From: Liolophura sinensis
Taxonomy: Eukaryota; Mollusca; Polyplacophora; Chitonida; Chitonidae
Direction of reading: 5' to 3'
DNA length: 64,000 nucleotides
NCBI RefSeq assembly: GCF_032854445.1
Contig: NC_088306.1
Coordinates: 16,215,764-16,279,763, forward strand
The translations under genes were made by a program, and so were the position numbers. Below, piece after piece: positions 1 to 64,000 of this stretch (the first letter of the stretch is position 1; each line of letters opens with the position of its first letter). Under the pieces are notes generated by a model. The model did no database searches, was not told the origin of the DNA, and saw nothing but the letters and a program-made list of their open reading frames with translations.

Positions 1-2287
1 AAACCAGGATGCTAGAACTGTGCCAAGTTGGATTGTTGTACATTAGCAAAACTCTTTTGACCATAGAGAAAGTCTACAAGAAAATGTTGTAACAAAGTTT
101 GAAGCAGAAGAAACAGGCACTGACTGAGACATTTAATGACCAGAGGCAAGCTGGGCTGGTCAGTAAATGTAGAGCTTAGGCTTTATTAGCCCTGGCTAAC
201 AAGGGCCAAGAGGAAATGCTGGTTCTATAATGGCTCATACTGACTGAGAGGGTCTGCAACTCCACTTGTGACGCTCTCTTATACTTGTCATATGAAAACT
301 GAGATCTCAAAGAGGCCAGGAAGTTGTTGGACTGTGAACTCATCATATATGCCTTATTGGATTATCCTATTGCTGGCACTCTACCAGTTATATGTGGGAT
401 ACCAGTTACTTGTCTATAGCTCAGACAAGTACCTGGTACTGCGAGCTTATGCTGGAATTTTGGACACACAAATGAAAATGAAAGAAGTGAATAAAAAACC
501 CAATGGGCAAATTAGAAATTATTTATTCATAAATATTTACATGGAAATTTAATTGATCTGTGTACACTTTGTATTGTACATAGGAATGTTAATTTTTGCC
601 TAAATCACATGAGGAAGACTACCAAAACCTGTTTGTTTGAAGTTTTGTTGTTTTTTTTTTTTAATAGACAGGAACATTGCTGGTTTGGTAGTGTCTGCTT
701 TGTGCCCCCTACTAGCTAAGCGTTAATTCTCTGGTGCCAGTTCCGTAGGACCCCATCGTGGGTGTGTAGTGCCCACCCTCCAGTACCTTACTGTCACAGG
801 ACATGGGATGGGTGGCTGAATGCTAAACTAGCATAGTCATTTACTTTGTTTGTCTCCTTGTGTAAATATAAATTGTTAAACAGGGTTTTAAATTTGTTCC
901 TTCTCTTACCCTGAATTTAGAACTGGTGAAGGAGACATTTTTACATATTGAAAACAAAGAACATTTTTTTTTTTGTTTTTTTTTTGGGGATGATTTTTGA
1001 CAATATTTATAGGGCGCACACTGAGGCAGAAGACTAGCCTGAGCTCTGCCTGCTTCCCTGAGGGTGAAATTGAAGATAACAGATAACACAGATGCATCCG
1101 GTTGAAGGCTAGCTCTTCAGCTCCTCAAGCTCACACTTTCCACAGGAGGTGTTGTCTCCCTTGTGACCTAGATCTAGTGAGGGGGCCCTGTTAGGGGGTT
1201 TTGTTGTGACCACTAGGTCCATGGATTGTAGATGTACTTGTACACAAGGATATAAGGTGCAGCAGGCTAGTTCCTGGATTAGATTCCCCTTTTTGTAGCT
1301 TCCCTTTCTGACAGCCCTAAGCCAGAGATGTGAATGAGCATTTTCTATGGTAACCTATTCTAGATCTCCTTAATTAGATTACACTGGAAAAACGTTGCAG
1401 ATTACGTATCATTTTGACATGCTCATGGTAACCTACTGTTTATGCCCCTAAAGCTGATTTGCATAACCTCTAGCCAAACCCATCTCTTTCCATTCACTTT
1501 CACTTTCTCCATCCATTGACATGACCGGAAACTCTTGTAAAGAAAAAGCAAGTTGTAAGCTACCTTTAGCTTATCAAGAAAATCAGAAATTTCAGTTTGT
1601 GGAAAGTGAAGTAAAGAAAGATAATCTACTTGAGCTTTTGTAATGATAAAGAAGGGAAAAATTTTCTCAACATCTGCTTATCCAGTCAACTTCACAATTA
1701 TCATGTGCATTGCTGAAGGGCCGAAAGAAGTACTGTGTCGATACTAGTTAAAAAATTATGTAAGCAAACGAGGCAAAGCCAGCGTCATTTATACTTGTAT
1801 TTTCTCCACGGCACAGTACACATGTTACGTTATCTGTAGAAGCTTGCACCACCTGGTGGGAAAATATCCCAAGCTCTTGGGTGGAAATTTAGAACTGAAT
1901 CATGGGAAATCTAATCTAAACGGCACCTACAAGAAGGAGACACACGTTGAAACCGAAACTCTGTACTTAAAAACTATGATTTTGCTAACCATTTTTGCTG
2001 TGCATTTTACAACCCATTGGCTATGTTTATATTTCAAAGCAACTGTAAAAAAAAGTTACTATCAAAGACATTTTTTCAAAGTCTAATTTCAACACAATAG
2101 GATTTTTGAACATTTTTTCCACACCACGCATCAGCCATTCCTCAAACGTTTACTGAGCAGTAGAGAGAAAAAAATACATGGCTGTCCAAAGACGTCATAT
2201 AATCATCGAAGAAAAGTGTAAGGTGCCGTCTAGACGAGCTTTAGGGAAGTTGAATACTTCTTGACAGTGGACTTGTGATATTCTGAT

Positions 2288-2445
2288 GTGACCCAGGAGC
2301 CTCTCATCAATGCGGTCACTGTGAGTCATACTGACTTCCTCTCAGACCGTACATGGAAAGGCCGGCCAGCAATTTGCGGATGGCCAAGGGTTTCGTCGGG
2401 GAATGAGTACAGTATGAAACACCAATCAAATAAATAAATGATCAG
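2288..2445 (+). repeat. tRNA-derived SINE, family 1, 5'-truncated
   Basis: The sequence starts at GTGACCCAGGAGCCTCTC within the tRNA-like head and ends in CAAATAAATAAATG. It aligns with fuller copies such as the one at 29424. A stretch in the middle of the body is missing. Confidence 0.7.
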
Positions 2446-3362
2446 TCATGCACTGCACGTGTTTTTTTTTATTTTAAACAGACAGAAATTAGATTTAAAA
2501 TAATTTGCCCATATTACCAGTAGTTGTTTTATAATCACAAAACTTACTGGCTGGAGAACGGTGAGTGGCAGCTGGTTACTGTACCCCCATTCACAGTGTC
2601 ATCACATGAGAGCATTCAGTATTAAACTGGTTGGTAAAGAACTTCCCACCCCTGACGAAGTTGTCCAGTGTTTGTTTGTTGAGGGTCGAATTCTCCGAAC
2701 CAGCTGGAATGATAAACACCTCCAGCCATTTTTATTAACAGTGCTTCGAATTTCATAATCAGCGTTCCCACTTTTCATTCTGCCGTAAATATTGATATGA
2801 CAAGAAACGTCAAAACAGGTTATAAAAAGTAGGTGATGTTTGTTTCATACAAGCGGGTTTTTAGGGGTTTTGTTGTCCATTGTCCTATTGATGAATGGTA
2901 CAGCGAACTGTGATGTGTTCACGGTCGTGTAAAATACCATGTCCAAGGAATCACTTTGTTGTCAACTTCCACACCTGATAGTTCTGCAAATAGTCCACAA
3001 GTCTTGTTGTGGATACAGTAATCAGCGAAATCCTAAGCATCCTATGAGTTAGATGTTACTATTAACCTGTACTAATAAAGTTAACATACGGCAGACTTAA
3101 GTACTCAATATTAAATAAACAAAGAGCCGGAATGGATGGCTATTTCGGCTTGCTTTCCACCAGCTAATGTTGATTACAATGTAAACTTTGACTACCTGAA
3201 TGTACCTGCCCCTTCCGCTCTCGATTGTCACTTGGATATACCCCCCCCCCACCCCCTTACCCAATCACCCAAACACAAATCACCAAATAAATACAAGGAC
3301 ATGTAGCAATAATTTAAAACGGATTTAGGGCTTGTTTCATTTATGTTTAGTTATATATGTAC

Positions 3363-3560
3363 CCTAATTCTTCAACTGCCTCTGCAAACAACGTTTTGAA
3401 ACATTCTATGAGAGAACTATGGAGTGTAGAGTAATGATTTTCACAGATTCATGAAGCTTGCATCTTTACTGAAACAAACAAATCAGTTCAGGATCATTTT
3501 TGTAATGGTTGTATGCATGAATTCCACTGGCAAAAAAGTGCTTTACGCAACCATGGCAAC
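3363..3560. repeat. Truncated TIR element, family A
   Basis: This shares more than 150 bp of recognisable order with 57129-57356 (CTAATTCTTCAA, AGAGAACTATGG, TTCATGAAGCTTGC, TGAAACAA, AAAAAAGTG). The right terminal repeat is not visible here. Confidence 0.5.
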
Positions 3561-3918
3561 ATTATGCCTGCAACACTGTGTGACATGTAATTATCTGCAG
3601 ATAAATGCAACCTTGCCTGCAGTACATTGTAATTATGGAACAGCAAAATGTCTTATCCTTGTTTTCATCTTACACTGCTTCTCCTTGCTGTGAGGTGAAG
3701 GGCAGTGTAACTTGTGACAGATTATCCTGATGTAATGAAAGTCCGCATTTTAGGTACAACCTGTGTATCACGTAAGCAAGTCACAGTTGGTCATTTAATT
3801 TAGAGGCCAAAAAAGTCTTTTAACAGGCAGGAGTAACTCAAGGTATACCAGTATTGCCTGAATGCTGCAGGTGGAGGTACAGAACAATCATGGACTCTTC
3901 TACTGTTTTATTTTCCAG

Positions 3919-4072
3919 GAACAACTCCTGCGGCAGCACTTAATTGAAACACCCGAAGTTCCCATCTCACAGAGCCAATCCAGTGAGATGACATCTGCTA
4001 CAGACCCATTCCTGGGACAAAGCACAAACCCGGATAATCACGCTCGCCAGGAGAGCGCAGATAGTGGACTTG
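3919..4072 (+). CDS. YAP1: YAP exon with coiled-coil end and LATS site
   Basis: The exon follows a TTTTATTTTCCAG acceptor and ends at TTG|GTGAGT, in phase 1. It encodes 51 residues plus one base, beginning EQLLRQ and ending QESADSGL. The HARQES motif fits the LATS consensus. The coding frame in the preceding intron has no acceptable start, so this is an internal exon. Confidence 0.93.
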
Positions 4073-6884
4073 GTGAGTAACAGAGCATGCACACTCCACA
4101 CACTGACTGGATGCACCACGATTCACTTTATCACTCAGTTTGTGATTACTCAATATGAAAAGTAACCCTAACTAAGTAAATAGAAAACAAAGTGCATGAA
4201 GGCATGAAAAGCTTTATCTTAATTCCTCAACCTTTCCACATATGAAAGAGCAACTTACAGTGCAATTTATGCACAATTTTGATTTGATTCTGAAGACATT
4301 GGATGGGTTGGCCAATTTCAGAGCTTCACAGAAAGTATAATTTTATCAGTCTACACAGAATAATGCCTTCAGAATATGCTTGAATAAACACCTTGCAAAC
4401 ATGTGAAAAGGTTGAAGGATTACAGTACCTACACTTCATTATGTGAAAAACAACATATTAGTGATTTTTTTTTGTGCGTCTAAAGTACGTTAAGGTTGCA
4501 CTGATATCGCTATTTGTGCAGCAGCTGAAGATATAAAACTTTTTTAGTCCTAGAAAATATGACGAATGTCACTTCATTGCATATATCTGGGAGCCAAATT
4601 GCCTGCTAAACAAGTCATTGGCTCCTAAATTAACGCTTGTTATTTTTTACATAAAGGTAAAATATCAGGATTGCCTTCACTTTTTAAAGTGATATTTCAC
4701 TCTGTTTTAATGTTGTTACTACATTATATATTCACACTCACATGCTATGACGTCAGAAAAGAAACCTTTTGTTTGTGATGTTCCTATCCCAGCTCAGCTG
4801 GATGACATCATAATACAAGTTCAGTTAACTTTAACATTCCTACATGACACCACAAGATACAAGGTCATGCGAGATGTCACACTGTATACACTAGTAGTAC
4901 GTGCTTCCTCACTGTGTCAGTCCTCAATTTTTTCTAATTATAAGTCTGTGATTGTCTACAGTTAAAGCCTGGCTTAAACTTGTTTAAATACACAAAAAAT
5001 TGTCAAATTTTTCTCAAAAAGGTGAAAAATGGTAACTCGTTTTTTAATGGTTAATCGCTTTGCATCTCGTGACTGATTACTTCTACCCTCTCATTCGAAA
5101 AATATTTGTGGCATTCAACCGTCACTGTGCGATATCCTCTGTGTACTTCAAACCCCAAAGAAGTGCCTGCACATGTGTGAAATTGTGATATTTCTGTTTT
5201 ATCAGGTGGTATGGGGACCAGTTATAGTTTACCAAGAACTCCTGAAGATTTCCTACGCAACGTGGATGAAATGGACACATCAGATGGGGGTGAGTTTGTC
5301 CCTCAGAGTCAGGGGTCAATTCCACAATGCCTTTTTTTTTAGGTAATCTCAAACTATTGGCATCATTGGTTTAGATATACATATATATACATATTTGTCT
5401 TAGCATGACATTTGTGAGGTCTGAGAGCAGAAGCATGTAAATAACAGATTTTGGCTTTGCCAAACTAGTATTGTGGAATTGACAGTCATCCTGAGGCCAG
5501 TTTCATTTTGGGAAGTGTGATGGTTCGGGCTCCAAACCCAACCTTGGACAAGTAATTTCTAGATTCTTCCTGCTAGTTGTACGTGACAAGGTGGGATTTG
5601 ATACCTGACTTTGTCCTTGTTAGTCTACTTATTTGCAGGCTTCAACTTACTGGTATTCATATTACAAATGTTAGCTCAAACAGCAAAGAACAGCTTGTAG
5701 GCCAGAAAATTTATCTTTTGTATACTACATATTTCTCTACAGTACTAGATGTTTGTGTGTGTTTTCTGGTTGACAGGACACACGAGTAAAGTACTTGGAG
5801 ATTTTGGCAGTATGGATATCGGCCCATTGGCAGATGGAGGAGACACCACGGATATGGATGGAGACAACTTAGTACCCAGTTTACAGGTATACACTTTGTC
5901 TCAAGTTACTACCCTAAATTCTGAACAAATTCCACCTGTGAAGTGTAACTTCAGATGCAATTTCAAAACAAAACTTGTTAGATTTTGAAGACTGAAATGT
6001 GCTCGTTAGGTAGGGGCACATACGGATGTACCAGAAATTATAAATAAATCAGGCACTACATTTATATCTGTGGTGGATGAGGTGGTTGGATAGCATGCCA
6101 GCGCAGCGCAATGACCCCCCCAATGTCTCTCACCAATAGCCATATTTGGGAGAGTGTGACAGCAACCTGCGGATGGTTGTAGGTTCCCCCCAGGTTCTAC
6201 CCGTTTGCCTCCCACCGTAATGCTGGCTGCCATCGTATAGGTGAAATATTCTTTCACTACGGTGCAAAACACCAATGAAATAAATAAAATAATGTATCTC
6301 TGTAGTCAAACTTGGTGAGGATTTAGGGTTGTGGGTACACTTGTACCCCAACATCAGGACGATTGTTTCATTTTTGTTCGACAGAAATGATATTATCAGT
6401 TCACAAAATTATCACGAATGTGATGTTATCTTAAAATATCTTAAAATAATGATCTTGAAGTCATGTATACTAATATTTGCTTTATCAAAGTGCATGTACA
6501 TATGACAGGAAGATGTCAATGTGTTAAAGACAGTACATGTGTCTCAAAGTTTGTGAAATCTTGAGATCTTAGTCATAAAACATTACTTTTGTTGCTGAAA
6601 TTTACATTCGTCTCCCAGGATATCACCTTACTCCAAACAAACCTCAAAACCCTTTTGAAAGCTCAATACCACTCAGAGTTGGGCAAAAGGAGGAACTTTG
6701 TGTAGGAAATCACACGATTCTATGTCACATTCAGTATTAAATTGTGTTGTTGCTGTCTTCAAATAATCATGATTGATTGGTCCATATTTGTTTTCGACAG
6801 GAGGTGATAAGCAGTGACCTGCTTCACGACGTGCAGAGTGTGCTAAGCACACCCAAGATGGACAATCCTATGACCTGGTTGTGA
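3919..6884 (+). CDS. YAP1: Transcriptional co-activator YAP/Yorkie, C-terminal 143 residues (5' partial)
   Basis: YAP is the Hippo-pathway effector that enters the nucleus and activates TEAD factors. Joining 3919-4072, 5206-5289, 5777-5886 and 6801-6884 gives an open frame of 143 residues ending in TGA. Every junction is GT-AG and the phases agree (1, 1, 0). The exons show, in order: an EQLLRQ stretch matching the end of the YAP coiled coil; a DPFL motif; HARQES, a LATS-kinase HxRxxS site equivalent to human S381; DSGL, the phosphodegron core; SYSLPRTPEDFL followed by VDEMDT, the transactivation signature; DNLVPSLQ and SSDLL; and the terminal PDZ ligand TWL. TEAD-binding and WW domains are expected upstream. 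The product could be called YAP1, TAZ or Yorkie, because invertebrates usually have one orthologue. Confidence 0.95.
4216..4432 (-). repeat. TIR element, family B, inside YAP intron
   Basis: Ends TTAATTCCTCAACCTTTC and GAAAAGGTTGAAGGATTA form imperfect terminal inverted repeats. The interior (reverse orientation) matches copies at 11879, 13589, 19756 and 50290. No transposase frame is present, so it looks like a miniature non-autonomous DNA element. Confidence 0.6.
5206..5289 (+). CDS. YAP1: YAP exon with SYSLPRTPEDFL motif
   Basis: The acceptor is TTTTATCAG and the donor GGGG|GTGAGT. The exon is 84 nt, entering and leaving in phase 1. It encodes the motif equivalent to vertebrate SYSVPRTPDDFL, including the tyrosine known as a c-Abl target in vertebrates, and then VDEMDT of the activation domain. 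Confidence 0.93.
5777..5886 (+). CDS. YAP1: YAP exon, acidic activation region
   Basis: The acceptor is TGGTTGACAG and the donor TTACAG|GTATAC. The exon is 110 nt and leaves in phase 0. The segment is rich in Asp and Gly and ends DNLVPSLQ, matching the vertebrate EELMPSLQ region. Confidence 0.92.
6066..6298 (+). repeat. tRNA-derived SINE, family 1, in YAP intron
   Basis: A tRNA-like head (GGTTGGATAGCATGCCAGCGC) leads into the conserved body (CAACCTGCGGATGG, GTGAAATATTC, AAAACACCAATGAAATAAATAA). The copy is diverged and lies in the intron just before the last YAP exon. Confidence 0.75.
6801..6884 (+). CDS. YAP1: YAP terminal coding exon with PDZ ligand
   Basis: The acceptor is TTTTCGACAG. 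Twenty-seven codons and TGA encode EVISSDLLHDVQSVL and end in PMTWL. The C-terminal TWL is the PDZ-binding motif conserved in YAP proteins and fixes the end of the protein. Confidence 0.95.
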   Translation, partial: EVISSDLLHDVQSVLSTPKMDNPMTWL

Positions 6885-7585
6885 GGGTACCGATTGAGCG
6901 TGCTCAGTGACCTGGCCCCTGCTGGTGACCTTGACAGGGGTCACCATCCCATCATATTGCCTCCATTTATTCCATGTTGTTACAAATTGTACAGATTACC
7001 ATGTATCGACGTCTGTCGAGTATGTGTGCGCACAGCATCATATCTCGGTAGTGCGGCCCAACGAACAACACGACTCATGGTCGCATCACAGGAGAACAAC
7101 AACAACAAACAAAGAAACAAACAAATGATGTATTTTTCTATATATTTCGATAAACATCAGGGAAAAGCTCAAAAATATTTCTGCAATCTATCTTTTGTAT
7201 ACCTACAAGAAATATGGCTTTCTTCCACCCCCTTATCCTATCTCTTTTCTTTTTTGCTTCTTTTCTTTACTTCCAGTTAGTAAAAGAGAGATATTCCAAT
7301 GTAGCCCATTCTCACAATTGTGTTGAGTCGTATACCACAAGTAGGACCCTCTGTTGATCGGATCAATATCTGATCCAGGAGGCCACTGTACTGTTTTATT
7401 GTTAGGGGAGATAACTCCTGAGACAAACCACTGCTGTGATGCCATCAGTTTTCCTAGTTTGTCTATATTTGTATGCTTTTATGCTACATTGTTGTATTTT
7501 GTGGTGCTCGTGTTTGGGTTTAACCGTATGAAGCATGGTTATTTTGTAACATAGATTTTAAAATATCCACATACACACACACATT

Positions 7586-7587
<2 letters not shown>

Positions 7588-7617
<30 letters not shown>

Positions 7618-7640
7618 CTTAAAATATATATATATATTTT
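7588..7640. repeat. TA dinucleotide tract in YAP 3' region
   Basis: A run of TATATATA is split by ACTTAAAATA. It is a simple microsatellite 0.7 kb after the YAP stop codon. Confidence 0.9.
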
Positions 7641-7806
7641 TTGCGATAAAAAGCATATACACATACCCATTAGAGGTGTTTGTTATTGCAGTCACAGTTA
7701 AATTGTGCAAACCTGTAATTGTTTACTGGGCTTCCATATTGAACAATGGCCTCTATAGTTTAGGGGTATACTGACCTCATGCATTAGTCAGGTAAGCGAG
7801 ATCTAC

Positions 7807-8107
7807 CTCTCTTGAAATGGAGGTAAGAAAGGTGGAACACTTTCAGCATACTCTTTGCTCTCATTTTGAAGTTTACACCTACAATTTTGAGAAGTAGTAA
7901 GTTTGCTTTCTCACTGCGTCAGTCCTCAGTGTTTTTTAATTATAAACATTGAATAACATTGCATCAATTTGAAGCTCTTCAAAACCTGGCAAGGTTCAGA
8001 TAAACAGTAAAATTTACAGAGAAATGTTGTGTGTAGAATCCTGCACTAGTGGTATTGCTGTTTCACAAAGACCAGTTCTTCTTACCTCCTTTCAAGAGAG
8101 AGTTCTC
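7807..8107. repeat. Miniature inverted-repeat element
   Basis: CTCTCTTGAAATGGAGGTAAG at the left end is the near-perfect reverse complement of CTTACCTCCTTTCAAGAGAG at the right end, about 300 bp apart. The interior is AT-rich and carries no coding frame. Part of it (TTCTCACTGCGTCAGTCC) also occurs near 4906 in the YAP intron. Confidence 0.6.
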
Positions 8108-10351
8108 TCAGACCTGTTAGCTTTGTATTAAATGAAAATGGTGATGGTAGTTTTGTCATAGGTAAACCAAACTGTGACTTTTTTTCTTGAAAATTCCAAA
8201 TGTTAATTCATTCTAATTGAATGAGAAAGCACTGCTGATGCTTCAGCCATTTTTGAAGAATTTTTGAATTTTCTGTTAATTATTACAGTAGTTATTTTAA
8301 TGGGGTTTTTCTCTGTATATTATATTTCTTTTAGAATGTTTCTCTTTGAAGTGCTACTTTTCAGAGGTTGTTTACATTAGGATCCTAAAGCCCCGAACCA
8401 TGTGACATGCATATTTAGAGTGAAAGAAAGGGACTACATATCTAAAATTCATATACTTCTAGTCCTTCTGTGTTGTACAAAGAGTAATCTTTTCTTGAAA
8501 ATGAATTATGCCATAGAGGGCACTTTATGATAAATAAGTTTATACAGTAGGTTTATCTTACATTGTTACAAAGTATGAAATGTATCTATGTTTGTGAACT
8601 TGAGATCTTTGACAGAGGATAAGGGTGAGACTTTGGAGCAGCAGTCCAAGGGTTCAGTATAAACATTGTTTCATTATGACTAAGTGATGGAAGCCATGGA
8701 AGTTCAAACTTCAGATAAAGTGAAAGCAAGAAGTCTGTTTCAAAAGTGACAGTGTAGATACTGACTCTGACTACTAACCCAGCCGTACACACCTCTGTAG
8801 CCTGAACAGTGCATGCTGGAGAACAGTTAACTTGATGTATTCATGTAGGCATTGCTCTGTGTATCAAACAGTATTTTAATTGGTTGGCTGCTGGCATTAT
8901 CTCTGCGGCCAGTTTTGTGATTTAAGCTTGTCTTATCTGATTAAGGACTTGAGAAATATTGATGTGTACTGAGATACTTGTACCAGCTTGTTGTTAAAGA
9001 TTGTTATATGACTATTATTGATGAAATGTAAGAAGCAGCATTACATACGGATCTTGTGAAGTAAAGCATGTGGCCCTAAGCTGGTTGACTTGACGTAAAG
9101 GAAAATGTCACTGTCCTGAAACATGCATGGTGTGTTTTTCATGCGCATACATATAGGTCAGTCTGTGGTTGCCAGGAAACAAGCATGTGTGCTGGGGACC
9201 TCTTGTGATTTCCGTATATTGGCAGGATGAATATAGGTGCTTGTGTCAGTTCTTGCTTAAGGCAGTGGTTCAGGTGCAAAAGAAAAACAAGTAATGTGTT
9301 TTTAATGGTCCCCAGTATGCAGGACTGACCAGTAGGGAACCCCAAACTGTCCAAACCCGGAATTATCTGTTTCTTGTTATATGTGTGATAAGGTCGGCTG
9401 TTGTGCAGTCTCGTGTTATGTGTTTAGGGTCGTGTGTGCGTGTGTTTGTGTGTTTGCCTGCTGCATGACTTGTCAGCCAAGGATAGTAAACGAGCTCATC
9501 TGCGGTACAAGCATGTCAAAAGTTCACTGAGTATCCCCAGGATGGAAGAAATGGACTTAGTGAGCCTACCAAACTGTGTAAATACACATCTGACTTGGTG
9601 GTTACTCGTTAATGCTTGTATTCAACATCCCTGCTTCACGAGCTCGCACAAGTCTCAGTGAAGGACTGGTGTGTTCAGGCGGGGAGAATCCCCTCCATGT
9701 ATTGTTTATGTCACTCAGGTCATTTCTGGCAGTATCGACAAGCTGGGGAAGAAAAGTGACTCTTGATGATTATGTTGTCAGCGGCGAAATTAAGTTTCAG
9801 TATCGTCAACGGTGGACCATGTGCATGTGAACTTCTTGTTCTTTTTTTTCTTTGTTTTTTTATAAGTGAAAGTGAAAGTAACGCTGATGTTGGGCATAAA
9901 GGCGTATACATCTGATAGGAGCATTGGATAAGACCTCTGAAATGGTAGGTCATGTCCGCCACAATCTTCTCACCTTTGTAGCCTGCGATCACCCCTTCAG
10001 TGATGTCACATGATTTATTGCCACCAGATGGCACTCTTGACCACTGCCAGATGTGACAAATATGTAAGACCTTCCGTTTCCAAGTCTTCCAGCCATCTCT
10101 TGTTTCACCCCCACTCCCCGCCACCAACCCCCATATCCCACGTCCAACCCTATTGGTGGGAAGTTACCCCTGGTGTTTTTGTAATGGACAATTTGCTGTG
10201 ATGTACATGCGTGTTGTGTCTGCATGGCATTGCATTGAAATAGCAAAGCTTACAGTGGTATCCATATTGTTATGTACATGTACAAGTTTTGCATGTGTTA
10301 ATGTTAAAAGCAAACCAAGGCACTGTCCAGGGCAGTTTGTGCTTTCGGTTT

Positions 10352-10382
<31 letters not shown>

Positions 10383-10429
10383 GTGAATGTTTGTTGTTGA
10401 AGAATTTGCCATTGTCATCTGTGATTGCT

Positions 10430-10545
10430 GTATTGTACACCTACAGTTCAGCATGTGCTGTATTGTGCACATACAGTTCAGCATGTGCTGTATTGTGCAC
10501 ATACAGTTCAGCATGTGCTGTATTGTACTTCTACTGTTCAGGATG
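10430..10545. repeat. 31-bp minisatellite
   Basis: TGTGCTGTATTGTGCACATACAGTTCAGCA is repeated about four times with a diverged last unit. A run of about 30 T precedes it at 10353-10382. Confidence 0.9.
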
Positions 10546-11878
10546 CATTTTGGAGCTTTATTGTTGATTTTTTTTTTTGAGAACTTAGTGCACATGATAA
10601 TGCATACCAGGTATGTGCAGTACAACAGTGGGTTTTACTGTATCCTTTTTTTAATTATTCAAATTTCTGGCATTTTTATAATTTTTGGTTATATTTTCCC
10701 CAACCCCGTCACTTAGCGTAACGTAAAAATGTTTTCCAGCCCTGCAGCATGGACAAATTCTGCCATAGTAAATCAAGACTGTGCCTTAATAGTTACATCG
10801 GCGAATACACTTTTGAGTCTTTTCCCTGATTTGAACTGGTGATTGGTTCATTGGGCTTTGTACAGTAATGAAAAAAGAAATTTCATATAATTTTTCTACA
10901 TTACAATCTAGACTTGAGATTTATATTGAAGAGTTTATTTTATTACACAATTAAGCCTCCAATTTCGCCCCTTCCCTAACCCCCATTGTTACAAAGGGGA
11001 GTTTAAATGTTTTCTCAGAATGGAGTTTCATGCCGTTTTTCAACCTAACTCCGCCGGACATTTTCATGAACCTTTAACATATATATACGTACATTCCATA
11101 TCCACAACCTCTCCAGTCCTCTTCTGATGGTTCTGCCTTGAGCTTAGAACCCAGGAAGAGGTCAACTGTGTTCACGTCTCCTAGATGTAGCTGAAGTTTA
11201 TCTGCTACTACCAGCTTGATAAACTTGTTTCGACTGTACCTTTTTTTTTTTTCTTTTTTTTTGTGGTCTGACACGACGTTTCTTTTTATTTTAGTTTATG
11301 TTTCGCTTGGGTGTTCTTATCGCCCTCTCCTCAAACTAAAGTAGAAATGGCTCAACGTTGATATTAATGACAACATCTGGTTTCGTCTTCAGAGCAGCTT
11401 TCTTTGTTGGCTTCGCGGAAAGCTGAAGGTTCTGAGCAGAGCAGTCAATGCAAGGCACACAGGTTATATGACTGAAATGGAAATTACTTCAGATTATACC
11501 AGAGTACTATGTCTTAATATTGGCAGCTACTGACACCTGCCGACCTGCCAAGTTAGACATACCATATGCAGAGGTAGGATCATGTTCAAAGTGGCTGTAT
11601 TACAACATGCCTTTTAATACCAAGTACCTAGGCAAAGGGAATTTAATCTTCTTGAGTATGGATAGAGGATACCAAAGCTCAGAGGCTGAGCCTTCTCACC
11701 GAATTTTTGTGTGTTCAATTACTTTATTGGCACCGATACCTTTGCTCACAATACCGAGTGCACCAAAACTAAAGACATTTTATTCACAAGTCTGTATTGT
11801 GAAAAGAGTGGCCTAGCCAGCCCTGTATAGTGGTTATACTACAGCAGCTCTGTTATTAACATTGTGGTGTGGTAATGG

Positions 11879-12104
11879 TCTGCTGTAATTCTTCCATCAT
11901 TTCTCATGTTTGCAAGGTGATTATTCACGCACGTTCTGAAGGCATTGTTCTGTGTTAGCTCATAAAATTTCACTTTTTGTGAATCCGTGACACTGGCCCA
12001 GTCCAATCAACGTGGCTTAGTCTCCAAAATCAACTTAAAAATGTGCATAAATTGCAGTGAAAGTTGCTCTTTTATATGTGAAAAGGTTGAGGATTTAGGG
12101 TATT
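11879..12104 (+). repeat. TIR element, family B
   Basis: The left end TAATTCTTCCATC and right end GTGAAAAGGTTGAGGATTA flank an interior (CTGAAGGCATTGTTCTGTG, TTTTTGTGAATCC, AAGTTGCTC) shared with the other family B copies. Confidence 0.6.
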
Positions 12105-12716
12105 GACCTGAACGAACGTCTTAAATTGCACATGGACACCAACGATGCCTTGAGACACAGGTCCATTATCAGTGGAGAGCCACAAACGAGTCTGTCCTGT
12201 GTTTTATTTGTTTTTCTTCTCTTTTCCAGACCTTAAACTGGAGTACAAGTATGCTTGCCTTTGAAAAATGTTTAAAATGCTTTTTTATGTCTCATTTATA
12301 AAGCAAAATTTGAAACTAGAGACTAGTTTTGGATCCTTGCCTATCTTGTCCTCTTACGAACATTGTCTGTTGCAATAAGCCTTATAACTTTTTATGATTA
12401 TGCAACCCATGTTGGAAACTTTGCTAATCTGTATTATTATTCTTATACTATGCATTGGATTTTAGCAACGACAAAGGATAAAAAAAAAAAACAAAAGCAT
12501 TTTGCTACTCATATAACTTGGTTACCAAAGGTATGCAAATAAAAAAAGGCACCCTTGTGTTTTTTCTGTAGGGGATTTTTAATAAAAGTATATTTTATTT
12601 AGCACAAAATGTAAATATCTAGGATCTCTCCTCTTACGACGTTTCACTTTTGTCATAGATTTTATAATATGCTCTCATGAATATCCCATTTATACCAAAT
12701 TAAATATGAAACTGTA

Positions 12717-12722
12717 AATAAA
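12717..12722 (+). terminator. Candidate distal poly(A) signal for YAP
   Basis: AATAAA lies here, the last of several such hexamers (others near 12534 and 12580), and T- and GT-rich sequence follows. This fits a distal polyadenylation site but is not proof of one. Confidence 0.3.
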
Positions 12723-12871
12723 GAAAAAAATATCAAAAGCTGAATGTATCTGTCTCCTGTGTTTTCACTTTCTCAATTTGTTGTTCGAACTCATCTTCTA
12801 CAGGCATGTAGCGTGTACAAGGTCAGCGAATGAAAAACACCAGCTGCTCCTGATCTGGTACAGGACTTGAT

Positions 12872-12985
12872 TGAATTTATTTCATTGGTGTTTTTATGCC
12901 GCACTGAAGAATGTTTCACTCATACGATGTTTCACTAATATGACGGCAGCCAGCATTATGGTGGGAGGAAAAGACTCGATTGAAG
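12872..12985 (-). repeat. SINE family 1 fragment
   Basis: This is the reverse-strand 3' part of the element (TTTATTTCATTGGTGTTTTT, GAAGAATGTTTCACTCATACG). A short internal duplication of the TTTCACT-ATACGA segment is present. The element stops shortly after GTGGGAGG. Confidence 0.65.
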
Positions 12986-13096
12986 GTCAGAATCCTACAT
13001 CTCGGCAGCATGTGCTACTGCATATGTTTGCTTTGATTTGCTGCCATCACAAAACAAGCTTGATCTTTTACTCCCAAGAATCTTTTGTGTTCTGGG

Positions 13097-13338
13097 GGCC
13101 TCTTTGGGCAAGGGGGTTAGCAGGACAGTCCGCTGCAGCAATCTCTCACCAATACGGTAGCTGTTCTGCTCATGCTGGCTTCCACTCCAGCCGTAGGTCT
13201 GTCAGCAACTTGTGGATGGCCATGGGTTTCCCTCGGGGCTCTGCCCGGTTTCCTCACCATAATTCACCATAATGCTTGCCACCATCGGATGAGTGAAAAA
13301 TTCTTGAGTGTGGCGTACACACCAATCAAATAAATCTC
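13097..13338 (+). repeat. SINE family 1, near full length
   Basis: The element runs from GGCCTCTTTGGGCAAGG to CACCAATCAAATAAATC. It has the body motifs CTTGTGGATGG, CTCTGCCCGG and CACCATAATGC. The tRNA-like head is diverged. Confidence 0.7.
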
Positions 13339-13588
13339 TGGTGTTCTTGCTGTAACCAAACTGACAACTGATGAGGTGGCCGATTCAAATCCAGACACAG
13401 TACTGCAGCTTTCCTATGCTGATAGACAGAGAGCTACAGGGTGAAAGCTAACAAAAACAGGTGGATAACCTGGACACAGATCCTTGGCTAATTTTCACAC
13501 AAAACTTGACCTCCGTTCAGTAACAATGGATGTTTCATGTAAAGCCATGTCATGCGATGCCGTTCAAGCCATACTAGTAGTTTTTCAC

Positions 13589-13800
13589 TTCTGTAATTCT
13601 TCAACCGTTCCGCATCTTTGCAAGGTGTTTATTTAAGCACATGCTAAAGGCATTATACTGTGCAGATTTTTTGTGAAGCCCTGAAATTGGCCACTTCAAC
13701 CAATGTAGTTATGCCCTTAAAACCAACTTCAAAATGTGAATAAATTACACTGAAAGTTCCTCTTTCACATGTGAAAAGGTTGAGAAATTAGGGTACTTGT
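13589..13800 (+). repeat. TIR element, family B
   Basis: TAATTCTTCAACCGTTCC at the left end pairs with GTGAAAAGGTTGAGAAATTA at the right. The interior has AAAGGCATTATACTGTG and CCAACCAATGTAGTT, diagnostic of this family. Confidence 0.65.
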
Positions 13801-14193
13801 GCTCTAGGCAAGGTACACTCCACTCCAACAGAAGTCTGCCATATTGGATTTTGGTCGCCAAAGAACCCGCCCAGTTTCTCTAGCTCCTACCCTTTCCTGA
13901 ACACACCATCGGCAATACATGTAAGATTATTTTACTGGGGCCACTTTCCTTAAACTTCGTCAATCACTTACGAAAAAACTATGAGAAATATCACTTTTGT
14001 GAAAGGGGCCCCTGTTAACTCAAATCCAGCTACTTGGATATGCAAGGTATACCTGGATCTGTAGCATGTTTCAATCTGCAGGCTCGTCAGGTCCCTCACA
14101 CTGGCTTACACAAAGCACTACTGGTTCATTCCGTGTCATTTCAGTCGGCTGTTATGGTGAACACTGAAAAGTGGTCCTACAGGGTACCTACCT

Positions 14194-14225
14194 TACCTAC
14201 AGGGTATTTTCTACCCTGTAGGTAG
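14194..14225. other. Short perfect hairpin
   Basis: CCTACAGGGTA, a five-base loop (TTTTC), then TACCCTGTAGG forms a perfect stem. CCTACAGGGTA also occurs just upstream at 14177. Function is unknown. It lies at the left edge of a region (14225-14360) with imperfect inverted repeats, so it may belong to a decayed mobile element. Confidence 0.5.
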
Positions 14226-14629
14226 ATTTTCAGACTTCTAGGCCCATTGAATTGGAAGTTATGGTCATCCAAAAAAGCCTCCAGAACAGATATCCTATTC
14301 GCGACGGTTGAAAATGAACTTTACAGGGTGTTTTTGGATGGTTATATCTCTTGGAATTTGGGGCTATAACTTGAGAAACCTTCCTCCTATATGTCAAGGA
14401 ATTTTCAAGAATTTTTTCACAAAAATGCAAGAGGGTCACCACAAAAAAAAATTTTATTTGGCTGATTTGACATGGAATGACACTCCTGTCTCGTCCACCA
14501 AAAAACCTGACTGCCATCCCAGACAATAAATGACCTAAAATTTCAATAGTTGCTCATTTTGCCTGATTCTGCATGAATCTGCAAAGTTCTAGCTTTCTGA
14601 GGTAAAGAACTAAGACATAAAATACCAAT

Positions 14630-14745
14630 ATTCCCCCAGGCTCTGCACGGTTTCCTCTCACCATAATGATGGCCGCAGTCAAACTAGTGAAATATTCTTG
14701 TAAGTATGGTGTAAAAACACCAATGAAATAAAACAAATGAATAAA
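14630..14745 (+). repeat. SINE family 1 fragment, 3' part
   Basis: Only the downstream body is present, from CCCCCAGGCTCTGCACGG to AACACCAATGAAATAAAA, followed by an ATAAAA-rich tail. Confidence 0.65.
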
Positions 14746-14865
14746 ATACCAGTGACAGTGATGTGAATCAGACAGCCACAATGTGTGACAACAAACATTT
14801 GATAAACTGATCAGTGGTTCAGCAATCCTCTAGTCTGGACATAGTACTAGTATTCTATCATCTGA

Positions 14866-15103
14866 TTTTATTTATTTATTTGAATGGTGGTTCATGCCGT
14901 ATTCAAGAATATTTCACTTATACGACGGTGGCCAGCACAATGGAGGGAGGAAACCAGGCAGAGCCCAAGAGAAACCCACGACCATGTGCACGTTGCTGCC
15001 AGACCTTCCCACGTACAGCCGAGAGGAAGCCAGCATGAGCTGGACTTGAACTCAGAGTGACCGCAGTGGTGAGAGGCTCCTGGGTCATTATGCTGCGCTA
15101 TCC
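14866..15103 (-). repeat. SINE family 1 with target-site duplication
   Basis: The reverse-strand element is bounded by direct repeats ATCATCTGA at 14857-14865 and 15104-15112, consistent with retroposition. The tRNA-like head is cut short at TGCGCT, so this copy was 5'-truncated on insertion. Confidence 0.75.
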
Positions 15104-15661
15104 ATCATCTGAATGTAAATTGACATTTGAGTAAACTGGCATTAATTAGTACCTGACAGGGAACAAATAAAAGCTGAATAAAACACAAACAGGCATTACT
15201 TCTAGTAAATTATCTCATAAAACCTCAACAACTTTTAATCAGTCTACAAATCATTCATAGTTTTCTTTCTCAGGCACAAATATACATCAAATGTACACCA
15301 TACAAATTCTTAGCATAGGGGAGATAACTTTGATATTGTAATATATAAGTTACCCCTTTTATTACACACTTGAAATTTGCAATTTGGAATATGGCACACG
15401 CAGTATGTAGTTGTATTTATTTACATGTTTGTAATTGGTGCTTTCAAGATTTTTCACTGATATATGGAAGTCAGTTTTATCAGTGGAGGGAAACCAGAGT
15501 GCAGAAGTAAAACCACTGACCTTTGGTATGTTACCAGCAAAACTATCCCCACCTTTGACACGCACGTTTCACTGATGGAGGACAAGTGGCCTTCAACAAA
15601 ACACTAAACCAAGCCACACAAGGATCAATAATAAGTCTGACGAATCAGTGATCCACAACCA

Positions 15662-15788
15662 GTGGCCACCTGCACTTAGTAACCACCTGCACTTAGTAAC
15701 CACCTTCACCTAGTGACCACCTCCACCTAGTGACCATCTGCAACTAGTGACCACCTGCAATTAGTGACCACCTGCAATTAGTGACCAC
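15662..15788. repeat. 18-bp minisatellite
   Basis: About seven copies of a CACCTGCACTTAGTAAC-type unit, with drift toward CACCTGCAATTAGTGAC at the right end. Confidence 0.9.
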
Positions 15789-16009
15789 CCAAATTATGAG
15801 TTAATCAGCCCAGATGATAACAATCTACGACTGTCAAGCATTTTGCTTTGAGCTTTCATATGGCATTTCACTAACTTTTGAACCCTGATGTCACAATGGG
15901 TACATGTATCTAGATGGATTCACTGAAGGTTCAATGACAAAGGGTCACTGCTGAAGGTCATATCTGGTACATCAGCAAACTACATCCTGTACAAACTATC
16001 AGAGGATAT

Positions 16010-16440
16010 CATGAAATGGGAAATGCCTTGGTTCACGCTGTGACCCACTGTGACCTGTTGTACCCACTGTACAACTTGTAACATCATCGACAAATTATCT
16101 GGTGCTCAATCTGAGATATCAAGAAACAGGAAATGCCTTTGTTCCAGCTGTGACCCGTTGTACTCACTGTACAACTTGTAACATCATCGACAAATTATCT
16201 GGTGCTCATTCTGAGATATCAAGAAACAGGAAATGCCTTTGTTCCAGCTGTGACCCGTTGTACTCACTGTACAACTGGTAACATCATCAAACAAATTATC
16301 TGGTGCCCATTCTGAGACATTATGAAACAGGAAATGCCTCTGTTCCAGCTGTGACCCATTGTACCCACTGTAGAACTTGCAACATAATCAACAAATTATC
16401 CAGTTTCCAATCTGAGACATCACAGAATTGAAAATACCTC
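16010..16440. repeat. Tandem repeat of about 100-110 bp, four to five copies
   Basis: Units begin near AAATGCCTT at about 16021, 16131, 16231 and 16332. They contain GTTCCAGCTGTGACCC, TGTACAACTTGTAACATC and ACAAATTATCTGGTG. The array lies about 300 bp beyond the ZNHIT1 stop codon, probably within its 3' UTR. Confidence 0.85.
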
Positions 16441-16739
16441 ATGACTGACAGAATGGCAACTTTTTACAGCATAACTTTTCTTGTACAACTGGCTTCACCC
16501 AAAGCTTCATGGAATGGAAAATGCCTTGAAAAGTTCCTTGCACTCCTGTCAGGAACATTTTTCAGAGAATGTAAAACACAGTTCTTCTGAGCCTTGTGCA
16601 AGTCCCTTCTGTTTGGTCGACAACCTACTCTCTCTATCATGCGTCCATTTCTGGATCAACCCAGCTCGTCTGTGACTATCAGGTCATGTGACCACCATGG
16701 GTGTGGTCTGCTGATCTCAGATTCTGCAGAGTGGATACA

Positions 16740-16761
16740 TCATGCTGTCCACTTTAAACAT
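16740..16761 (-). CDS. ZNHIT1: ZNHIT1 terminal coding micro-exon
   Basis: The acceptor is TTCCACGCATATTCCAG. Joined to the AG left by the previous exon, 22 nt encode R-CLKWTA and TGA. The last zinc ligand (C156) and the conserved Leu-Lys-Trp-Thr tail are here, so this tiny exon is essential to the fold. Confidence 0.88.
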
Positions 16762-19700
16762 CTGGAATATGCGTGGAAGAAAAAACAAATGAAATCAAAA
16801 TTGATTCTGGCATAGTAACTTTTGTTCATTTATTTTACTTGTTGGTAACTGCAAGAATATTCTCAGGTGGTGTTTGCTTTTAGCCTTTTTAGAAAACTGC
16901 AGTGTGCAAGGATTTAAAACCATGAAACCATGCCAAGTACCATATTTTGTCTTAAAAATTGGCCCTAAAAAGGTGCAACTTCAGAAACAAATATATTTCC
17001 TATTACATTACTTTTGGTGCTCAATCTTTAAATGTTCCTTGTGCACTATTATCATACCTTCCAAACAAAACACAAAACATCACACTGAGATGAATAGAAT
17101 AAAGATATGGCAAAACTGTACATGTCTAATTAGAGTTTTATCAGTACAAAGAGCTGCCTCATCTGGTATCCCTGTGTGTCCCCAGACACCTGACACTGCT
17201 GTACCTTGTGCCACACTGTACACATGTGTAATTACAGTATTTCAGTACAAAGAGCTGGCTCACCTGGTATCCCTGTGTGTCCCCAGACACCTGACACTGC
17301 TGTACCTTATGCCACACTGTACATATGTGTAATTACAGTATTTCAGTACAAAGAGCTGGCTCACCTGGTATCCCTGTGTGTCCCCAGACACCTGACACTG
17401 CAGTACCTTGTGCAACACTGTACACATGTGTAATTACAGTATTTCACTACAAAGAGCTGGCTCACCTGGTATCCCTGTGTGTCCCCAGACACCTGACACT
17501 GCTGTACCTTGTGCCACACTGTACACATGTGTAATTACAGTATTTCACTACAAAGAGCTGGCTCACCTGGTATCCCTGTGTGTCCCCAGACACCTGACAC
17601 TGCTGTACCTTATGCCACACTGTACATATGTGTAATTACAGTATTTCAGTACAAAGAGCTGGCTCACCTGGTATCCCTGTGTGTCCCCAGACACCTGACA
17701 CTGCTGTACCTTGTGCAACACTGTACACATGTGTAATTACAGTATTTCAGTACAAAGAGCTGGCTCACCTGGTATCCCTGTGTGTCCCCAGACACCTGAC
17801 ACTGCTGTACCTTGTGCAACACTGTACACATGTGTAATTACAGTATTTCACTACAAAGAGCTGGCTCACCTGGTATCCCTGTGTGTCCCCAGATACTGTA
17901 CCTGACACAGCAGTGCTTTGTGCCACACTGTACACGTGTAATTAGAGTTTTGCCAGTACAAAGAGCTGCCTCACCTGGTATCCCTGTGTGTCCCCAGATA
18001 CTGAACCTGACACTGCTGTACCTTGTGCCACACTGTACACATGTGTAATTACAGTATTTCACTACAAAGAGCTGGCTCACCTGGTATCCCTGTGTGTCCC
18101 CAGACACCTGACACTGCAGTACCTTGTGCAACACTGTACACATGTGTAATTACAGTATTTCACTACAAAGAGCTGGCTCACCTGGTATCCCTGTGTGTCC
18201 CCAGATACTGTACCTGACACAGCAGTGCTTTGTGCCACACTGTACACGTGTAATTAGAGTTTTGCCAGTACAAAGAGCTGCCTCACCTGGTATCCCTGTG
18301 TGTCCCCAGATACTGAACCTGACACTGCTGTACCTTGTGCCACACTGTACACGTGTAATTACAGTATTCCAGTACAAAGAGCTGCCTCACCTGGTATCCC
18401 TGTGGGTCCCCAGATACTGTACCTGATACAGCAGTGCTTTGTGCCACACTGTACACGTGTAATTAGAGTTTTGCCACTACAAAGAGCTGCCTCACCTGGT
18501 ATCCCTGTGTGTCCCCAGATACTGAACCTGACACTGCTGTACCTTGTGCCACACTGTACACATGTGTAATTACAGTATTTCACTACAAAGAGCTGGCTCA
18601 CCTGGTATCCCTGTCTGTCCCCAGACACCTGACACTGCTGTACCTTGTGCCACACTGTACACATGTGTAATTACAGTATTTCACTACAAAGAGCTGGCTC
18701 ACCTGGTATCCCTGTGTGTCCCCAGACACCTGACACTGCTGTACCTTGTGCCACACTGTACACATGTGTAATTACAGTATTTCACTACAAAGAGCTGGCT
18801 CACCTGGTATCCCTGTGTATCCCCAGATACTGTACCTGACACAGCAGTGCTTTGTGCCACACTGTACACGTGTAATTAGAGTTTTGCCAGTACAAAGAGC
18901 TGCCTCACCTGGTATCCCTGTGGGTCCCCAGATACTGTACCTGACACAGCAGTGCTTTGTGCCACACTGTACACGTGTAATTAGAGTTTTGCCAGTACAA
19001 AGAGCTGCCTCACCTGGTATCCCTGTGGGTCCCCAGATACTGTACCTGACACAGCAGTGCTTTGTGCCACACTGTACACGTGTAATTAGAGTTTTGCCAG
19101 TACAAAGAGCTGCCTCACCTGGTATCCCTGTGTGTCCCCAGATACTGTACCTGACACTGCAGTGCCTTGTGCCACACTGTACACATGTGTAAATACAGTA
19201 TTCCAGTACAAAGAGCTGTCTCACCTGCTATCCCTGTGTGTCCCCAGACACCTGACACTGCAGTATCTTGTGCCACACAGTACACATGTGTAATTAGAGT
19301 TTTGCCACTACAAAGAGCTGCCTCACCTGGTATCCCTGTGTGTCCCCAGACACCTGACACTGCAGTATTTTGTGCCACACGGTACACATGTGTAATTAGA
19401 GTTTTGCCACTACAAAGAGCTGCCTCACCTGGTATCCCTGTGTGTCCCCAGACACCTGACACTGCAGTACCTTGTGCCACACTGTACACATGTATAATTG
19501 GATGGAAAAGTGAGAATGGTCAAGGAAACACACAACTATTTGCACATCGAGAAAGCCATGTTTCGAACCTAGTCTGGCATATCTGTATTTGTATTTTTCT
19601 TAGCTTTTATACTGTTATAATACATATACTAATTAGTATTTATGGGACAAAAATGAGAGATGGATCTGCTCCAACAGGTGAAATGTTTTGTCCCACCAGC

Positions 19701-22700
19701 TGATCTCTTTTACTGCTTCCGTGCACGAAACAGAATCTAGTTTCTACATCATACTGTTGAATTTTTCAACCCTTTTGCATGTTTGCAAAGTTTGCAAGTT
19801 ATTCAAGCAAATTCTGAAGACATTATTCTGTGTTGAATGAGAAAATTATACGTTTTGTGAAGCCCTGACACTGGTCAATCCAACCAATGTAGTTTTGTCT
19901 CTAATATCCAATTAAAAACACTGAAAGTTGCTCTTTCATACATGAAAAGGTACAGAAATTAAGGTAGGATGAGACTGTCCATCATTACTTTTCTTTCACG
20001 CAGTGTACATGTACATGGGGTATTAGGAAAAGTGATAATCCTTTTCGCTCATTTCTGCTTGAGCTGTCTTACTGCTTAAGTGTTCTGAGTGACCCGACAC
20101 TCAAGTGCACAAGCAAATAAAACTAATAACATAATCTACTGTATAGGACTGGACCCTGACGAAACGTAGACAAAACAGGATATCCACAGACAGCACAGAA
20201 ATGTCTCTCGGGAAATGGTGATTGCGGCGTACAGGCAGACATGTAGTTAGGCGCTTCACGAACTCCCATTTGCTGCAACAAGAAAATCAAGGACTGACTG
20301 AGTGACTGAGTGAATCACTACTTACATATTACTCAGGCTTCTAGTCGACCTTGACCTCAAGAACAAATGGTTAACAGTTCCACCAGGGGAGAAATCTTTT
20401 ACTTGAAAATGCAGATGGATTGGAGTCTTTTGCAGTGAATGTCAGATTGTTAAAATAGAATATCTAGATACACTACTCAGCCTATTAACCTAGTAGCCAT
20501 GAAACTAATCAAATAAATAAATAAGTATATGAATATGCATCACCTCCTCTTCTATGAGAGCAGAAAAGTTTTTCTTCAGCCTCTGTTTGATGTATTCCCC
20601 TCGTGAACGCCTTTTCTTCTTCGCAGCAGAGCTGGCTAAAAATGCAAACACAAGGAAGATGAAAACATTAATTACTCATACGGACAGTTTTATTTCAATA
20701 TAGTGTGATGGCAGCCAATCACTCTCAACGCTGACATGTTCATAGTGTTGCTTTAATGACACATGATGTTGACACATTCACAGCTCTGCCTCACAGGAAC
20801 ACAATGCTGACACATTCATAGCACTGCCTCACTGGAACACAATGCCCACACATACACAGCACTGCCTCAATGAACACAATGCCCACACATACACAGCACT
20901 GCTTCACTGGAACACAATGCTCACACATTCACAGCGCTGCCTCACTGGAACACAATTCTGACACATTCCATTTACAGTGTTGCCTAAGTGCAACACTATG
21001 CTCACACATTCACAGCCCTGCCTCATTGGAACACAATGATGACCCATTCAGAGCGCTTCCTCACTGGAACACAAAGCTCAAACATTCACAGCGCTGCCTC
21101 ACTGGAACACAATTCTGACACATTCAATTCACAGTGTTGCCCAAGTGCAACACAATGCTCACAGATACAAAGCGCTGCCTCACTGGAACACAATGATGAC
21201 CCATTCACAACGCTTCCTCACTGAACACAATGCTCACACATTCACAGCGCTGCCTCACTGGAACACAATGCTCACACATTTACAGTGCTGCCTCACTGGA
21301 ACACAATTCTGACACATTCCATTCACAGTGTTGCCCAAGTGTAACACAATGCTCACACATTCACAGCGCTGCCTCAATGGAACGCAACGATGACCCATTC
21401 ACAGGGCTTCCTCACTTGAACACAATGCTCACACATTCACAGCGCTGCCTCACTAGAACACAATACTCACACACTCCATTCACAGTGTTGAATAGGTGGA
21501 ACATAATGCTCACACATTCACAGCGCTGCCTCACTGGAACACAATGCTTACACATTCACAGTGCTGCCTCACTGGAATACAGTACAGACACATTCCATTC
21601 ACGGTGTTGTCTATAACTATTTATATAACAGATTATATAATACACCAAATCACACCTATTATACAAACACCAAGCAAGTCAGTAAACCCTTGTTTGTTCT
21701 GGGCACCAGGCATGGAAATGCATATACATGTAGCAAGGCTGAGTGTACAAATCCTTTCATATCACCTGTCCTTATCTGACCTGACCTCACCACTCAGAGC
21801 CAAGATCATGCACTTTGGACTGGAAAATATGAACTTTTTGATGTCTCATTGTCACTCTGCTCTTCACATACATACATCAACATTGTAAATGTTACATTTG
21901 TTCTGGGTTAAACAGAATAAATAGTAAATACCAGATGACCCGATTTCCATGGACTCCTCAAACCTTGGAGCCTTCTTGCTCATCTTGAGGTCAGCGTGAG
22001 GGTCATCTTGGAAATTGTCCTGCTCCAGTGCCTCAAGTGCTTTACGAGCGCGACGTCTTCTTGCAGCCTCATCCAACACACGCTTCTGCTGCACCTCTCT
22101 AACACGAGCTGAAACATTCATAAACATCAACAAGCCACGCTAAACAAAAAACACCTTAGATCTGCAACTCGTCATAAAAGGGTTACCCAAAGACATGAAG
22201 TTGTTTTCAAGGAATGCTTTGGACAACTCAAGTAAAGAGCTTTTGTATCGATGTTATTTGAGACCATTTACATGTTTACAAGCCAAAGGAACACATTCTA
22301 AAACAGCACATTTCCATTCAGTACAAGCCAAATTTCTCTGACTGTTCAATTTTGTTGACTGTTGACATTTTAATATAAAATCAAAATATAAACACTTGCT
22401 ATGCATCTTGTTTCATGAAATGGAGAGCTATGAAAAGATAAACTAACAAAATAGGCCTACTTTAACAAAGAACAGGACTACACTATGGTCATCACTCAGT
22501 TATTTGTTACTTTATCATGGAAGAATCTATGTTAGTAGTAGTACGACAAACAATGGCTGCAGCCTAACTTTACAACACTGTGTTTGCTTTGACAAAGAAA
22601 TAGATGTTGTTGTTGTTGTTTCACATTCTCGTGAAAACAAAAATATCAAAGAATTATTATCAGCCAAACGGTGAAACTCAGAGCAGGGCGTATGTAATAA

Positions 22701-22808
22701 AGAGTCAAAGGGCCAGCAAAACAAAAATTTCATCCATCAGCAGTTTTAAAGGAACAACAAATACAAAAAAAAATTTCTCTCACAAGATTCACGTTTTTCC
22801 GCCGCCAT
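16740..22808 (-). CDS. ZNHIT1: Zinc finger HIT domain protein 1 (SRCAP/SWR1 complex subunit), complete
   Basis: ZNHIT1 (p18Hamlet; yeast Swc6/Vps71) is a nuclear subunit of the remodeller that deposits histone H2A.Z. Joining 22808-22784, 22108-21932, 20635-20544, 20272-20184, 19509-19429 and 16761-16740 gives 162 codons including TGA (161 aa; human 154). Visible motifs are QQKRVLDEAARRRR, LEALEQDNFQDDPHA, the basic KKKRRSRGEY, LKKNFSALIEEE, APNYMSAC, and the HIT finger with ligands C124, C127, C135, C138, C143, C147, H151 and C156. The protein ends RCLKWTA (human RCLKWTV). All phases agree. The fourth intron is of the minor AT-AC class. The fifth contains about 22 extra copies of the zinc-finger exon. 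The gene is divergent from DNAJC19. Confidence 0.95.
17158..19495 (-). repeat. Minisatellite made of about 23 tandem copies of the ZNHIT1 zinc-finger exon
   Basis: The unit of 101-107 bp contains, on the minus strand, TACACATGTGTACAG, TGTGGCACAAGGTAC, GTCAGGTGTCTGGGG and GATACCAGGTGAG, which is exon 5 of ZNHIT1 plus its donor and about 25 bp of intron. I count 23 GGTATCCCTG-type landmarks on the plus strand, from 17164 to 19429. Two main subtypes exist. One is close to the exon. The other carries GTCAGGTACAGTATCTGG, a 5-bp insertion that breaks the frame, and ACACGTGTACAG, a 2-bp loss. The rightmost unit is the functional exon. The leftmost has a mutated donor (CAGATGAGG). Confidence 0.93.
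19429..19509 (-). CDS. ZNHIT1: ZNHIT1 exon 5 (zinc-finger core; founder of the tandem array)
   Basis: The 81-nt exon begins directly after CATTCTCAC and ends ACCAG|GTGAGG in phase 2. It encodes FPSNYTCVQCGTRYCSVRC and then LGTHRDT, with five cysteine ligands and one histidine. It is the only one of about 23 similar segments that has the upstream minor-class branch site and the FPSN codons. Confidence 0.92.
19510..20183 (-). other. ZNHIT1: Minor-class (U12-type) AT-AC intron of ZNHIT1
   Basis: The 674-bp intron starts GG|ATATCCTGT and ends CAC|T. A TTTCCTTGAC element places the branch adenosine 10 nt before the acceptor C. These match the U12 consensus ATATCCTTT and TTCCTTRAC. Joining here gives CGFPSNYTC with no gap against human CGFPSPYTC. 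A family B TIR element (19756-19972) sits inside the intron. Confidence 0.85.
19756..19972 (+). repeat. TIR element, family B, in ZNHIT1 U12 intron
   Basis: The left end AATTTTTCAACCC, right end GAAAAGGTACAGAAATTAAGG and interior CCAACCAATGTAGTTTTGTC match the other family B copies. It lies between the donor and branch site of the AT-AC intron. Confidence 0.6.
20184..20272 (-). CDS. ZNHIT1: ZNHIT1 exon 4 (first half of zinc finger)
   Basis: The acceptor is TTGTTGCAG. The exon encodes EAPNYMSAC and HFCAVC, with the first two zinc ligands. It ends TGTGG in phase 2 directly before ATATCCTG, a U12-type 5' splice site. There is no good GT donor at the position where homology stops. Confidence 0.92.
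20544..20635 (-). CDS. ZNHIT1: ZNHIT1 exon 3 (basic region)
   Basis: The acceptor is TTTTTAG and the donor GAGGAG|GTGATG, ending in phase 0. The exon encodes SSAAKKKRRSRGEYIKQRL and then KKNFSALIEEE, matching the human KKKKTRG...RKNFQALLEEQ segment. Confidence 0.93.
20755..21612. repeat. 38-bp minisatellite in ZNHIT1 intron 2
   Basis: About 22 copies of a unit containing CACATTCACAGCGCTGCC and TCACTGGAACACAATGCT. A variant unit with CATTCCATTCACAGTGTTGC recurs about every 160-190 bp, giving a higher-order period. Open frames through it are a product of the repetition. Confidence 0.9.
21932..22108 (-). CDS. ZNHIT1: ZNHIT1 exon 2 (conserved N-terminal motif)
   Basis: The acceptor is ATGTTTCAG and the donor TCTG|GTATTT. 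The exon is 177 nt, phase 1 in and phase 1 out. It encodes VLDEAARRRRA, the arginine-rich helix, and DNFQDDPHADL, which is nearly identical to human ZNHIT1. Confidence 0.95.
22784..22808 (-). CDS. ZNHIT1: ZNHIT1 exon 1 (start codon)
   Basis: ATG begins MAAEKRES and the donor is TCTT|GTGAGAG, in phase 1. I chose this start because it is the only ATG-led segment with a good donor that joins the next exon in frame. The peptide parallels the human MVEKK start. The context on the coding strand is AATAATGG. Confidence 0.85.
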
Positions 22809-23198
22809 TATTTCGAGTGTCATACAGATCCAGCATTCAAGACTAAATAGAAAAACGGATTTCTTACATACTCTATTTTCACACAACACTCTGCCCCATG
22901 GTCAATACCATGAAAGCTTTGGCATTTTAATTATAGCGAAAAAACTACAATATTTTGCGGAAGTAAACAGAAAATGAAGCAATATTCATGAATAGAACTG
23001 ATCCGTTACCTGTTACTACTCAAGTGAAGATTCTAAACATTTGTGTCAGTCAGGGGTTGTTGCGGCGTGCAGATTTCGTCAGTTACGCGAAGGGTAAAGT
23101 GTTGTGTCACTATTTAGTCCCTTGCTGAATCTTTAACACTTATTTGACCGTATAGAAAACTGGACGCTCCAGGCAAGGCGACTGTCCGCGGGCCAGCT
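22809..23198. promoter_or_regulatory. Bidirectional promoter region of ZNHIT1 and DNAJC19
   Basis: Only 390 bp separate the two divergent start codons. The stretch near 23040-23190 is richer in CpG (TGTTGCGGCGTGC, GTTACGCGAAGG, TGTCCGCGGGCC) than its surroundings, and no TATA box stands at a typical distance. Both 5' UTRs must lie here. The promoter role is inferred from arrangement. Confidence 0.65.
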
Positions 23199-23201
23199 AT
23201 G
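23199..23201 (+). CDS. DNAJC19: DNAJC19 exon 1, start codon only
   Basis: ATG is followed immediately by the donor GTGAGA, so the first exon contributes only the initiator Met. The next exon opens TCT ACA GGT in phase 0, and the joined M-STGLIIAG matches the family N-terminus. No other ATG lies between exon 2's acceptor and its conserved hydrophobic segment. Confidence 0.85.
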
Positions 23202-26200
23202 GTGAGACATTTGCTGAACTTCACAAATCGATCATTCGGCTAGTAAAGTATCGAAAACTGGCGCACCAGTAGTCCGAGTAGTATGTTGATAAATACATGT
23301 ATTTGGATGGACGCTGGTCAAAACGCCAGCTAGATAAGTCAAAACGCCTACTGTTTTTGTAGAGGTTTAAAAATAGCCCCCCTCCCTCTCTCTCTCACAT
23401 AGAAACCATTTACATATGAGTGATGCAGAAAAGTATATTTGTTGCACATTTTTTAACATATGATCGACTTGCAGAGTTCTTTGCAGGAGAGACATCCAAA
23501 CCTCTTCTTAAAAGAAGTGGCGAATTAATTCTCTTTTTTACTGAAATGATAATAACTAGTCAAGACTTTTCAATAATTAACTTCTCAATAGTCCGAGATT
23601 GCTCTGACGTTGCCTTGAGAGCGCTTCATTTAAAACCTGGTGCAGTTACCTGCCTTTGTCAAATATGTCGAGGCTGTCAGTACAGCTGTTGGCTTTGGGC
23701 ATTATCAAGCCTGCACATTTAAGTCTGTGGGGACTACTTAATACTTAATTTTTTCGGGTAACAACCTGGCACGGCAGTTGCAATAGCTTTTTGAATGAAA
23801 CGTGTTCTGACGCTGGTTTGGGGCCATCCTTGGCCGAACAAAATTTTGCCATACCTAATGTCCGAGCAATCTTGAACTGCTTCTCAAAGGAGTGAGGAAC
23901 CCATTTCAATTTTGTTTTTATGTGCTGTCTTCTGTCTATAATCATAGTTTGTTCTTCCGACAAACGCATTGAAAAATGGTGAAAAAACTCCATCATTGTG
24001 TTGTTGTTGTAATGTTTTGATTGATATACGAAGCCCAGGAGGTATAAAAATGAAAATTATAAGATTGCGAATCTAGCTCTTACATCAATTGTAAAATAAA
24101 TTCTTTTTACACACTTTTTGAATGAAAGTCAAGCAAAACACAGTATTGTTTTATTGTCTTCCACGTCCTTAGAGAATGGCTTTTACACCTTTGTCTTTAA
24201 GTGACATCAGGGGCTTGGGAAGCTAGAAGCCTTTATTTAATAAGATGACTGATATGTGCACCCTGAGAAGCTATATCAGACATTACAAATTGATCATGTT
24301 TATTCAGTTATCATGTAATGGTAAACATACCCTAATTCTTCTAAAATTTGGGACAGATAATAGTAGTGTTGAAAGTAGAATATTACATTTCTTTACCAGC
24401 CTTTTGACAAAGTAAGGATTTGAGTATTTTGTTCATTAGATGGTTCAGCCATGTGAGAAAAAAGAAACTCAATATTCCTGCTAGAATTACATATATATTG
24501 GCTAAAATGAGCAGATCAGGTGTTTAAAATTTTAGAAGAAATAGGGTATGCAACATTACAGTAAATATATTGCATATAATTGTGGATGTTATTCATCAGG
24601 AATCGTTTCTAAGTAATCGGGAAGTTATTTTTGTCCATATACATGATTTTACGTCCAAGAATACCATGGCGGGCACACAACATATCAGGCCTTATGGTTT
24701 CCACTTCCAGGTATTTTGGCTACCATTGACCTACATTCATTTGGATATGCCATAACCGCTAACGTCAGATGAATGTCAGAATTTTAATGTATTAAACTCC
24801 ATACAGATGGCGTAGAGTGGAATATATAAGGGTTATTGTGTACATGGATGAACTGAGAGGCGAGATTTATTTATTTATTTATTTATTTGATTGGTGTTTT
24901 TACGCCGTACTCATAAGAATATTTCACTTATACGACGGCGGCCAGCATTATGGTGGTGGAAACCAGGCAGAGCCCGGGGGAAACCCACGACCATCCGCAG
25001 GTTGCTGGAAGACCTTCCCACGTAGGGTTGTAGAGGAAGCCAGCATGAGCTGGACTTGAACTCACAGCGACCGCATTGGTGAGAGACTGCTGGGTTATCA
25101 CGCTGCGCTAGCGCGCTAACCAACTGAGCCACGGAGGCCCCTGAGAGGCTAGAAACACAGTTGGTACCTGTTTTGTACTGCAGACATCACCTATCAGACT
25201 AGGCATGAAACATTATTCGGTTACCATTGCTTGTCGGCTTTCCACAGTAGCTGTGATACTCTGCCAGTCATATAAAAAGAGGAGCTGAAATATCCACCTG
25301 GGGTTTGTTTTAATGGACTGTAAATATACAGCTGGTTGTACATGTAACTGAAAAAACTTCGTACAATATATCTGACAAAGTCAGTTATCTAAATATGTGC
25401 CCTCGCTGTGAGCTCAAGTCCAACTCATGCTGGCTTTCTCTTCATCCGTAAGTAAAAAGGTCTGCCAGCAAGCTGCAGATGGTCTTGGGTTTGCCACTGA
25501 GCTCTGCCAGGTTTCCTCCCACCATAGAGCTAGCTGCCGTCGTATAAGTAAAATATTGTTTAGTAAGGTGTAAAACATGAATGAAATAAATAATAAATAA
25601 AATAAATAACAATAATCAGCAAAAAATTACAGCGTTTTTTTTTTTTTTTGGTGAGATCTATCACAAAAACATCAGTTCAGACATACATGCATTGTTATGT
25701 AATACAGGTTATGTACTGTGGTCTGGTAAATGTGTAACAATTGTTTCTGTTTTATTTTCAGTCTACAGGTCTTATAATTGCAGGCCTAGGCATAGCTGCC
25801 GTGGGATTTGCAGGTTGGTTGTGTTTGTGAAGATGATCATGAATAAATGGTTCTTCAGCACTTAGGTTGATGATTTCAGTATGTGTTTTGTGGATTTAAT
25901 GTGATTTGTTCAAGATCTTATGTACAATTACATTATGTTTCACACATAATGTTTCAGCCTAATGTTACTCTCCTACAAGAGAAGCTTTTCAACATACATA
26001 AGTATTAGTTACTTCCCTTTTCAAGGATTTACCCCCCTTGACAGTATGTATCAGTTCATCTATCCAATGCTGTTAGCATGTGGAGGTATCAGTGTGATGG
26101 AAGTTGTGACTACCTGTAATCCACCTGAGAAATGTTTGTAAGCTTAACAGACAGGTGAGAGATCTTCCTTCGTGCTGTCACTCTAATCACCTCAGCAACA

Positions 26201-29104
26201 GAAGCCCCACAAGGAAAAATACATTTGTGATTTTAATGGAATTGTATCTACAAGTATTGTTTATATCTTTATCTGTAATGTCTGTGTAAAGGAGGACATT
26301 GGTAAATACTATTCACATGTTTTTTGGTTTTTTTTTCTACTTTTTAATCAGGCCGCTATGCTTTTCGTTATGCTAAAGTCGCTCAGGAATCCCTGAAGAA
26401 ACAAATGAATGCTTTACCCAACTCAGGGGTGAGTCTGAACCAGCATTGATGTACAGTTTCACAGATTTTGCGGATAGTGTTAGTTCTGATGACAAACAAA
26501 TCTGTTATTGAAGTTGTAAACAGAACATTATTGAGGTATTCAACTTAACTATTTCAGTGCATGTGGACTCAGTGATTCCCATCACTGAAGGTGATTAGTG
26601 TAGGATCCAGGAATTTTTGGAAAAAATTTTTGAGTCCTAATTTGAATTTTGGAGAAATTGTAACCCAGCGCAGCAAAACGGACAAAAATAGCCAAAGGTC
26701 TAGAGGCCACAGATTTTGTGCATGCTTTGAAATGCATTCTTCGCCATTTTAAGCTACATGGATTTCTGTGCATATCATGAAAGGTACATCCCTGACATCT
26801 AGCAGACAGTTAGTCCTACGATTTATGAATTGGAACAGTGTAAATATTTATGCTTTTTAATTTCCTAGCTATGTGTATGTATTTATCAATGACAGGAATT
26901 TGATTTTTTCCAAATTTTTGCCCATTTGATATTTGGGCGGACATAACAAGATCCATGACCGTACAGTCAGTTTTTTTAGTAGATAATTCACATCTGGTTT
27001 AACAAATAGTTTTAACATTACTTTGTCATTTTGGAATTCGTAATAGTAATTGTTTGCTGCATTGTATCCTTGCAGGCTTTCAGTAAATATTACAAAGGAG
27101 GATTTGAACCCAAAATGTCGAGAAGAGAAGCTGGACTGATCCTGGGAATAAGGTGAGTTATTTGGAATACATAGGCCAGGTTTCCCCAAAATTTCTACAA
27201 CGACTGGTTGAACCGTATCAGTATAATGGCTTGGGCAGGGCAGCTTACTTGCCTTCGATAAGGCATCTCAGTGAAGCATCTCAGTGAAGCAGCACTAGAT
27301 AAAAGACCTGTGGAACTCTGTAACAAGGAGGCACATTACGTGCACTGTAAGGATTCCTTCATCGTCATATGACTGAAAAATGGTTAAATACGACGTTAAA
27401 CCCCAAGCACACACTCACTCACCAAAATTTCATAAATCCAGTTAACTGTGGTAGTTTAGGCTATTTGGAAGTCCCACATGGAGAAAGCCTAACACCATAT
27501 TTCAATAGGATTTTGATGAATAACACTATTTCACCGATATAACTGAAAATTTCTTGAAAAACAAAATCTTCGGCTGTGTCCATAAAATTTTCCTGATGTG
27601 CCATGATAATATTCCGTGTATGACGTCAAATCAGGCAGATGTGACGTTGAGTTAGGCATTTATGCTGGGATGACGTCAAGAGCGTTTGTAAGGGCAGCGT
27701 CATTGGTGGATATACATCGGCGATTGATGATGTCATGCGTTCGTGGGTGACATCACACCAGGCCAAGTGGAAGGGACAAAAATATTTTATTTCCATATAC
27801 TCTGACGACACGTACAGTATCGGTTTTAATTCGCTGCAATATTTTCACGATTTAGGAAAGCAATTTAGACTATCCCAGTCTTTATCAATTCACCTTGCTT
27901 TTAAAACACAGATGTTTGGACACCAAAGTAGCTCTTTAAGTAAATCACTTCTGCTTTAAAAAAAAAAAGAACCCCTGTGAAACTGGGCTCAGATGTAGTA
28001 AGTAATGGTTATCCCAGAGAGTGACCCAAACAACAGCGTCAAGGGAGTGCTTGTATGTTCCTCATCAAGCTCGTCTTGGAATGGATCTCTCGATGCCTCA
28101 GCTGCGGCTGGAAGTCATAAAGTTTGCCTGGTACATTGCACATGGTTAAGGTTAGTTGTTTACTCCGGGCAGTCCAGTTTCATCAACCCATTTAAGGCTA
28201 ACCACTGTCATAGAAGTATCAAAAAAGTGTGCCATTTACACCTGTAAATGGAGTAAATGTGTAGTTCATTTTACAATTGGAATGTTATCTGTCTGCTTGC
28301 AGCCCATCAGCCAGCTCAGCCAAGGTGAAGGAGGCCCACAAGAGGATCATGCTGGCGAATCACCCAGATAGAGGTGTGTACTCACACATATTCCCATACT
28401 ACAGCTACACAGAAAATCATTTCCTACTGGAACCAATTAATTGCAGTCTGGGACCAGCCATTGTCAATTTGGGATCAACCAGTAACAATCTGGAACTAAC
28501 CATTGACAATCTCAGTAGCAACCTGGGACCAATCAGTGGCTATCTGAGACTAGCCAGTATCAATCTGGGTCCATTCAGGGTCAATCTGGGACCAGTTAGT
28601 GACATTCTTTAACCAGTGACATTTTAAGACCAGCTAGTGACAATCTGGGACCAGTCAGTGACAATCTGATACCAGTCAGTGACAATCTTATACCAGTCAG
28701 TGAAAATCTGGGACCAGTCAGTGACAATCTGGGACCAGGCAATGACAATCTGGGACCAGTCAGTGACAATCTGATACCAGTCAGTGACAATCTGGGACCA
28801 GTCAGTGACAATCTGGGACCAGCCAGTGACAATCTGGGACTAGCTAGTGTCAGTCACTATCTGGATAAAGCTGAATACAGGCTGGGCACATCCAGTAATG
28901 GTCTTGGTCCAATAATAAACACAACAGTAATAATAATAAGAGAAAAAAACTGTAACAGTTGCATAAGTTCAAAGTTGTGTAATATAACAAGCAAGGATCA
29001 GTCAGTAAATAACGGACAATTTTTTTCTCATTTTAGGAGGATCTCCATACCTGGCTGCTAAGATCAATGAAGCTAAAGATTATTTGGACAAGCACAAACA
29101 CTGA
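23199..29104 (+). CDS. DNAJC19: DNAJC19/TIM14 (Pam18), mitochondrial import motor J protein, complete
   Basis: DNAJC19/Tim14 sits in the mitochondrial inner membrane and stimulates the ATPase of mitochondrial Hsp70 at the TIM23 channel. Joining 23199-23201, 25762-25813, 26352-26428, 27076-27152, 28303-28373 and 29037-29104 gives 116 codons with stop (115 aa; human 116). Residues 4-19 form the transmembrane segment ([16 protein letters not shown]). [19 protein letters not shown] opens the J domain. HPD at 90-92 is the Hsp70-activating triad. [16 protein letters not shown] closes helix III. All junctions are GT-AG with consistent phases (0, 1, 0, 2, 1). Introns carry SINEs, a TIR element and a 21-bp minisatellite. 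Confidence 0.96.
24328..24551 (+). repeat. TIR element, family C
   Basis: CATACCCTAATTCTTCTAAA at the left and AATTTTAGAAGAAATAGGG at the right are terminal inverted repeats. The interior has no coding frame. A second copy in opposite orientation lies at 34868-35093. Confidence 0.7.
24862..25140 (-). repeat. Full-length SINE family 1
   Basis: This is one of the best-preserved copies, on the reverse strand. From its own 5' end it has GGCCTCCGTGGCTCAGTTGG (tRNA box A), then GTGAGTTCAAGTCCAGC (box B), the body, and an (AAAT)n tail. Direct repeats CTGAGAGGC at 24853-24861 and 25141-25149 mark the target-site duplication. Confidence 0.85.
25399..25612 (+). repeat. SINE family 1, 5'-truncated
   Basis: Starts inside the tRNA-like part (CGCTGTGAGCTCAAGTCC) and runs to an AATAAATAATAAATAAAA tail. 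Confidence 0.75.
25762..25813 (+). CDS. DNAJC19: DNAJC19 exon 2 (transmembrane segment)
   Basis: The acceptor is TTTTATTTTCAG and the donor GCAG|GTTGGT, in phase 1. Seventeen codons encode [17 protein letters not shown], a single hydrophobic helix that anchors the protein in the inner membrane. Confidence 0.93.
26352..26428 (+). CDS. DNAJC19: DNAJC19 exon 3
   Basis: The acceptor is TTTTTAATCAG and the donor TCAGGG|GTGAGT, in phase 0. The exon encodes [17 protein letters not shown] and NALPNSG, the linker between membrane helix and J domain that follows GRY in this family. Confidence 0.93.
27076..27152 (+). CDS. DNAJC19: DNAJC19 exon 4
   Basis: The acceptor is ATCCTTGCAG and the donor ATAAG|GTGAGT, in phase 2. 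The exon encodes [20 protein letters not shown], almost the same as the vertebrate protein, and begins J-domain helix I. Confidence 0.95.
27197..27421 (+). repeat. SINE family 2, 5'-truncated, in DNAJC19 intron 4
   Basis: From CAACGACTGGTTGAACCG through TCAGTATAATGGCTTGGGC and GACTGAAAAATGGTTAA to CAAGCACACACTCACTCACC. The tRNA-like head is missing. A short internal duplication (CATCTCAGTGAAG twice) is present. Confidence 0.8.
28303..28373 (+). CDS. DNAJC19: DNAJC19 exon 5 (HPD motif)
   Basis: The acceptor is GTCTGCTTGCAG and the donor TAGAG|GTGTGT. The exon encodes [20 protein letters not shown] and then PDR. The HPD triad is intact, so the J protein should be able to stimulate Hsp70. Confidence 0.95.
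28415..28860. repeat. 21-bp minisatellite in DNAJC19 intron 5
   Basis: About 21 copies of AGTGACAATCTGGGACCAGTC with variants. Because the period is a multiple of three, it stays open in several frames, but it lies between two J-domain exons and is bounded by proper splice sites outside it. Confidence 0.92.
29037..29104 (+). CDS. DNAJC19: DNAJC19 terminal exon
   Basis: The acceptor is TCATTTTAG. The exon encodes [18 protein letters not shown] and KHKH before TGA. The [14 protein letters not shown] signature is typical of Tim14. Confidence 0.95.
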
Positions 29105-29423
29105 TGGACGTCTAACTTGTATATTGTTTATATCCAAAACTTTGTGTACAGTCCATAAATCTGATATCAGTATGATCTGGATCACAGATATATGGTTTAG
29201 AAACAATTTATTTTCAGAAAGTAACATGTAAGATCTAATTTCGCCTTCTACTTCAAGAATGCTATTAGTAAATATTCTCGTCAATAGAAGTCCATTTCTA
29301 AGTTGTGTTTTTGACACTGGTTGAACTTTACTGCATCTGTGTTTCCAGACTTTCTGAGTTTTCCAGCCGTTCACAAGATGTGTTGAATCATTTGCCTTAT
29401 GCTAAGAAGATTGGTCTTTTGAT

Positions 29424-29685
29424 TTATTGATATATTTATTTATTGGGTTGGTGTTTAGGCCGCACTCAAGAATATTTCACTTATACGATGGCGGCCGCCA
29501 TTATGGTAGGAGGAATCCGGGCACAACCCGGGGAAAACCCACGACCATCCACAGGTTGTTCACAGACCTTCCCACATATGGCTGGAGAGGAAGCCAGTAT
29601 GAGCTCACAGCAACCGCATAGGGGGAAGGCTCCTGGGTCATTACAATGCGCTAGTGCGCTAACCAACTGAGGCACGGAGGCCCCC
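29424..29685 (-). repeat. Full-length SINE family 1 with 13-bp target-site duplication
   Basis: The element lies between direct repeats TTGGTCTTTTGAT at 29411-29423 and 29686-29698. On its own strand it opens GGGCCTCCGTGCCTCAGTTGG and ends in an ATAA-rich tail. It lies about 320 bp beyond the DNAJC19 stop, so it may be part of that gene's 3' UTR. Confidence 0.9.
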
Positions 29686-30509
29686 TTGGTCTTTTGATAC
29701 AGCTATTGTTTCTGTTTATGTAAATTACCAAATGTTGGCAACTCAGAAAAAGACAGTTGTATGTAGAAATCAGACCTATGACAGAATTGATGTTATTTAG
29801 TTTCTGTTTTAATGTTAAGATTGATTTAAAAGTTGGAAAATGCTTCATCTGATAGAGAGAAAGTAAGTGAGATATTCAATGAATTTCCGACAGTTCTTAC
29901 AAATTACTAGTTATGCATTCTAATTTATGAAGCGACATTATTTTTCTGTGAAATGGAGAAAAAGTGCAAACATGTAAGTGATATACTGAATGTGTTGGCT
30001 CACACTCTCAAAATAATAATCTGTTAAATTGAAACAAGTCTGTTGTTTGAGTAATTCTAGAATGTTTTCTGTTATTGTTTGAAGATTATTCTGTTAAATA
30101 TTGCACAAATATTCCATTAGATGAACAAAAAGATTCTATTAGACTAACAGGATATCATGTTGAATATGACCCACTATTATGGTATAATAACAGATTACAT
30201 TCTAGCATCACTCAGACAACAGATTTTCCGTTAAAATTAATAGATTATGTTTTTTGAGTGCAACTTACCATCTTAGATAGGACAAACTTGTCAAAGACTG
30301 ATCATGTGGTGTGTAAAGAGGCCACCGTAATTCGCATTACCTGTGCGCTGTGCTTTGTATGTGGAGTATTTTTAGATTGAAATATTCGGTAGGGTTTTGG
30401 CGTGATTGGCATGATGAACAAAAGAGCTGTATTTTGGGGAATAAAAGATGCTTTATATAATTTTGGTCTCTTGGTCTGTTTTTAAGGAAAAGGTGACAAA
30501 AAAGCCAAA

Positions 30510-30511
<2 letters not shown>

Positions 30512-30540
<29 letters not shown>
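30512..30540. repeat. AAT trinucleotide tract
   Basis: About ten AAT units in a row. A simple microsatellite. Confidence 0.95.
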
Positions 30541-31035
30541 GTTGATAATTACTGAACCTAACCATGTTCAAATCAAACTATTTGAAGTCACATGTTCAAC
30601 GCCCAAAACTGCCGACTCGAGCTATCGTCCTAGATACGGTATCGTCTGATTGGCTAAAAATAGACCTTGGTATACCAGCCTCCACCAAGATGGACGTTCT
30701 AGATGAACAATGGCAAGGCCAATTCCCAAAACATCGTTCAACACAAACTACCAAAGAACGAAGGAAGTATATATTAAGTACGATTCTAAATTAGGACGGA
30801 ATCATGGCAAAGAGGAGCAGTGAACAGTTTTTAATGATGTCACGTAAAACATCAGAAAAGGAGGTATAAATGAAAGTATTTTTAGTACAGGTACATCGTC
30901 TGTGATTTTTGTGTAAGCAAAGTCACCTTGTATGATTCGTGTACCTGAGGATGACACAACTTCCACTTCATGGGGTGCATGAAGTTAAATAATGTTGTAT
31001 GGAAACATTTTGGTGGGTTGATTGACTGATTGATT

Positions 31036-31276
31036 TATTTTATATGATTTATGTTTTACGCCGAAGAATATTTCACTTTCACTTATACCACGGCGGCCGG
31101 CATTATGGTTGGAGGAAAACACTGGAAAAATCATTGACCATATGTAGCTGGCAGACCTTCCCACATAGTACGGCCGGAGAGGAAGCTGGCATGAGTTGGA
31201 CTTCAACTCACAGCAACCGAACTGGTGAGAGATTTGTGGGTTTTGTGCCGCATTGGTACGCTAACCATGGGGGCCC
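31036..31276 (-). repeat. SINE family 1 with long target-site duplication
   Basis: Flanked by GTTGATTGACTGATTGATTT on the left and GTTGATTGATTGATTGATTT on the right (31277-31296). The left copy differs at one base. The flank is itself a GATT repeat, so the duplication length is approximate. Confidence 0.75.
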
Positions 31277-31296
31277 TGGTTGATTGATTGATTGAT

Positions 31297-31352
31297 TTGT
31301 GTGTTTTACACCGTACTCATAAAGTAATCTATCATATTTATTACGGCGGCGG
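31297..31352 (-). repeat. SINE family 1 fragment, 3' part only
   Basis: GTGTGTTTTACACCGTACTC and TTTATTACGGCGGCGG match the last part of the family 1 body, adjacent to the previous copy. Confidence 0.5.
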
Positions 31353-31669
31353 TGAAGAAAGAAGCCTTTTCAGGCAAGCATTTCAGGTTTTCATTTAGGT
31401 GAGCCCTATTTTGATTCGTGTGTTGAAAGGGGTACGATAGGTTCTACCAATGTTAGGTTTCGTACTGTAAGCAGGCCTGTTGACAACACTTGTACACGTG
31501 GAAAGTAAGCGGAATGGTCAAAGTGACTATCCAGGTTATGGACTTAACTGGACAATTTAGAAAACAAACAAACAAACAAAAAAAAACAAACCCTACCCTC
31601 GTGAAGGTTCCCTAAATTCCGATACAAGCACATACACATCATGGACATACAGGAAATACAACACAGAAG

Positions 31670-31785
31670 GGCCTCCGTTGCCGAGGTGGCTAGCGTGCCA
31701 GCGCGGCGCAGTGGCACAGGAACCTCTCACCAATATGGTCGCTGTGAATTCAAGACCAGCTCAAACTGACTTCCTCTCCGGTAAT
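31670..31785 (+). repeat. SINE family 1 tRNA-like head
   Basis: GGGCCTCCGTTGCCGAGGTGG (box A region), then GTGAATTCAAGACCAGCTC (box B region) and CTTCCTCTCCGG. The element stops there, so only the head half is present. Confidence 0.7.
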
Positions 31786-32337
31786 AAATGGGATAAACAC
31801 GAAGAAAATAAATATATATAAAAATGTTCATCAGTATTGGACGGTGACGCGAACACTGCACAAAAATTCATTGTAATCTCGACGTCCAATTCACGAATAC
31901 AACATGAAAACTGACACTTGCCAATATCTGGAGAGATGAACAATACCTTTTGTAAGCCTACCAAGGCCCAGTTAATGGATCTGACGCAATTATATGTGCT
32001 TTAAGTTATAATATTTATAATACTTATACTGTATGTCTTTCTGACAACATTGTCCTTGAATAAATAAGGGCTATTCTTATAGACTTGGTCCCAAATGTAG
32101 GCCTATATATGACAAGAGATTAACTTTGGATTTTTCTGTCTAGGCCTAATGTATGGTCTAAATAGTGATATTGATGTGTGTCGGGTAGCCTATGTTATTG
32201 AAGCGGACATTTCGACGATCAACTAGTTTCTAACAAAATGCCGCTCTTGGTGGGTACCGTAGGCCTACTAGTTGGTTCAATACTGGAGCCGACAGCGCCA
32301 TGCGTGCTTTCGTTCTTTCTAACTAATTATTTAGACC

Positions 32338-32865
32338 AGGAAAAAAATGCGAAAGGACGATATGAAAGTACGAATGTTCGAGATCTGACGAAAGTGTGAA
32401 GCAAAACAATGAGGTTTTGTCAATACGCCCTTTTGTACTTTCGCCCTTTAGTACTTTCGCCCTTTTGTACTTTTGTTTCATCTTTTTGTTCCTTCGAGTT
32501 TTCCTTCATATAAAACATGCGAAAGAGCGACACCACAAAAGGGCGAGGTTCCGCAAACCTTGCTCTTTAGCACTTTTGCCTGCCACTTTTAAATCGCTGA
32601 ATGCATGACAAAACGGAAGGCAACATAACGAAAGAGCGAAGTGGTTTTGCTCTTTTGTATGTTTTATTTGAAGGAAAACTGGGATGAGCAATAGGATAAA
32701 ACAAAAGTGAGAAGGGGCGATGTGAATGGTACAAAATGGCGAAGTCGCAAAAACTCGCTGTTTGACTGCTCACTTTCGCGTTTAGTCCTTTCGTGGTTTT
32801 GCCTCCCGCTTTTGTCTTGTTCTTTCGTTGTTTCGTTCTTTTGCATTATTTTCGGTTCTAAACTC
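32338..32865. other. Stretch rich in CGAAAG and CTTTCG motifs in both orientations
   Basis: Short motifs GCGAAAG and CTTTCGC recur, with three tandem units of CTTTCGCCCTTTTGTA near 32430-32475 and reverse-complement forms such as GCGAAAGAGCGAC and AACGAAAGAGCGAAG. The pattern suggests a decayed fold-back or tandem element. I recognise no protein in any frame. Confidence 0.5.
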
Positions 32866-33536
32866 CATTGTATACATGCACTCTATGTACAATTTTATGT
32901 CATGTCAGTACAAGTTAGCTCCCTTGGCACACTGAACGTAGTAATGCAGCTCTCCTGCTATAGTGACACTGCATGGTTGGCGTGCCCTAATTCAAAGGTT
33001 GTTTTAAGTGTCCTCGCTTACCTCTACTTACTACTTCCAGTGCACCAACGCAATCCGAGGCACCCTTTTCTAACCACTCAGCTCTGACCATATGTGCATG
33101 CAATCAATGTACAGTGACCTTTCCGCCACAACAAACGCATGTAAGCCCTACATGCTCCATATACGAATATTCAATCCGTTTTAAGATGCGATGTAGAAGT
33201 AGATGCATCCAACCAGCTCATTAAAAATTACAACAGTTACTCTAGACCGCTCAACAATACATGTGCACTGGCGATCGTTTTCACGTGTGTCTGCGCGCGG
33301 TAAGCCAACAAGCTTTCCCATGTCATATTGGTAGACAATAATTGGTCTCAATGAACGCAAGACTTGAACGCAAGAAAACAGTTCCCCTTATTGTCACTAA
33401 GGCCACACGAACACTATAATAGGAGCTGAGAAATGTAGAGATGCCCAAAGCTGAGTCACAAACAAACAAACAAACAAACATAAACCCAAGGCCACTTGTG
33501 TGTATAAAGCTGTTTACCCATATTTCCATGTCCAAA

Positions 33537-33960
33537 TAAGCCAGATTTCCACGAAAATAGCCAGATTTTCGCGATATCAGTCAGATTTCCACGATATCAG
33601 CCAGATGTCCACGATATCAGTCAGATTTCCGCGATATCAGTCAGATTTCCGCGATATCAGTCAGATTTCCACGATATCAGTCAGATTTCCGCGATATCAG
33701 TCAGATTTCCACGATATCAATCAGATTTCCACGATATCAATCAGATTTCCACGATTTTAGCCAAATTTCCACGAAAATAGCCAGATTCCGAGGATATGAT
33801 AGCCAGATTTTCACGATAATAACCAGGTTCACACAACATTAACGGGAAGTCCACAATGATAATACTCAGATTTACATGACAATAACCAAAGTTCTCCGAT
33901 TATAACCAGATTTTCACGATATCACCTAGAACTTCACGACAATAACCAAAGCTCCATGTT
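33537..33960. repeat. 20-bp minisatellite
   Basis: Units of AGATTTCCACGATATCAGTC, very regular from 33560 to 33760 (TTCCACG/TTCCGCG variants) and decaying to the right. About 20 copies. Confidence 0.92.
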
Positions 33961-34412
33961 AATAACTTGGCGTGGGATATATCTTGGCATATATATATCC
34001 CCTTGTTTAAGCTTTAGATATTTGCATATGTATGTATATCCCTTTGTTAATTTGAGGCTTTAGATGTATGTGTGCCTAGGACAGAATACAAGATGTTGGC
34101 ATATTGTGGTTGCTGTAAGTATAAAGAATAAAATTGCAAATCCGTTCTGAAACATATTTAATCTAATCAGAAATTCATTCTTTTGGTTCTAAAAAGTATT
34201 TTCAGGCCGAAGACTTCACTTTATACATGTACGAGCCTACCCGTAATTCCAGATTAATGGAATTTTGTGTGTTGGAATCAAGCTCTTTGTTTAAGAGAAC
34301 GACCAAAGCTTTAAGACAGTTTCGGTCTTGTAGTCATCATAGAGATGCTTGCTTTTATTTGCACATGTGTAAGCAACAAATTGTAGCGAATATATATGTT
34401 CTTAATAAAACT

Positions 34413-34765
34413 GGCCGCCCCTGATAGCTCAGTTAGTAGAGCGTTTCGGGGCGGCAGACCCAGGGTCAGTCCTCGGTCGGGTGACTCCCAAGATTTTAAA
34501 ACAGGAAGATGAAACTTCTTCGCTTGGCGTTCAGCATTATGGGGATAGTGTAACAACTGGTGGACCAGTATCAGTATAATGACTTGGGCGGAGTGGCTTA
34601 ATTGCCTTCGGTAAGTCGTCTCAGTGAAGCAGCACTAGATAAAAGAGAGAGGTGGAAATCCGTCCTGCAACAAGAAGGCACATTACATGCACTCTAAGGG
34701 CTTCTTCGTCGTTATATGACTGAAAAATTGTTAAGTACGACGTTAAACCCCAAGCACTCACTCAC
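34413..34765 (+). repeat. Full-length SINE family 2 with 13-bp target-site duplication
   Basis: Direct repeats TCTTAATAAAACT at 34400-34412 and 34766-34778 flank the element. It begins with a tRNA-like head (GATAGCTCAGTTAGTAGAGCG) and ends ACGTTAAACCCCAAGCACTC. No functional tRNA is implied. Confidence 0.88.
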
Positions 34766-34867
34766 TCTTAATAAAACTAGCACTCCGCGCAAGAGAAAAC
34801 AGAACATATATCTGTTTTCAGCGTCTTTATTTATTAATTTATAAATGTGGCCATTGTTTAACGCAAT

Positions 34868-35093
34868 ATACTCTAATTATTCTAATTTTTGGAATATCTG
34901 GCCTGCTCTATTTAGCCAATATACATGTAATTGCAGCACTTAGTTTCTGGGTTTTTTTCTTCACGTTTAGTCCATACATAATGAATAACATATTCATATA
35001 TTTACTTTTCTAAAACAAACTGGGAGAAAAATGTAATTCTTTGCTTTCAGCACTACTAATATATGTCCTGAAAATTAGAAGAATTAAGATTTT
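34868..35093 (-). repeat. TIR element, family C, inverted copy
   Basis: ATACTCTAATTATTCTAATT at the left and AAAATTAGAAGAATTAAG at the right pair imperfectly. Interior CAGCACTACTAATATATGTCC is the reverse complement of the left part of the copy at 24328. Confidence 0.6.
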
Positions 35094-35202
35094 CAAGTTT
35101 CCACCCTTAAGCAAGGATAAAACCTGAGTTACCGCGCCACATGCAAATCGCTGATCTTTGCCAAGTTAAATATATCTTCCCACAATGTGAAGTACACATA
35201 TT

Positions 35203-35412
35203 TATTTATTTGATCGGTGTTTTACCCCGCACTCAAGGTTACTTCATTTATACGACGGCGGCCAGCCATACGAATATCCGTTAGTTGCTGGTAGACCTAC
35301 CCACGTACGGCCAACATGAGCTGGACTTGAACTCATAGCGCCTGCATTGGTGAGAAGCTCTTGGGTTATTTGGATCGCGCTGGCAGGCTAAATACCTCGA
35401 CCACGGAGGCCA
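35203..35412 (-). repeat. SINE family 1, internally deleted
   Basis: From TTTATTTGATCGGTGTTTTAC to ACCACGGAGGCC on the plus strand. The segment between GGCCAGC and the GTTGCTGGTAGACC motif is shortened. Confidence 0.75.
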
Positions 35413-35751
35413 CTGTACCCCATATTAGAGGAATTTTAAACAAATGGTCTTCGAAGGTTACTGACGTCTTAATTATTATCACTATAAGGCCCTATTCATG
35501 AACAATGAGAGGCCAATGCCGGGACTAAAACTTTGCCGGTTCTTTCCTTGTTTATTTAATTATTTATTTATTTGACACAAGCGTATAGTCTCTTGTCGTG
35601 TCTAGCCAGTGAGGGTAATATCCTTTCCCAAACAATTCACGTTAAAAAAAATCAGTAAATACTCTTAAGAGCAGCGTTAAACATAAATCAAATATAAATA
35701 AATCAAATCAAATAATAAATATTCTGAAAAAAATTAAAATCTGAACAAAGA

Positions 35752-36100
35752 GTGAGTGCTTGGGGTTTAACGTCGTACTTAACAACTTTCCATTCATATG
35801 ACGACGAAGGAGTCCTCAAAGAGTTTGAGTGTAACATGTGTCCTTGTTGCAAGAAGGATTTCCACCGCTCTTTTATCTGGTGTTACTTCACTGAGACTTA
35901 CCGAAGACAAGTAAGCCGCTCCGCCCGAGCCATTATACTGATATGGGTCAACCAATCATTGCACTATTCCCTTAATGCTGCACACCAAGCGAGAAAGTTA
36001 CAACTTTCTCTTTTTTAAGGTCTTAGGTGTGACCTGACCCAGGATTGACCCTGGATCTACCGCTCCCGAAGCGGACGCTCTATCAACTGTGTTACCGGTC
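35752..36100 (-). repeat. SINE family 2, first of a serial pair
   Basis: Reverse-strand copy from GAGTGCTTGGGGTTTAACG to GTGTTACCGGTC. It is more diverged than its neighbour. CTGAACAAAG at 35741-35750 and CTTGAACAAAG at 36101-36111 flank it. Confidence 0.85.
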
Positions 36101-36111
36101 CTTGAACAAAG

Positions 36112-36474
36112 AGTGAGTGAGTGCTTGGGGTTTAACGTCGTACTCAACAATTTTTCAGTCATATGACGACGAAGGAATCATTAGGGTGCATGCACGTGTA
36201 ATGTGCCTCCTTGTTGCAGGACGGATTTCCACCGCTCTTTTATTTAGTGCTGCATCACTGAGACGACTTACCGAAGGCAAGTAAGGCGCCCCGCCCGAGC
36301 CATTATACTGATACGGGTCAACCAGTCGTTGCACTATCCCCTTCATCCTGAACGCCAAGCGAGGAAGTTACAACTTCCTCTTTTAAAGTCTTAGGTGTGA
36401 CTCGACCAAGGATTGATCCTGGATCTACCGGTCCCGAAGCGGACGCTCTACCAACTGTGCTATCCGGGCCGGTC
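36112..36474 (-). repeat. SINE family 2, second of a serial pair, young copy
   Basis: Flanked by CTTGAACAAAG at 36101-36111 and 36475-36485. It is very similar to the copy at 46289-46652 on the other strand, suggesting recent activity. Head: GGCCCGGATAGCACAGTTGG as read on the reverse strand. Confidence 0.88.
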
Positions 36475-36828
36475 CTTGAACAAAGAAGAAAATCAGTGGA
36501 CAGAACATGCATGCACTACACAAGGAGGTGTTTATCAGCGTTATTCAGCCATATAACAACTCACCTTCGTGGAAGTGTGCATGTGTATGGCGGCGTTCAT
36601 AAGGAGACATGACTTCTAGGCCTCGCTATAGACGCGCACTCTTAAAATGTAATGTTCAAATGTCAACATTTTCAAAGTGTAAACATGGTACATGTTAAAT
36701 GCCGAAAGATAATGAGTTTCAACAAACTGTAACATTTGAAGGCTTCTTTCGACATTTACACTAATATTATATGGTGTAACACAGGGTTCAACATTGGGTC
36801 CATTTTTTTCCCCCTATTTTTTTTCGTT

Positions 36829-37059
36829 TTATTTATTTATTTGGTTTTCACGCCGTACTCATTTCACTTATACCAGCATTATGACGAGAGTAAAGCAACA
36901 AATCCCACGACCATCAGCAGATTGCTGACAGACCTCCCCACATACGATCGGAGAGGAAGCCAGTAAGAGCTGGACTTGAATCCACAGCGACCGCATGGGT
37001 GAGAGGTTACTGTGTCATTGCGCCGCGCTGGCACGCTAACCACCTCGGCCACTGAGGCC
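36829..37059 (-). repeat. SINE family 1, internally deleted
   Basis: TTTATTTATTTGGTTTTCACG on the plus strand through ATTGCTGACAGACCTCCCC to CACCTCGGCCACTGAGGCC. Several short deletions are present. Confidence 0.75.
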
Positions 37060-37103
37060 AATTGGTAAGGAATTCGTATAAGGACAAGGTATTTAATTTG
37101 GCT

Positions 37104-37140
37104 GTGAAACCTGGGTTAAACACCAAGCACTCACTCACTC
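37104..37140 (+). repeat. SINE family 2 terminal fragment
   Basis: GGGTTAAACACCAAGCACTC followed by ACTCACTC is the characteristic 3' end of family 2. Nothing of the body remains. Confidence 0.5.
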
Positions 37141-37689
37141 TTATTTCTTGGGTGGTTTGTGTCGAACGTTGTTTTAGTAAATAGCCTTGCGATTATTGGA
37201 CTGGAACGTCCACTTTGGTTGACAGCTGGTATGTAGAAATCTGTTTTGACGCCTAGGTTACCCTCAAAGCAAAGAGGAAAGTCAAACTTCCCCCAATGCA
37301 ACCAATCAAGATGGACGGGGGCTCTTTTAACTATGGCCAGCAAGCAGAAATTCCTTGGCCTTAGTTTCAGCATGCAGCAAACTTTCGTGGCGCTCTTAAA
37401 TATCATTTTTGTCTGCAAGAAGGTAGCTGAAAATGTTGAAGTGATAAAACATGTGAGAAAGCATATTAACAAGAAGACATTATCAATGCTTTATCTTCCT
37501 TTATATCCCACCAGAACTACAGCACGCACATACCAAACTCGTCTCTACAGCCACTTGCTCAGCTCCAAAAACGTGCGATAGTGGAGCCTTTTCATTTACG
37601 CACATCAGGAAGAAAACACTTTCCATCTCTTTAGGTCTCCCTTGACTAACAGAAACACTACTCTTGCCTTCTCATTGCCGGTAAAGCTC

Positions 37690-38700
37690 TACACCACTCG
37701 TATCTTTTATTGCTTCTTACTGCCCATAGTGCTCTACTCCACCTACATCCTTTATTGCTTCTTACTGCCTATAGTGCTCTACTCCACCTACATCCTTTAC
37801 TGCTTCTTACTGCCTATAGTGCTCTACTCCACCTACATCCTTTACTGCTTCTTACTGCCTATAGTGCCCTACTCCACCTACATCCTTTACTGCTTCTTAT
37901 TGCCGATAGTGCTCTACTCCACCTACATCCTTTACTGCTTCTTATTGCCGATAGTGCCCTACTCCACCTATATCCTTTACTGCTTCTTATTGCCGATAGT
38001 GCTCTACTCCACCTACATCCTTTACTGCTTCTTCTTGCCGATACTGTTATACTCCACCTACATCCTTTATTGCTTCTTACTGCCTATAGTGCTCTACTCC
38101 ACCTACATCCTTTACTGCTTCTTACTGCCTATAGTGCCCTACTCCACCTACATCCTTTACTGCTTCTTACTGCCTATAGTGCTCTACTCCACCTACATCC
38201 TTTACTGCTTCTTACTGCCTATAGTGCCCTACTCCACCTACATCCTTTACTGCTTCTTATTGCCGATAGTGCTCTACTCCACCTATATCCTTTACTGCTT
38301 CTTATTGCCTATAGTGCTCTACTCCACCTACATCCTTTATTGCTTCTTATGGCCTATAGTGCTCTACTCCACCTACATCCTTTACTGCTTCTTACTGCCT
38401 ATAGTGCTCTACTCCACCTACATCCTTTACTGCTTCTTACTGCCTATAGTGCTCTACTCCACCTACATCCTTTACTGCTTCTTACTGCCTATAGTGCCCT
38501 ACTCCACCTACATCCTTTACTGCTTCTTATTGCCGATAGTGCTCTACTCCACCTATATCCTTTACTGCTTCTTATTGCCTATAGTGCTCTACTCCACCTA
38601 CATCCTTTATTGCTTCTTATGGCCTATAGTGCTCTACTCCACCTACATCCTTTACTGCTTCTTACTGCCTATAGTGCTCTACTCCAAACATATCTTTTAC
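37690..38700. repeat. 45-bp minisatellite with long open frames
   Basis: About 22 units containing TACTGCCTATAGTGCTCTAC and TCCACCTACATCCTTTACTGC. The period is 15 codons, so a 379-codon frame (37642-38781) encodes a hydrophobic 15-residue repeat and a second frame is open for 408 codons. No splice context, promoter or known family is visible, so I treat it as satellite DNA first and a coding candidate second. Confidence 0.92.
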
Positions 38701-38799
38701 CTCTTCTCATTGCTCGTGAAGTTCTGCACCACCCAGATATTTTATCTCATCGTTTATTACAGCTATTACATCACATTTTGATAAGGTATAACAACACTC

Positions 38800-38938
38800 C
38801 AAGGGATTGGAATAAACTTCTTAAGCTACAAGATATTAATAATAATCAATCTATATTATTATTTAAATCTGCTGTTAAAGAATATTCGCATACAGACTAT
38901 ACCATTTTTTTAAATCATAGATATACATGTACGTGAAT
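38800..38938 (+). pseudogene. Possible relic of a LINE reverse-transcriptase C-terminus
   Basis: A frame just after the 45-bp array reads DWNKL, then QSILLFKSAVKEYS. This recalls the WN.L ... S...FK..LK.YL tail seen at the end of many non-LTR reverse transcriptases. It is short, isolated and uncertain. Confidence 0.2.
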
Positions 38939-38979
38939 TCAGTTACGTGTAACACTTATTGAAACAATTAGGCTATTTG

Positions 38980-39245
38980 TCACAGGCGCGACACGAGCGG
39001 ACGAGGACGGTCAACGTTCGCGCGAGAGTGATGATCGTCCTCGTGTATGGAAGCCGGATGAGGACAATCTCGTCCCGCGCCTCACGTGCCATCCACGCGC
39101 GATTTGCTCCGTCCTCGTGCCTCAAGACCGCGAAGCGCGGGACGAGAAGTCCTCATCCGGCTTTCATAAAAGCGTCGATCTCGCTGAAACCGACCGGCAG
39201 GCCCCTGACCAATGATCGTGAGGTTGGAAGTTCGAATCCGGCTCT
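38980..39245. other. GC-rich fold-back segment with a tRNA-like B box
   Basis: AAGCCGGATGAGGAC at 39051 and GTCCTCATCCGGCTT ending at 39163 are exact inverted arms, extended by CTCGTCCCGCG and CGCGGGACGAG. Farther out, GACGAGGACGG and CCGTCCTCGTG also pair. Downstream, GTTGGAAGTTCGAATCCGGC resembles a tRNA T-arm/B box. It may be part of a further SINE or a fold-back element. Confidence 0.55.
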
Positions 39246-40249
39246 GGCTCTTTCCATTGCAGCATTACGTCATTTGTCATATTGTCTTTCAAGGTGGATT
39301 AAGAATGATGGCTTTTCACTGATGACTGTGGTTTCCTGCGCCCACATGCCTGACCACATCCGTTTGGGTGAAGCATTTTTGAGTACGTCAGTTAAGCACC
39401 GATCACATGAGAAAACAATATTACAGAGTAGACCTAACTGTGTTTTAACATTTTGTCCGGGGTAAATGGCTGTACTCTGGTGGTTATACAGGGCTTTGAT
39501 GGTTCTAGCATGGGTATTATTTGTATATGACTGAGAGGCCACCGCAAAAAGCCTGCATGGATATATCCACATTGTCACACAGAGACAGTAAAAGTATCAC
39601 CTCTCTCCCAGCCTACTCTCTCTCACGTTCAGTTAACCCATATACTGTTGCTAAAAGTTCAGAGCTTTTAGCCACGGCCGAAATGTATACAGAAATCTAC
39701 ATTCACATCTGGTAGGCCTAGCTATGCGCTCAGTGATAAATATGTCAAATGGCCTGACACTGTCTGATTTTTCTGGTGTGCATATTACAATGATGAAAAC
39801 CACAAGGTCGGGTTCTCTTATCTTTATCAATGATATATATGTGCTCTGCTTGTCGCACCTGGTCGTGAAGCGTTCTTTAGCAGGGGTCGGACGAAGCGAT
39901 TCACGCAGGACCGCGTGTATATATACTGGTAGGCCTATAAGAGGGTGAGTGGCCGTGACGAAGCGAAGGGGCTATCTTATGTCAGGTCACTCAGGTAGAA
40001 AATGATTTATTAAGGCACAGGTATGCGCATAACGTTTGCTTTTCAGTGCCTTAGATGGGCCTATATGCATACCTGTCAAGCGTGCTGTTCCGCCTTCACC
40101 CCTTCGGCTGATAATGGGCTACTCTTCTAGATGCGGTGAATGAATGACCGAATGTCTCGACGGCGGAGAAAACTCTTGTCCAATCAAAAGGCACGGTTCA
40201 TTTGGACGCAGTGCGCCCGTCGCACTTGTTAGATTGAGTTTTGATCGTG

Positions 40250-40469
40250 CCTCGAGATTTGAGGGATAGGGAAAACTTTTCTACGGCGGGTCTCAAAACT
40301 TCTGCACGTCAATTCCCAAGGCCTGTTTAATCAGCCACAAAGTTACCAGGAACTTTGAGTGAGTTCGCGAGCACAAAGAGGAAAGGACAGAACGCGAGAA
40401 TGTGACATTGTCAGCGTCAGTGTGGAAGCCTGATGGCAGATTCGGATGTTATAGCCGAGTGAGTTAGCG
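40250..40469 (+). promoter_or_regulatory. Probable promoter and 5' UTR of the anosmin-like gene
   Basis: The sequence before the start codon is richer in CpG than its surroundings (TCTACGGCGGGTCTC, GAGTTCGCGAGCAC, AGAACGCGAGAATG) and leads straight into the signal-peptide exon. No TATA box is evident. The function is inferred from position. Confidence 0.4.
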
Positions 40470-40640
40470 ATGAAGGCTTTACGGTGGCCGGCAGTCCGAT
40501 CGCCCGCCTCGCTGCTCGCCCGGCTCTACCTGGCTCTCGTCTGGGCGGCCGTCGTGCACGCTGACACCGGTGCCACCGAACTACTTAGTGCCCGCTGCCG
40601 GGCAAACTGTTTGACGGAGTTCCACGACAACCCAGCACAC
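40470..40640 (+). CDS. First exon of a secreted protein, anosmin-1 (KAL1)-like; partial
   Basis: Fifty-seven codons from ATG to CACAC|GTGAGT, phase 0. Residues 1-32 form a signal peptide: basic start (MKALR), hydrophobic core LYLALVWAAVV, and likely cleavage after HA. The mature start includes LLSARCRANCLTEF, which resembles the first cysteines of the anosmin-1 Cys-rich box (human ARCASRCLSL). Anosmin is an extracellular-matrix protein with WAP and fibronectin III domains. No later exon is visible, so identity rests on one short motif and another secreted Cys-rich protein is possible. The exon is markedly GC-rich compared with its neighbours. Confidence 0.5.
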
Positions 40641-41356
40641 GTGAGTCCTCCTTTATTTTGTTCACTTACCGCTACCTACCTGTACAGGTATGTATGAATA
40701 CCTCAGTTTATATGCCACACGTGGATGTACCTGTCAACCGATGCCATGTTGGTAAACTGACACCACACGTCAAGAAACAGTTTATTACATGTTGTGATAA
40801 TATTAAACGTTCTGATTTTTAAACTTTACATTTTAAAATCATTAGATTTTGCCAACAAATTCTATTAACTGGCAGGTTATGTAATTTACTTAGAAGTTAG
40901 GTTTGATTGCCTTCTGCATACATCACAAGTCTGCTCCCCTTGTTAATAGTTCCGTTGAATTTAACTCATATATTTTATTGTACATCTACTGAAGAGTGGG
41001 ATGAAGAAGGTGTTCTATTAACTTACTCTTCACTTTCTCAAACTAAGTTCCTAGTATGTGATTAGCCTACATGTATAAATATATGCATGTATAAGATAGA
41101 AATAATTTAATATGTAAATATGTACAATGTAGTGTGAGCTAATGGGATTGAATTAGTTTCACATTGAAGTGTGATCAAGTTCGGTAATATGCTTTCTTAA
41201 TGTAATAGGTCTAGGAAAGCTGCTTTTAGGAAGACTGGTGAAGTAAATTGAAAAACAGAGATTGTTTAATCCAGTAGAGATACATGTGGTTAATTCAGTT
41301 TCTTCCATTTAAGCATTGTAATATATCTGTGGATATTTAAGTAAAGTTTATTATTT

Positions 41357-41492
41357 ATTGATTTATTTGATTGGCTGTTTTACGCCTTGCTCAAGAATAT
41401 TTCACTTATACGATGGCGGCCAGCATTATGGTGGGTGGAAAGCGGGCATGGCCCGGGGGAAGCCCACGACCATCCGCAGGTTGCGGAGAGGA
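41357..41492 (-). repeat. SINE family 1, 3' part
   Basis: Reverse-strand body from ATTTATTTGATTGGCTGTTT to CCGCAGGTTGCGGAGAGG. The tRNA-like head is missing. Confidence 0.75.
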
Positions 41493-43785
41493 AGATTTAC
41501 GTAAAGGGACAAGCTTCCAGTGTCACTGAGGCATGACTCCGTACACCATGGCAACTGTTCATTTGAATCATATTGATGTCTACCTGGGCAGAGTTTCACA
41601 TGGGTCTACCTGGGCAGAGTTTCACACGTCAGTACTGGGTAACATTGCAAGAAGCATGTAACTACCACGGCAATTTCTCGTGTAAGTGATCTGGACATGT
41701 ACAGGTTTTACAAAATATATTCATAGTGAAATGTCAACTTTTCTCATAATACAGTAATATGGATAGATACATTGTTGTACTTTGTACAACTTTAGTGATT
41801 GGAGTGCAACAAGCAGGTTATCTATAAACATGGCAACTTTTGTTTAAAATCATGTGAATAGGTAGCAGCCTAATTTGGCAGTGTACTGTGGCAAATTTTT
41901 CATAAATGATATGAATAGCTACCTGAGATGAGTTTCACAAATCAGAGCTAGTATTCTAACTAGCATGTTTCTACAGGTGGCAGTTTGTGTAGTAAACAGT
42001 ACGGTATAGAATACATCCAGGGCAAGTGGTTTTTTTTTTTAATCATGTGGAAAAGGTAATTTTCCAAAAATTAAAATGAACAGTTAAACCAGATTGAGTC
42101 TGTTAAATGAAACTTGACTTTGCCAGATTAAGTTTAGTTCTTGTGTATACAGAAATTTGTTTTCTCTTTCAGAATGACTTAATATTCAGGAATAAAATGT
42201 GCTGTAGTTTTACCTCTGTTAAAATATCACTTGGTACTTTTACCCTGTTCAGGTGTTCAGTTGTTCAGTTGTGGTTTATATACCCAGCCTAAGGGCACCT
42301 CTTCAGTTTTGACGCTCGCTTTCAAAGGCTCTGTCCCCTGTACCCCGTTCAACATGCCTGAAATCTTCACATTACTGAAGGTGCTTATTACCACAGAGCA
42401 GTCAAGTGTGCCGTCATTTTACTGCGGTATTTACCCTGATCACTCTGGCACGTGAGTTTGAAAAAAAAAAAAAAGAGAAAAAAAAAAACCTTCTGTTAGT
42501 GAGAGAGATGAGAATGGGCAACCTCATCTATCAGCGTGTTGTGGTATAGCCCTGGTAGTTAAGTGGTTAGGCACTCTTGGTGTTGAAATACCTCTGGGGC
42601 AGTTTGGTGCGTAAGATCAACCCTTTTAGCAAAACACCAACCAATAGAATGTCTGCAGAACAAGTTTTCTTTGGAAATCATGATTTTAAATGAGGTTACT
42701 GTTGATAAGTTGTTTTCTCAGTTTTTTTCTGGCCCTGTTTTTTTGTTTGTTCTTGCGGAGAAGATAGTTTAATCAGATGTTAGAATAAGATAAATTTAGA
42801 TGCCCTCTTGCATTCTGAAGAAGTCTTATTCGTCCCTAGCCTCTTCAGTTTTGATGCTCCATGATAGGACTTGAGATGGCGTTAAACCATAATCTATCAC
42901 TCATTCAGTTTTTATGCATTACTTCAAGTTTACTTGAATTGTTATTAAATGTCGAACTTTTTATGATCTTTGAACGTGTTTCTGTACAACACATTATAGT
43001 TGTTTGAATTTGCGTTGCTGAAAGTATATCCATTTTGCATCTGCGATTTATATCTTTGCAAGCAGCTGAAAAACTTATATAAAGACTCGAACCTAACCTC
43101 ACATTCGAAAAGAGAGACAAAAAAACATTATGCATTATTGGTAGATTAAATTGAAATGTGTTCAAACTTTTTATGCAGGTGATCAGTTATTTTGAATTTT
43201 TATGTGCAAGGCTGTGTCCAAATCATATATTATAATTTTAGTAATACTGCAGCTTGCAAATGTTTGGAATGTTGAGTGAGTTGTATTTTGTTTGCTTAAG
43301 TCACCTTGAGCATTTATTACACCTTTTGCTAGAGGTATTCATGAGATACTTGTGATTGATTTGTTACCTGGCATATCAGCTAACATGTTAGTCAGGTCAT
43401 CAATACACAAGTAAATGTGTGTAAATACAGGTACATTTATGTTTTATTTCTATTTTGTTCTGTCTAGAGGTTGGCCAAACTAATGCCATTGTAACTTACT
43501 TAATACATTATATTAATTTTTTGCCACATGTTATTCTTAATAAAAAGATTTTATAATATTTCAATGTGCCAGTCAGTATGTAAGTCAGAAATAGACAGTT
43601 TGGATGTTCAGCCTGGACATTTGATAAATTTAGAAGCTCATCTTCTATCTCTACCATATATGTAAAATTTGGTAATTTTAGGGACTGATTTCAGCAAATT
43701 GGCAGTGCGAAATATTTCTGCCTGGTACTTACTGACTAAGGCCTTTTTAATACCAGTGTCTGGTTGATATGTTTTGGCCTTCTGT

Positions 43786-43931
43786 AACTGGGAAGGTCTT
43801 CCAGCAACCTGCAGATGGTCGTGGGTTTCTTTTGGGCTCTGCCCGGTTTCCTCCCACCATAATGCTGGCCGCCGTCGTATAAGTGAAATATTCTTGAGTA
43901 TGGCATAAAACACCAATCAAATAAATAAATA
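43786..43931 (+). repeat. SINE family 1, 5'-truncated
   Basis: From ACTGGGAAGGTCTTCCAGC through GGTTTCCTCCCACC and GCCGTCGTATAAGTG to ATCAAATAAATAAAT. Well preserved body. Confidence 0.8.
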
Positions 43932-44242
43932 TGCTTGGCGCACATGTGATTAGATGTTTTTCAGTTTTTTTCTTGATTATTTTCTCTTTACATATTTTGT
44001 GGAGGATTTTCATTGAATTTCATTTAGAAGTGTCCTAAATGTTTACAAATTGAGACCTGACAACTTCAGATTTGCATTTTTACTTATAACACTTCAGAGA
44101 TGTCTGTCTAGTAGTGAAGACTTTTGTGTAGAAAATTTAGGGCTTCTTTTGAATTATTTCTGCGCAAGCCAAAATTTGTCTCCGGTATGGAAGTGCTCTA
44201 AGTTCATACCAGGTAAGCCTAAACCTTCTCTGAACCTCTTGT

Positions 44243-44304
44243 TGCATATGACTGAAAAATTGTTAAGTCATGATGTTAAACCCCAAGCCACTCACTCACT
44301 CCCT
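44243..44304 (+). repeat. SINE family 2 terminal fragment
   Basis: CATATGACTGAAAAATTG, then GATGTTAAACCCCAAGCC and the repeated CACT end. Confidence 0.65.
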
Positions 44305-46288
44305 GAACCTCCATGAAGTTGGTCAAAGACATGAAGCTAAAATTTATCACCCCTAATTACTTCATTAGTGCCTGAAGTTCATAGATTCTCTGTGCTCATT
44401 GTTACATGAAGCATCCTGAAGAATATTGTAAATCATTAGTAAATTATTTAGTTCAGTTTTTAGTTTAATATTTTTAGTTTGGCTTCGTTCAGTATATGAT
44501 TTTACTGAGAGTGAGTGAAAGCCTCATTTTAACTAAGGCTTTATTATGAATACAACTATTTTCTGTCTTACAATTTTTCAAGTTGTTTGCTGAATTAACG
44601 GTTGACAAGAAACTGTGTCCATCTCAATAAGCCTTAAAAGCAAGATCACCATGATTTAAGTTGACAACATTTTTTAGGAACTTTTCTCAGTGGAAGTTCT
44701 ATTTATCGGGCAGGCAGACATACTGGAGGTGTCAGACTTTGCTAGTGTAGGTTTTGTGGTTTTCTTTGGGAGAACAAAGAAGCTAGTGTTGGCTGTGAAC
44801 ATGTTGAAGGAATGATGGATGTTTTGTTACAGGCTAGGTCCCCCATTACCCATTGTCAAACCTACATGTTGTCTTAAGCAACTACCCCAGCTAGATCTTA
44901 CTTCAACCCCATCAACTCATTAATGCTGTCTTTTACTAGCCCATTCAAGCTTTCTTTTGTTTTGCTCATCTTTTTTTTTGTCTTCTGTTTTTTTTTTTTT
45001 TTTCTGTATCACTTGTTAAGGACGATCTTGGACTTGTAGCTTTTGTCTGTTGGCCTTGTTAAGCCGTGTTAGATTCATCTTTCTCTGCCTGGATGTCATT
45101 GCCAAAAAACCCGCAGTAAAATTAACTGCAAACCAGAGAATTTTAGAATTTAAGTTGATGCAGTTTTTACATGAGTGACTGCATGAAATGTTTGCTTGCA
45201 GACATCCAAGACTGCACAAATCCCTTTTTTTTTTTTTTGTATTAACCATTAATAAACCTGGTCCCTGTAATGTAATGAAAATATTCTCGAGTACGATGAA
45301 AGCTTTAAATAAATGTATAGAACAAAATACTGAAATCACTCTTAAATATGTTCTCACCACAACATGACACCATTGTTTAGCCATAATGATGATACATTTT
45401 GAAATAATTTAGTGTGACATTTGCAATATATCAACGGCCTTATCTTGAAATAACATGAAAGTGGGAAAAAAAAATAGTCTTAAAAGATAAATGTTATCAA
45501 AATGTTCTACATTCCTTTCATCCTTGGAGTAAGAAGCAGTCTTTTGGTGCAATTTAGCCATTTTAGTGAGAATACATGTCAGTAAGAGTTTGGATTGACT
45601 GGTACATGTACCAGCCTTCCAAACTGGCCCTTCCTTCATATCACACCCTGGCAGTGGATGAATATTGACAAAGAAATGGTTGAAAATGTCAACAGCTCAT
45701 AAAGTAACTTTGATTAGCTTTTTTTATGAGGAAAGAATTTGTTCGACCTGGACCATATCTAGAGTCACTTAGGTTCTAGAAAATGTTTGGGCTCCCAAAC
45801 TGTTGGCGTCCCAAACTAAACAAGCTGTATTTAAACTAACAAGTACATATAACAAAAATATAATGGCTTACCAATAAAAAGTTACGCTTTCACATAAATA
45901 TCTTTCGTTCGCAAACTTAAAAGCTCTAGAAAGCATCATTTTGTATTGCATTTTTAAAATTTCTTTATGCACAGTCACAGTGTCACCATTAAAGTTTGGG
46001 ATCAGAGCCTTTAACGTTTTTCTAGATGTTGCCCTGTCAGCATTTTGGACTCTGTGTGTGAGTTGGTGTCTACTTTGGTGATGTTTTCCTACCTCAACAC
46101 GAGCTTGAAATATCAAGTTTGCATTTCACAAGTCATTGATCTGTTTCATATATATATATATACATATATACCTAGTTTGTCTTCTTGTGATACACCATTA
46201 AGAGGAACTGGTCAAAGTTTCTGGGAGGCAACGCTGAAATTAAGGGGCATAAATATGGCATGTAAAATGCCTTTATTTCAATACTGAA

Positions 46289-46652
46289 ACCGGCCCGGAT
46301 AGCACAGTTGGTAGAGCGTCCGCTTCGGGACTGGTAGATCCAGGATCAATCCTTGATCGAGTCACACCTAAGACTTTAAAAGAGGAAGTTGTAACTTCCT
46401 TGTTTGGCGTTCAGCATGAAGGGGATAGTGCAACGACTGGTTGACCCGTATCAGTATAATGGCTCGGGCGGGGCGGCTTACTTGCCTTCGGTAAGTCGTC
46501 TCAGTGAAGCAGCACTAAATAAAAGAGCGGTGGAAATCCGTCCTGCAACAAGGAGACACATTACACGTGCATGCACCCTAAGGATTCCTTCGTCGTCATA
46601 TGACTGAAAAATTGTTGAGTACGACGTTAAACCCCAAGCACTCACTCACTCA
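46289..46652 (+). repeat. Full-length SINE family 2, young copy
   Basis: Direct repeats TTCAATACTGAA at 46277-46288 and 46653-46664 bound the element. It opens CCGGCCCGGATAGCACAG with tRNA boxes A (TTGGTAGAGCG) and B (GGATCAATCC), and ends ACGTTAAACCCCAAGCACTC. It is close to identical with the copy at 36112-36474. Confidence 0.92.
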
Positions 46653-47524
46653 TTCAATACTGAAGTCCATAAACTGATTTGAATACCAATGTGATAAATC
46701 TATGTTTTAATAACATAAACGCTTCAGGGATTTGCAAAAGGCATGTTGGCTCTGTCTTTGTGGTTCCAGTGCTTTGACAACACATGTAAATATACAGCAT
46801 GTAAACAGGGAATTTCAAGTGGTAAAGAACAGCAGTTGTTGTGAAGTTTCAAAGATGTGTAGGGCTATTAGAGCGGGTAATGTGAACAACCTGGTACAGC
46901 TCATCTTAAAATGTTCACGCCTTAAGATGGATAACTTACTTACGATTCTTCTTCCCTCACACAGCGTTTTTGTTGACCATGTAGTGATTGGTTATCTAAA
47001 AACGTAGCCACTCGCTTAAGGCAGATGTTTTGAGTGATATAGCTGCGGCAGATTGCCATGCTTCTGCCTGGAAATATTAATGAAACAAGGTCAGTGGGCT
47101 AGTGGCCAGCAAAACTACCAGGATCTCTTTTTAAAAAGCATGTTCCTATTTCTTGAAATTTAAGGATCTGCCCCCCACCTGAAAAAGCCCCCCCCCCCCC
47201 AAAATAACTAAAAATATAAATTCTCGCTGAGAAAAACAGGTTTTTTTCTGTTTTTGAAAAGGGAGAAATTTAAGGTAATGTCAGATTTATTCTAAGTGGT
47301 GTGTATAATTTTCTATTAATTCAAGGAACAGGTTCTTTCTATTTGTTTTGTTCTTTTTTTTGGGGGGGGGGGGGAAACAAGCTTTTCTGACTAATCATTG
47401 ATTAGACATATTTAATGTCTAACATCAGTTTATTTTTAAATTTGTAAATAACCATACAAGAAGTCATTTTATAAAAATGGTTTTTAAAAGTTTTTGTAAT
47501 GAATCAAACTATGATTTTTGTACA

Positions 47525-47579
47525 GAATCCGAAAATCCGAAAGAACTGTTGTACAGCTTACATGTAGTGCAAACTCAGG
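47525..47579 (+). other. Splice-bounded segment of unknown meaning
   Basis: A TTTTTGTACAG acceptor and a CTCAG|GTGAGT donor flank 55 nt that are open in two of three frames. The phase-0 frame needed to continue the anosmin-like first exon contains a stop, so it is not its direct next exon. It may be a chance pair of splice-like motifs. Confidence 0.15.
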
Positions 47580-48454
47580 TGAGTAAAATCTCAAAGAGGT
47601 AGTTTCAAACTGAAGGTAGGCAAACCCCACCAAGATTAGTGTAGATTTTTTCAGAAGTTGGAGTGCTTACACACATTACCAGATAAACTCTCTCATTTGT
47701 AAATGATGATAAAATTAGTGCCGGCATTCCCATCTGACAATTCTGTAGACAGTAGCTCCGTGAAAATTGCACTCTCTGGCAACCACACCCACTTTCTCCC
47801 TGATTGGCAACTCAAGTTGTTTTGGCCGGAACACAAATTTTCTTAATTAACCCTGGAAGCCAGTATTAATTGAAGATGGAAGAGGGTATTAGGGTGAAAC
47901 TGGTATATTTTTCCGACCCCTTTATAACCAACCCTGTCACCATTTTGTACAAGTGCGTAGGTTGAAAAAGAAAACATTTGGATCATGGGTCGGATGTTAA
48001 TACCTCTTAATCAAATTTGCAATGACTGTTTTCCTTTTTTGAGCTTGAATGTGTTGTGGGCAGAAAAAGAAAGGCTTCCTCATGTGGTGTAGCTTTTCTC
48101 ATTGCCACATACATTTTAACGGGAATTTTTTGGCGTAGGTTCTTAAACTGCTTGTCAGGGGTCGAAAGAGGCGGCATTCCAAGCCTTGAAGAGCTCGTGC
48201 CAGCTGTCCAAATTTCCACGTGCCACTGATGTTTTTTTGGCCACAGAATCTCCCACCTTGTGTGGCCACACGCCACGGTTTTGTATGTTTTGTGCGTTCT
48301 TTGGCGAGAGGTTTCACTTACTACATGTCACCCCATTACTTCATGCTAGGCGATCTCTTCAGAGTCGTGTGCACAACATAAATTCCTTCCATACCGTAGC
48401 ACCTGTTGAGCTTTGTAATAAGTGTGCATGTTTCTTTTCCACTTCTCTCTGATT

Positions 48455-50250
48455 TCTGTTAATCCTTGAGAGAGCCAAATGAATCTGTTAGTAGTGTTTC
48501 TTCTTCACTTCTTACTTCACTCTCAGAAAATAAAGTATTATGGTTATTATATTTTTTAATTCCTTGTGACAGCTGGCTAAGTGTTCTGTGTTTCTTCACC
48601 ACTGACTCGGGCTCGTTAATGGGTCGGGCAGGGTGGCTTACTTGCCTTCGGTAAGTTGTCTCAGTGAAGCAGCAATATAGATAAGATGGATAAGGTGGAA
48701 ATCCGTCCCTCAACAAGAACATGCACTCTTAGGAACTACTTTGTTATCATATGACTGAAAAATTAAGTACGACATTAAACCCCAAGCACTCGCTCACTCA
48801 CTCTTTACCACTGCTCTCTGATATCTGTTGATCCTTGTGAAGGCTGGCTCAGTGTGTTGTGTTTCTTGACCACTTCTCCGTGATATCTGTTGATCCTTGT
48901 GAGAGCTGGCTCAGTGTGTTGTGTTTCTTGAGCCCTTCTTCCTGATATCTGTTGATCCTTGTGAGGGCTGGCTCAGTGTGTTGTGTTTCTTGACCACTAC
49001 TCCGTGATATCTGCTGCTCCTTGTGAGAGCTGGCTCAGTGTGTCATGTTTCTTGACCACTGCTCTCTGATATCTGTTGATCCTTGTGAAGGCTGGCTCAG
49101 TGTGTTGTGTTTCTTGACCACTACTCCGTGATATCTGTTGATCCTTGTGAGAGCTGGCTCAGCGTGTTGTATTTCTTGACCACTTCTCCGTGATATCTGT
49201 TGATCCTTGTGAGAGCTGGCTCAGTGTGTTGTGTTTCTTGACCATTTCTCCGTGATATCTGTTGATCCTTGTGAGAGCTGGCTCAGTGTGTTGTGTTTCT
49301 TAAGCCCTTCTTCCTGATATCTGTTGATCCTAGTGAGGGCTGGCTCATTGTGTTGTGTTTCTTGACCACTTCTCCGTGATATCTGTTGATCCTTGTGAGA
49401 GCTGGCTCAGTGTGTTGTGTTTCTTGAGCCCTTCTTCCTGATATCTGTTGATCCTTGTGAGAGCTGGCTCAGTGGTGTTGTGTTTCTTGAGCCCTTCTTC
49501 CTGATATCTGTTGATCCTAGTGAGGGCTGGCTCATTGTGTTGTGTTTCATGGCCACTTCTTCCTGATATCTGCTGCTCCTTGTGAGAGCTGGCTCAGTGT
49601 GTTTATGTTTCTTGACCACTTCTCTGTGATATCTGTTGATGCTTGTGAGAGCTGGCTCAGTGTGTGTGTTTCTTGACCACTTCTTCCTGAATCTGTTGAT
49701 CCTTGTGAGAGCTGGCTCAGTGTGTTATGTTTCTTGACCACTTCTCTGTGATATATGTTGATCCTTGTGAGAGCTGGCTCAGTGTGTTATGTTTCTTGAC
49801 CACTTCTCTGTGATATATGTTGATCCTTGTGAGAGCTGGCTCAGTGTGTTATGTTTCTTGACCACTTCTCTGTGATATATGTTGATCCTTGTGAGAGCTG
49901 GCTCAGTGTGTTGTGTTTCTTGACCACTTCTTTGTGATATCTGTTTATCCTTGTGAGAGCTGGCTCAGTGTGTTGTGTTTCTTGACCACTTCTCTGTGAT
50001 ATCTGTTGATCCTTGTGAGAGCTGGCTCAGTGTGTTGTGTTTCTTGACCACTTCTCTGTGATATATGTTGATCCTTGTGAGAGCTGGCTCAGTGTGTTAT
50101 GTTTCTTGACCACTTCTCTGTGATATATGTTGATCCTTGTGAGAGCTGGCTCAGTGTGTTGTGTTTCTTGACCACTTCTCTGTGATATATGTTGATCCTT
50201 GTGAGAGCTGGCTCAGTGTGTTGTGTTTCTTGACCACTTCTTTGATATCT
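48455..50250. repeat. 62-bp minisatellite, about 23 copies, interrupted by a SINE
   Basis: Units contain GATATCTGTTGATCCTTGTG, AGAGCTGGCTCAGTGTG and TGTTTCTTGACCACTTCTC. Diverged units at 48455-48605 lie left of a family 2 SINE fragment. The main array follows from 48806. Variants with GAGCCCTTCTTCC form a second subtype. Confidence 0.92.
48613..48806 (+). repeat. SINE family 2, 5'-truncated, inside the 62-bp array
   Basis: From TGGGTCGGGCAGGGTGGC via GTAAGTTGTCTCAGTGAAGC to ACCCCAAGCACTCGCTCACT. Array units lie on both sides. Confidence 0.8.
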
Positions 50251-50289
50251 TCTGTTTGCTGGCATGTTGGTTTCTCTTCTGCTTCTACT

Positions 50290-50494
50290 GCAGTTCCTAG
50301 ATCTTTTTGCATGTTTATTCAAACATATTCTAAAGGCATTATTCTGGGTAGACTGATGAAATTATACTTTTTGTAAAGCTGCAAAATTGGCCAATCCAAC
50401 CAATGTAGTTTTGTCTCCAAAATCGAATTTAAAACGTGCCTAAATTCTACAAAAGTTTCTCTTCTATGTGCGAAAAAGATGAGGAAGTAGGGTA
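50290..50494 (+). repeat. TIR element, family B, next to the 62-bp array
   Basis: The interior motifs CTAAAGGCATTATTCTGGG, CCAATCCAACCAATGTAG and AAAGTTTCTCTTC match other copies. The right end GAAAAAGATGAGGAAGTAGGG is a decayed terminal repeat. Confidence 0.6.
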
Positions 50495-51884
50495 GTCTCA
50501 CTTCGGCTAGTGTCAAAGCCTGATCACATACCAGTTGTGCTCTTGTGTGCTCAACTCGCTCAAACATTATCTTTGATCAACAGGGCCAATTGAGGATATT
50601 GACCAGTGAGATTCTAGGCTTGACTCCAGCTCTTAATTTGCTGAATCTAGCTTTGGCTATTATTTCTAATCAGGAGGTTAAATATTAGTCAGTCACCTTT
50701 AAATGGGAAATGGTTCTCACAGGTACTCTGGCTTCCTCCATCCATATTAAACATGATTGTTTTCCCAGAATTTTGTTCACATTAATGCATAGTCTTCTCT
50801 TATTTGAATGTTTCTCCAGCCTCTAAGACGTAAGTTCTTTCAGAACAAATCAGAGGACCATTGGGTTTCTCCTGGACAATATTTGCCTTGTAGTCTCTTC
50901 CCTTTCCTGTCTCTCCTGTAAGTTTTTGAGAGTTACATTTATCTTGGAGTATATCTCTTCCAACATTATTTAGTGTATTCATTTAGGAAATATTTTCTGA
51001 TTAGTTTCTGCACACAATACATTCTCTGAGTTAAAGGGATGCAGCATTAATGCTGATTGGCTGTCAGTGGAGATAGGATTTCCTGGGTTAAATCATTTTT
51101 GATGGTCACTTTTGAATAAGTGTACCATACCTAAAATCCAGATGAGTCAAGGCAATGGGTATTGATTCTGTGTCCATTTAAGTTCATGAAACTACATGTA
51201 CAGTTGGTTTACTATAACAAGGTTATTTGGCACTTTGGCATGAGATTATAATAGTGCTTGTAATAGTGCTTGCTAAAGTGATGGTAATTATTAAGGTACT
51301 GTATCATGAACATGGTATCAAGAACCTTAATTAATGATCTCCTTATCTTTTTCCCCCATGTATACATGCTGAGAGTTTTTCATGAGCTATCTATCATATT
51401 CCCGGGATTTGCTCATTAGCAGATTTCCAGGTGTTCAGTGTACCTAAAGACATCATCAGGTCCTGGTGTATCTGTTCGCACTTAATCTATCATGTTGGCA
51501 TCACTTCTATTCGAGGAATCTACTAACACAAGGTGAGCATCTTTGAGTAGGGCCATCTGTCATGATATCCATAGTTCACTCTCTCATCTTCGTCTTTGAC
51601 CTCCAACACGTTGGTTAACATCCAATATATCTTTGCCTTTCGCGGACTTTACCTGTTGGTGCTTTTGTGTGGTCACCCTTGGTTGTACATAATATCTTCA
51701 ACAAAACTTAATCCGGTGCTTGTTTGCTGAAGACCGTTTTCTGGTCTTTGTAGAAACATCATCGTATAATACATGTACATGATACAGACTGAATGAGATT
51801 TTTGCTCACCCATAATTCTGCTTTTCTATTAGGAGAAGATTTGTCCATTTGAAAGGAAAGTTTATTTTGTTTGGACAATATAAT

Positions 51885-52047
51885 TGTATTTATTTATTTT
51901 ATTTATTTATTTGATTGGTGTTTTACGCCGTACTCAAGAATATTTCGCTTATACAATGGTGACCAGCATTTTGGTGGGTGGAAACTGGGCGTAGCCCAGA
52001 GGAAACCCACAACCATCCGCAGGTTGCTGCAGACCTTCCCACGTACG
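51885..52047 (-). repeat. SINE family 1, 5'-truncated with target-site duplication
   Basis: Direct repeats CAATATAAT at 51876-51884 and 52048-52056 bound the element. It ends on the plus strand at GACCTTCCCACGTACG, so the tRNA head was never copied. Confidence 0.8.
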
Positions 52048-53034
52048 CAATATAATATTCTTTGAATGGGATTTTATTTGCCTATATATTGCATTAATTG
52101 CTTAAATATTGCATAATTTGAATTACATGAAGATTTTTCACAGAAATGAAAAGGATGGAGACATTGATGTTCACATTTAAATCCTCTGCAGAGAAATAAA
52201 TACATGTAGCCTTATTATGGAAAGTCTGAGCCTAATTTTGTATTCTTGAAAAAGCAGTCGTGACTTGATTCAAAGCATGTGTAAAGTGGTGCTCTAGATA
52301 AGTTTGGCTTACACGGACATAAATATTAACACAGAGCCAGGATAAAATTTCGGCAGTATGCTTCAGTTTTAATGTTCAAGGGATCAATAAATATACTCCC
52401 TGGAGTCCTGCTGGCTGTATAGTAATATCAGCAAGTCTGTAGTGTTAGTGGTCAAAAGATGCAAGTTTTCCAGCAAGATTGAATTACATGTGGTATCACC
52501 CTGTGAAGATTTGCTTTTTCTTGGTTTGACATGTCCAGGGTAAATAGGCGTACAAACCTAAGTAATACAACACCATTACAGTGTAATGGACAAGCTTGTT
52601 TAGTTTCAGCTTGGAGATGTGGGAACCAGTGATAAGCAAAAAGGGAAGCCGCAAAATAATAAATGTTTACCCATCTGGACACAGATTGGCTGTGAAGAGG
52701 TACATCACTTGTCCAGATGTGTAAAAGTTCGGGAGTTTCCATCGTAATACCTAGCCACCTGGTGGTAAAAATGAGCAATGTTACATACCCAGATGGGCTC
52801 GTGGAGGGGGACTAAAAAGTGTAGTTGCTCTAAATTTTTTGCTCATCGGCTTAAATGATTCTAAAGGTTTGTTATACATTTCATGTCAACCAATGGTAGA
52901 CTGGAAAGTATGTCCTGAGATATATATCGATATTTGTTGCAAATATATTTATATTGCAACTGAATATTGATGCAATGTAGTAACTTGATTTTTTTTTTTG
53001 CTTGCTTATGCTAAAGTGTTTAACTGTATGTGAA

Positions 53035-53405
53035 AGTATCCTTATTACATGTATGTGCTTATTACTTGTGTATCCTTATTACGTTTATTTATTTGATTGG
53101 TGTTTTACGCCGTACTCAAGAATATTTCACTTATGCGACGGTGGCCAACATTATGGTGGGAGGAAACCAGGCAGAGCCCGGGGGAAACCCACGCCTTATT
53201 ACATGTGTATCCTTATTACTTGTGTATGCTTATTACTTGTGTATGCTTATTACTTGTGTATGCTTATTACTTGTGTATGCTTATTACTTGTGTATGCTTA
53301 TTACTTGTGTATGCTTATTACTTGTGTATGCTTATTACTTGTGTATCCTTATTACATGTGTATGCTTATAACTTATGTATGCTCATTACTTGTGTATCCT
53401 TATTA
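53035..53405. repeat. 17-bp minisatellite split by a SINE
   Basis: CTTATTACTTGTGTATG repeats about 12 times at 53195-53405. A few diverged units lie at 53035-53080 on the other side of a SINE fragment. Confidence 0.9.
53083..53194 (-). repeat. SINE family 1 fragment inside the 17-bp array
   Basis: TTTATTTATTTGATTGGTG to GCCCGGGGGAAACCCACG on the plus strand, flanked on both sides by CCTTATTAC units. The copy is strongly 5'-truncated. Confidence 0.8.
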
Positions 53406-53521
53406 CAAGATTATCCTTGATCAAGCTATACATGTAGCTCTAAAGATAATGGCATTGTTCAGTTGAATCATATGACAGCATTTGACATGCAGTTTGATTA
53501 TATAGTGAAGTCTTTTGTCTT

Positions 53522-53590
53522 TCCCCCCAAACATAGAGATCTTTCTCCCAAATGTAGAGATCTTTCTCCCAAATGTAAAGATCTTTCTAA
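53522..53590. repeat. 24-bp tandem repeat, three copies
   Basis: AGAGATCTTTCTCCCAAATGT with small changes in each unit. Confidence 0.85.
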
Positions 53591-56500
53591 TACCATGTAA
53601 TTACATAGGAAATTATATGATGGAGACTTATGTATATATGCATCTTTGGCATCAATGCCTATTTTGGTCATGTGTCATAGTTCACTCTTGTCATTATACT
53701 TCTGTTTTTAGTGTTAAGCTGCTTAATCTCGTTATACACAAGTAATTCGTAAAGTTTACTGCTACTTCAGAAAACAGTGAAGTTTAGAAATTCACCATTT
53801 TTAATATTATTAGAACATTTTAAACACAGACGCAGTTCAGATTTTTATCCCAGGACAGCAGTTTTATAAACATAGCACAACTATAGGATCTAGCTGTGAT
53901 GCCAGTTGGATGTGATGGGTAAAAAAATTTAGAATATTTATGGTAATGTATGGAGTGTTCTTATGGTGTTTAAGCCAAGGTAATGGCTTAGCAGAAGTCT
54001 CATCTTAGAGATATGTTAAGGATGTAACCATCTGAGTTGTCCAGGTGTGATACACTTAACCTACTATTTACTTACTTCGGAGTACTACATGGCGTGTAAA
54101 TGGAGATCAATTCCACCTCTGGACATCTGGCACCTTGCTCTTGAACCTTCCCCAAAATTCTGTCATGATCTTAATACTCAGCTGTGTAATATCTGTCAGT
54201 GTTCACTCTAGTAAGCAGTTGTAGATAAATGCAGTGTTAAATGTTTTTTTTTTTTCTTTCAAAAAGACGGTTGTTTTATTTATTTATTCTTTCGGATAGT
54301 GGGGAAGGTGGGTGTTTTTGGAGTTTATCAATATGGGGCATATATAATGAGTTAAAAATGTGTAAAAATTTCAGTCTTGAAAATTGATGCTGGTTGTTGT
54401 AAATCTTGTTGAAGTAGCCTAATATAGGTGAAAGTCTTAAAGAGAAAACATCAAGATAAAGTATAGGATTGTAAAGTAAGCACATGATCTTAACTTTTTT
54501 CAAAGTTGTATGAATCAGTGACATTAAGTAATAGATACCAGTGTGTTTATTTGGGTACAAATGCACACAAAAAGTTCAAACTTTTAAAATTTCAAAATTA
54601 GGATAGACATATTAAATGATAATGGTGACATATTGTAGATTTGTAAACCAGCCTTGATAACACACAGAACATTTATTTCACAGCGAGGGCATGATGATTG
54701 ATCTGTATGTGTTTGACATAAACAGACCCTGCCCCTGTCTCACCACACCTGTGGGGTGGAGGGAACAGTTACCTATGTTTTCAACCTTTACGCAGTTGTT
54801 CTCCTTTCTCTGTGACCTTGCCAAGTCTACCTGTCATGGGTAACCGCTAATTTGGCATCATCTTTCTTCCTGCCTGTGGTTTTCTTGAAATGCTCATGAA
54901 TGATGGAACCACGAACAACAGCAGCCTAGTAAGTTTACCTGGACCATTAAGACACTGGCTAGATTTTAGAAGTGTTGTCTGCTGCATGTCGGCAGCTGGT
55001 AGATATGTGTATATATGTGTATGCTGGCCGGTGTACACCTACATATAAGTCTAAAGCCCTTGATATATTTGTCAGGTATGTTCCATCCCAGGTTAACACT
55101 CTGTTTGTTTTGTTTGGCACGGGGCTAGAAATGAAGAGCTCCACATTGCCCTTTGGTCTCCAGTGACATTTTGTTCCACTATCTATAAGAAGATTGGGCT
55201 GCCAGTTTACTACATGAGCTCTCTAGTTGGCTCGCACTCCTGCATTTGATACACCTGGAATGGGGCGCTGCTGCGTAAACCTCATTCCTGCATTGTTTGG
55301 CTTAGCTAGTTTTTGATCCTTTGCAACAGGTTCCTGTAAATTGTTACTATGTCAGTCCGGGGTATCAAAAAAACCCCTCCTATACCGGGGTCATTCCGTA
55401 TCCGCATTATATTTAATTCACTGTCCGCTGGCTGTCCCAGAAGAATGAAGCTAAGCTGTAAACAGATTACTAGATATATATATATACATAGAAGCTCCCA
55501 CAGCCGGTAAAATTTGCTAATTGCTACATGAGGGCTTGTTCATAATTTTCATTGTGACCTTCACATTGATGGATTTGTTGAGAGAGAAAAAAACCTGGCA
55601 GGTATTTACGATAAACGCTGGGCATAGGGAGATCTCACACCTTTTCATTTACAGCTAGCCGTATAAGGTCATCTTCTAAACTCAAGGCTGCGCATTTTGA
55701 TCAAAGGTTTAGCCAGACTTTACACATTTGTCCTAACAATTTGTCTGCATGAGGCCGAAAGTGCATTTTTAGAGATGAATAAGGTTATAAAATACGGGGT
55801 TTTATTGTTGAAACTTTCATTTATCGAGTTGGAAGCAAACCTCAAAACACCATTCTTAGGTCAATACAACTTTCAGACACAGACAAAATGAGTACCTTAG
55901 TGATGGAAAAAATTTAGATCCATCAATTTAAGTTAATTAAACTAAAAGAATTATTGACATTTGATTCAAATATTAAAAGTGCTAAGTTTTAAGCTGTGCA
56001 CATTTATGTAGCTGTATGGTGACCTCAAAGCCAAAACTGAGTCTTTATAAATTACATATTTAATTTGTTATAGATATATACATGAGGTTAAGAAAAAAAT
56101 GATAAAAAAAAAGAAAATCAAAGTTTTCTGGAGCTTAAATGAACATGTGGGTGATTATTGATAATGTTTAGGTCCATGTGTTATTTGGAAACAGAAAAAA
56201 AAGTGGAGAAAAAGTACAAACCAGATTTTAACTGGTTTGTATCAAATTATTGATATAGGTTGCAATGCACTTAATTAAATGTACATGTGGCAAGTCAAAG
56301 TTGTGATGAAAAATGACATTCTGTGTCCCACGCATTACCTTCTCCATCTCTGTCGGAATGTGGACTGTATGCGCCTGGTGAACAAGAGTTCTGTGGTAGC
56401 CAGAGATGCTCTGTAATTATCGCGAGGAGTCTGGCCAGTGTGAAAATGCTCCAATCTTGATCTGCTGCTACACAGACAGCCAAGCATCAAAGCTTCTTCA

Positions 56501-57128
56501 TCAACCACACATCTCCATGGCTTGATTGAGGAAATGATGGGCTACCAGCTAAAAAGATAGCCCAAAAATAGGGGTATTTCTCTTCTCAATAAATCACCTG
56601 AAAATGGTCTACAGAGCACTTGGAACATGTACCAGTTCAACATGGAACTTTATTAAATATAAAAGAGCTGTGTATCTGGTACAGCTTCAAACAGCTTTTG
56701 GATCCCCCATAGCTTATAATGTGTGAATACTCGTGGAAAGCTTCTAGCCCCTTCTGTATCAAGGACAGGTATCAAAATTGCTAAGACGCCTGTATTTAGA
56801 AAGGGAAGAGGAGAAAGCCTGTTGAGCCCATAAATATTTAGTGCACATTTAACTGGGCATTAGAATTTTGAAAATGTTACTTCTTAAGAGATTATACGTG
56901 GTAGTGAGCAAAGTGGACAATTCTCCATTTAGAGAGGATCAAAGGCTCTAATATTAATTGGGCAGTGCCTGGCAAGTTGTGACCTCTTTAAAATCGGATT
57001 TCAGTCATATAATTTGTAAGCTGATATCCGTTTTATGTATTTGTTTATTTTTAAAGACTTTTTAAAGACTCCCCCCCCCCACTCAGTAAATCACTCCCCT
57101 TGACATATAGCTGACAATTAAACTTTCT

Positions 57129-57356
57129 GACTTACCTTAATTCTTCAACCTTTTCAACCACCACTGTGGCTAATAGTTTGAATCATTCTGAGAGAACTAT
57201 GGGGTGTAGAGAAATAAGTTTGTGCAGTTTTATGAAGCTTGCCTCTTTAGTGAAACAAGCAAATTATTTTTAGCATCATTTTCTGAATAATTCTATGCAT
57301 AAATTTCTGTGAAAAAAGTGGTTTAGTGGTAGAAAAGGTTGAAAATTTATGGTAAG
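57129..57356. repeat. TIR element, family A, complete
   Basis: CTTACCTTAATTCTTCAACC at the left and GTTGAAAATTTATGGTAAG at the right are terminal inverted repeats. No coding frame is inside. The second copy, truncated, is at 3363-3560. Confidence 0.7.
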
Positions 57357-58624
57357 TCCTTAAGTGTGTTTGTAAGTGAGCAATATGCAGTGTTTTGATG
57401 AGAATTGGCAATTTTTGATGATGTCAACTCAGTCAGCAATTGAGGCATTTTTAGTATACCCATTGGTTTTTTATCTTTCATTGAATTCCTTTCAAAGAAG
57501 CCAAATGATTGGTCAACATTGACCTTGCCAGGAAGGTCAGTAGAGATCATTGAACTGTTAAAATTAGAGCCTAAAGATATAAATATAATAGCTGCTTTTA
57601 TGTGATTTGATTTTTAAATCGAATTTGAGATGTTTCTGATCAAAATACGTAGTGAAACTGATACAACAAGCATATTGATGATGACCTACATATACACAAT
57701 TACAAAATATAAAGTCTTGATAGCAGTGAGTTTTACAGGAGTGGTACCTACTGAAGAGATAAGCCAATGTGTTGTTTTGTTTGACTACAGTTATGTTTTC
57801 CTCATTAATACCTGATAAAAATGTTTTGGTTTGGTACGTAGCTTAGAAGAAACAGTCTCAAGCTCCTTGGCCGGTCTGGGGGCATCTGAAATTCTCCTTC
57901 ACAGGCAACAGTTAATGACATCTGACATGAAATGCCAAGAAAATGTTTCATCAACTTAAGATATTACAGACTTGGGTATATGTAACCCTTGTCTTTGAAG
58001 ATTTTCTTTCTTCACTGGGTGGGCTTTTAATGCATAATTTTATTTTTGTAATACAACGTTTTATCTGTAAATCTAGAGATTTTATAGTTTCTTCTGAACT
58101 CCCCCGCTTTCCATGGTAGGGTGTACTTTAGAAACCAAGAAAAATGGAAGGATTGCATGACTTCAAGATTTTGAGATTTTGGTTCCCTGGATTGTTTGCT
58201 TCTTATCAACTTCATTGTCAGGAATAAATGGTATTAAAAATCCAATGAAATCAATGTATCCCTAGGGCCCTGCTAGATTTCCTCCTGGTGTCAGCCTGAA
58301 TGATTTCATATACATGTAGGTGCATAATTCTTAGTTAATCACCAAAACCCAATCCACTGAAAAAAAAACAACAAAAACAACAACGACAACAACAAAGAAA
58401 TGAAATGTTGAATTAATTTGGGATGTGGATCTAAACGAAATGAGAAATAAAGATACAGATTTTTGTGTGGATTTAATGCGATTAGCACACAAAAGATTTC
58501 TGTCCTCTACACACATGCTTAAATCTGTGTCTGTTTTGTATTAATCTACTGTATGATGATTTAGTTTAATTTATCACTTTAGGGAAGTAAAGTGGTTTCC
58601 AGTTGAGGTTTACAACTATTATTG

Positions 58625-58740
58625 CTTTGGTACTTAAACACATTTGCTTTACACTTAAACACATTTGCTTTACACTTAAACACATTTGCTTTACACTTAA
58701 ACACATTTGCTTTGGAACTAAAACACTTAGTTATTAAATA
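58625..58740. repeat. 21-bp minisatellite
   Basis: Four to five units of AACACATTTGCTTTACACTT, with a decayed unit at each end. Confidence 0.92.
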
Positions 58741-60344
58741 CTTAGACACATTTGCTCTTGCATATCTTGTCATGCTTGTGAGGATGACTAAAGAGAAACT
58801 TGCTCATTACATTCTTAAGAGTCATTTGCTCTTCAATATATATTGTCTTTAAATCAACATGGTCACTTCCCAAACTTATGCAGTTTAGCTCTTGTGCCTT
58901 TGCAGCGTATGTCATAAAGCTTCTTTTTGTTCTCTTGTTTTGTGCACTTTTTTGTTGGGGTTTCTTTGCCATGTTACATTTGCGACCACCAGGTGCGCAG
59001 TTTAGTATGCATGTTGCAAATGGCCCAAGCGAAGCTAATGTAGCAGGCAGAAGAATGTAAACATTTCTGCTCCGAGTGTTATTTTACTACTATAATCTGT
59101 CTCAGTAAAGCCTTTGCCTTCTCTGCCAATCACACTCCTGCAATGCCAGTGACAGCAGACTTGTGAAGACCATTGTTTTGCAAATATCGTCAGTTTCTTC
59201 TCTAGTCTCCATTAATTATAAACTGACATTGACAAAGGTGCCTTTTCTACGTTCGTTAATGGAGAAGAAGACAGATGGCCTAGACTTGGTTCCTTAAAAG
59301 AACAATTCCAGTGTGCTGACAACAGTCTTTATGTCAGAAATGTCAGAAGTTCTAGGTGTAGTCAGAATTGCAGTGCAAAATTAATACAAGTCAGCCTGGG
59401 AATTTTTATGAGAAAATTTGAGATTTAAAAGCTTCACTTATCCAGTTGTTTGATGTTTTCAGTGTTCTTCAAGGTGCACACCATTTTTATATAAGCCTGC
59501 ATGATGGACTCATTTAGACATTTTGGATGCTGGGAATGTCCAAGTGTAAAAGGTTTTAGCTTAGCATTCAAAGAGGCTTGAAAGCTTGGATGTAAATTAC
59601 AATGATGCATTTTCTTACAGTTTGATGATGAAGATGATGGTGGCAATGATGATATATGAATAAATTCAGGTACTCAGAATGAATGATAACCAGTGTCCTG
59701 ATTGCACACAAGTATATATTTTATTAGCCTTTGGAGACTCTTGAAGTACACCAAATCGACCACTGAATACAAACTACCAAATTAAAATCTTGGGAGGATT
59801 AATCTCACAAGTGAAGACCTGTCCATTTTCACTTCAGAAGATGTAGTTTTAATATAGCACCTGCTGACCACAGCTCTGAGCAAGCTTGAAGTCTGGCCGC
59901 TCCAGACTTAATTCTCCATCCAGAGATCTTTATCATGGTTTTTGTCACTCCCTGATGCACAGAACAAGCCATCTAAAGTACCCCAGGGGCAAGACTCTTA
60001 TCCCTGGGAATCTGACCCCTGTGTTTATATGAAGCTGTCTTTCTGTCTCTGTCCACCAACCCCATGGTGTTATTATTTACAAGATCTAGCTGCCACCTGG
60101 CCATAGTTGCCTGTTAAGACTTCTCACAGATATGTTCAATATTTATAATACCAGGCCCTGGACACTGGCTTCAGGCCATGCAATACCAGTTGCAGTGAAA
60201 TTAGCCATGTAAAGATATACAGTGTAGGCTAAGAATCCTGGAGGTTTTAATGTTGCATGAAGTGTAGTGAAGTGTACTGTAGCATAGTGTAGTACATGTA
60301 GTGTAGTGTAATCAGCAGAGCAAAAAGTCAGTGTTGTAGCCAGT

Positions 60345-60790
60345 TATTGTAGTGATACTTTTTGTACACATCATTGTAATAGTGATACTTTATGGTTACA
60401 TTTTAGTCATGGTAATACTTGGTGAATACATTATAGTCCTCAGTGATGTTTTATCAATACATTGTAGTGCTCACAGTCCTCACAGTGAAATTTTATGGAT
60501 ACATTGTAGTGCTCACAGTGATATTTTATGGATACATTTTAGTGCTCACAGTGATATTTTATGGATACATTTTAGTGCTCACAGTGAAGTTTTATGGCTA
60601 CATTGTAGTGCTCACAGTGAAATTTTATGGATACATTGTAGTGCTCACAGTGATATTTTATGGATACATTTTAGTGCTCATAGTGATATTTTATGGATAC
60701 ATTGTAATGCTCACAGTGATATTTTATGGATACATTGTAGTGCACACAGTGATATTTTATGGATATATTGTAGCCCTCACAGTGATAGTA
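60345..60790. repeat. 33-bp minisatellite
   Basis: About 13 units containing TCACAGTGATATTTTATGG and ATACATTGTAGTGC. The period is 11 codons, which keeps frames open (60352-60840) without evidence that they are coding. Confidence 0.92.
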
Positions 60791-61894
60791 GTACATTGTA
60801 TGAAGGCAAGTGTTGCAGTAAAACTGACAGACTGACTTAGTGTATTGGTATATTATAGTCAAAATAAAATATAATTAAAGTGTACACCATGGAAAGAAAA
60901 CACACATCAGAAATCTGTTATGCTGTATCCTGGGATTATAATCAACAAAGAAAAAAAATATAATTAAACTTAAAAACTACATTTGTATCAATTTAAAGGA
61001 CAGAAAAGCTAAATCATTAAATTGGATGACATCTATTTATGCATGTTGTTGTTGGCTTGGAGACAAATCATTTTAATACTCTACGTAAAAATGCCAAACC
61101 TTCTTGGGTGTCAATGTTTGCATGTTGAATGATCTGTGTTTGCCAGCTTGAGTCATTTTTTGGCAAATTTATTATTTAATTGAGTTATCCGTGGTGATTA
61201 TTTCCACAGGCTATGCCGACGTTTTCACGGCGTGTTTGAAACAATATTATTTTAACGATAAGATAAACGGGGTTTCGTTTTTGCTGATAAGCTTATCAGT
61301 TCTCCTTGTCTATCATCATGAAGTTGCTGAAAAAAGATCAGCAGAAAGCCTCATAACCAGAATGGGCCTGGAGTCTACCTTTAGCCAGCTAATTTCTATC
61401 AACAGCAGTCGGGGAAAGAATGAACTTTCGTGGTTTCTTGTAACTGCAAACAGTGTCTTTTACATATTTTCCTTTCCTCTCTCCTCAAACCCTATGAAAA
61501 CATTCCAAAAACTCACCACTTTGTGCCTGGCTTGTAAGCAGATGATTCTACGTACCTGAAGAATTTGTGGGGAAGAAATATAAGCTGATACCTGGTTTCA
61601 ACATAAAGGTGGATATACAGACATCTTCAAAGAGCATGGCTTTGGTTGAAAGATAAACATCCATGTCTTCACTGAGACGACCAGATGCTTTTCTGACATG
61701 TCTCTATCCTTCTAATATGTTAGTGCAGACATTTTGGTCCTGCATGAGGATTAAGTACCTTGCCATATTCAGCCTTCTGAATATCAATTAACATTCTTTA
61801 TAAATAACTTTAATGAGTTAAAAGATAACATGACTTAAAACTTTGCCTACATGCTCTTGAATTGAACAAGCCTCAAAATGCAAGTAAACAATAT

Positions 61895-61937
61895 TGTTGA
61901 GTACGACATTAAACACTAATCAAATAAATAAATAAAT
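61895..61937 (+). repeat. SINE-like terminal fragment
   Basis: TTGAGTACGACATTAAACAC joined to TAATCAAATAAATAAATAAA combines the late body of family 2 with the tail type of family 1. Only 43 bp remain. Confidence 0.4.
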
Positions 61938-64000
61938 ATTGCATCATGACTAAGACATTTCCCAGAGATGCCGTGGAAATTTTTTACCTGAATATAACTT
62001 TACTTAAACACTCAATAATTCTATATTATGGCCTGTGGAAATTTCGATTATAGTTTCTAAATAATTAATTTAAGGTTCACAAAAAGTGTATATAATTGCT
62101 TTTTCTTTGTTCATACGTATTAAGAGCATCAGTAATGTAATTCCTGTAGTTCCTTTAACCTCTCCACTTGTTACTGTAATATGGTTTATAGAAGTGGATA
62201 TTTTGAGAGGTTGCTTTTATAATGCAGAAAGTAGTGTTTTGATTTTTTAAGCATTTCACGTGGAAGTTTTTCTTGAGTATAGTGTAAAACTTCAAACAAA
62301 TAAATCTTGTTAAAGTTGCATGGCATGTGTATGTCCGATAATGTATTAGCCTGCTTAATGCTGTATGTGGACATGTAGGTAAGTACTTGTGTACTCAACA
62401 GTCTTCACATGAATTCGGAATTTGAATTTTAAGGCCGTTGTGTATTTTGATCAATTGTACGAAGATCATAATTAAAATTTTATTTTCTGTGCAATTTGAA
62501 AGAGAAGATACCTGTACAGTAAGTGGATTTCATAATCAGATTTGTATTGTAGTGGTCCATGAGTTGGATTTGAGATTGAGGTCTTGTTGAGGAATGTGTC
62601 AATGATTTGCTGTATACTGATACATGTAGGTCTAAATACCTATATGCCTAGGCTAAAGGGTTGGACTGTAACGGTGAATGTATCCAGGTTGTCACATAAG
62701 CCATGGCTATAAGTTCAGCTAGCAGAGCGGATTTATCTGGGTTGATTTGACCATGAAAAAAAAAAAAAAATCCAACTTCATTCACATAGGTAAATGACAT
62801 ACCTGTACTGTCCTACTTAGCCTCACCTCTGCGTTTGTATGTGTGTGCTGAACTTTGCTCTCCCAAATATGGACCAAAAGTGGCTTAATTTTCTCCACTC
62901 CAGGTTGTCTGTAGTACCTCAAGTTACTTTAAGTTGTCTGAAATAAACTGTACCAAGTGATACACAATATTGTAGTACAAAGTATTTTTTTAAGGATAGA
63001 AAAATGCAAGGTAAAATGAGGATCATTAACTAATCAATATTCCTTTGTTTTGCCTGAAAAATATTTTTAGCCAATATTTTTGTGTATAAAGAATGGAAGA
63101 GAGAAGGCATCCCTGCTTCACGCCTACTGAAGATTTAAGCATCATTTTGCAGAGTATATATTACAGTTGTGAAGCTTTGCTCATTCAAGCCTTTACTCCA
63201 GACTGTAAGCCTGGTTAGTTGCCGTCTGTATTAAATATGGCTTGAATGCCCATGATAAACTCGTTATAGAAAGGCATTGCTAAGTCAGAGGAGCCTTGAT
63301 CCAGGTGAGTGCTTTTCAAAGTGCTGATAATGGCAGAGGTAGAGTCCGCTATAAAGCTGTGTGCATTCCGGCATTTTTCCTCTGAAAACATGTTAAAGCA
63401 GCATGATTTATATGCCCTTCAATCCTGGTCCGTCTTGGGTAGCACTGGCCGAACAACTGCCATATTATTCTCTCGGGAAAGGCGTAGACACCATTTGAAT
63501 TAACTGACAAAGGTCAAGCAAATCTATTTCGTGCATACAGGTAGATGGCCATGAACAACGGAAGATTTATGGCAATGGTGTTGACATCAGATAATTAATG
63601 CTCTGTCTGTCTGTGTAAAGTAGCATCACAGTCCATTTCGTTTTCGTTTTATAGGCACATGACTTTAACTCGGTTTGTTATTTCCATAACCTTTCAGCAT
63701 CATTTCGACAATATCCCGGAGGCCAAGGAGCTAGTGTGAAGAGACCTCATTGCACTAATTACCTGAAAGTGATGACAGTGAATGATATAGAAATCAGTGT
63801 TACATTAACTTACATGTTTTCCTTATTTAAACATTTAATATGGCTAGAATTTAGCAGGACCCATAGTTTGCTACAAAGTCAGGAAAATGTTGTCAGTATA
63901 AATTATGGCAGATTCAGAATCTTGTCCAATAAGATGTTTGTGATACACATGTATACGAAAATTCTGTTCACTCCACTTGTCTGACAAATCAAATACCCTC

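Follow-up and report, generated by a model that had tools for sequence, protein, structure and literature searches.

Tandem repeats that span an exon-intron boundary have been described in lancelets as "mirages" and are reported there in the Adh3, globin, troponin C and PGBD5 genes. AG/GT signals are present in many of the lancelet units, which are said not to disturb normal splicing, and copy number varies among globin haplotypes and in Adh3 (PMC3087553, PMC3902484). Mirages have also been proposed as a route to new introns (PMC3087553). Here we describe a repeat array at an exon-intron boundary of the ZNHIT1 gene in the chiton Liolophura sinensis, located within a 64,000-nucleotide stretch of DNA that is referred to below as the window.

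Like the ZNHIT1 array, the mirages of the lancelet globin genes BflGb6 and BflGb9 are minisatellite-like boundary duplications in which splice signals are copied and the authentic exon lies at one edge (PMC3087553). BflGb6 carries 6 or 3 units of 150-160 bp at the 5' part of exon 2, and BflGb9 a single 157 bp duplicate at the 3' boundary of exon 2 (PMC3087553), whereas the ZNHIT1 array has 23 units of 101-107 bp, lies at an exon 3' boundary, belongs to a mollusc and adjoins a minor-class intron. Splicing of both globin genes is reported to be normal by RT-PCR (PMC3087553); for ZNHIT1, normal splicing is suggested by the annotated protein. The lancelet Adh3 and troponin C mirages are likewise tandem repeats over splice junctions, reported to give no aberrant mRNA; Adh3 is reported to show length instability, even somatic, and its units measure 10-72 bp, compared with 101-107 bp in ZNHIT1 (PMC3087553, PMC3902484). 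In lancelet PGBD5, imperfect 60- and 108-bp tandem repeats lie over the 5' and 3' splice sites, and the 108-bp repeat is close to the ZNHIT1 unit in length but is a triplication, as against 23 copies (PMC3902484). In human segmental duplications, too, genes contain variable internal tandem repeats that change the structure of the gene, and some of these lie at exon-intron boundaries; the average over all such repeats, boundary or not, is a 30-bp unit present four times (PMC2812944). These human repeats are linked to changed exons and introns (PMC2812944), whereas the annotated ZNHIT1 protein keeps its usual sequence. Among the literature matches listed, which mostly lie outside subscription papers, only the two lancelet papers and the human one appeared relevant by title and the start of the abstract, and no boundary minisatellite in a mollusc or beside a minor-class intron was seen.

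A ZNHIT1 gene with an intron of minor-class type

Six minus-strand exons in the window splice into a 161-aa ZNHIT1 product, identical over its full length to the annotated protein P0001, "zinc finger HIT domain-containing protein 1-like [Liolophura sinensis]". Their coordinates, and those of the intron between exons 4 and 5, are as follows (slashes in sequences mark splice junctions).

22784..22808, minus strand: exon 1, with the start codon; codes MAAEKRES plus 1 nt
21932..22108, minus strand: exon 2 of the gene model
20544..20635, minus strand: exon 3 of the gene model
20184..20272, minus strand: exon 4, ending ...TGTGG/ATATCCTG
19510..20183, minus strand: intron 4, AT-AC, of minor-class (U12) type; the implied splice reproduces the annotated protein exactly
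19429..19509, minus strand: functional exon 5, 81 nt; codes FPSNYTCVQCGTRYCSVRCLGTHRDT, the first and last codons being split; its last 71 nt belong to repeat copy 1
16740..16761, minus strand: coding part of the last exon; codes CLKWTA and the stop, and supplies the final Cys of the HIT finger

The protein scores 47.7 bits against Pfam zf-HIT (cut-off 24.7). Its PDB matches include the ZNHIT1 chain 8x15_L (E 8.3e-57), which we take to be the human-type protein, and more weakly the Vps71 chain 6gej_S (E 3.8e-4), presumably the yeast type. A HIT zinc finger together with full-length similarity to ZNHIT1 places it in the ZNHIT1/Vps71 family, and we regard ZNHIT1 as a conserved chromatin gene whose product belongs to a chromatin complex. 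The gene, its peptide and the GTGAG donor had been correctly recognised in a preliminary description of this DNA. The same description spoke of a terminal micro-exon; the exon is indeed the last one, running from 16761 onward with 19 coding nt and the stop codon, but it is not an internal micro-exon. The Cys that it contributes is presumably a zinc ligand of the HIT finger. Since the spliced product agrees with P0001 letter for letter, the annotated mRNA is implied to join the donor of copy 1 to this last exon.

In the minor-class AT-AC consensus, the 5' site is of ATATCC type, the branch motif TTCCTTRAC lies roughly 10-20 nt upstream of the 3' site, and the intron ends in AC. Intron 4 begins with ATATCCTG, ends in ...CTCAC and contains the branch motif TTCCTTGAC at 19527-19519, with 11 nt between the branch A and the 3' site; the 25 nt upstream of exon 5 contain no AG dinucleotide. 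In 5' site, branch motif, spacing and AC end, intron 4 thus has the hallmarks of the minor-class (U12) AT-AC type, which the preliminary description had not noted. Splicing of exon 4 to exon 5 yields CGFPSNYTCVQC, and the same letters occur in the three other molluscan proteins compared. Molluscs are among the groups named as relatively enriched in minor introns (PMC10639083).

A repeat array spanning the exon 5 donor

Exon 5 runs directly into a tandem array, which fills most of the following intron.

17132..19499, minus strand: tandem array of 23 units, each made of the exon-5 3' end, the donor and an intron stub; 22 lie beyond the functional one
17116..17131, minus strand: edge stretch AATTAGACATGTACAG, within 3 edits of AATTATACATGTGTACAG in exon 5; candidate microhomology of the founding duplication, or remnant of a last copy

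The array was delimited in three ways. TRF reports it at 17120-19499 with a period of 101, 23.1 copies, 92% matches and a score of 3403; cutting at an AATTA anchor gives units of 101-107 bp that fill 17132-19499; and cutting at the donors gives 23 units with a donor-to-donor spacing of 101-106 bp. The estimate of about 23 minus-strand copies of 101-107 bp that prompted this analysis is sound, as is the placement of some 22 extra copies in a single ZNHIT1 intron: 22 units lie beyond the functional copy, in intron 5, and the portion of the array inside that intron makes up 86% of it. The position of the functional exon is corrected to 19509-19429, and its last 71 nt belong to copy 1.

Each unit comprises the last 71 of the 81 nt of exon 5, the donor CAG/GTGAG and 30-31 nt of intron 5. 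The unit had been described as the ZNHIT1 exon itself. Exon 5 sequence and donor are indeed present, but what is repeated is the junction of exon 3' end, donor and intron, with only the last 71/81 nt of the exon. Because the unit starts 10 nt inside exon 5, the first 10 nt of the exon and the acceptor and branch site of intron 4 are not copied. The donor reads CAG/GTGAG in 22/23 units, and so in 21 of the 22 extra copies; the last unit has CAG/ATGAG. Tandem units of minisatellite size, a real exon-intron junction at one end of the array and splice signals in many copies are among the features of a mirage. Judged by these sequence features, the array is a mirage-type minisatellite whose unit straddles the exon-intron boundary, a kind known from lancelets and seen here in a mollusc.

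Two rival explanations concern the nature of the array itself. One, to which we give next to no chance, is an unrelated satellite or transposon-borne repeat resembling the exon by accident, an outcome against which the preliminary description had itself warned. Tandem repeats are plentiful in the window (35 TRF rows, some overlapping), but exon 5 aligns to the rest of the array with a score of 132, whereas 200 dinucleotide-shuffled exons reach at most 33, and the array is continuous with functional exon 5. The array has no match outside itself in the 64-kb window, and a 2338-bp stretch of it searched against the window's own assembly (609,464,459 bases, 632 contigs) gave one match, itself, in a search that scored only the best candidates and skipped very common words and so sets a lower bound for repeats. 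Dispersal to other loci, as expected of a genomic satellite or transposon, was thus found neither in the window nor in the 609-Mb assembly search.

The other explanation, that one or a few true copies were inflated by misassembly, is very improbable in our judgement. Tandem repeats are commonly misassembled, the published L. sinensis assembly (very probably the window's own) rests on HiFi coverage of 14X, and four pairs of units are identical. Against this, 19 of the 23 units are distinct, several subtypes with indels can be told apart among the copies, and HiFi reads, at 8,347 bp on average, are longer than the 2.4-kb array. An assembly artefact is an unlikely source of the array; the copy number is that of one haplotype, as assembled.

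Donor strength and decay of the copies

All GT sites in the ZNHIT1 gene (n = 590) were scored against the 9-position donor consensus. Only 22 reach 8/9 or more, and all 22, among them the functional donor, are array units; the gene model has three other major-class donors, which score 6/9. Measured from the exon 5 acceptor, the first array donor lies at 81 nt, the next at 183 nt and the last at 2246 nt.

The copies have drifted. Copies 2-23 are between 0.79 and 0.96 identical to copy 1, and mean pairwise identity among units is 0.87. Adjacent copies are modestly more similar than in shuffled order (99/5000 permutations score as high). A higher-order repeat was considered and rejected, as mean identity by lag (1-11) varies only from 0.858 to 0.900, with a modest nearest-neighbour excess. 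Among copies 2-23, invariant alignment columns number 51/76 in the exon part, 20/31 in the intron part and 71/107 overall. Exon and intron parts are thus similarly variable, and nothing in this pattern indicates that the copies are maintained as coding sequence. For selection on the decoy donors, likewise considered, there is no evidence, invariance being alike in the two parts of the unit.

It is barely credible that the copies serve as alternative or cassette exons to diversify the HIT finger. A good donor ends 21/22 extra copies, and an AG is seen by eye 53 nt upstream of the donor in the 101-bp units; however, the copies have neither the minor-class branch site nor the acceptor, and the annotated protein uses none of the extra copies. 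By-eye counts show that the 71-nt exon length is kept in 12/22 extra copies and that a 5-nt insertion shifts or scrambles the frame in the other 10/22. A Cys or His is lost in 8 more, so that frame and all five Cys/His of exon 5 are intact in only 4/22 (translations, also counted by eye). Because 18/22 extra copies have lost the frame or a Cys/His, alternative coding exons are unlikely.

The frame at the end of exon 5 bears on the outcome of mis-splicing. The last codon of the exon is split as AG/, and reading past the donor by eye gives AGG TGA. Use of a later donor or retention of the intron therefore places a stop right after exon 5, and the protein made from a later donor lacks CLKWTA and with it the last Cys.

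Putative mode of splicing of exon 5

These features suggest that the array is a passive mirage, a reading to which we assign a probability of about 0.8. The minor-class 3' site of intron 4 is present once, upstream of copy 1, and exon definition would pair it with the closest major-class donor, at 81 nt. The 21 donors beyond it, which are similarly strong and lie at 183-2246 nt, would be passed over, and the array would be removed together with intron 5. Errors, whether by use of a later donor or by retention, would bring in the stop after exon 5 and cost the last Cys, and their products would probably be degraded. Splicing at copy 1 agrees with the annotated protein P0001, a match at the protein level. 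We also count in favour of the passive reading that splicing is reported to be undisturbed in lancelet mirages with copied splice signals.

U1 is known to protect introns from premature 3' end formation. The array might accordingly be functional, its strong U1 sites behind the minor-class intron helping to define exon 5 or protecting intron 5 from premature 3' end formation, with copy number tuning ZNHIT1 output; we give this a small chance. A U1-bound major donor downstream is reported to enhance minor-intron splicing (PMC8034651), and the best donor-like motif of the gene, CAG/GTGAG, is retained in 21/22 extra copies. The donor columns are nevertheless unremarkable in copies 2-23, where 71/107 columns are invariant overall, so that the intact 8-mer can be explained by recent common descent. 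Slightly less probable is the narrower proposal that selection or co-option has turned the array into a bank of about 22 strong U1 sites, which would raise U1 occupancy by exon 5 and aid the minor spliceosome on intron 4. If it were true, the length of the array, which is expected to differ between alleles, would set the amount of complete ZNHIT1.

Candidate founding duplication

The far edge of the array offers a clue to its origin. On both strands of the window, no sequence outside the array other than AATTAGACATGTACAG matches exon-5 AATTATACATGTGTACAG with 3 edits or fewer. AATTAGACATGTACAG starts at 17131, in the position expected for the end of one unit, and the first and last copies share one subtype of intron stub. 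In the simplest reading, which we infer from these edges, a founding tandem duplication would have occurred between AATTATACATGTGTACAG in exon 5 and AATTAGACATGTACAG, about 100 bp into intron 5, so that the intron received the 3' end of exon 5 together with the donor. The array would then have expanded to 23 units by slippage or unequal exchange, with drift and partial homogenisation of the units. Alternatively, AATTAGACATGTACAG may be what is left of a terminal copy that has decayed, which would look the same as a founding microhomology.

Additional repeats and features in the window

Two further minisatellites accompany the exon-5 array, making three in or beside this one short gene.

20772..21613, minus strand: minisatellite with a 38-bp unit in ZNHIT1 intron 2, separate from the exon-5 array, its unit weakly resembling the exon-5 unit
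16048..16427, minus strand: array of 3.8 copies of a 100-bp unit, past the ZNHIT1 stop codon, in either the 3' UTR or the flank, with no match to the exon-5 array

The unit of the intron-2 array and the donor region of exon 5 have CCA-GTGAGGCAGC in common, and 13/1000 shuffles score as high. Comparison of 11 larger arrays with the window tied none of them to an exon, ZNHIT1 being the sole gene modelled; for 8/11 there were matches outside or at the edge of the array, nearly all adjoining the array itself. Two plus-strand frames of a 45-bp-unit array at 37702-38686 (21.9 copies) stay open over 399 and 428 codons. Such long open frames are permitted by a unit length that is a multiple of three, and a Pfam scan of one of the two gave no match. 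A 62-bp unit is repeated 23.2 times at 48802-50241, and a diverged relative lies some 300 bp ahead of that array, at 48421-48516.

One dispersed repeat, whose length and number are SINE-like, gave 21 BLAST rows in the window, the query included.

24851-25190, 14867-15100, 29421-29684 and 43789-43931: examples of the SINE-like repeat, from BLAST

A second dispersed repeat occurs at 36151-36473 and 46289-46611 (97% identical). It contains, at 36398-36469, the one borderline tRNA-like match that an Rfam scan of the window returned; a tRNA scan of the window returned none.

Seven window ORFs had no Pfam match; one of these consists of ZNHIT1 exon 2 and its surroundings, outside the finger. On the plus strand, last-exon-like stretches at 28303-28373 and 29037-29104, which in our view resemble a DNAJC19-like protein, flank an intron with a 21-bp-unit array; by eye this array does not look exon-derived, and the ORF around 28303-28373 gave no Pfam match. 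Also on the plus strand, an open stretch at 3862-4077 ends in RQESADSGLGE and has no Pfam match; we take it to resemble the C-terminal part of YAP/Yorkie.

Discussion

The array at ZNHIT1 places boundary-spanning minisatellites in a mollusc, beyond lancelets, and at a conserved chromatin gene. Both of its edges are visible, the candidate founding microhomology included, which makes the birth of such arrays testable by comparison among chitons: if the microhomology origin is true, a chiton intron 5 that is free of the array would carry AATTA.ACATGTACAG about 100 bp after the donor. The locus also constitutes a natural test of donor choice, in which a single minor-class acceptor is followed by 22 near-identical major-class donors, of which the nearest alone completes the zinc finger.
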